Shown here: positions 1 through 26,814 of the stretch, one piece after another
How the letters are laid out: every line of letters starts with the position of its first letter
How positions within the stretch are numbered: the first letter of the stretch is position 1
Virus record (IMG/VR): IMGVR_UViG_3300008120_000372
Location: 1 to 26,814 of that record
Strand: one strand, 5' to 3'
DNA: 26,814 bases
DNA from: a virus
Translations under genes and position numbers: made by a program
Notes under the pieces: generated by a model
Seen by the model: only the letters and a program-made list of their open reading frames with translations
What the model was told of the DNA's origin: nothing
Databases searched by the model: none

Positions 1-164
1 AATAGACTTATCTCCTCATTGTTGCCATAGCTAATACCTGGAGTGTTCGATACCGCATTGACTATACGCTTTGCAAGCTCCTCTGGTCCTAGATGGGAGC
101 TTTCTTTAATGAGGAGCTCAATTGGGGTGAATAACTCCCTGTTAGCTCCAATGTTTTCCTTCAT
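1..164 (-). CDS. Hypothetical protein, 3' end outside the window
   Basis: An open frame reads leftward from an ATG at 164 for 54 codons without a stop and leaves the window at position 1. A GGGGAT stretch about seven bases upstream can serve as ribosome binding site. The visible N-terminus starts MKENIGANRELFTP and is mixed hydrophilic; I recognise no family. It diverges from the + strand gene at 299, with a shared 134-nt regulatory gap. Residues after about 54 cannot be seen. Confidence 0.5.
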   Translation of the reverse strand, partial: MKENIGANRELFTPIELLIKESSHLGPEELAKRIVNAVSNTPGISYGNNEEISL

Positions 165-188
165 TTCAAAAATCCCCAGTCATGGTCC

Positions 189-219
189 TTGACGTAACTA
201 CACCTGTGTGGTTTAATAT
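189..219 (+). promoter_or_regulatory. Promoter for the 299-2779 gene cluster
   Basis: TTGACG at 189-194 is followed by TAATAT at 214-219 (19-nt spacer; an alternative TTTAAT at 212-217 gives 17). It lies in the divergent gap before the gene at 299. The strong AAGGGGGAT ribosome site before 299 shows this transcript has a normal leader. Confidence 0.45.
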
Positions 220-298
220 ACACCATGCACGTTTGCACATTGAGCCATCTTGAAATTCAATGTCGCACACTGCCGCTCACTCACTAAAAGGGGGATAA

Positions 299-556
299 AT
301 GCTAAAGAATACGTTGTTAGACCTGATGTCCAAAATGCCTTGCCGTGTCGGCGAGGTGGTTCAGGGAATGGACGATGATACACGTGACGCCTTCGGGCAA
401 GTCATGAGTAGTGAAGTTGGGGATAAAACCATCTCCGATGCCCTCAAGACGGAAGGGATTGTGATTTCCCGCGAAGCCATTCGCGGTCACCGCCATTGCT
501 TCCGTGAGGAAACCAGAAGCCAGTGCAAGTGCTTCCCTGTCAAGGAGACAAAATGA
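299..556 (+). CDS. Small helix-turn-helix type DNA-binding protein
   Basis: 85 residues, starting at ATG 299 after an AAGGGGGATAA ribosome site. The central and C-terminal part (about residues 42-70) reads TISDALKTEGIVISREAIRGHRH followed by cysteines. This has the pattern 'alkxeGxxiSrxxIrxHRxxC' that I know from small DNA-binding proteins of actinobacteriophages, where a helix-turn-helix ends in an HR-rich stretch. The last four bases overlap the next gene (ATGA), so the two are probably translationally coupled. The DNA-binding role is inferred from this pattern; the target is unknown. Confidence 0.55.
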   Translation: MLKNTLLDLMSKMPCRVGEVVQGMDDDTRDAFGQVMSSEVGDKTISDALKTEGIVISREAIRGHRHCFREETRSQCKCFPVKETK

Positions 557-1728
557 GCAAAGACCTCGCATCCAAACTGACCAAAATCGCCAACAAGCCA
601 GCTGTGGATAAACAACGCCAGCAGTTCCTAAACGCCCTGGCAGAAACCCTCCAGAAGAAGGGCATCAATCCTGATGATATCGGGGAAATTAAGAAGGTGT
701 CAACTTCCCAGACGCTGATTAAGAACCTGGAGGGGGAGGCAGAAGTCCATGACCTTTGGCACTTCCAGTTCAGCCCTGCGTTCGAGGCTGGTCCAGAGTG
801 GCCAGTAATCCAGCCAGGGCCGGCAATCAACCTGCCCAAGATGCCGGCTGTGAAAAAGGTCACAAAACCATATAAGCAGGCAGTCATCGTCCCAGACGCC
901 CAAATCGGTTACTACCGACGGGAGGACGGAAAGCTCGAATCCACCCATGACGAGCTTGCCATCTCGGTTGCCCTCCAGGTGATTGCTGATATCAAGCCAG
1001 AATTGGTCGTGTGCGTAGGAGACAACATCGACTTCCCAGAGCTGGGCAAGTACCGAACCAGCCCTGCGTTTGCCCTCACAACCCAAGCCTCAATCGATAG
1101 AGCCACTGTTTTGGCGGCGCAACTGCGTGCTGCTGCTCCACAGGCAAAGATTGTCTGGCTTGCCGGCAACCACGAAGAGCGGTTGCCTAACTTCATTCTG
1201 GACAATGCCAAAGCAACCTTTGGACTCCGCAAGGGGGATAGCCCTAAGTCCTGGCCGGTAATGTCGGTTCCAAGCCTCTGTCGTTTTGATGACTTTGACG
1301 TCGAGTACCGACCTGGATACCCGGCTGGAGAATTCTGGATTAATGAAAAGCTCCGAGTAATCCACGGAACCAGAGTCAAGTCAAATGGCTCAACCGCGCA
1401 TATGTATCTCAACTCCGAGAAGACTTCAGTCATCTATGGACACATTCACCGTGTTGAAACTGCGTTTAAGACCAGACGAGACTACGAGGGCGCAAAGACC
1501 ATCATGGCCGCATCGCCAGGCTGTCTTGCCAAAGTCGACGGCGCCGTACCCTCAACTAAAGGCGGGATAGACCTTGACGGACGCCCGCTAACAGTTGTGG
1601 AAGACTGGCAGCAAGGTCTCGGAGTCGTGTCCTATGAGGACAAAGGGGACCACAAATTCTCGTACGAGGCAATGCACATCTATAACGGATGGGGCATGCT
1701 GCGAGGTATTGAATATAAAGCCAAGTAG
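553..1728 (+). CDS. Calcineurin-like metallophosphoesterase
   Basis: 391 residues from ATG 553, chosen over an in-frame ATG at 523 because AAGGAG lies seven bases upstream and the start overlaps the previous stop. The metal-binding blocks of the calcineurin-like phosphoesterase fold appear in order: DAQIG (about 115-119), GDNID (156-160), GNHEER (205-210), HG (271-272) and GHIH (296-299). The first block has Gln where most relatives have His (DxH), which could alter one metal site. The N-terminal ~105 residues are a lysine-rich extension of unknown role. Related phage enzymes act on nucleic acids or phosphate esters; the substrate cannot be read from the sequence. Confidence 0.88.
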   Translation: MSKDLASKLTKIANKPAVDKQRQQFLNALAETLQKKGINPDDIGEIKKVSTSQTLIKNLEGEAEVHDLWHFQFSPAFEAGPEWPVIQPGPAINLPKMPAVKKVTKPYKQAVIVPDAQIGYYRREDGKLESTHDELAISVALQVIADIKPELVVCVGDNIDFPELGKYRTSPAFALTTQASIDRATVLAAQLRAAAPQAKIVWLAGNHEERLPNFILDNAKATFGLRKGDSPKSWPVMSVPSLCRFDDFDVEYRPGYPAGEFWINEKLRVIHGTRVKSNGSTAHMYLNSEKTSVIYGHIHRVETAFKTRRDYEGAKTIMAASPGCLAKVDGAVPSTKGGIDLDGRPLTVVEDWQQGLGVVSYEDKGDHKFSYEAMHIYNGWGMLRGIEYKAK

Positions 1729-1806
1729 TTTCGGCCGCAAATCATTCTTCGCGGTTCCTGAATTCCGAATACGCATTACAGACATAACAGAGGGACTCCA
1801 AGAGAC

Positions 1807-2499
1807 ATGACAACCGTAGTAGCAATACAGGGGGATGGCTTTGCCGTAGTAACAGCTGACTCCAGAATCGTTTCTGTATCCGAAGACGGAGCAGCTTCAC
1901 CTATCTCCCATTTGGGGTCCAACCTCTCCAAGGTGGCTCAGAACGGTCCATACCTCCTCGGAGCAGCTGGGGACGTGAGAGCAATCAATATCTTGCATCA
2001 TGCGTTCGTTCCACCCACCCCTCCAAGTAATCTCAGAGGCAAAAAGCTTGACGCTTTCATCACCAATAAGTTCATACCTGTCCTGAGAGAAACTTTCGAA
2101 AAGCAGGGATACGCAACCCCAGAACGAGAAGGAAGCCATATCGCTCAACATGACTCGATGGTTCTAGCAGTCATACATGGAGTCATATATGTGATTGACG
2201 GAGACTACGCATGGTGCTCCGACTCAAACGGCTACTACGCAATCGGCTCAGGAGGAGACTACGCACTTGGAGCACTCCATATCCTGCTCAACAAAAAGAA
2301 ATCTCTAGACATAGCAGGAGCAAGACTCGCTACGACCAAAGCAATATCAGCAGCAGCAAAATTCGATATTCACACAGGTGCTCCATATCACACCTATGTA
2401 CAAGAGAGTTCCGGCACAAAAAAACCAACCACACCAGTAAAGAAAGTTAGTCAAAATGCCGGACGGACAAGAAATAGCAAACGTACCAACAGCAAGTGA
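1807..2499 (+). CDS. Proteasome-beta/HslV-like Ntn hydrolase
   Basis: 230 residues beginning M-TTVVAIQGDGFAVVTADSR. Removing Met exposes Thr1, and Asp falls at mature position 17, as in proteasome beta subunits and HslV. A lysine in SNLSKVA (residue 42 with Met) can be the Lys33 equivalent after a short insertion, and GAAGDVRA (52-59) matches the following Gly-rich turn. YAIGSGGDYALGA (144-156) is the late HslV-type signature. The last ~27 residues are a Lys/Arg-rich tail not typical of HslV. No HslU, ARC or Mpa ATPase is adjacent; the MoxR ATPase lies 9 kb away. It may be a phage protease or a decoy subunit for the host proteasome. The fold call is firm; activity and partners are inferred. 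Confidence 0.75.
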   Translation: MTTVVAIQGDGFAVVTADSRIVSVSEDGAASPISHLGSNLSKVAQNGPYLLGAAGDVRAINILHHAFVPPTPPSNLRGKKLDAFITNKFIPVLRETFEKQGYATPEREGSHIAQHDSMVLAVIHGVIYVIDGDYAWCSDSNGYYAIGSGGDYALGALHILLNKKKSLDIAGARLATTKAISAAAKFDIHTGAPYHTYVQESSGTKKPTTPVKKVSQNAGRTRNSKRTNSK

Positions 2500-2779
2500 T
2501 ATACAAGATAAAGGCTGGATGTACTTCGCTGAATGCAAAGGCTTGACACACCTGATGTTTCCCAAGTCCCATAAGGACATCAGCTACATTCCAGAAGCAA
2601 GAGCGCTATGCGCAGCATGTCCGGTATCAACCCAGTGTCTCAACTACGCGCTGGAATTTCCAGTAGCAGACATGCATGGCATCTGGGCGGGGATGACCTC
2701 TCGGCAACTGCAAGCAGAACAGAAGAGGAGAGGTATCGGACCAATCAGACCGACACTCTCACAAATGTGGGGCGATTAA
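2456..2779 (+). CDS. WhiB-like Fe-S transcriptional regulator
   Basis: 107 residues with the four WhiB cysteines: C27, C52, C55 and C61 (CAACPVSTQC), followed by the GIWAG turn (75-79) and a basic tail QLQAEQKRRG that contacts DNA in this family. WhiB proteins bind a [4Fe-4S] cluster and act with the host primary sigma factor; phage copies can redirect host transcription. The ATG at 2456 lies inside the previous gene (44-nt overlap) with no strong ribosome site, so translation is probably coupled. An internal ATG at 2519 would keep all four cysteines and is an alternative start. The family is essentially restricted to actinobacteria and their phages. Confidence 0.9.
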   Translation: MPDGQEIANVPTASDIQDKGWMYFAECKGLTHLMFPKSHKDISYIPEARALCAACPVSTQCLNYALEFPVADMHGIWAGMTSRQLQAEQKRRGIGPIRPTLSQMWGD

Positions 2780-2786
2780 AAACCCT

Positions 2787-3131
2787 CTAAAGTCCGCGAA
2801 CGCCGCATTTTGAACAGAATTTCATCTTTTGTAATTGCTGCCATTCTGGATTGCAATCGGTTTTGCCGCAGGGTTGTATCAATCTCTCGCCGGTAGCCCA
2901 TTCCCGTACGACGTCAACTACGTCTGGTATTCCCTTCACAGCTTCTGGTGCAGCCGGCAACCCTCGTTCTTCCCGTATGTCGAGCAGTAGGCGCGCACCA
3001 ACCCAGTCTTGAATGCTGACGCCGAGCTTTTTGCAGTGGTCGACGATTTGGTTTTTGAGCCAACCAGGTATGACGACGTTTAGGTTGTATTTTCCGTCTG
3101 GGTCGTTAGCGCGTTGGGGTTCCAGAGGCAT
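2787..3131 (-). CDS. Ribbon-helix-helix-like protein with C-terminal zinc motif
   Basis: 114 residues from ATG 3131 (a TTG at 3143 is also in frame). Residues ~16-45 (LNVVIPGWLKNQIVDHCKKL followed by GVSIQDWVG) have the strand-helix-helix look of a ribbon-helix-helix DNA-binding domain. The C-terminus carries C..C (CGKTDC) and CSKC, compatible with a zinc ribbon. The start overlaps the end of the upstream ribbon-helix-helix gene by 26 nt, and the gene is last in a four-gene - strand operon. It converges with WhiB, seven bases from its stop. Function is inferred only at the level of DNA binding. Confidence 0.55.
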   Translation of the reverse strand: MPLEPQRANDPDGKYNLNVVIPGWLKNQIVDHCKKLGVSIQDWVGARLLLDIREERGLPAAPEAVKGIPDVVDVVREWATGERLIQPCGKTDCNPEWQQLQKMKFCSKCGVRGL

Positions 3132-3288
3132 CGCGTTCCACAAGTGTGAGCAGATATTCAGTGATGGTCATGTCGTAGCCATCAGCTAAATCGGTTATGA
3201 AGTTTTTCTTATCTGCCGGAATGCGAATGGTAATGGTAGAGAATTTACCAGTAGCTGTTTTTGTTGGGCGTCCCATGCGTTTGCGCAT
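3106..3288 (-). CDS. Ribbon-helix-helix DNA-binding protein
   Basis: 60 residues. After a basic N-terminus (RKRMGRPTK) comes STITIRIPADKKNFITDLAD, then GYDMTITEYLLTLVERD: a beta strand and two helices as in Arc/MetJ/CopG-type repressors. ATG 3288 is used here, but ATG 3276 (MGRPTK) is equally possible. It lies nine bases after the helicase-loader-like gene, in the same operon. It is a plausible autoregulator of the replication operon; the operator is not known, though the GTGAC-aaaa-GTCAC repeat at 4236-4249 by the operon promoter is a candidate. Confidence 0.65.
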   Translation of the reverse strand: MRKRMGRPTKTATGKFSTITIRIPADKKNFITDLADGYDMTITEYLLTLVERDASGTPTR

Positions 3289-3297
3289 GAGCGCATA

Positions 3298-3768
3298 TTA
3301 GTCCACAAAGGCGTATGCCTGGGACTCCCATTCTGTTACAACCGTTTTGTATACATCGAAGAATTGTGTTCTGTCGCCGTTTGTGTTGTGGGCGATATCG
3401 GCCAGTCCGCCCATTTTGTGGATAGTGGCCAGTACGCAGGGGTCGATTTCTCTTATGTCCACAGCGCCGCTTGTAACGCTTCTGGCGAGCTTCTGGACTT
3501 CTATCCAGGCGGCTGCTGGTTCTGGTGGTGGAACTAATTTACCGGATATTTGGATTGCTTTTTTTCGTACTTGTGATGGGCGAGGCATAAACGTTTCCGT
3601 TAAGGTGAGTTCACGTACTGCACGGGTTACCAAAGAGTGAGGTAAATCATGTAGTGCACTGTTCCACACCTCAAGTATTTCCTTCCGGTGTTTGGCCGTA
3701 CTTGTTAGGGTGGAATTCCAGTGTATGTAGATTTGTTTGACCGTATTTTCTAGTTCTTCTGAGTTCAC
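3298..3768 (-). CDS. Helicase-loader-like replication protein (G39P-type)
   Basis: 156 residues, GTG start overlapping the previous stop by one base (TAGTG). The N-terminal half reads W....L.dlphslV.rAvreLtLtetFmPrPsqvRkkA, the pattern of 'loader and inhibitor of phage G40P'-type proteins that hand the replicative helicase to the origin. The C-terminal ~50 residues (HKMGGLADIAHNTNGDRTQF and on) include an AxWxE-like stretch and a segment ending in FxxVYxxVVxEWE. The gene sits directly after the initiator-like gene, the usual order of origin binder then loader. The family call rests on motif shape alone. Confidence 0.5.
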   Translation of the reverse strand: MNSEELENTVKQIYIHWNSTLTSTAKHRKEILEVWNSALHDLPHSLVTRAVRELTLTETFMPRPSQVRKKAIQISGKLVPPPEPAAAWIEVQKLARSVTSGAVDIREIDPCVLATIHKMGGLADIAHNTNGDRTQFFDVYKTVVTEWESQAYAFVD

Positions 3769-4196
3769 TACTTTTCCTCCGCTACTTCTTCTACCACCGT
3801 CAGGTTACGGTAGTCGACGAGGTGCTGTCCGCGCAACTCTTCTGCATCCTGTTTGTTTTCCAGGTAGAGCTTTCCAAACTTAGCTACTCTCCATTTCTCT
3901 CCGTATCGAAGAATCAGTTCGATATTGGTGTAGCGCTTGAGGGCCGGATTGTCGCCCATATGGAATGGGGAGAAGTAGGCGCCAATGATTGCGCGCACGC
4001 ATGCTTCGAATCCGAAAGCCACTACAGCTACGGAGATGTCTTCTGCGCGTCTGGAGCTCAGCTGATGCCCCTTGCCCCTCTTTGACGTGTGTATGGCCTT
4101 CCAGAGCTCCCAGAGGGCCGTCACGGCTCCTGGAGGGACCGTAGCCGCTTGTTCGAGAACTGAATCAGGAATATTGCGGCGTTTAGCGGTAGGCAT
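3768..4196 (-). CDS. Replication initiator-like protein, leaderless
   Basis: 142 residues from ATG 4196. The middle reads AVVAFGFEACVRAIIGAYFS, then PFHMGDNPALKRYTNIELILR and KWRVAKFGKLYL. 'HMGxNpxxKrYTxxExilR' resembles the C-terminal DNA-binding part of phage replisome organiser/DnaD-like proteins. The upstream in-frame TTG at 4232 is rejected because its TTGACA is the -35 box: TTGACA, 17 bases, TATCCT, then seven bases to the ATG, giving a leaderless mRNA. First gene of a - strand replication operon (4196-2787), divergent from the candidate noncoding RNA at 4298-4803. Confidence 0.5.
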   Translation of the reverse strand: MPTAKRRNIPDSVLEQAATVPPGAVTALWELWKAIHTSKRGKGHQLSSRRAEDISVAVVAFGFEACVRAIIGAYFSPFHMGDNPALKRYTNIELILRYGEKWRVAKFGKLYLENKQDAEELRGQHLVDYRNLTVVEEVAEEK

Positions 4197-4203
4197 GCCG
4201 GCC

Positions 4204-4232
4204 AGGATACAGGCTGCAGGAGGATATGTCAA
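4204..4232 (-). promoter_or_regulatory. Leaderless promoter of the replication operon
   Basis: On the - strand: TTGACA (4232-4227), 17-nt spacer, TATCCT (4209-4204), then seven bases to ATG 4196. Both boxes are close to consensus. No ribosome site fits in the space, so the start codon should be at or next to the 5' end of the RNA. Confidence 0.7.
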
Positions 4233-4235
4233 TGG

Positions 4236-4249
4236 GTGACAAAAGTCAC
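4236..4249. promoter_or_regulatory. Inverted repeat between divergent promoters (operator candidate)
   Basis: GTGAC-aaaa-GTCAC lies between the - strand -35 box (4227-4232) and the + strand -35 box (4262-4267), so one bound protein could control both. The neighbouring ribbon-helix-helix genes are natural candidates; this is inference. Confidence 0.4.
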
Positions 4250-4261
4250 AAAAAGTGATAC

Positions 4262-4291
4262 TTGACAGGGTCTAAAAATTTTGACTACATT
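4262..4291 (+). promoter_or_regulatory. + strand promoter with no protein gene downstream
   Basis: TTGACA (4262-4267), 18-nt spacer, TACATT (4286-4291). It points into about 500 bases with no convincing + strand reading frame that end in a strong + strand terminator at 4740-4803. Confidence 0.55.
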
Positions 4292-4579
4292 TCTTATTGG
4301 GGTTGGTAGTTATCCACGGGGATGACCCCTGGTTGAGAGACAAGTACTACGAGTAACTGGGAAGACGATACAGCCAGTAGTTGAGCGTGTCGGTAAAAAC
4401 ATTTGTTCTTCCGAAAATATGATTCACCCCTCGAAATGCGAGCGGCGATAGCCGCGCATTCTCGATGGGTAACGAGTTTGTACTACCAATCCCCCAATTT
4501 TTGCAGATGCGGGTTTTGGCCCGATTGACTTGTGAGTACTTGCGGCGCGCTTAAGGTGTATTGGGCGTCGATTGATGAC

Positions 4580-4690
4580 AGCTCTTCTTATTCCCCCGCC
4601 GGCCATCCGGCAAGCTCATCCGCCACCGTCGAAGTATTAGGCCAAATACGAGCCCCGTGGGGTTCCGCCGCAGCGAAAACCAGAAGAGCT
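4580..4690. repeat. 9-bp inverted repeat enclosing element copy 1
   Basis: AGCTCTTCT (4580-4588) and AGAAGAGCT (4682-4690) are exact reverse complements and bracket the whole of copy 1 (4616-4657). They could close a long stem in RNA from the 4262 promoter. The other copies do not show the same outer repeat. Confidence 0.4.
4616..4657 (+). repeat. Boundary element copy 1
   Basis: Core TCATCCGCCACCGTC (4616-4630), then AGCCCCG (4651-4657). The AAGAAGAT middle of later copies is missing; instead TATTAGGCCAAATA can form a small hairpin. Only this copy lies inside a putative + strand transcript. Confidence 0.8.
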
Positions 4691-4739
4691 ACTCTTTAAT
4701 GCGCTGCGGGGGGTTTCCCCTTCTCGCCTCCTGTGGCAA

Positions 4740-4803
4740 GTGGTGGGAGTTGTAGTCAAAGGTTGGTAGGTGGCCTGTTGACTCCTCCCACCACACTTTT
4801 TTT
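4740..4803 (+). terminator. Strong + strand intrinsic terminator
   Basis: Perfect 10-bp stem GTGGTGGGAG (4740-4749) / CTCCCACCAC (4785-4794), with an inner AGTCAA/TTGACT helix, followed by seven T's (4797-4803). There is no matching T-run for - strand transcription, so it is + directed. It overlaps the stop codon of the convergent Nmad1-like gene. Confidence 0.75.
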
Positions 4804-5296
4804 ATACGAGAGGCAATAAGAACAAGTCGTGTTCCCACATCATGCCGATTGCTGAGTAGCCGGCAATATCAAGAACTGTGTCAGAAATTGGTTCGTTTTG
4901 TGCTGAGGCAATTGTGCCGCTCTTTGTCAAGTTCTCGAGACGCGCGAGTTTGTCGTGTACTCGAATGATGAGGCCTTGCCGGCCGTATTTAGCAATGTTG
5001 TGATGTCCATAGTCCCGCTGCTTGCGAATCAACGTAGAAACCAGGACATCCGGTGTGATGTGGATGTTGTTGCTTTGTCCCCATTTGATTGCTTTTGAAC
5101 CAACTTCTCGCCAGAGTGCATGAACGTTTGTTTTGGCTTCTGTCGAATCAAACGTGGTGTCTCGAAAATATGACGTAGAAAGGCGTTCGAAGGACTGACG
5201 AATGCCAGCTACGACGACGAAGCTGTCTTCAACAGCCCCGAAGATACTTTCAGTTTTTTGTGCAGCGGCGTCATTCCACGTAGTAAGAGTAAGCAT
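4802..5296 (-). CDS. Nucleotide modification associated domain 1 (Nmad1)-like protein
   Basis: 164 residues. Residues 90-123 read IRKQRDYGHHNIAKYGRQ then GLIIRVHDKLARLENL, followed by EPISDTVLDIAGYSAIGMM (135-153). 'DYGhxNIxxfGrqGlixRxhDKxaRLxnL...D.xlDiaGYa.ig' is the signature of the phage Nmad1/DUF1599 family, predicted from phage gene neighbourhoods to take part in base-modification or nucleotide metabolism; its reaction is not established. No other base-modification gene is seen here. ATG 5296 has no ribosome site but lies six bases after a TAGAAA -10 box, so the message is probably leaderless. Confidence 0.75.
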   Translation of the reverse strand: MLTLTTWNDAAAQKTESIFGAVEDSFVVVAGIRQSFERLSTSYFRDTTFDSTEAKTNVHALWREVGSKAIKWGQSNNIHITPDVLVSTLIRKQRDYGHHNIAKYGRQGLIIRVHDKLARLENLTKSGTIASAQNEPISDTVLDIAGYSAIGMMWEHDLFLLPLV

Positions 5297-5302
5297 CTGA
5301 CA

Positions 5303-5332
5303 TTTCTATCACACGTCATACGCCACCGTCAA
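5303..5332 (-). promoter_or_regulatory. Leaderless promoter built on element copy 2
   Basis: - strand: TTGACG (5332-5327), 18-nt spacer, TAGAAA (5308-5303), six bases to ATG 5296. The -35 box and most of the spacer are the reverse complement of element copy 2, so the element supplies part of this promoter. Confidence 0.5.
5316..5330 (+). repeat. Boundary element copy 2 (short)
   Basis: Core TCATACGCCACCGTC only; no AAGAAGAT or AGCCCCG follows. It separates the Nmad1-like gene from the zinc-ribbon gene ending at 5349. Confidence 0.75.
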
Positions 5333-5348
5333 TTACTTAGCGATACTA

Positions 5349-5507
5349 CTAAGCAGTAAGAAGTTTTTTGACTTGCTCCATCAGGATGCGTCGAGTCGAG
5401 TGTGTTTTTGGATTGCTACAGATTGGCGCGCCGATTATTCCAACGTGCGTTGTTACTTGCGTTCCGCATTCCGCGCATCGCCAATGTTTAGTCTTGCCAT
5501 TTGCCAT
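5349..5507 (-). CDS. Small zinc-ribbon protein
   Basis: 52 residues from ATG 5507. It begins MANGKTKHWRCAECGTQ and continues GAPICSNPKTHSTRR: CxxC at 11-14, then C30 and H35 (CSNPKTH), consistent with a small zinc ribbon. A TACTAT box eight bases before the ATG suggests a leaderless or very short leader; no ribosome site is visible. Its function is unknown. A 64-codon + strand frame over the same bases is discarded because the zinc-binding pattern is on the - strand. Confidence 0.6.
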   Translation of the reverse strand: MANGKTKHWRCAECGTQVTTHVGIIGAPICSNPKTHSTRRILMEQVKKLLTA

Positions 5508-5583
5508 GGTTTTTTATAGTACACCAATAGTTATTAGTTCGATAGGACCGCAGCTAATATGATGCACATACACATGTAAGCAA

Positions 5584-5820
5584 TCATTGCCATCCTCTCC
5601 AGCTTCGACCCCAGCGGGGAGACGTCTTACGTAGGTAACGAGCCAGGCGCGGCGCGCGATTCTCAATCACCTCAGGGAGGATGATATGGACGACCAGGTC
5701 CAGCTTTCGAATAAATTTACACGGGGAACCGATTCGTAAACGGCTAACCGGCGGGAGCTCGAGGACGCGTGCTAGCTGCAGCGTCTCACGAAGACTCATA
5801 GCCTCATCCAGGTAGTTCAT
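5584..5820 (-). CDS. Hypothetical protein, basic
   Basis: 78 residues from ATG 5820 (ATG 5823 and 5799 are alternatives). AAGGGGG lies just upstream, and the start overlaps the end of the preceding - strand gene by 17 bases, suggesting coupling. The sequence is Arg/Leu-rich with a C-terminus of KTSPRWGRSWRGWQ; no family is recognised. Its reality rests on the overlap and ribosome site. Confidence 0.45.
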   Translation of the reverse strand: MNYLDEAMSLRETLQLARVLELPPVSRLRIGSPCKFIRKLDLVVHIILPEVIENRAPRLARYLRKTSPRWGRSWRGWQ

Positions 5821-6154
5821 CATCCCCCTTGGTTATCTTGCGCAGCGCGGACTTCACACTGGCCAGGGCCTGGTCTTGTATATGCTGCGGCTGGTTGGCG
5901 TACAGCTCGTTTAAAACAAAGCCAAGTACTTGTGTAGCTAATACTAGTTGACTGATTAACGTTAAGCCATGTTTTGCTGCAACTTCATCAATCTGATTCG
6001 CCGAGACGGCAAGTCGTTCTTCTTGCGATAACGCGGAGATATCGATGCATACGATGTCTTTTGTTAAGGGGAACCCAACACGTGTCAGTTTGTCATAAAT
6101 AAACACTGACTCCATCGACTGTTCGATATCTTCATCACTAAACATGAAGGTCAT
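5804..6154 (-). CDS. Hypothetical protein
   Basis: 116 residues. ATG 6154 lies inside the reverse complement of element copy 3 (GGTGGTGTATGACC); ATG 6145 (MFSDEDIE) is the alternative. Acidic N-terminus, a long helical middle (ERLAVSANQIDEVAAKHG then LTLISQLVLATQVLGFVL) and a short KITKGDDELPG tail. I recognise no domain. The gene is 26 bases downstream of the 93-residue gene and probably shares its transcript. Confidence 0.55.
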   Translation of the reverse strand: MTFMFSDEDIEQSMESVFIYDKLTRVGFPLTKDIVCIDISALSQEERLAVSANQIDEVAAKHGLTLISQLVLATQVLGFVLNELYANQPQHIQDQALASVKSALRKITKGDDELPG

Positions 6155-6165
6155 ACACCACCGTT
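6151..6165 (+). repeat. Boundary element copy 3 (short)
   Basis: Core variant TCATACACCACCGTT; the 3' half is missing. Its first four bases contain, on the - strand, the likely ATG of the gene ending at 5804, so here element and coding start overlap. Confidence 0.65.
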
Positions 6166-6180
6166 CGCTTTGCGATACTT

Positions 6181-6462
6181 CTATTTGACATAAACGATTT
6201 CCAATTGGGCCTTCTCTCGAGGGGACAGCACGTCGAGCTCATCGAAACCAAGGTCTTCGGCCGCCCACTCGAGTGCGATGTCGTGCAGCATGCAGAGAAT
6301 CTCTTCAGGCTCGGCACCCGGATGCGCCTGCAGCCAGGAGTTGACACGTTCAAATTCCTCATCCAGGATTCGTTCAAACATGTACACGCATTCTTTCCCA
6401 GTGGCTGGGGAGGTTACGTAAACACCGGTCGCGAATTCGCGCGGCAGCAGCAAAGTTCTCAC
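6181..6462 (-). CDS. Hypothetical acidic protein
   Basis: 93 residues starting with GTG 6462 in a 4-base overlap (GTGA) with the preceding gene. Very acidic: ERILDEEFERVNSWLQAH, then EPEEILCMLHDIALEWAAED. Mostly helical by composition, no transmembrane segment, no recognised family. Second gene of the 6890-6181 operon. Confidence 0.6.
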   Translation of the reverse strand: MRTLLLPREFATGVYVTSPATGKECVYMFERILDEEFERVNSWLQAHPGAEPEEILCMLHDIALEWAAEDLGFDELDVLSPREKAQLEIVYVK

Positions 6463-6890
6463 AGCCCGAAGTTCCCTTTCTCTACATCGACGTCCGCATT
6501 ACCCAGCACGCGCGCAGCGCCATCTCGGCTGTCTTTGCCATATGTCTGGGCAATCGCATCGCGCGCAACTTCGATTGCTTTCTCTCTGGTGGGTGCTGAT
6601 ACAACTTCAGTATTTGTGTACGTGAAGGTAACCGTCCACTGGGGATGACTCTTGTCCCAAGTTAAGTAGACGCCGTCTGTGCGTTCTTGAATTTCATCAA
6701 CATTGTCTCGAATGTGTCTGCAGCGAAGTTTAAGAAATATTGCCTGTTCATCTGGTGAGAGTTTGCTCCAGTTCTCAGGTAGGTCTCCTTCGCAGACGGA
6801 GTAATAACGCGTGATTAAATGCGTCTCGGTGAGTTCGACACGTGCTCGGATTTCCGATTCCCCCGTGGCGGTAAGTGGTCCAATAGACAT
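6459..6890 (-). CDS. Hypothetical protein
   Basis: 143 residues from ATG 6890, preceded by a perfect AGGAGG at a good distance and by the promoter at 6928-6956. The middle reads GVYLTWDKSHPQWTVTFTYT, then APTREKAIEVARDAIAQTYG, which looks like a strand-rich domain followed by a helix; no family is recognised. First gene of a two- or three-gene - strand operon. Confidence 0.65.
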   Translation of the reverse strand: MSIGPLTATGESEIRARVELTETHLITRYYSVCEGDLPENWSKLSPDEQAIFLKLRCRHIRDNVDEIQERTDGVYLTWDKSHPQWTVTFTYTNTEVVSAPTREKAIEVARDAIAQTYGKDSRDGAARVLGNADVDVEKGNFGL

Positions 6891-6927
6891 TGCCTAAGCC
6901 TCCTCGTTGATGGCTATTTGTGTTAGT

Positions 6928-6956
6928 AACTTACATTTAAATTGATTGTTTGTCAA
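6928..6956 (-). promoter_or_regulatory. Promoter of the 6890-6181 operon
   Basis: - strand TTGACA (6956-6951), 17-nt spacer, TAAGTT (6933-6928). The -35 box is one base from element copy 4. Confidence 0.65.
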
Positions 6957-6957
6957 G

Positions 6958-6972
6958 TCATCCACCACCGTT
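6958..6972 (+). repeat. Boundary element copy 4 (short)
   Basis: Core variant TCATCCACCACCGTT without the 3' half. It fills the gap between the stop of the 6976-7338 gene and the promoter of the next operon. Confidence 0.7.
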
Positions 6973-6975
6973 CGG

Positions 6976-7338
6976 TTAGCCCGGTGATAAAAGAGTCTTG
7001 GCAAAAAGCGCATTGTCATCGCCGCGCAGCATCGACTCGAGGACCTCGAGCGCGCCTTTACGCCACTTCGAGGTTGGACCTCCAAGGAGTCTCGAGACCA
7101 ATCGCATGGACGCGTACTCGGGGATACAGACATTGCGCCAGTTCAGTGGGCACTCTTTAAAGTTGCGTGGCTGCAGTTGTTTACCTAGGCGCTGTTCCAG
7201 GCAGCCAATACAGAGCATTCCGTCGTAGGCTCCCATCCCAGCACGAGCCCAACAGGCGTCGGTGACCATGTAGTACTCGGCAATCTCCATGCAGTCGACG
7301 CCACAGTCGACGCAGTCCGCGGTGTCGTAACAGGTCAT
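6976..7338 (-). CDS. Cysteine-rich (zinc-binding) hypothetical protein
   Basis: 120 residues. The N-terminus has several Cys pairs: CVDCGVDC (9-16), DACW, then LCIGCLEQRLGKQL, giving two CxxC knuckles, followed by PRNFKECPLN. The pattern 'CxxCGxxxx...WxxaGm...LCigCLExRLGrxL' resembles a conserved phage/actinobacterial zinc protein of unknown function. It starts in a 4-base overlap (ATGA) with the upstream gene and is the last gene of the 8147-6976 operon. Confidence 0.65.
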   Translation of the reverse strand: MTCYDTADCVDCGVDCMEIAEYYMVTDACWARAGMGAYDGMLCIGCLEQRLGKQLQPRNFKECPLNWRNVCIPEYASMRLVSRLLGGPTSKWRKGALEVLESMLRGDDNALFAKTLLSPG

Positions 7339-7547
7339 ATGTTTCCCCAGTTGCAGCCGTCATTTGGCGCTCCACCGAACTCTGGATTCGTGCAGGTCAA
7401 CCACACTGGGTAGAACTTGCCATCAAGTTCGTCAGGAACGAAACAGCAGTGCCAGCACGGGAGACCACCGTTTCTGTAGCCCTCTCGATAGAAGTAGATG
7501 CGTGCTCGAAGCACCATCCAGTAGCGGTAAATCTCATTCAGAATCAT
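7335..7547 (-). CDS. Hypothetical Cys/Trp-rich small protein
   Basis: 70 residues from ATG 7547, chosen because AAGGAG lies nine bases upstream; longer in-frame starts run into the neighbouring gene. After YWMVLRARIYFYREGY come LPCWHCCF and LTCTNPEF and CNW, so a metal site is possible. No family is recognised. It overlaps both neighbours in the operon. Confidence 0.6.
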   Translation of the reverse strand: MILNEIYRYWMVLRARIYFYREGYRNGGLPCWHCCFVPDELDGKFYPVWLTCTNPEFGGAPNDGCNWGNI

Positions 7548-7785
7548 CTGCTTCTCCTTGCTCGTCATCAATTGCGTAGTTGAATTCTGCTGCAGCGTAA
7601 ATGATTGTTTCCCACATCTCTTTGGCTGCATACATTTCCTCGTCCGAAGAGAAGAACCATTCAAGTGATTTGGATTGCTCACCGTCAACAAACGAGACAC
7701 TGATTCCCCATGGCTCAGTTTTTGTTTCTGAATGCGAAATTAATTTGACTGTACGTGGTGTGCTGGTTATTGGTGTATTAAGCAT
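7534..7785 (-). CDS. Hypothetical protein
   Basis: 83 residues from ATG 7785 with GGAGAAGAAG just before it. Strand-rich N-terminus (TVKLISHSETKTEPWGISVSF) and acidic, helical C-terminus ending DDEQGEADDSE. The start overlaps the previous stop by 8 bases and its own end overlaps the next gene by 14. No recognised domain. Confidence 0.6.
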   Translation of the reverse strand: MLNTPITSTPRTVKLISHSETKTEPWGISVSFVDGEQSKSLEWFFSSDEEMYAAKEMWETIIYAAAEFNYAIDDEQGEADDSE

Positions 7786-7975
7786 CTTCTTCTCCGTTTT
7801 CTGCGTAGTCAGAAATAGCCGAGATGAAATCAAGACCCTCGGTCATCATCAGACAGTCTGCGTCTTTGTATGCCTGTTCTGGCGTGTAGGTGCCAGATTT
7901 GACATCTTCCAAGATGCCGCTCAGGACATGGATGGCGTGTTCCAGACTTTCTTTCACATCATTGAGCGAGGACAT
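7778..7975 (-). CDS. Hypothetical acidic helical protein
   Basis: 65 residues from ATG 7975, preceded by GAGGAGAGG. MSSLNDVKESLEHAIHVLSG then ILEDVKSGTYTPEQAYKDAD looks all-helical, ending in ENGEEDA. Overlaps both neighbours in the 8147-6976 operon. Unknown function. Confidence 0.6.
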   Translation of the reverse strand: MSSLNDVKESLEHAIHVLSGILEDVKSGTYTPEQAYKDADCLMMTEGLDFISAISDYAENGEEDA

Positions 7976-8147
7976 TGACCTCTCCTCTAATGATGTGGAC
8001 ATTGATGCTGCTCATGATGTCCTGATTTGGAAAGCGTTCTTCCATGAGTCCACGATTTCCGTAATAGAAATCAGCACACATGGTCTCAACGATTTCCTCA
8101 GGGTCTAACTCATCGGGCACCGTTAGTCGTAGGTATAGTTCTCGCAT
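7959..8147 (-). CDS. Hypothetical small protein, first gene of operon
   Basis: 62 residues from ATG 8147 after TAGGAGAAGT. LYLRLTVPDELDPEEIVETM followed by NVHIIRGEVNVL suggests a small alpha/beta fold. It is the first gene behind the promoter at 8181-8210, whose start region carries an 8-bp inverted repeat. Unknown function. Confidence 0.6.
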   Translation of the reverse strand: MRELYLRLTVPDELDPEEIVETMCADFYYGNRGLMEERFPNQDIMSSINVHIIRGEVNVLAQ

Positions 8148-8171
8148 ACTTCTCCTAGTTAGATAGTTACT

Positions 8172-8194
8172 GTGGGGTGCACCCTACACCCCAC
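8172..8194. promoter_or_regulatory. 8-bp inverted repeat at the -10 region (operator candidate)
   Basis: GTGGGGTG (8172-8179) and CACCCCAC (8187-8194) are exact reverse complements, 7 bases apart. They flank the TAGGGT -10 box of the - strand promoter. No T-run follows on either strand, so this is more likely an operator than a terminator. Confidence 0.5.
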
Positions 8195-8210
8195 CATTAC
8201 TGAATGTCAA
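8181..8210 (-). promoter_or_regulatory. Promoter of the 8147-6976 operon
   Basis: - strand TTGACA (8210-8205), 18-nt spacer, TAGGGT (8186-8181). The -35 box overlaps the stop codon of the upstream gene. Confidence 0.6.
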
Positions 8211-8428
8211 GCGTTTACTTCAGTGACTGTTGTCACGCGATGGCGCTCAACCCATTTCTCGCCCGAGCCGTTAACTGGCTGCACGAGAAGGTCAATGTGC
8301 CCGAAACGCGTTCGTACGTCATTGATGCGAACACTGACGGTGAGGTCGTCCAAGGTCATGGCTGCGGTCTTGCCAATAAGACTTCTTGGGTTGACTTTCT
8401 CAACATCTTGCTTCGTGTAGGTCTTCAT
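8207..8428 (-). CDS. Hypothetical protein
   Basis: 73 residues from ATG 8428, with AAGGAG eight bases upstream and its own promoter (8450-8478). The sequence (TLDDLTVSVRINDVRTRFGH then IDLLVQPVNGSGEKWVERHR) is strand-rich and could be a small OB- or Tudor-like barrel, but no family is recognised. Confidence 0.6.
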   Translation of the reverse strand: MKTYTKQDVEKVNPRSLIGKTAAMTLDDLTVSVRINDVRTRFGHIDLLVQPVNGSGEKWVERHRVTTVTEVNA

Positions 8429-8449
8429 GATGTCTCCTTTCAGCAGTGC

Positions 8450-8478
8450 ACAGTACAGGTGTCAACGCCAATTTGCAA
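8450..8478 (-). promoter_or_regulatory. Promoter of the 8207-8428 gene
   Basis: - strand TTGCAA (8478-8473), 17-nt spacer, TACTGT (8455-8450), then 21 bases to ATG 8428. Confidence 0.5.
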
Positions 8479-8514
8479 CCCCAGCCAAATATTCCCTCGA
8501 GCGGACGGCCCACG

Positions 8515-8562
8515 TCATCCGCCACCGTCGAATAAACCGGATGGCCCGGAATGCGAGCCCCG
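8515..8562 (+). repeat. Boundary element copy 5
   Basis: Core TCATCCGCCACCGTC (8515-8529) and AGCCCCG (8556-8562), which can pair with TGGGGTT just downstream. It lies between the divergent genes at 8428 and 8657. A GC-rich hairpin GCCGGC-tgcg-GCCGGC (8602-8617) follows. Confidence 0.8.
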
Positions 8563-8656
8563 TATTTCTGGGGTTTTCGCCTGGCCGGCCCTCGAGCTGC
8601 TGCCGGCTGCGGCCGGCTTCCGCCAGAACAAGTAGTTGTGTATTAGCCTCTTGACT

Positions 8657-9046
8657 ATGAGAACATCAGAGAAATGGTCAAGAAACATAAAGGCTTTGGA
8701 ACAGTTTGTGAACCAGAATGGACACGCACTCGTTCCAGCATCTGCAAAGGTGGAAGTTGATGGGGTCATTGTGTCGCTTGGCTCATGGGTGAGTTATCTC
8801 CGCATGAAACATCGTTCAGGAAGGCTGGCGCAAGACCGCCAAGCCCAACTCGAGCAGTTCCCGCGTTGGTCGTGGGGGCCGTGCAAGCCGGGGCCGACAG
8901 GCGACGCTCAGCGTGATGAAGCGATGTTGCTTGCCAGAAACTCTGGTCGGTCACTACAAAGTATCGCCGACGAATACGGCTTGTCTCGTCAGCGAGTTCA
9001 TCAGATACTTCGTCGCACTCGCAAACCTGCGTTGGCAAATGCCTAA
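8657..9046 (+). CDS. Helicase-associated domain plus sigma4-type HTH regulator
   Basis: 129 residues from ATG 8657. Residues ~9-75 (FVNQNGHALVPASAKV, LGSWVSYLRMKHRSGRL, LEQFPRWSWGP) match the helicase-associated (HA) repeat: 'f...nGha.Vp......g..Lg.Wv...R...r.g.L......Le...gw.W'. Residues 86-120 (DEAMLLARNSGRSLQSIADE, then YGLSRQRVHQILRR) match a sigma-70 region 4-type helix-turn-helix. A single HA repeat plus a DNA-binding tail, with no helicase core, suggests a DNA-binding regulator or adaptor. A TAGCCT box seven bases before the ATG would give a leaderless message. It overlaps the next gene by 8 bases. Confidence 0.7.
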   Translation: MRTSEKWSRNIKALEQFVNQNGHALVPASAKVEVDGVIVSLGSWVSYLRMKHRSGRLAQDRQAQLEQFPRWSWGPCKPGPTGDAQRDEAMLLARNSGRSLQSIADEYGLSRQRVHQILRRTRKPALANA

Positions 9047-9293
9047 TCAGTTTCCCAAAGTCAGACCATACCCAGACCCAGAACACAAGACGATAAGCAG
9101 TATCCTGCTTACAACTCTTGGTGGGTTGGCGTTAGCAGGGGCTATCTATGGGCTAAGCCTGTGGGGTTTATTGCTTGTGTTGAGACAAGCAGATGTTATT
9201 AGCGAAATCGTGTCGTACCGTTGGTGCGTCGTTATTTCCTACATCTATGTCTTGGTTCGTTCATACGACAAGCAGTTGTTCTCAAAGAAGTAA
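9039..9293 (+). CDS. Small two-helix membrane protein
   Basis: 84 residues from ATG 9039, inside the end of the preceding gene (8-base overlap). After a proline-rich N-terminus (PNQFPKVRPYPDPEH) there are two hydrophobic stretches: about residues 19-49 (ILLTTLGGLALAGAIYGL and on) and 60-75 (RWCVVISYIYVLV), ending in the basic KKX tail SYDKQLFSKK. Inner-membrane protein of unknown function; a holin-like or exclusion role cannot be argued from sequence alone. Confidence 0.6.
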   Translation: MPNQFPKVRPYPDPEHKTISSILLTTLGGLALAGAIYGLSLWGLLLVLRQADVISEIVSYRWCVVISYIYVLVRSYDKQLFSKK

Positions 9294-9295
9294 GG

Positions 9296-9310
9296 TCATA
9301 CGCCACCGTC
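9296..9310 (+). repeat. Boundary element copy 6 (short)
   Basis: Core TCATACGCCACCGTC. It fills most of the 23-nt gap between two convergent genes (stops at 9293 and 9317), with no hairpin terminator there. Confidence 0.75.
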
Positions 9311-9316
9311 AAATGG

Positions 9317-9493
9317 TTAGTATGAAACCAAGTGGTCAATGCTGGTTAGGTATTCACCTGCTTCGTCGGTGAGTTCATAAAGTCGTTTGCGTAGAGCGTG
9401 AAGAACTTTGTCTCGTTCGTTTTCCCACGCTTCTCGTGGGTCGGCGTGTTCGCAGTCAGGTACTACGAACGATACAGAGAAGATGTGGTTCAC
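9317..9493 (-). CDS. Hypothetical protein
   Basis: 58 residues from GTG 9493 in a 4-base overlap (GTGA) with the upstream 45-residue gene. Reads NHIFSVSFVVPDCEHADPRE, then a helical AWENERDKVLHALRKRLYEL and TDEAGEYLTSIDHLVSY. No family is recognised. The start coupling and protein-like composition support it. Confidence 0.6.
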   Translation of the reverse strand: MNHIFSVSFVVPDCEHADPREAWENERDKVLHALRKRLYELTDEAGEYLTSIDHLVSY

Positions 9494-9627
9494 TCTATTG
9501 GTGGGTTCATCTTGGCGAGTTGCTCACCTATCGCTCTCAACAGACTGTCTGGTTCTGCTTGGAGTGCGTGGTTGAGAACCTCTTTTAGTTTCTTGCGTTC
9601 CTCTGGCGTGAGTTCTGTATCACTCAT
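9490..9627 (-). CDS. Hypothetical small helical protein
   Basis: 45 residues from ATG 9627 with AGGTAGGGG before it: MSDTELTPEERKKLKEVLNH then ALQAEPDSLLRAIGEQLAKM. Charged, helical, no recognised family. Coupled to the next gene by GTGA. It could be transcribed with the MoxR/VWA genes upstream or separately; no clear promoter is seen. Confidence 0.55.
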   Translation of the reverse strand: MSDTELTPEERKKLKEVLNHALQAEPDSLLRAIGEQLAKMNPPIE

Positions 9628-9697
9628 TTTTGCCCCTACCTCTGTATCAAGTCGTTCGCTAACTCGGCTGTAATCGCTTCCTATTGCGTGTTTTTTC

Positions 9698-9739
9698 GGG
9701 CTAGTCGGGGGAGTAAGCGTGTTTTCACCCGACTAGCCC
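9698..9739. repeat. 12-bp perfect inverted repeat after the VWA gene
   Basis: GGGCTAGTCGGG (9698-9709) and CCCGACTAGCCC (9728-9739) form a perfect stem 10 bases beyond the stop of the 9750-11363 gene. On the - strand an A-run, not a T-run, follows, so it is not a standard terminator; it may still end transcription or protect the 3' end. The loop and left flank share GCGTGTTTT. Confidence 0.6.
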
Positions 9740-9749
9740 TATCTCGGCT

Positions 9750-11363
9750 CTATCGCAAGACGAGAGTTCGGTTGGTCACTTCTTTGTATGTTGTCGCCAA
9801 TAGTTCGGGGATAACACTTGTGACCTTTTCACGGCGTTGGATTTTTTTCAGAAGTTCTATTGCGTCTGCTGGCGTTGGCACGACAAAGACATTTTCTTTC
9901 TGACAGAACTTGATAACTTCCATTACCAAGTCCACGCACCAAGTATCACTCTTTCCCGTCACTCCACCATCTGAAACCCAGATGACAGGTGAAGTCGGGC
10001 GTTGCTTACTCTTGACTGCCCAACGCAACGCTGGCAAGTCCACTTCGTTCATACCGTTCGGGCTAGGAAGGTACTCGCACATCTTGCCCTTGTTCGCTAT
10101 GACATACAGGTTCGGGCGAGTACGAGAGCCACCTGAATACTGCGCTACGAGAGCCGACGGTGCGTGAAGCACGATTTGTTTCACTTGGTCAGATGTCAGA
10201 GACATAGAGCCACTCGTATCTACGAGTACCACTCCACCTTCGCCCTTCACTACACGGTCAAAGATACGACGCTCTGGGTCTGTGAGTAGGCGAGCCATAC
10301 GGCGTGGGTTGCGACCCGTCGGTGACGCAATACGCTTTTTGCCGATAGCACCAATGACATTACGCACCAATGGTGGATTACCGATTTTCAGCGTTCCCCA
10401 ACTGTCGGGTGCGCCACGACTAGGTACTGTGCCACGACCCCAATGCTGACGCTCGGTTCGGTGAGACTTGCCCGACTTGGAGATGGCTTTTAGCAACTTG
10501 GACAGTTCACTTCCGTCACCGTCATCATCTTCTCCCTCGTCGGACTTCTTGCCCTTGCCCTTGCCTTTGCCTTTGCCTTTCTTGCCTTCGGCTTCTGCGC
10601 CCTCTTGGGTCTTTTCTGGCTTGGGTGGTGGCGTACCGATAGCACCGACCATTTGTTCCACCCACTTAGCGAGTTGCTCTGTGTAGCCGAAACCGTGTTC
10701 GGGTGCTTTATTCCCTGTGGCAGAAAGGTCTGGGATTTTTCGCCAAGTCTGTTCCTCTTTGTCTGCCTTGTCGTTGCGCTCACGAATAGAGTTGTAGAAC
10801 TTCACACCGTTTTCGGTGATTTTAGAAAGAACTTCTACCCACTCTGGGCGAACCTGTCCGACACCTGCCAGAAACGGCTCTAATCCAGCCGTGTTGCCTA
10901 GCGAGATACTCGCCAAGACTGCTGTTTGGAAGTCGTTATGCGTAGCCATTTGGATACCATTTCGCATTTCCGAACCGTCTTGTAAGTGTAGGTGTGGCTC
11001 AAAGCCAGCGTCACGCATAAGCGTATTTACTCGCAACTCCTCACAAGCCGTGAGTGTGCGCTCACCTGCCCACTTTCGCTTAGTCCAGATTTTTTCCCAT
11101 TGTTTCGTAGTTGGCGAAACTTTGGCATGGAACATTTCGTGCGCTCGGACATGGCGTGAGTGTTCGTCGTCATAAGTCGGAACGAACATCTGTCGCTCTG
11201 CTACTGCCGTCTTTGGCTCACCTGCCTGTGCGCTAGACGAGTGGATAGTCCACTTGCCAGCGTCGGTGTCATTACGACGCAACATCTCTGCGTCTGGAAC
11301 TACCTGAGTGGGGGTTGTGACCCCCACTACTTGATAGCCGTTATTTGTTTCGTTCTTGGACAT
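9750..11363 (-). CDS. VWA protein with N-terminal HExxH metallopeptidase-like domain
   Basis: 537 residues from ATG 11363, coupled to the AAA+ gene by a one-base overlap (TGATG) with AAAAAGG upstream. The N-terminal domain has HEMFH (75-79), with CEELRVN (107-113) offering a third ligand: a zincin-like layout as in the putative metallopeptidase/VWA-like (DUF2201) family. A low-complexity Lys/Gly linker (about 250-285, six KG repeats) leads to a VWA domain with MIDAS motif DTSGS (382-386) and VSDGG (463-467). VWA proteins of this type work with MoxR/CobS ATPases as metal-insertion or remodelling machines. Whether the HExxH is catalytic is unknown. The target is not identified. Confidence 0.8.
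   Translation of the reverse strand: MSKNETNNGYQVVGVTTPTQVVPDAEMLRRNDTDAGKWTIHSSSAQAGEPKTAVAERQMFVPTYDDEHSRHVRAHEMFHAKVSPTTKQWEKIWTKRKWAGERTLTACEELRVNTLMRDAGFEPHLHLQDGSEMRNGIQMATHNDFQTAVLASISLGNTAGLEPFLAGVGQVRPEWVEVLSKITENGVKFYNSIRERNDKADKEEQTWRKIPDLSATGNKAPEHGFGYTEQLAKWVEQMVGAIGTPPPKPEKTQEGAEAEGKKGKGKGKGKGKKSDEGEDDDGDGSELSKLLKAISKSGKSHRTERQHWGRGTVPSRGAPDSWGTLKIGNPPLVRNVIGAIGKKRIASPTGRNPRRMARLLTDPERRIFDRVVKGEGGVVLVDTSGSMSLTSDQVKQIVLHAPSALVAQYSGGSRTRPNLYVIANKGKMCEYLPSPNGMNEVDLPALRWAVKSKQRPTSPVIWVSDGGVTGKSDTWCVDLVMEVIKFCQKENVFVVPTPADAIELLKKIQRREKVTSVIPELLATTYKEVTNRTLVLR
10548..10585. repeat. Hexanucleotide repeat in the VWA gene linker
   Basis: About six imperfect tandem copies of TTGCCY (+ strand), encoding alternating Lys-Gly in the linker at about residues 261-273. 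Such a tract can change length by slippage in six-base steps, which would lengthen the linker without shifting frame. Confidence 0.6.
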
Positions 11364-12100
11364 CAGACAACCTTTTTGCCTGTGTCCACTTGGATAGCGT
11401 CAAGGAACGATTTTGCTCGGTTGCCGAACACGATTTCTGCCGACTTCTTTGCGCCAAGTGAAGTTCGCAACTTGTCGTATGCGTAGAAAGAACGCAACGA
11501 GATACGACGCTCACCAGCGTCACACATCTGACGAGCGTAATCACGCAAGTCCTCGCTCATACGCAAGAGTGCTTCGGGGTGTGGCTCGTTGATACGAATA
11601 GCAACGGGGAAACGGTCTTTGAGTGCCATTGGCAACTCGTTCATGTCCTCAACATTGGTAGTCATCACAACGGAGAAGCCCTCTAATGGCTTGATTACCT
11701 TGTGTGTCTGTGGGTGTTCCCATTGTGCGCTCTCTGGCGTGTCGGTAATGGCGAGAAGTGTTGCGAACACATCACCACCAGCCTTGTCTATTTCGTCAAT
11801 GACCAGACGACCACCGACTTTGCCGTTGCCTTGCCACGCCTTGATACCTGCGCCTTCCAGCCACGACCACGAACCCGACGCTGTTGGTTGCCAGCAACCT
11901 GTCACATCTGCGTTGGTCATTTCGTCGGTACAAATAAGACGGTGTGCGCCACCATCAAGTTTGCCGTAGTTCAGACCTGCGTAGGTCTTGCCGACACCTG
12001 CTGTGCCGAACAGGATTACACGGTCTATTCCTGCTTCTAGTGCGTCTTGGACAGTCTGCCAGCATTTCGGCAGAGCGTTGGCTTGCTTTACTTTCGTCAT
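11363..12100 (-). CDS. MoxR/CobS-type AAA+ ATPase
   Basis: 245 residues from ATG 12100 after AAGGAG. Walker A GTAGVGKT (32-39), Walker B LVIDEID (99-105), sensor-1 TTN (147-149) and ALKDRF (159-164, arginine-finger region) are all present. CTDEMTNADVTGCW (57-70) is the MoxR-type stretch after the first strand. The protein is short, lacking most of the C-terminal lid, as in phage CobS-like ATPases. It is coupled to the VWA/HExxH gene, the standard MoxR-VWA partnership in which the ATPase drives the VWA partner. Own promoter at 12133-12161. Confidence 0.88.
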   Translation of the reverse strand: MTKVKQANALPKCWQTVQDALEAGIDRVILFGTAGVGKTYAGLNYGKLDGGAHRLICTDEMTNADVTGCWQPTASGSWSWLEGAGIKAWQGNGKVGGRLVIDEIDKAGGDVFATLLAITDTPESAQWEHPQTHKVIKPLEGFSVVMTTNVEDMNELPMALKDRFPVAIRINEPHPEALLRMSEDLRDYARQMCDAGERRISLRSFYAYDKLRTSLGAKKSAEIVFGNRAKSFLDAIQVDTGKKVV

Positions 12101-12132
12101 TTGCTTACTCCTTGTAAGTGTTAGGTATTGCG

Positions 12133-12161
12133 ATAGTAGTTATTTATTTGATAGTTGTCAA
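12133..12161 (-). promoter_or_regulatory. Promoter of the MoxR-VWA operon
   Basis: - strand TTGACA (12161-12156), 17-nt spacer, TACTAT (12138-12133), followed by a 32-base leader with AAGGAG before ATG 12100. Confidence 0.75.
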
Positions 12162-12222
12162 GTATTGGAAAGTGGCGTACTCGCCTTACCTACGACGAGT
12201 ACGCCACTCACCTTCTGTCGGA

Positions 12223-12642
12223 CTAAGCCGACTTCTGGGAAGTGGTGGTTTCTGCCACCTGTGACTTCTTGGCTTCGGGCGAGAGTGCGTACACACGCAC
12301 CTGTGAACTTGGCTTGACGGTAGAAACTTCGTCTGCCGTGAGTTGGTCAATAAGACCGACTGCGAGAGCCGACTTCATCAAGTCCTTGTCCACGACTGCC
12401 TTCGTGACCTTACGGAACACGGTGGGCTTGACGACCTGCGCCAACTTATCTGCGTCGTAGGTGACGGTGACGACATCTACGACTTGGACTGACTGACCAT
12501 CTACGACGACTTCGTTCACTCCGACGCTTGCCAGAGCCTTACGGAGTTCCGTTTCGGCTTCCTTCTTTGCCTTCTCTGCTTCCTGAAACGCCTGTCGTGC
12601 GTTCAGAAACAGTCTTGCTGTTTGTTCCATTGAGAGTGCCAT
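12223..12642 (-). CDS. Hypothetical coiled-coil protein
   Basis: 139 residues from ATG 12642 (AAGGAAAGAACA upstream; a longer frame to 12696 crosses the promoter). N-terminal helix QTARLFLNARQAFQEAEKAK continues into KKEAETELRKALASVG, a likely coiled coil, then a strand-rich part (VVVDGQSVQVVDVVTVTYD) and TVFRKVTKAVVDKDLMKSAL. Ser/Gln/Thr-rich tail. No recognised family. It is just upstream of MoxR on the same strand but has its own promoter, so it may be a third member of that module. Confidence 0.65.
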   Translation of the reverse strand: MALSMEQTARLFLNARQAFQEAEKAKKEAETELRKALASVGVNEVVVDGQSVQVVDVVTVTYDADKLAQVVKPTVFRKVTKAVVDKDLMKSALAVGLIDQLTADEVSTVKPSSQVRVYALSPEAKKSQVAETTTSQKSA

Positions 12643-12680
12643 TGTTCTTTCCTTCCTTGTAGGTGTGTATGGCACTATGT

Positions 12681-12710
12681 AAGGTACAGGGCGCAATAGC
12701 CCTTCGTCAA
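12681..12710 (-). promoter_or_regulatory. Promoter of the coiled-coil protein gene
   Basis: - strand TTGACG (12710-12705), 18-nt spacer, TACCTT (12686-12681), then 38 bases to ATG 12642. Confidence 0.6.
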
Positions 12711-12731
12711 GTGTTTAGCGTGTGAACTTCG

Positions 12732-12887
12732 TCACTCGTCACGAAAGCGTGAAACACGGTCACGACACAGGTACTTGGCAGTCTGCTTGCGTCGGTCAAG
12801 AAAGCGCACAGCACGAAACCGAAACCCGTCAGCGAACGCCTGACGCTCTGGGTCAGACCACACGGCTTTGATTTTGCGCTTACTCAT
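12732..12887 (-). CDS. Small basic protein, leaderless
   Basis: 51 residues from ATG 12887: MSKRKIKAVWSDPERQAFAD then GFRFRAVRFLDRRKQTAKYL and CRDRVSRFRDE. Strongly basic, possibly nucleic-acid binding; no family is recognised. The start is fixed by TTGCTT-N17-TACAAT six bases upstream, so a longer frame to 12983 that runs through this promoter and element copy 7 is rejected. Confidence 0.6.
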   Translation of the reverse strand: MSKRKIKAVWSDPERQAFADGFRFRAVRFLDRRKQTAKYLCRDRVSRFRDE

Positions 12888-12893
12888 AAGACC

Positions 12894-12922
12894 ATTGTAT
12901 CTAATCGCTACTTGGCAAGCAA
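12894..12922 (-). promoter_or_regulatory. Leaderless promoter of the 51-residue gene
   Basis: - strand TTGCTT (12922-12917), 17-nt spacer, TACAAT (12899-12894), six bases to ATG 12887. Confidence 0.65.
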
Positions 12923-12963
12923 CTATTGCTCGGTGAGTTAGTGCTAAATCCAACCCCTGCCCT

Positions 12964-12995
12964 TCATACACCACCGTCGGCAAGTGCGAGCCCCG
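12964..12995 (+). repeat. Boundary element copy 7
   Basis: Core TCATACACCACCGTC (12964-12978), AGCCCCG (12989-12995). The middle is shorter than in later copies. A CGGGGCTT about 18 bases further on can pair with the AGCCCCG. Between the divergent genes 12887 and 13112. Confidence 0.8.
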
Positions 12996-13111
12996 TGTGG
13001 CGGCGGCGGGGGGCGGGGCTTCCAGATGTCCGACGGCGCAGTTGCCGTCTGGTCTGGACTAAATCCAAATCTAGACATCACACATCTGGTCGGTGTGTGC
13101 GTAAAGAAGGC

Positions 13112-13393
13112 ATGGAACACGAACCAAGCAACTACACAGCAACCATTACCCTTGACTTTCAGCAACTCATGGAAGTCCGTAAGGCGATTACAGATAGAGT
13201 GGCAAAGTATTTCCTCGCCACAGACGACGAGTACCCTTATCGCAAAGACGACCTAGTGACGCTGAACCGAACAGCGCAAATGCTGGACAGCCACATAGAC
13301 AGAGCCGTAGCCGAGTGGGAACGCAAGGTGGCGCAAGACGAAGCGAGCCTGATGACCGACGAAGCCATTGAGAAGTGGCTAGGTGACGAATAA
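13112..13393 (+). CDS. Hypothetical helical protein
   Basis: 93 residues from ATG 13112 with AAAGAAGG before it; the longer frame to 12926 crosses copy 7 and is rejected. TATITLDFQQLMEVRKAITD, then charged helices (LNRTAQMLDSHIDRAVAEWE and on) and an acidic end (EAIEKWLGDE). No recognised family; no clear promoter box found upstream. Confidence 0.6.
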   Translation: MEHEPSNYTATITLDFQQLMEVRKAITDRVAKYFLATDDEYPYRKDDLVTLNRTAQMLDSHIDRAVAEWERKVAQDEASLMTDEAIEKWLGDE

Positions 13394-13406
13394 CACAGGA
13401 AATGAC

Positions 13407-13435
13407 TTGACTTCCCTACACCTATTACTTACAAT
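13407..13435 (+). promoter_or_regulatory. Promoter of the 13466 gene
   Basis: TTGACT (13407-13412), 17-nt spacer, TACAAT (13430-13435). Leader with AAGGGG before ATG 13466. Confidence 0.75.
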
Positions 13436-13465
13436 AGACACACAACCAACTAGAAGGGGTTAGGT

Positions 13466-14494
13466 ATGAATAACGAAGAAATCCTCACCGTGTGCGCCAA
13501 GCAGACGGTAGAGATGACGAAGCATGGCAAGACAGAAGTTTGCCGAGACAACAAGGGTGCGTCTGATGTACCCCCATTTGTCGTGGTCGGCATGGAAGTC
13601 CAAGATGATGACGGCAACCAAGCAATAGGTGGTGGCATTATTCAGATGGACTTAGAGAACGGTAATCACCCTGTTGATGAACTTCCCTATGTTCTAAGCG
13701 ACCTTCACCAAGAAGGCATGACCGACTTCATGTGGCTTATGTTCGTGACCGAAGGGTACGCCCGACGCACAGACATTACAGACATTACCGAAGCAGACCT
13801 CAACGCACCTCGTGGAACTTTGGAAAAGGAGTTTGCCGAGAAGCCCGATACGAACATTTGCGAAGGCATTATCGCAACCCTATTCGCCAAGTCGGGCGAA
13901 GCAGTCACGGCTACCTGTTTCTACAAGTACGGTGATGACGGACTTCCCGTGTACGAAGAAGCCGAATACACCTATTGCGACGGTGGTGACGAGAACAAGC
14001 CACAGGGTCTTGTGGCAGATACCTTTGGTGCGTTTATGAAGTATTGCGAAGCATGGGATACTCTCAACGAAGCAAGCCAAGCCGTACAGAACTCCGACAA
14101 CCCATTGTTCACAAAGGAAGATGTTGCGTCGCTTGACATGAAGAAAATGCCGAACTTCCTGACCGTATGGCAGGTGTTCACCGACGACCTTCCCAACAGC
14201 AAGAAGGTTGCCAAGAAGATGAAGGAACAGGTAGCAGAGTTTATGAGCAAGTCCTTCATGCTGAAAGTGACGAAAGAGTGCTGGCAAGCCATAACAGATA
14301 AATCCGAGAAGGGCGAACTTGACCTTGACGCATTTATGGCGAAAATGGAAATCGTGATGACGGGTACTGATGAAGAAGCCAAAGAGAACTTCATAGCCGA
14401 ACTCACGAAATCATACAGCGTTTCAGCACAGGCACTTATGTTCGCATTGGGTAAGAGCCAAGTACCTGATGACATTTCTGGGTTGGTCGGGTAG
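13466..14494 (+). CDS. Hypothetical acidic protein, 342 residues
   Basis: Largest unknown protein of the cassette region. Very acidic, with DD/EE clusters throughout, no transmembrane segment and no recognised motif. The first 70 residues contain PPFVVVGMEVQDDDGNQAIG, the middle LPYVLSDLHQEGMTDFMWLM, and the C-terminal half is helical (SKKVAKKMKEQVAEFMSKSF, LDAFMAKMEIVMTGTDEEAK). It has its own consensus promoter, AAGGGG ribosome site and hairpin terminator, so it is a self-contained transcription unit. High acidity may mean a DNA-mimic or protein-binding role, but that is speculation. Confidence 0.75.
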   Translation: MNNEEILTVCAKQTVEMTKHGKTEVCRDNKGASDVPPFVVVGMEVQDDDGNQAIGGGIIQMDLENGNHPVDELPYVLSDLHQEGMTDFMWLMFVTEGYARRTDITDITEADLNAPRGTLEKEFAEKPDTNICEGIIATLFAKSGEAVTATCFYKYGDDGLPVYEEAEYTYCDGGDENKPQGLVADTFGAFMKYCEAWDTLNEASQAVQNSDNPLFTKEDVASLDMKKMPNFLTVWQVFTDDLPNSKKVAKKMKEQVAEFMSKSFMLKVTKECWQAITDKSEKGELDLDAFMAKMEIVMTGTDEEAKENFIAELTKSYSVSAQALMFALGKSQVPDDISGLVG

Positions 14495-14526
14495 TCACCC
14501 TTCTTACTTCCCACACTCCCAGAACA

Positions 14527-14566
14527 GGGCGCACTCTCCGAAAGGGGGGTGCGCCCTTCTTCTTTG
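14527..14566 (+). terminator. Terminator of the 13466 gene
   Basis: GGGCGCAC (14527-14534) / GTGCGCCC (14549-14556), then TTCTTCTTTG. The same stem sequence recurs in the terminators at 15323 and 20217. Confidence 0.75.
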
Positions 14567-14573
14567 TACCCAC

Positions 14574-14623
14574 TCATACGCCACCGTCGTAAGAAGATAA
14601 ACGGGGGACACCTGACAGCCCCG
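14574..14623 (+). repeat. Boundary element copy 8
   Basis: Core TCATACGCCACCGTC (14574-14588), GTAAGAAGAT, then AGCCCCG (14617-14623). AGCCCCG lies in the loop of GGGACA (14605-14610) / TGTCCC (14630-14635). Confidence 0.85.
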
Positions 14624-14664
14624 GGCAGATGTCCCTAGATGTCCCAGAAGAACTCAGGTCTGGT

Positions 14665-14701
14665 GTTAGCGCAAATGCTAACAAAGTTAGGCAAGCCTAA
14701 C
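14665..14701. repeat. Two adjacent GTTAG hairpins
   Basis: GTTAGC-gcaaat-GCTAAC (14665-14682) and GTTAGG-caag-CCTAAC (14686-14701), with another GTTAGG nearby, lie between element copy 8 and the 14760 promoter. They explain part of the ~330-base noncoding gap 14495-14824. TTAGG..CCTAA halves recall DtxR/IdeR-type operators; the spacing here is shorter. Confidence 0.45.
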
Positions 14702-14759
14702 AAGTTTGCCTCGCAACCTGTTAGGTGCGCCCAAGTATCGCAAGTCACAGCGAAATGAC

Positions 14760-14789
14760 TTGACAGACCATAGGTGTCCCTTGTACCTT
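14760..14789 (+). promoter_or_regulatory. Promoter of the 14825 gene
   Basis: TTGACA (14760-14765), 18-nt spacer, TACCTT (14784-14789). Confidence 0.7.
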
Positions 14790-14824
14790 GTACCTACTAC
14801 CACTACACAGAAGGGAATAGGTAG

Positions 14825-15295
14825 ATGACAGATAAACCACTAACGGAAGTCGCAACGGAGATGTGGCACGAACTTGCTACTCACCACGACGACCCATTCA
14901 CGATAGCGAAGGCTCGTATCTTTGCTATCTCGGCTGACGGGTTCAGTCGTATCCTCGTCGCAGGGGGAGATGTGTACGAAGCACTTGACCTCACGGCAAA
15001 TAAGTCGCTCAACGCAGATGAAATCGGTATCGGCGTGGAGACTTGTGGTTGGGCTTCACCCATAAATCACGAAAAAACTACGAAGGCAAAGCGAGAGAAC
15101 AACCTCGCCCCCTCAAAGCACCCACAGCGTCGTCGTGTTCGCTTGATTACCTTGGTGAACAAGGACTTGGAAGCAGGAAGCGCACTCGGCTTCTCTGACG
15201 AAGATGAAATCATCACCGACGAAGGCAAGGCGACGGGTTCGCTTGCTGACGCATTGGTGACGACCATTCTGAAACTCGTTCACAAGAACAACTAA
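14825..15295 (+). CDS. Hypothetical protein
   Basis: 156 residues from ATG 14825 (AGAAGGGAA upstream). Helical N-terminus (LTEVATEMWHELATHH), a strand-rich centre (FAISADGFSRILVAGGDVYE), a basic patch (SKHPQRRRVRLITLVNKDLE) and an acidic end. No recognised family. Monocistronic unit with its own promoter and terminator. Confidence 0.7.
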   Translation: MTDKPLTEVATEMWHELATHHDDPFTIAKARIFAISADGFSRILVAGGDVYEALDLTANKSLNADEIGIGVETCGWASPINHEKTTKAKRENNLAPSKHPQRRRVRLITLVNKDLEAGSALGFSDEDEIITDEGKATGSLADALVTTILKLVHKNN

Positions 15296-15320
15296 GCGAC
15301 CTCAACCTTCGCTTCCGACA

Positions 15321-15360
15321 GGGGCGCACTTGCCGAAAGGCAGGTGCGCCTCTTTCGTTT
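15321..15360 (+). terminator. Terminator of the 14825 gene
   Basis: GGCGCAC-t-TGCC-gaaa-GGCA-g-GTGCGCC (15323-15350) followed by TCTTTCGTTT. Shares the GCGCAC/GTGCGC stem with the 14527 terminator. Confidence 0.75.
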
Positions 15361-15371
15361 GTACCCCCTTC

Positions 15372-15420
15372 TCATACGCCACCGTCGTAAGAAGATGTTG
15401 CGCCCCACCCGACAGCCCCG
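15372..15420 (+). repeat. Boundary element copy 9
   Basis: Core TCATACGCCACCGTC (15372-15386), GTAAGAAGATG, AGCCCCG (15414-15420). The 3' end of the element forms the spacer of the promoter for the next gene (TTGCGC..TATGAT). Confidence 0.85.
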
Positions 15421-15427
15421 GTATGAT
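15398..15427 (+). promoter_or_regulatory. Leaderless promoter overlapping element copy 9
   Basis: TTGCGC (15398-15403), 18-nt spacer containing AGCCCCG, TATGAT (15422-15427), then six bases to ATG 15434. Confidence 0.55.
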
Positions 15428-15433
15428 GTCCAA

Positions 15434-15631
15434 ATGAACCTTTACTCGTGCGTCGTCTGTGGACACGGCATTGACCCGAAGGGCGCAGGAACTTACCATC
15501 AGGTGACTTGCTGGATACCCGTAGGCAAGACGAGTGGGGTGCGACAGACTGAACCTCTGTATCGCTACGCACACCGAGTATGCGTGGAAAGCCCACCGAA
15601 GGGGCAGGAAGAAACCCTGTTTGACTTGTAG
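15434..15631 (+). CDS. Small zinc-binding protein, leaderless
   Basis: 65 residues from ATG 15434: MNLYSCVVCGHGIDPKGAG, then TYHQVTCWIPV, later RYAHRVCVES. CxxC at 6-9 with later His/Cys residues (H23, C27, H49, C52) suggests one or two zinc sites. The longer frame to 15344 crosses the element and is rejected in favour of the ATG six bases after TATGAT. Function is unknown. It converges with the 53-residue gene. Confidence 0.65.
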   Translation: MNLYSCVVCGHGIDPKGAGTYHQVTCWIPVGKTSGVRQTEPLYRYAHRVCVESPPKGQEETLFDL

Positions 15632-15685
15632 TTAGTTAGACAGCAGGAATAACAGCACTACCAAAACACCGATAAAGACAGACAC

Positions 15686-15847
15686 TTAGTTTGTGTCGCT
15701 GACGCAAGGGTGTTCTGTGATTTTGGCGAGGCACTCAGAACATACTCTGATGTCGCCTACACCGATACCAATGTAGTGACCGTACCCGTATGGGGTCGGC
15801 TTGTCGCACTTGTCGCAGGTGGACAAGTCAAATGCGCTGGTTTTCAT
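15686..15847 (-). CDS. Small CxxC zinc-finger protein
   Basis: 53 residues from ATG 15847, preceded by AGGAG. It reads STCDKCDKPTPYGYGHYIGI, then VGDIRVCSECLAKITEHPC: two CxxC knuckles (11-14 and 36-39), a typical small zinc ribbon. Eight bases after the LysM gene and probably co-transcribed with it. Confidence 0.7.
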   Translation of the reverse strand: MKTSAFDLSTCDKCDKPTPYGYGHYIGIGVGDIRVCSECLAKITEHPCVSDTN

Positions 15848-15854
15848 TTTTCTC

Positions 15855-16139
15855 CTAAGGCTTACTTGTTAGTTCTATTGCTTGACCAATGCGTACGAGT
15901 TCTGTTCCACGCTTCTCAACTAGGTCGTGTACGGCACTCTCTATTGAGCCTTGACAGTTTCGCTCAGCGATAGCCCAAAGCGTGTCGTTTTGCTCAACGA
16001 TTACTTTCGTTGGGTGGCATTTGTAGTTGTCCCAACTCTCTATGGAACTCTTTGCCAACCAAAATACACCCAATGCCACCGTTCCCCAAAAGGCGAAACG
16101 AACCATTGAGCGAACTCTGTAATAGTGATAAGTGCGCAT
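15855..16139 (-). CDS. Membrane-anchored LysM-like protein, leaderless
   Basis: 94 residues from ATG 16139, fixed by TTGACT-N17-TACGAT six bases upstream; the longer frame to 16274 is rejected. Basic start (MRTYHYYRVR), one transmembrane helix (about 12-29, MVRFAFWGTVALGVFWLA), then residues 46-91 VIVEQNDTLWAIAERNC, HDLVEKRG, VRIGQAIEL, which fit a LysM peptidoglycan-binding module (V..gDTLw.IA......l...N......i..Gq.l.l). The predicted topology is N-in with LysM outside, so it would hold the wall side of the membrane, as in lysis or superinfection-control proteins; the role is inferred. Confidence 0.75.
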   Translation of the reverse strand: MRTYHYYRVRSMVRFAFWGTVALGVFWLAKSSIESWDNYKCHPTKVIVEQNDTLWAIAERNCQGSIESAVHDLVEKRGTELVRIGQAIELTSKP

Positions 16140-16145
16140 AGATGT

Positions 16146-16174
16146 ATCGTAAGCAACCGATTTGTAAAAGTCAA
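16146..16174 (-). promoter_or_regulatory. Leaderless promoter of the LysM gene
   Basis: - strand TTGACT (16174-16169), 17-nt spacer, TACGAT (16151-16146), six bases to ATG 16139. Confidence 0.75.
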
Positions 16175-16200
16175 GCATTTGATTTCCGACGGACAACTCC

Positions 16201-16250
16201 TCATACGCCACCGTCACCAGAAGAACTTTGCGCGCTGCGCGAGAGCCCCG
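16201..16250 (+). repeat. Boundary element copy 10
   Basis: Core TCATACGCCACCGTC (16201-16215), ACCAGAAGAAC, AGCCCCG (16244-16250). Lies between divergent promoters. Confidence 0.85.
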
Positions 16251-16260
16251 TTGGGAGACG

Positions 16261-16280
16261 TTAGTTAGGCGCACCTAACC
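16261..16280. promoter_or_regulatory. DtxR/IdeR-box-like inverted repeat
   Basis: TTAGTTAGGCGCACCTAACC contains GTTAGG-cgca-CCTAAC (16264-16279). It resembles the iron-regulator box TTAGGTTAGSCTAACCTAA apart from a one-base length difference. It sits between the divergent promoters at 16174 and 16337. Binding is inference. Confidence 0.3.
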
Positions 16281-16336
16281 AGAACTTCTCCTCGTCGCCC
16301 TGTCCCAGCCCGTGCCAAAAGACACACAAATAGGAC

Positions 16337-16365
16337 TTGCGTTTAGTGGTACATCACGCTATCTT
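16337..16365 (+). promoter_or_regulatory. Promoter of the 16391-18186 operon
   Basis: TTGCGT (16337-16342), 17-nt spacer, TATCTT (16360-16365), leader with AAGGGAG. Confidence 0.65.
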
Positions 16366-16390
16366 TGTGGTACACGAAGGGAGATACCTA

Positions 16391-16963
16391 ATGGGTATGG
16401 ATGTAATGGGGAAGAACCCCACAGACGAAAAGGGCGAATACTTCCGCAACAACATTTGGTGGTGGCATCCGCTTTGGGACTACTGCTCGGCTATCGCACC
16501 CGAAATCTGCGACCAAGTAGAGAACGCACACTCCAACGACGGTGACGGACTTGACGCACTTGATAGTGAAGAACTCTCCAAGCGTCTGTACGCTTCACTC
16601 AAAGATGGAACAGCAAAGCAATACATCAAAGAGCGCACAGAGTTCATCAACACGCTTCCAAAGCGTCTGTGCGTTCATTGTCGCTCAACGGGTACTCGTC
16701 AATGGCTCACGAAGGCAAATGGCGACCAGCGTTCAGCGTGGGAGTACGACTACATGAGTGACATCTTCGGACAAGGGCAGACGCTCCCCGAATACACACC
16801 TGTCACGCCCGAAAACGGAGAAACGATTACCGAAACAATGTGTAATGGATGTAATGGTGAAGGCAAGCAAGAGCCACACATGGCGAGTTATGCCATAAAC
16901 CAACAGAACATCCGTGAGTTCGCCCGCTTTCTAAAAACCTGTGGTGGCTTTGCCATCTGCTGA
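16391..16963 (+). CDS. Conserved phage-type hypothetical protein with Cys pairs
   Basis: 190 residues from ATG 16391 (AAGGGAG upstream). Begins MGMDVMGKNPTDEKGEYFRN, then NIWWWHPLWDYC, a start I associate with a widespread phage/bacterial protein of unknown function. CVHC (about 97-100) and CNGCNGEG (about 159-166) form a DnaJ-like zinc pair. First gene of a six-gene operon. The frame extending to 16337 runs through the promoter and is rejected. Confidence 0.7.
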   Translation: MGMDVMGKNPTDEKGEYFRNNIWWWHPLWDYCSAIAPEICDQVENAHSNDGDGLDALDSEELSKRLYASLKDGTAKQYIKERTEFINTLPKRLCVHCRSTGTRQWLTKANGDQRSAWEYDYMSDIFGQGQTLPEYTPVTPENGETITETMCNGCNGEGKQEPHMASYAINQQNIREFARFLKTCGGFAIC

Positions 16964-17003
16964 TGTAATACCAATAACCAACCAACAAACAAAGGAAAGA
17001 AAA

Positions 17004-17225
17004 ATGCCAAAGACCAAGAAAGAAAAAATCGTCGCAGAACGCCTGTGCGAACTGCGACTAGAAAACGACCTGACGCAAGAGCAACTCGCACAAGCGTCGG
17101 GTATTGACCGCAAGACGGTGAACCGCATTGAGAACGGACACTTCTCACCAAACCTTGACACGCTGTTCCGCCTGTGCGAAGCCATTGGCGTAAAGCCAGC
17201 AGAACTGTTCGTCGGTATCAAGTGA
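17004..17225 (+). CDS. XRE-family HTH regulator
   Basis: 73 residues from ATG 17004 (AAAGGAAAG upstream). ERLCELRLENDLTQEQLAQA, then SGIDRKTVNRIENGHFSPNL and DTLFRLCEAIGVKPAELF is a full Cro/cI-type helix-turn-helix with the usual 'tQeqLA...gi....v.riEnG...p.l.tL..la.al' signature. There is no extra domain, so it is a minimal repressor, likely to act on its own operon or a neighbouring cassette. It overlaps the next gene by GTGA. Confidence 0.92.
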   Translation: MPKTKKEKIVAERLCELRLENDLTQEQLAQASGIDRKTVNRIENGHFSPNLDTLFRLCEAIGVKPAELFVGIK

Positions 17226-17455
17226 ACCTGACACAGTTTCCAAAAGATGTCCAAGACTTCTTCGCCAATAAGACCGAAGAAGAAACGCTGGACATCCAAG
17301 TAAAGATGGCAGAACGCTTGGCAACCGCAATAGAAAAGTGGGACAAGGAAAAAATGCCATCCTTGCGCCTGTTGGACATCCTTGCGGTTGAGGGTATGTC
17401 ACTCACTATCGGAGATACGGCTTCTAAGGCTTTCTTCCGTGAGGTGAAAAAGTGA
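17222..17455 (+). CDS. Hypothetical helical protein
   Basis: 77 residues from GTG 17222, overlapping the XRE stop (GTGA). NLTQFPKDVQDFFANKTEEE, then LDIQVKMAERLATAIEKWDK and a C-terminal helix. No recognised family. Because it is tightly coupled to the XRE gene it could be a partner, as in some toxin-antitoxin pairs, but no toxin motif is present. Confidence 0.6.
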   Translation: MNLTQFPKDVQDFFANKTEEETLDIQVKMAERLATAIEKWDKEKMPSLRLLDILAVEGMSLTIGDTASKAFFREVKK

Positions 17456-17640
17456 CCCGTATCCGACTGATACACACGGCAGACGAGTTCACCGACCTAG
17501 AAAGCGGTGCGCTCGGAACTGTCACAGGAAAACGCCAAGACCCCTGGGGAGACACCGTGCTCGGTATCCAATGGGATAGCGGCTCAAATCTGTCTCTCAT
17601 TGAGGGGATAGACGAATACGAACTCATAGAGGAGAACTAA
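17452..17640 (+). CDS. DUF4314-like small protein
   Basis: 62 residues from GTG 17452 (GTGA overlap). TRIRLIHTADEFTDLESGAL, GTVTGKRQDPWGDTVLGIQW and DSGSNLSLIEGIDEYELI follow the DUF4314 pattern 'vrLi.T.Dp.t.L.pGd.GtV......g.i.v.WD.Gs.l.li...D.f.ii', a small SH3-like barrel found in phages and mobile elements. Biochemical role unknown. Confidence 0.75.
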   Translation: MTRIRLIHTADEFTDLESGALGTVTGKRQDPWGDTVLGIQWDSGSNLSLIEGIDEYELIEEN

Positions 17641-17642
17641 AC

Positions 17643-17789
17643 ATGGCAAAACGCCAAGTGCTCGTAAGCAAAGACATCAAAGATTACTTATTGGACAGCA
17701 TTATCGCTGTTCAGAAATCGCTCAATGATGTCTTAGAGGAAGTATCCAAGTGGGATACCGAAAGCGAGGTGTCAGATGGCAACTCGTAG
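17643..17789 (+). CDS. Hypothetical small helical protein
   Basis: 48 residues from ATG 17643, with AGAGGAG eight bases upstream. MAKRQVLVSKDIKDYLLDSI then IAVQKSLNDVLEEVSKWDTE is helical and charged. The end overlaps the next gene by 14 bases. No recognised family; supported by the strong ribosome site and operon spacing. Confidence 0.65.
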   Translation: MAKRQVLVSKDIKDYLLDSIIAVQKSLNDVLEEVSKWDTESEVSDGNS

Positions 17790-18186
17790 CATTATCGCTG
17801 AACCCTACGGAGATGGATGGAGAGGTCGCTATGCCCATTGGGACGGCTACCCATCTGTCAAACTCCCACAACTCACCAAACTCGTGCTTCGTGACGGAGT
17901 GGAGACAGTCCGAAAGACACTTCTCCATGACAACCTTTCGTGGTCTGTCATTGACCCCGATTACGAAACCCGTGAAACTGAGTGGAAGGTCGTGGAAGGC
18001 TACGGCGAGGCACACTCGGACATCAAATCAGTCAAATGGTTCACGCAAAACGACCATGAGTTCGCATGGGCAGAGTATGTCTATGTGCTTGGAGACAAAG
18101 CCATCTTCGCTCACAAGATAGAGAACGATAAAACGCTCTCTTTCGTGGGCGAGTATCGCTACGACGGCGAGTGGGCTTACGCCTAA
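17776..18186 (+). CDS. Conserved phage hypothetical protein (MATRSII family)
   Basis: 136 residues from ATG 17776. The start MATRSIIAEPYGDGWRGRYA then HWDGYPS is typical of a family common in actinophages and their hosts, with 'Ia......f.grY.HwDGyP' near the N-terminus; function unknown. Later WSVIDPDYETRETEWKVVEG and AWAEYVYVLGDKAIFAHKI. Last gene of the operon, followed by a clear terminator. Confidence 0.7.
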   Translation: MATRSIIAEPYGDGWRGRYAHWDGYPSVKLPQLTKLVLRDGVETVRKTLLHDNLSWSVIDPDYETRETEWKVVEGYGEAHSDIKSVKWFTQNDHEFAWAEYVYVLGDKAIFAHKIENDKTLSFVGEYRYDGEWAYA

Positions 18187-18200
18187 CCAACCCCTGAACT

Positions 18201-18236
18201 AGCCCCCATCCGCAGAAATGTGGGTGGGGGCTTTTT
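18201..18236 (+). terminator. Terminator of the 16391-18186 operon
   Basis: AGCCCCCATCC / GGGTGGGGGCT stem (18201-18231) followed by TTTTT. Confidence 0.8.
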
Positions 18237-18240
18237 CTAT

Positions 18241-18255
18241 TCATCCGCCACCGTC
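18241..18255 (+). repeat. Boundary element copy 11 (divergent 3' half)
   Basis: Core TCATCCGCCACCGTC and ACAAGAAGATG. AGCCCCG is replaced by a GGCGG-N8-CCGCC hairpin with GGGGCC, then GATGTCCCCCGTCGGGGG. The rest of the 262-base gap to 18448 holds GC-rich repeats and the 18395 promoter. Confidence 0.75.
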
Positions 18256-18394
18256 ACAAGAAGATGAACGCTGGCTGGTCGGCGGGCGCGGGGCCGCCGA
18301 GTGATGTCCCCCGTCGGGGGTTGTCGCTGCCGCAGCCGTCGTCGTCTGCCCGAAGACTTGCCTGCCGTGTGTGACGCACGACCACCGCAAAGAC

Positions 18395-18423
18395 TTGACT
18401 TAGGGGCAGTTATGCCGTATCCT
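18395..18423 (+). promoter_or_regulatory. Promoter of the 18449 gene
   Basis: TTGACT (18395-18400), 17-nt spacer, TATCCT (18418-18423). TGTGACGCACGACCAC lies about ten bases upstream; a near copy precedes the TTGACC at 21965. Confidence 0.75.
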
Positions 18424-18448
18424 TATCTCATTACCGAAGGGGGTAATC

Positions 18449-18874
18449 ATGGATAACAACCAAGCCGTGAGCCAGATGCTCACGAAAACCCACGCAACCA
18501 AGTTGCGTGACCGAGAGATAACCCGTGTTTGGAAGTCGGAAGCAACCGACTTGGAGACATTGGAACACACGAACGAGCAAGTTGGCGTTCAGGTGGAGTT
18601 GGAAGTGCGACACGATGCGAGCAACAAGCAGTTCATCGCCTCGCTACGCAAAGTTCATTGGAAGCCAAGCGAGACAGCAGGTATCACGATTACCTTCATG
18701 TCGCCGTTTGACCGCACGAACTACCCATACGCAACAGTTATGCGTGTACCCGTGTCTCGCTACTCGGAGAAAGCACTCAAAGCGTTTGAGCAGTCCGTCA
18801 TCGCTGAACTGCCCAAGTTGGCAGACCAACACCAAGTAATCGCCGACCTCATCGGTATCGCAAACCGTATCTAA
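18449..18874 (+). CDS. Hypothetical protein
   Basis: 141 residues from ATG 18449 (GAAGGGGGT upstream). Charged N-terminus (DNNQAVSQMLTKTHATKL), a strand-rich centre (VGVQVELEVRHDASNKQFIA, TAGITITFMSPFDRTNYPYA) and a helical C-terminus. No recognised family. Monocistronic unit. Confidence 0.7.
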   Translation: MDNNQAVSQMLTKTHATKLRDREITRVWKSEATDLETLEHTNEQVGVQVELEVRHDASNKQFIASLRKVHWKPSETAGITITFMSPFDRTNYPYATVMRVPVSRYSEKALKAFEQSVIAELPKLADQHQVIADLIGIANRI

Positions 18875-18898
18875 GCGCATAACGCTTACCGCACCTTA

Positions 18899-18942
18899 GG
18901 GGCGGGCGTACTCTCTCAACGGGGAGTGCGCCCGCCCTTATT
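18899..18942 (+). terminator. Terminator of the 18449 gene
   Basis: GGGCGGGCG-t-ACTC / GAGT-g-CGCCCGCCC stem (about 18900-18937) followed by TTATT. Confidence 0.7.
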
Positions 18943-18969
18943 GCGTGTACGGGCAAGTGCGACCCGTAC

Positions 18970-19020
18970 TCATACGCCACCGTCAAAAGAAGAACTCAGA
19001 TGGGGCGTTCGCCAGCCCCG
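18970..19020 (+). repeat. Boundary element copy 12
   Basis: Core TCATACGCCACCGTC (18970-18984), AAAAGAAGAAC, AGCCCCG (19014-19020). GGGGC (19002-19006) pairs with GCCCC (19015-19019) around GTTCGCCA; the hairpin is repeated almost exactly in copy 13. Confidence 0.85.
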
Positions 19021-19056
19021 CTGGATTACAAAACTGGACGTCCAAGCCGGTTCTCC

Positions 19057-19096
19057 GGTCGAGCAGGGTCAGTTCAGGTCGAGCAGGTTCAGTCAT
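19057..19096. repeat. 20-bp tandem duplication
   Basis: GGTCGAGCAGGGTCAGTTCA (19057-19076) is followed directly by GGTCGAGCAGGTTCAGTCAT. It overlaps the 3' end of the - strand gene 19089-19262. Confidence 0.65.
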
Positions 19097-19262
19097 TGAT
19101 GGCGTTGATAAGCGACTTGATGGTGTCGTTGGACAGAACTATCTTGTCGCAGTCAGACATGCGCCAAGGAAATAGAACCCCCACAGCGTCCTGTAGGGCG
19201 CAAATCAACTCGCAGGTCTCGGTTGCTATCTGTTCATAGGTTCGGCTGTCGTCTTTCGGCAT
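19089..19262 (-). CDS. Hypothetical small protein
   Basis: 57 residues from ATG 19262 with AGAGAGGAAG upstream. MPKDDSRTYEQIATETCELI, then CALQDAVGVLFPWRMSDCDK and IVLSNDTIKSLINAIND. Three cysteines, helical, no recognised family. It is the only gene in the left half of this cassette and diverges from the 19369 gene. Confidence 0.6.
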   Translation of the reverse strand: MPKDDSRTYEQIATETCELICALQDAVGVLFPWRMSDCDKIVLSNDTIKSLINAIND

Positions 19263-19332
19263 AACTTCCTCTCTCTCATACTTATTGAGGTTCGTTGTGC
19301 TGAGAAATGTAATGTGACTTTCGGCTCAAGAC

Positions 19333-19361
19333 TTGCTTTTGGAACACTTATGCCCTAGAGT
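19333..19361 (+). promoter_or_regulatory. Leaderless promoter of the 19369 gene
   Basis: TTGCTT (19333-19338), 17-nt spacer, TAGAGT (19356-19361), seven bases to GTG 19369. Confidence 0.6.
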
Positions 19362-19368
19362 GAAGGTA

Positions 19369-19554
19369 GTGAACGGAAAACAAAAACTGTTCGTGGACTT
19401 TTGGAGTGTGGTGATAGACCAACTCGGCGGTTCACCTTCCTACGAAGACTTAGCCGAACTCACACACGAAACACAGGTGGCTCTGTTCGGCTTTTGTTCG
19501 TGCGAAGACAACGAAGGCAACGAAAACCCCTACGAAGACTGCCCTCAGAACTAA
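19369..19554 (+). CDS. Hypothetical acidic small protein, leaderless GTG start
   Basis: 61 residues from GTG 19369, seven bases after the -10 box; the longer frame from 19333 begins in the -35 box itself. NGKQKLFVDFWSVVIDQLGG, SPSYEDLAELTHETQVALFG, then an acidic tail with Cys (CSCEDNEGNENPYEDCPQN). No recognised family. Own promoter and terminator. Confidence 0.6.
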   Translation: MNGKQKLFVDFWSVVIDQLGGSPSYEDLAELTHETQVALFGFCSCEDNEGNENPYEDCPQN

Positions 19555-19568
19555 CCAAATCCCCCCGA

Positions 19569-19605
19569 AGACCACTCAGTCGTGATGGCTGGGTGGTCTT
19601 TTTTT
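19569..19605 (+). terminator. Terminator of the 19369 gene
   Basis: AGACCACTCAG (19569-19579) / CTGGGTGGTCT (19589-19599, one T-G pair), then seven T's. Confidence 0.85.
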
Positions 19606-19620
19606 GTGTACCCGAACTCC

Positions 19621-19668
19621 TCATCCACCACCGTCGTAAGAAGATGTCTGGGGCGTTCGCCAGCCCCG
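19621..19668 (+). repeat. Boundary element copy 13
   Basis: Core TCATCCACCACCGTC (19621-19635), GTAAGAAGATG, AGCCCCG (19662-19668) in the same GGGGC/GCCCC hairpin as copy 12. Confidence 0.85.
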
Positions 19669-19776
19669 CTAACCAACGCCCCAGATGGGGACTCTGAGTC
19701 TCAGCCGACGCCTGGACTGTCCAAAGCAAAGAGCAACCGAAACCCTACGCCGTGCCAACAGACACACCAAAGAAAC

Positions 19777-19805
19777 TTGACAAAGACCCACAACTGCCCT
19801 ACGAT
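19777..19805 (+). promoter_or_regulatory. Leaderless promoter of the 19812 gene
   Basis: TTGACA (19777-19782), 17-nt spacer, TACGAT (19800-19805), six bases to ATG 19812. Confidence 0.75.
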
Positions 19806-19811
19806 AGAACT

Positions 19812-20183
19812 ATGACAAACACACTCAAATGGGGCAAGGGCGGTTCGTCTTGTCACCTGATAGGCATAGTGCGTGACGGGAGACCGTGCGACACTAGCGA
19901 AGTAATGAACCAAATCGGGAAAATGGTAGTGCTTGCCGTATCGGGCGGGCGTATGGCTTGCCTAGAAGATAAGGAAGGCGAGACAGTCGGCGTAATCCTG
20001 CCGATTACCTCAACCCGACGCATAGAAGTAGTGCTTGATTATTCAGACACCTACATAGTCAAACGTATCCGCTACATACAAACGGGGAAACTCGCACACA
20101 CGGAAGTAGTAGAAGAAGAAAAGTCGCACATCTACTGCGACCAACTCGCTGAAGTCGTCTTGGACTTGTCCACTTGGAAGTAA
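19812..20183 (+). CDS. Hypothetical protein, leaderless
   Basis: 123 residues from ATG 19812, fixed by the promoter; the frame back to 19752 crosses it. Strand-rich: SSCHLIGIVRDGRPCDTSEV, GKMVVLAVSGGRMACLEDKE, TVGVILPITSTRRIEVVLDY, then a helical end. Possibly a small beta-barrel; no recognised family. Monocistronic. Confidence 0.65.
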   Translation: MTNTLKWGKGGSSCHLIGIVRDGRPCDTSEVMNQIGKMVVLAVSGGRMACLEDKEGETVGVILPITSTRRIEVVLDYSDTYIVKRIRYIQTGKLAHTEVVEEEKSHIYCDQLAEVVLDLSTWK

Positions 20184-20216
20184 TGCGCTAGTCAAATCCC
20201 CCAACCAACCCCCAAC

Positions 20217-20258
20217 ACGGGCGCATCTACCAACTCGGTAGGTGCGCCCGTTGTCGTT
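20217..20258 (+). terminator. Terminator of the 19812 gene
   Basis: ACGGGCGCA-t-CTACC / GGTAG-g-TGCGCCCGT stem (20217-20251), weak T tail (TGTCGTT). Stem sequence is related to the 14527 and 15323 terminators. Confidence 0.6.
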
Positions 20259-20280
20259 CGTACCCACTCGTGAGGAACTC

Positions 20281-20328
20281 TTCCGCCACCGTCAAAAGAA
20301 GATAACGCGGGGTGAGTTGATAGCCCCG
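20281..20328 (+). repeat. Boundary element copy 14
   Basis: Core TTCCGCCACCGTC (20281-20293), AAAAGAAGAT, AGCCCCG (20322-20328). GCGGGG (20307-20312) pairs with CCCCGC (20324-20329). The remaining gap to 20480 holds a GC-rich CCGGCG tract and the 20446 promoter. Confidence 0.85.
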
Positions 20329-20445
20329 CTAAACCAACCCCGAGCGCCGGCGTCCGGTTGATGGCGACCTGCCGGCGTGACCAGACCTGCCGGCTGAAAC
20401 CTCAGGCGCAACTGCAAGCGTGACCACAAGCACAGAGAAAATGAC

Positions 20446-20474
20446 TTGACAAGGTACTACTTATGTCTTATTCT
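20446..20474 (+). promoter_or_regulatory. Leaderless promoter of the 20481 gene
   Basis: TTGACA (20446-20451), 17-nt spacer, TATTCT (20469-20474), six bases to ATG 20481. Confidence 0.75.
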
Positions 20475-20480
20475 TAGGTC

Positions 20481-20894
20481 ATGACAACTACAAAAGAAAA
20501 AGTTGCATGGGACGGGCTAATCCAAAACACCTGCACCTGCACAAAGTATGACCCAATAAAAGAAGAGTTCACAGACGAACCTGCGGAGTATTGCGACGGC
20601 TCATGCTGGGACGACGCACTACACCTATTCCATTGTGAGATAAAACAATGGTGGGATAACAACCCGAGTGATACTTGGGCAGTAGACGGACTCCCATTGT
20701 GGAATCGTTCGGTATCGGGAGAGTTTGAGGCTCGCACCATTCCCGAGTTCGTTCGTGGAATCACCGTCAATAGCGAATGGCACTTGCGCTACAAGTTGGA
20801 CGGAGAGGTACTTCACTGCAATCTCTCACACCATGATGTCCCAATGGGACGCGCATACTCAGTTCGCTACGGCTCAGATGATGGTGGAGAGTGA
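20481..20894 (+). CDS. Hypothetical Cys/Trp-rich protein, leaderless
   Basis: 137 residues from ATG 20481. CTCTKYDP (18-25), EYCDGSCWDDALHLFHCEIK and later HLRYKLDGEVLHCNLSHHDV: several Cys/His residues could bind a metal. Acidic overall; no recognised family. The stop overlaps the GTG of a 17-residue hydrophobic peptide (GTGA), so the two are coupled. Confidence 0.65.
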   Translation: MTTTKEKVAWDGLIQNTCTCTKYDPIKEEFTDEPAEYCDGSCWDDALHLFHCEIKQWWDNNPSDTWAVDGLPLWNRSVSGEFEARTIPEFVRGITVNSEWHLRYKLDGEVLHCNLSHHDVPMGRAYSVRYGSDDGGE

Positions 20895-20944
20895 CGGCGA
20901 CGGTAATCGTCGTGTTCGTACTAGCGCTACTACTTAGTCAGTAA
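20891..20944 (+). CDS. 17-residue hydrophobic peptide
   Basis: GTG 20891 overlaps the previous stop (GTGA) and opens MTATVIVVFVLALLLSQ, essentially one transmembrane helix. It ends before the 20969 terminator, so it is the last frame of this transcript. Peptides of this kind are known as membrane toxins, holin-like proteins or regulators of membrane complexes; which applies is unknown. Similar peptides occur at 22158 and 23328. Confidence 0.45.
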   Translation: MTATVIVVFVLALLLSQ

Positions 20945-20968
20945 CCACACAACGAATCCCCCGAACAA

Positions 20969-21003
20969 ACGGGCAGGCACGGTTATCGTGTCTGCCCGTT
21001 TTG
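20969..21003 (+). terminator. Terminator of the 20481-20944 unit
   Basis: ACGGGCAG-g-CACG / CGTG-t-CTGCCCGT stem (20969-20999) followed by TTTTG. Confidence 0.8.
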
Positions 21004-21013
21004 CTATTCCCGT

Positions 21014-21061
21014 TCATACGCCACCGTCAGAAGAAGATGTCATGGGGAGATGACAGCCCCG
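21014..21061 (+). repeat. Boundary element copy 15
   Basis: Core TCATACGCCACCGTC (21014-21028), AGAAGAAGATG, AGCCCCG (21055-21061). TGTCAT (21038-21043) pairs with ATGACA (21050-21055), and the GGGG in that loop can pair with the CCCC after it, a possible H-type pseudoknot. A CCGCCGC/GCGGCGG hairpin follows. Confidence 0.85.
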
Positions 21062-21143
21062 TACCCGCCGCTACGCTAAATCGCTTGCGGCGGCGAAGCG
21101 CGGGCGCGCGACATCGCCCAGACGGGGAAGGAAATGCGAGGAA

Positions 21144-21653
21144 CTAGCCCAGAAGGGGGCGCAGTTCGTCAATCAAACGCTTGGCGTCACGCTTGTAGTT
21201 CGTGTGCCAATCGGGTGCGTTGCGTGGTGACGAAGGGTACTTGGCGTCACGGAAGGTGTAAATGCCCTCGGTAATCGGCACTTCCCACCACACATCGGTC
21301 TCAACGAGACGGTGATGAGGCACGATGAGGGGCGAACCCGTCACAATGCCGTGTTGAGGGCGGTCAAACTGCCCAGCAGTAAAGTCAATAAAGTGATGCT
21401 CGGTCTCAACCACGAGATGACCAAAGAAATCTCGGTCAAATGGATTAGAACCCGAAGCAATCTCATTGGCAATCCAAGCTCGGCTCGGCTCAGACATAAC
21501 TCCGACTGACCAAGCTGTCTTGGACTGACGGGTAGCGGTCAAGTCGTTTCGTAGGCGGTAACCCTCGGCGTTCCAGCAGGCGGCGTCAATCTGAGTGGCG
21601 TTCGCAGTCACTCCGTACTTGTTCAGAGCAACCGTAAGAATACGAGAAGCCAA
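21144..21653 (-). CDS. Transglutaminase-like Cys-His-Asp protein with disrupted 5' end
   Basis: The formal start is TTG 21653, without a ribosome site. The frame stays open and protein-like upstream to a TGA at 21780: SWGWLTRHLLTDSLRYER, then VAPVTVPNACILASRIL. This includes the Cys (NAC) I would expect as nucleophile, but there is no ATG, GTG or TTG in frame; only CTG codons could start. Downstream come GHLVVE and HFIDFTAGQFDRP, supplying His and Asp of a transglutaminase/cysteine-protease-like triad seen in a family of actinobacterial and phage proteins. The 5' end abuts element copy 16. Either a rare CTG start is used or the gene is truncated. It is the only gene of its cassette. Confidence 0.6.
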   Translation of the reverse strand: MASRILTVALNKYGVTANATQIDAACWNAEGYRLRNDLTATRQSKTAWSVGVMSEPSRAWIANEIASGSNPFDRDFFGHLVVETEHHFIDFTAGQFDRPQHGIVTGSPLIVPHHRLVETDVWWEVPITEGIYTFRDAKYPSSPRNAPDWHTNYKRDAKRLIDELRPLLG

Positions 21654-21768
21654 AATGCAAGCGTTCGGTACGGTTACAGGGGCAACTTCACGAACCCAAA
21701 AGTCCTTAGCGACCCGTTCGTAGCGCAGGCTGTCGGTGAGCAGGTGGCGTGTGAGCCAGCCCCAACTC

Positions 21769-21812
21769 TTCCGCCACCGTCAGAAGAAGATGTCCCCCGT
21801 CTGGCAGCCCCG
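21769..21812 (+). repeat. Boundary element copy 16
   Basis: Core TTCCGCCACCGTC (21769-21781), AGAAGAAGATG, AGCCCCG (21806-21812). The CCCC is in the loop of a nested stem: CCCCCGT/ACGGGGG (21794-21800/21819-21825) with GGCA/TGCC inside. Confidence 0.85.
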
Positions 21813-21988
21813 TGCCAAACGGGGGATAGCCCTCAGCCGACGGCTGATAACCCCAGAAGCCAAAGTTCAGAAAAACGGAAAAACTGAACTAAGAGGTGTT
21901 TAGCACTAAGTCACCCAGCAGGTCAGGAACGCCAGCGACCTGTGACGAACGACCACGCACTTGGCTTGACCTGTGCGCTCAACTATGC

Positions 21989-22017
21989 TTGACTATCTGC
22001 GTACCACTTGCTACCCT
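21989..22017 (+). promoter_or_regulatory. Promoter of the 22040-22214 unit
   Basis: TTGACT (21989-21994), 17-nt spacer, TACCCT (22012-22017). An upstream TTGACC (21965) has no -10 at the right distance. The gap 21654-22039 otherwise holds the disrupted gene end and element copy 16. Confidence 0.6.
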
Positions 22018-22039
22018 TTACTAAAACAAAGGGGGTGAA

Positions 22040-22153
22040 GTGAAGATACACGAAATAATACTCATCTCAATTCTTATCGGAATACCACTCGGTGATTACA
22101 TAGACCGAAAACGACAAGAGTGGGAACAATGGAAAAAGGAGAATTGGGGGTGA
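22040..22153 (+). CDS. 37-residue membrane-tethered peptide
   Basis: GTG 22040 after AAAGGGGGTGAA. KIHEIILISILIGIPLGDYI, then a charged tail DRKRQEWEQWKKENWG. A short hydrophobic helix followed by a Trp-rich amphipathic tail suggests a monotopic membrane peptide. Unknown function; supported by promoter, ribosome site and terminator. Confidence 0.55.
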   Translation: MKIHEIILISILIGIPLGDYIDRKRQEWEQWKKENWG

Positions 22154-22157
22154 AATC

Positions 22158-22214
22158 TTGTCCCAGTCCATAACACTCGTTGTGTTTTTTTGTTTACTCG
22201 CACTAATCGCATAA
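22158..22214 (+). CDS. 18-residue hydrophobic peptide
   Basis: TTG 22158 follows GGGGGTGAAATC, whose TGA ends the previous gene. MSQSITLVVFFCLLALIA is a single transmembrane helix. It lies before the 22227 terminator. The TTG start makes the call less certain than for 23328. Confidence 0.4.
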   Translation: MSQSITLVVFFCLLALIA

Positions 22215-22226
22215 AAGAAAGCAACT

Positions 22227-22252
22227 AACCCACCCAAACGGGTGGGTTTTTT
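22227..22252 (+). terminator. Terminator of the 22040-22214 unit
   Basis: AACCCACCC-aaac-GGGTGGGTT (22227-22248) within a run of T's to 22252. Confidence 0.85.
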
Positions 22253-22288
22253 GTTGTCCCCGAACGGCTCTGAAGGTTTCCCATCTGA

Positions 22289-22324
22289 GTTCGCTTCGCG
22301 GAGAGCGGGGCTCGCGAAGCGAAC
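22289..22324. repeat. 12-bp perfect inverted repeat with element-like loop
   Basis: GTTCGCTTCGCG (22289-22300) / CGCGAAGCGAAC (22313-22324). Read on the - strand the loop contains GAGCCCCGCT, like the 3' end of the boundary element, and GAACTCAGATGGG in the flank also occurs in copy 12. It may be a decayed, inverted element. No T-run follows. Confidence 0.5.
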
Positions 22325-22456
22325 ACCCAGTCTCAGGAGTTCTTCCTCGTGTGGGTTATCCCTCGCATGAAGGTTGTTGCCCAACTTTGATGTCTGTCAT
22401 GGCAAAACTTTTTATCAAACAAACTTGACAACCAAGTTATGATGTCCAACCGCAGT

Positions 22457-22522
22457 TCATCCGCCACCGTCAAAAGAAGTTCGTCGGGGACATCGCAGCC
22501 CCGCTACTTGATGTCCCCGACG
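22457..22522 (+). repeat. Boundary element copy 17
   Basis: Core TCATCCGCCACCGTC (22457-22471), AAAAGAAGTTC, AGCCCCG (22497-22503). AGCCCCG lies in the loop of a perfect 13-bp stem CGTCGGGGACATC (22482-22494) / GATGTCCCCGACG (22510-22522), or can pair internally with CGGGG, giving two exclusive folds. A short TTGACA (22425) precedes it without a usable -10. Confidence 0.85.
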
Positions 22523-22589
22523 GCTCGGCGGCGGGCTGGCGGCGGAGAAGTTCCTGTCGTCCGCTGCCGACCGAACACCTGTTCGCCAT

Positions 22590-22742
22590 TGTGACGCCTG
22601 ACACGGAGTGTGACAACAGGCACAGGGTGTGACGCCAGACACGCGCCTGTGACGCCCGACACACGGTGGGTGGCGGTGTGACGCCCGACACAGAGAGAGG
22701 CGGTGTGACGCCAGACACACTAGGCGGTGTGCCAACAGTCAC
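22590..22742. repeat. Seven iterons TGTGACGCCNGACAC
   Basis: 15-bp units start at 22590, 22609, 22628, 22648, 22677, 22704 and 22728. The five central-type copies match TGTGACGCCNGACAC; the second and last are variants (TGTGACAACAGGCAC, TGTGCCAACAGTCAC). Spacing is 19-29 bases, direct orientation, ending 12 bases before the -35 box at 22754. This suits a multi-site regulator or a replication iteron set. Shorter related motifs (TGTGACGMACGACCAC) precede other promoters at 18369 and 21941. Confidence 0.75.
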
Positions 22743-22753
22743 TAGAAATAAAC

Positions 22754-22783
22754 TTGACAAGGGGTACTTGTGCCCCATACAAT
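22754..22783 (+). promoter_or_regulatory. Promoter of the 22805 gene, next to the iterons
   Basis: TTGACA (22754-22759), 18-nt spacer, TACAAT (22778-22783). Confidence 0.75.
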
Positions 22784-22804
22784 AGGTAGCAGAAAGGGGG
22801 GAAA

Positions 22805-23047
22805 ATGAAGCAATCACCAACAGAAACGCTGTCAGAGATAGCGGACGAGTGTCAGTCAATCGCTGAAATGCTTGAGCAAATCAACGACGACACAAACGAA
22901 CTGTTGCTGAAAGATGAGCAGGTAGAAATCCTAAAGTACCTTGCCACTTTGCCAGCAACGCTCGCTGAACTGTTTGCTTCGGCTTCGCACAAGGTGGTGG
23001 AAAATGCCATTCTTGAGGCGTCCGAAATCATAAAGCAGTCCGAGTAA
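22805..23047 (+). CDS. Hypothetical acidic coiled-coil protein
   Basis: 80 residues from ATG 22805 after AAAGGGGGG. MKQSPTETLSEIADECQSIA, then EMLEQINDDTNELLLKDEQV: acidic, heptad-like helices over most of its length. No recognised family. It is the only gene under the iteron-bearing promoter, so it is the most heavily regulated-looking gene of the window. Confidence 0.7.
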   Translation: MKQSPTETLSEIADECQSIAEMLEQINDDTNELLLKDEQVEILKYLATLPATLAELFASASHKVVENAILEASEIIKQSE

Positions 23048-23067
23048 CTAACCCAAGCCCCCCCGAA

Positions 23068-23101
23068 AGCCCCACTTGCCCAACAGCAGGTGGGGCTTTT
23101 T
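23068..23101 (+). terminator. Terminator of the 22805 gene
   Basis: AGCCCCACTTG / CAGGTGGGGCT stem (about 23068-23097), then TTTTT. Confidence 0.85.
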
Positions 23102-23123
23102 GCTGTACCCGTTCACGTCCTTC

Positions 23124-23163
23124 TTCCGCCACCGTCGGTTGTTGATGCCATCTCAGAGCCCCG
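23124..23163 (+). repeat. Boundary element copy 18
   Basis: Core TTCCGCCACCGTC (23124-23136), GGTTGTTGATG in place of the AAGAAGATG type, AGCCCCG (23157-23163). Last copy in the window. GC-rich palindromes (CCGGTC.. GACCGG, GGCCGGCC) follow. Confidence 0.8.
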
Positions 23164-23268
23164 TTGAATCATGACCCGGTCCTCGACCGGACGGCCGGCC
23201 CTCGAGGCGGCGTCGCCATCGTGGCTGCGTCGCTGAGGAGTTCGTTGAACCGACCTGCCCGAGGGTGC

Positions 23269-23297
23269 TTGACAAGCGCAAATTTGATGGCTACTAT
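23269..23297 (+). promoter_or_regulatory. Promoter of the 17-residue peptide gene
   Basis: TTGACA (23269-23274), 17-nt spacer, TACTAT (23292-23297). Confidence 0.75.
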
Positions 23298-23327
23298 TAA
23301 TAAACCTACTTAAAGAAGGAGAGCAAG

Positions 23328-23381
23328 ATGTCATTTCTGACAACTTGTGTAGCGATAGCCATCGTAATGATGGTTATCTAA
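23328..23381 (+). CDS. 17-residue hydrophobic peptide with its own transcription unit
   Basis: ATG 23328 with AAGAAGGAGAG at ideal distance. MSFLTTCVAIAIVMMVI is one transmembrane helix. The only frame between a consensus promoter (23269) and a strong terminator (23407), so the whole ~140-base transcript seems made for this peptide. This is the best-supported of the three micro-peptides. It may be a membrane-acting toxin-like or accessory peptide; no antisense partner is obvious. Confidence 0.65.
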   Translation: MSFLTTCVAIAIVMMVI

Positions 23382-23406
23382 ACGCACTAAACACAACAAG
23401 CAAGGA

Positions 23407-23445
23407 AAGCCCGTCTCAACCCCCTGAGGCGGGCTTTTCTTTTTG
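23407..23445 (+). terminator. Terminator of the micro-peptide unit
   Basis: AAGCCCG-t-CTC / GAG-g-CGGGCTT (23407-23435), then TTTCTTTTT. Confidence 0.85.
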
Positions 23446-23544
23446 CGTTTTTGCGACCTCTGCTTCTTCGGTGCAGCCAGCCAGCCGCATCTGGTTTTTG
23501 GTTTGGGGTTTTGGTCGGGGCTCACGAGTTGTATCATGACTTTG

Positions 23545-25482
23545 ATGGCTGAGACGCTCGCACTTTCCAACGACCATTTGGTCTTTGACTTTCCTTACGA
23601 CGCTGCTCAGGTTGCAGAAATAAAGAAAATAGACGGCGCAAAGTGGGACAAAGTCAGTCGTGTGTGGCGAGTTCCGATGTCAAGCCTCCGAGAGGCACGT
23701 GATTTCGCCAACAAACACAACTTCCACATTGACAATGATGTGCTGACCTTCACACTTCCTGACAAAACGGTTCAAAGAACTGGTGTTTACCAAGCAGACG
23801 ACTGGTTGTTCATGAGCTTTAGCTACGACCCAGTACGCGTTCGGGCGGTCAAAGGAGTCCCGGGTGTTACATGGGATGCTGAGTCAAAGGCTTGGAAGGC
23901 GCCCCTAACAGCCGTTCGCTCTGTGATTGGTTTTGCAGAAGCCTTTGGCTACGACGTTCCAAGTGAAATAAGTGAAATGGCAGCGCAGATAGAGACTGCG
24001 CGCACAGAGTCAATCGCGGCGGCAAAAGCAGTTACAGCAGAGCTGGACTTACCATCGCTTAACGGCGAACTACTCCCGTACCAAAAAGCCGGCGTACTAT
24101 ACGCAACAAACGCAAAACGTTCATTCATTGCTGATGACATGGGACTCGGGAAAACCATTCAAGCAATCGCGTCGCTTGAATACGCAGATGCATATCCGGC
24201 AGTAATTGTTTGTCCACCAGGTTTGGTTCTCAACTGGCGCGATGAGTTCAACAAATGGTTACCGCATCGCAAAGTCGGCACGGTAGCAAATCGTTCGGAG
24301 TTTCCGGACCGAGAACACTTTGATGTGATTGTTGTCGGTTACTCGAATATAGACCACTGGGTTAAAGCACTCACCGGGTTTAAGAGTTACGTATTCGATG
24401 AGTCGCACTATGCAAAGACACCGACTGCCAAGCGAACAAAGTCTGCTATCAAAATGGCGCGCTCTGCTGACAAGAACGGTCTCGTGCTGTGTCTTACCGG
24501 AACACCGATAACCAATAGACCAGCAGAGTTTGGTCCACAGCTCGATATCCTCGGCCAGCTCAACAAATTCGGTGGGCTATGGGGTTTCTACCGACGTTAT
24601 TGTGGTGCGTTTCGTGACCGCTTTGGACAATGGCACATTGACGGCGCGACAAACCTCGATGAGCTAAACGACACACTTCGCGCAACCTGTTACATACGTA
24701 GAACCAAGGACCAAGTTCTTCTCGATTTGCCGGCAGTCCGTCACTCCAAGGTTGTTGTATCTGGTTCCGCAGCCGGCATGAAGGAGTATGAACAGGCACG
24801 CCGCGACATTATCGAATACATCACCCGGCGAGCAAAAGAAGTCGCTCTTGAAATGGGGACATCAATATGGAACGCCGCAGTCCATGCAAAGATTCGCGCA
24901 GAAGCCAACGAGCATCTTGTTCGCATATCCGTGTTGCGTCGCTTAGCCGCAAAAGCCAAGATGGAGTCGGTATTCGAGTGGATTGATGGCAAGATTGCAT
25001 CCGGAGACAAAGTTGTTGTCGCAGCTCACCATAGAGAGATTGTCGACATGATTGCGGACCACTACTGCGGCCTAAAAATTCAGGGCGGTATGGCAGTAGA
25101 AGATGTTCAAGAGCACAAAGCCAAGTTCCAAACCGGGAGCATTGATGAAGCTCCAGTGATTGTTTTGTCCATGCAGGCAGCCAAGACCGGCCACACCCTT
25201 ACCGCAGCACAAGACGTGTTGTTTGTAGAGCTCCCGTGGACGCCGGCAGACGTTGACCAGACATACAGCCGTTGTCATCGAATCGGGCAAAAGGGTTCCG
25301 TGATGGCAACGTACATGATTGCTAATGGGACGATAGACCAAGAGATATTCGAGTTGATTGAATCAAAGCGCTCTATCGTTAACGCGGCCACAGAGGGAAC
25401 TGAGGTTGACGAGACTGCAAGCGCGCAACAGATAGTATTGGACTTCTTGAAGGAAGGAATTGGCCATGAGAGTAATGGATAG
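23545..25482 (+). CDS. SNF2-family helicase with two N-terminal HARP-like repeats (SMARCAL1-like)
   Basis: 645 residues from ATG 23545, seven bases after a TATCAT -10 box (ATG 23536 also possible). Two HARP-like repeats: residues ~12-60 (FDFPYDAAQVAEIKKIDG, WRVP) and ~89-138 (FSYDPVRVRAVKGVPG, WKAP). Helicase core: DDMGLGKT (197-204), CPPGLVLNW (223-231), DESH (285-288), LTGTP (317-321) and QTYSRCHRIGQ (572-582). HARP-SNF2 proteins such as SMARCAL1 re-anneal or remodel forked DNA rather than unwind it; phage relatives may restart forks or remodel DNA. Its stop overlaps a 31-residue membrane peptide. Confidence 0.9.
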   Translation: MAETLALSNDHLVFDFPYDAAQVAEIKKIDGAKWDKVSRVWRVPMSSLREARDFANKHNFHIDNDVLTFTLPDKTVQRTGVYQADDWLFMSFSYDPVRVRAVKGVPGVTWDAESKAWKAPLTAVRSVIGFAEAFGYDVPSEISEMAAQIETARTESIAAAKAVTAELDLPSLNGELLPYQKAGVLYATNAKRSFIADDMGLGKTIQAIASLEYADAYPAVIVCPPGLVLNWRDEFNKWLPHRKVGTVANRSEFPDREHFDVIVVGYSNIDHWVKALTGFKSYVFDESHYAKTPTAKRTKSAIKMARSADKNGLVLCLTGTPITNRPAEFGPQLDILGQLNKFGGLWGFYRRYCGAFRDRFGQWHIDGATNLDELNDTLRATCYIRRTKDQVLLDLPAVRHSKVVVSGSAAGMKEYEQARRDIIEYITRRAKEVALEMGTSIWNAAVHAKIRAEANEHLVRISVLRRLAAKAKMESVFEWIDGKIASGDKVVVAAHHREIVDMIADHYCGLKIQGGMAVEDVQEHKAKFQTGSIDEAPVIVLSMQAAKTGHTLTAAQDVLFVELPWTPADVDQTYSRCHRIGQKGSVMATYMIANGTIDQEIFELIESKRSIVNAATEGTEVDETASAQQIVLDFLKEGIGHESNG

Positions 25483-25561
25483 TGTTATCGGTTTGGTCGT
25501 CCTAGTCCTGTCTGCTTACATGTTCGGTCTTGCAATTAAGTCATTCATGAAGGAGGACTAG
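25466..25561 (+). CDS. 31-residue single-helix membrane peptide
   Basis: ATG 25466 lies inside the end of the helicase gene, after AAGGAAGG. RVMDSVIGLVVLVLSAYMFG then LAIKSFMKED: one transmembrane helix with a charged C-terminus. Its stop shares a base with the next GTG start. Unknown function. Confidence 0.55.
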   Translation: MRVMDSVIGLVVLVLSAYMFGLAIKSFMKED

Positions 25562-25863
25562 TGGGTTACTTGAATGCATATGGCGCAGCACAGCATGCTG
25601 AACTTGAACAGGCACTGATATGGCACTTGACAGCCAACCATTACCCACCTGTTTCAACTGAATTTTTGCCAGCATGCAAGCAGGCAATACAGACATTCGT
25701 TGTTGCTGCTGGTTCGGTAGACACAAAAGGCGAAGACGGCGTATTCCAACAGCTCTGCGACACTTATGTTGACCTACCCAACGGGAATCGGGTGAGTGTT
25801 GTTGAGGTCGTTGAGCAACTACATCTTGATGCTTTCGTAGACCAAATCCTCAATGAGCAGTAA
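25561..25863 (+). CDS. Hypothetical protein
   Basis: 100 residues from GTG 25561 (AAGGAGGACTA upstream). GYLNAYGAAQHAELEQALIW and later VDLPNGNRVSVVEVVEQLHL. Helical, neutral, two Cys. No recognised family. Overlaps the next gene by 11 bases. Confidence 0.6.
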   Translation: MGYLNAYGAAQHAELEQALIWHLTANHYPPVSTEFLPACKQAIQTFVVAAGSVDTKGEDGVFQQLCDTYVDLPNGNRVSVVEVVEQLHLDAFVDQILNEQ

Positions 25864-26308
25864 CCGTAAGAGCGCACCACAACGTTCCGTAGTCGAGATA
25901 ATCAAGACCGGCGAATGGAGCAAGGTCCAGTACATCCATAAGCTTGATTGCGGCCATAAGGAGATACGCAAAAGAGCTGCGTCAACCAAGAAGATAGCTT
26001 GCCTTGACTGTGTTAAGGCTGGGTTGGCGGAGTCAATTCTCAGCAGCCTGGCAAGACCGGCGATAGTCGACCCACCAATTGAAGCCCCGTGGATTGATGA
26101 CATCGCAGAAGACATTGCACAAACAGAACAAGAGATTGGCTTTATACGTGCCGGCCTGGCAAATGCTTTGTTGATATCACCGGAGACAATTGATGTCGTC
26201 ATGGAAGACGAAGGTGATGGGATGAAGCTTTCCTATGTGATGGTTTATCTGGACCCAGAAAACGCTAAGCGAATCGCCTTCCCGCAGAACAGCGTGTTCG
26301 ATATATAA
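25853..26308 (+). CDS. Hypothetical protein with Cys-Gly-His and CxxC motif
   Basis: 151 residues from ATG 25853. The N-terminal 60 residues (VQYIHKLDCGHKEIRKRAAS, KKIACLDCVKAG) hold CGH and CxxC, a likely zinc knuckle; the rest is acidic (IDDIAEDIAQTEQEIGFIRA) with a strand-rich end. No recognised family. Operon with the genes before and after. Confidence 0.6.
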   Translation: MSSNRKSAPQRSVVEIIKTGEWSKVQYIHKLDCGHKEIRKRAASTKKIACLDCVKAGLAESILSSLARPAIVDPPIEAPWIDDIAEDIAQTEQEIGFIRAGLANALLISPETIDVVMEDEGDGMKLSYVMVYLDPENAKRIAFPQNSVFDI

Positions 26309-26315
26309 TCATTAG

Positions 26316-26462
26316 GTGGCGAAACGGCAAGCTCCCGAGCAGGAGATTCAGGCGCTAGACAAGTACATTGCCAAACTCGAAGCGGATATCAAGAAACTAG
26401 AACTAGAAATTGCAGAGTGCGACAGAGTCATCGCGGAGTGCGACAAGATTCTAAAGAGCTGA
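26316..26462 (+). CDS. Small coiled-coil protein
   Basis: 48 residues from GTG 26316. AKRQAPEQEIQALDKYIAKL, then EADIKKLELEIAECDRVIAE: clear heptad pattern, a coiled coil over nearly the full length. No ribosome site stands out. Ends in a 12-base convergent overlap with the gene at 26451. Confidence 0.5.
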   Translation: MAKRQAPEQEIQALDKYIAKLEADIKKLELEIAECDRVIAECDKILKS

Positions 26463-26627
26463 TTCGTCGAATAGTTCTTGCGCTTTAGCCATTATCTGGT
26501 CGAGATACTTATCTGTCTCCCACACTTCGTCGCTCAACGGTAGAAAGTTGTGCGCGACTAAATATTCGGTGGCCATTTCTAGCCAGTAATCAAGTTCGTC
26601 GCCGTCGAGGTCTTCGAAGTCACTCAT
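26451..26627 (-). CDS. Hypothetical acidic small protein
   Basis: 58 residues from ATG 26627 (AAGGAGATGG upstream). MSDFEDLDGDELDYWLEMAT, then EYLVAHNFLPLSDEVWETDK. Very acidic, helical. Overlaps the upstream gene by 8 bases. No recognised family. Confidence 0.6.
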   Translation of the reverse strand: MSDFEDLDGDELDYWLEMATEYLVAHNFLPLSDEVWETDKYLDQIMAKAQELFDESAL

Positions 26628-26814
26628 TTTCCATCTCCTTTTGGATTGTGTATGCGCGAGTACCAGGACCAATTGGGGTAACCGCTCGACTAGCAAATTC
26701 GCTAATTAACAAGTTTCTCACCAGCCAGTGAAGCGGGTATGAGTTTGGGTCCTTGGCGTGCTTACGTCGGAACTCTGCACAGTACGATTTTGCCCGCAAG
26801 TTCAAACCAGGGGT
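26620..26814 (-). CDS. Hypothetical protein, 5' end outside the window
   Basis: The frame is open from the window edge to the stop at 26620. Visible: LNLRAKSYCAEFRRKHAKDP, then LHWLVRNLLISEFASRAVTP. A TTG at 26805 is a poor start, so the true start probably lies outside. Basic, helical; no recognised family. Confidence 0.5.
   Translation of the reverse strand, partial: TPGLNLRAKSYCAEFRRKHAKDPNSYPLHWLVRNLLISEFASRAVTPIGPGTRAYTIQKEMENE

Follow-up and report, generated by a model that had tools for sequence, protein, structure and literature searches.

RNA II of ColE1 is a structured transcript of ~500 nt that acts as a primer precursor. In cluster A mycobacteriophages, the 400–500-bp regions beside parA from which a noncoding RNA is expressed proved both necessary and sufficient for the prophage to replicate (Wetzel et al., 2020; PMC7157519), and in lambda it was the activity of the oop promoter that mattered, the oop RNA itself being of little importance for replication (PMC3985674). 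GOLLD is a large phage RNA in which the 3' part is conserved and the 5' part varies (PMC12286853).

The DNA analyzed here (the window) is a whole IMG/VR virus record of 26,814 bp; related records reach 160 and 172 kb. A gene for a structured non-coding RNA occupies positions 4298–4803 of its plus strand, with the 5' end inferred from a promoter and the 3' end given by the T-run of a terminator. Similar to the cluster A origins (Alma, LadyBird, RedRock, Gladiator and Et2Brutus; PMC7157519), it is a phage non-coding RNA of ~400–500 bp transcribed away from the genes of the next module; those origins belong to actinobacterial phages, and an actinobacterial host is likely for the window phage as well, judging from our reading of the ORF at 2456–2779 as WhiB-like. 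In contrast to the cluster A origins, which have parABS as a neighbor and no initiator protein, the window RNA adjoins an initiator and a helicase loader. With the lambda O/P module and its pO/oop region (PMC3985674) the locus has in common a terminated RNA that is transcribed next to, and in the opposite direction from, the initiator gene, and a loader whose predicted fold is most similar to lambda P, but the oop RNA is short and antisense to cII, while the window RNA is ~500 nt long, strongly structured and antisense to no gene. An antisense RNA of the oop type was rejected, because no opposite-strand gene overlaps the RNA and the candidate ORFs are broken in relatives. GOLLD and ROOL are likewise large structured phage RNAs, whose function is not established, and the conserved 3' and variable 5' parts recur as in GOLLD; these RNAs are, however, often found near tRNA islands, while the window RNA adjoins an initiator gene and gave no match to their covariance models. 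As a structured transcript of ~500 nt and a plausible primer precursor it also resembles ColE1 RNA II, but ColE1 does without an initiator protein and possesses RNA I, an antisense RNA, and neither matches the window RNA.

Both ends of the gene had been proposed in an earlier sequence-only reading of the window. The predicted promoter (TTGACA-18-TACATT, 4262–4291, plus strand) is present as a consensus match, but promoter-like sites occurred at chance level (3 in 3 kb versus 3.2 in shuffles) and the match alone is therefore no evidence; it is the conservation in close relatives that speaks for it, the hexamers being kept or improved (TTGACA..TATATT) in the 79% identical L021, L024 and L025. 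The strong plus-strand terminator at the 3' end was confirmed as an unusual, bulged hairpin of 55 nt (4740–4794) followed by T7, with -30.6 kcal/mol the second strongest among the plus-strand candidates of the window and with a stem maintained by compensatory changes. A simple terminator scan missed it, probably owing to the internal bulges. The gene converging on the 3' end from the minus strand (4802–5296) has homologues in crAss-like phages annotated as DUF1599, and the earlier remark that the terminator is of no use to this gene was correct. At the 5' side, an inverted repeat, GGTGACAAAAGTCACAAAAAGTGAT, lies between the two divergent promoters (4230–4262) and is partly retained in relatives; it is a possible operator through which the RNA and the initiator operon would both be controlled.

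The absence of a convincing plus-strand gene in 4298–4803, also stated by that reading, held in the alignment of group A (A1: the window, L021, L024, L025, L052 and L053). All nine frames of at least 25 aa, on either strand, were frameshifted or had lost their start or stop in relatives, while blocks of sequence remained nearly invariant despite the broken ORFs. Conservation of codon structure, named in advance as an observation that would speak against an RNA, was looked for and none was seen, the ORFs drifting as non-coding sequence. The local hairpins are present: the region had a minimum free energy of -192.8 kcal/mol (z -3.3), and 0 of 100 shuffles folded as low. Since the minus strand folded as well (z -3.8), the strand of the RNA cannot be told from fold energy alone. 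This was decided by the 3' domain, in which a plus-strand reading of 24 sequences gave 125 G-U pairs versus 25 C-A mismatches, indicating that the plus strand is the functional structured RNA. The RNA is single-copy, with one confident match per record. As the drift of the ORFs agrees with the covariation seen across independent lineages, with a model search that left out the group of the window and with deep positional conservation (below), we regard its existence and structure as nearly certain.

The conserved 3' domain (4699–4801, plus strand) includes Stem A and Stem B. The strongly covarying Stem A (4703–4737) carries a C-rich apical loop (UUUCCCCUUCU), while Stem B (4740–4794) has a conserved UU bulge and a conserved apical loop GUAGG, is followed by the T-run and doubles as the intrinsic terminator. 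Homologues of the RNA region were reached via the neighboring genes in four further phage groups, which folded into this 3' domain too, with the C-rich Stem A loop and with the UU bulge and the loop GUAGGU in Stem B; on individual folding, Stem B was present in every sequence and Stem A in most. A search for homologues and a covariation check had been suggested by the sequence-only reading, and both gave positive results. In a sequence-only MAFFT alignment of the first 14 sequences, 21 of 36 pairs were changed on both sides, with a covariation score of 0.362 against 0.201 ± 0.017 in shuffles (0/500 as good) and of at most 0.172 when the partner was slid by 1–3 columns. A second set, of ten representatives of new lineages not used for model building, showed covariation in 30 of the 36 pairs (again 0/500 shuffles as good), although this alignment was fitted to the model and thus leaned towards the model structure; the two sets together make up the 24 sequences used above for the strand. 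A covariance model trained on group C alone, i.e. without the group of the window (R2), matched the window at 4699–4801 with an E-value of 4.5e-10; for the other groups the values ranged from 7e-8 to 3e-4, all E-values of the covariance models being rough, since they came from short calibrations.

An initiator-gene search yielded 80 loci, many of which gave no match to the 3' domain. Among the loci not used before, model R1 found it in L152, L136, L124, L122, L147, L121, L143 and L144 (E 7e-12 to 6e-5), in L132 (E 0.001) and in L177–L180 (E 0.03), in each case on the strand that points away from the initiator. RNAalifold on a mixed alignment produced a poor structure because MAFFT had shifted Stem A between the groups; this misalignment was resolved via individual folds and alignment to the covariance model. 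Three diverged relatives (L054, L055 and L063) have a 5' motif ACTTTGG..GAACCTTT together with a 3' hairpin of another kind, and models R1, R2 and R3 did not find the 3' domain in them.

While the 3' domain is common to all subtypes, the 5' domain is lineage-specific. Group A, including the window, has its own 5' domain with two helices. The long-range helix P1, which would close it (4299–4310 pairing with 4482–4493), has 12 pairs in the window and is weakly supported, by one compensatory change and by pairing in 78% of the cells of six relatives. The long hairpin P2 (4426–4470; CCCC.TCGAAATGCG..GCGGC / GCCGC..GCATT.TCGA.GGG) had 95% of cells paired and one compensatory pair, its sequence being nearly invariant within the group. 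Further downstream, a 9-bp inverted repeat noticed earlier around a dispersed-element copy does exist (AGCTCTTCT at 4580–4588 and AGAAGAGCT at 4682–4690) and, with 87% of cells paired, is largely retained in relatives. The type I RNA, which occurs in groups C to E and most of the new lineages and in a shorter form in groups F and G, is recognized by a 5' signature CUUUGGAGGGGGUYCGGGGGAACCUUU, and the type II RNA (L026, L028, L121 and L124) by another conserved 5' block. The type I signature, searched as UUUGGARGGGGUYCGGGGRAACCUUU, is absent from the window; in type I it is nearly invariant (TTTGGARGGGGTYCGGGGRAACCTTT) over very different phages (L207, L191, L239, L209 and others; 72 stretches). 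Its part GGAGGGGG and the Stem A loop CCCCCUUU are complementary in sequence, so that the two may form a pseudoknot in type I, which covariation cannot test because signature and loop are both nearly invariant.

The genes divergent from the RNA form a replication operon on the minus strand. The first (3768–4196) belongs to a replication-initiation protein family: all 14 family members matched the PHROG 'replication initiation protein' (best 1e-17; the copy of the window alone gave 0.09), while Foldseek found no match for the initiator. The second (3298–3768) encodes a helicase-loader-like protein, 11 of 13 members matching the PHROG 'helicase loader' (best 4.2e-8); the match to Pfam G39P was weak, and the three best PDB matches of the predicted loader fold were all lambda P (E 0.06–0.5). 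Two further small genes (3106–3288 and 2787–3143), spanning 2787–3288, are conserved with the operon. In 14 of 14 aligned initiator loci the RNA region lies back-to-back with the initiator gene, which is followed by the loader gene, and the RNA was divergent upstream of the initiator both in the starting groups and in the new initiator loci. The strongest test of this linkage was a scan of IMG/VR with the 26-nt type I 5' signature, in which no protein criterion was applied. It returned 72 stretches (45 distinct contexts) against an expectation of ~0.0002 for an assumed collection size of 44–58 Gb. Three of the 72 had no flank, and in 68 of the 69 testable contigs a divergent initiator was located within 300 nt of the signature; the sole real exception, L242, had ample flank and no initiator, and in our reading looks like a chance match inside coding sequence. 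The 3' domain was on the strand of the signature and ended 304–427 nt downstream of it in 54 of 55 matches (35 at E ≤0.01), and a few of the signature contigs with such a match had been in the model. Linkage this strong across such divergence argues for a task shared by the RNA and the initiator.

The RNA also contains, at 4616–4630, a copy of a dispersed element (TCATCCGCCACCGTC); groups A to G, and several but not all of the new lineages, carry one inside their RNA. The window has 18 copies of this element (TCATMCGCCACCGTC) at gene boundaries from 4616 to 23136, often followed by NNAAGAAGAT and AGCCCCG, all on the plus strand irrespective of gene direction, and often 650–830 bp apart with one promoter-gene-terminator unit in between. 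In the 160-kb relative the copies are restricted to a single 20-kb zone, again in one orientation. Compared to window positions 22457–23136, four relatives (L006, L008, L011 and L018) carry an extra element-bounded unit, with two copies matching 22457–22800, and gene units thus seem, from sequence comparison, to be gained or lost at the elements; an integron-like cassette array is an idea worth testing for this zone. L019 is nearly 100% identical to 20412–26814 of the window, save for an extra ~127 bp (L019 6104–6230) at 21713/21714 that contains the inverted repeat GTGTTGCCATAGCAACAC. The element zone further includes five iteron-like 17-nt direct repeats GGTGTGACGCCNGACAC with 20–38 bp spacing (22588–22718). 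Elsewhere in the window, a large minus-strand gene (9750–11363) lies beside a gene for an AAA_5-type ATPase (11363–12100); the two (9750–12100), which we read as a pair, resemble a MoxR/von Willebrand-type pair.

Comparison with known families was negative throughout. No RNA family of Rfam matched the whole window at the gathering score; for the RNA region at a permissive E-value the best match had 19 bits versus a cut-off of 87, with neither GOLLD nor ROOL, and eleven related loci gave no match save for a tRNA elsewhere. No tRNA genes were found in the window. Among 50,697 records of isolated phages there was no DNA match for the region or for the group C RNA and no tblastn match for the loader, and the type I signature produced only matches of E ~3. 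The species-genome collection gave five pattern hits, none with the 3' domain; the best, L100, was rejected as a partial match (0.0019) lying inside open reading frames. With the first two DNA patterns designed for the 3' domain, most hits were chance matches or contigs already known. No paper describing the RNA was found in the open-access literature, the scope of that search. We file it as a new family, among the replication-linked or large phage non-coding RNAs, in a new arrangement of RNA, initiator and loader. The window RNA shows its defining features, namely Stem A, Stem B with the UU bulge and the GUAGGU loop, and the position divergent from the initiator gene, and members are widespread among contigs of uncultured phages, the longest of 172 kb.

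An origin-linked role, raised in the sequence-only reading, stood in one part and failed in another. It is favored by the adjoining initiator and loader families and by the 68/69 linkage, but the DnaA-box and GC-skew evidence did not support it. The proposed origin mark, TTATCCACG at 4310, does exist, but is one of 19 DnaA-like 9-mers (up to one mismatch allowed) scattered over the window and is lost in L052 and L053; with no cluster of boxes, a DnaA-box origin was rejected. The GC skew had no turn at the RNA over the 80 kb examined of the 160-kb relative, and neither the initiator gene nor the sequence adjoining the RNA contained iterons.

Judged from its position, a replication role of some sort is probable for the RNA. 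The best explanation is by analogy: it would work like the cluster A RNA-linked origins without being a member of them, the sequences having been compared through the phage-collection search, which gave no match. For a component or regulator of replication initiation acting as follows, we would put the probability at about 0.5. The RNA would be transcribed from the divergent promoter in the origin region, folding as it emerges. It could then act at the origin, either through transcriptional activation or by forming an RNA:DNA hybrid, to be opened or to serve as a primer, as the helicase is recruited by initiator and loader; or it could bind the initiator or loader and thereby set timing and copy number. 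Stem B would end the transcript ahead of a collision with the convergent gene at 4802. Counting against this explanation are the missing iterons, DnaA-box cluster and GC-skew turn, the presence here of an initiator, which is absent at the cluster A RNA-linked origins, and a window 5' domain unlike the one in the sister subtype; the analogous oop RNA of lambda, of little importance beside its promoter, is a further caution. More tentatively, these phages may constitute an undescribed replicon class in which an O-like initiator and a P/G39P-like loader operate jointly with a large structured RNA; the RNA might, for instance, be bound at the origin and reach its active fold through pairing of the G-rich 5' signature with the C-rich Stem A loop.

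The same synteny would result if the RNA were a regulator of the replication operon, sequestering the initiator or loader, or pairing with their mRNA in trans, and so timing or limiting replication from an origin elsewhere. Its conserved single-stranded loops (the C-rich loop of Stem A and GUAGGU of Stem B) resemble binding sites, and the close 5' ends, with inverted repeats in the spacer (4230–4262), permit co-regulation; however, the RNA is divergent from the initiator gene and not antisense to it, which makes classical cis-antisense copy control inapplicable, and we consider such a regulator doubtful. The conserved unpaired loops and the replication-module context would also suit a host-takeover RNA directed at host targets and carried in the early replication module through shared early expression, but this is improbable, since the loops are conserved even between lineages whose hosts probably differ.

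Equally improbable is a large ornate RNA of the GOLLD/ROOL kind, late and oligomeric, with a merely historical place beside the initiator: size, phage origin and the conserved 3' and variable 5' parts do resemble GOLLD (PMC12286853) and Rfam offered no smaller known RNA, but no lineage scanned matched GOLLD or ROOL, the tRNA islands often found near those RNAs have no counterpart among the genes found in the window, and the linkage to the initiator is nearly absolute. A DNA-level element, i.e. a folded single-stranded origin or recombination site followed by an ordinary terminator and giving an RNA with no function, is very improbable. Base pairing would be selected in single-stranded DNA too and the region does contain the dispersed element, which is DNA-like in behavior; nevertheless, there are five G-U pairs for every C-A mismatch on the plus strand, and the conserved structure ends in a terminator of the same direction, its promoter being conserved in group A.

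The phages carrying this RNA family, which is absent from Rfam, have an uncharacterized replication. The nearly absolute linkage of the RNA to the initiator provides a concrete and testable case for an RNA in the replication of a large phage group, and the target is compact, with ~500 nt and two small genes.
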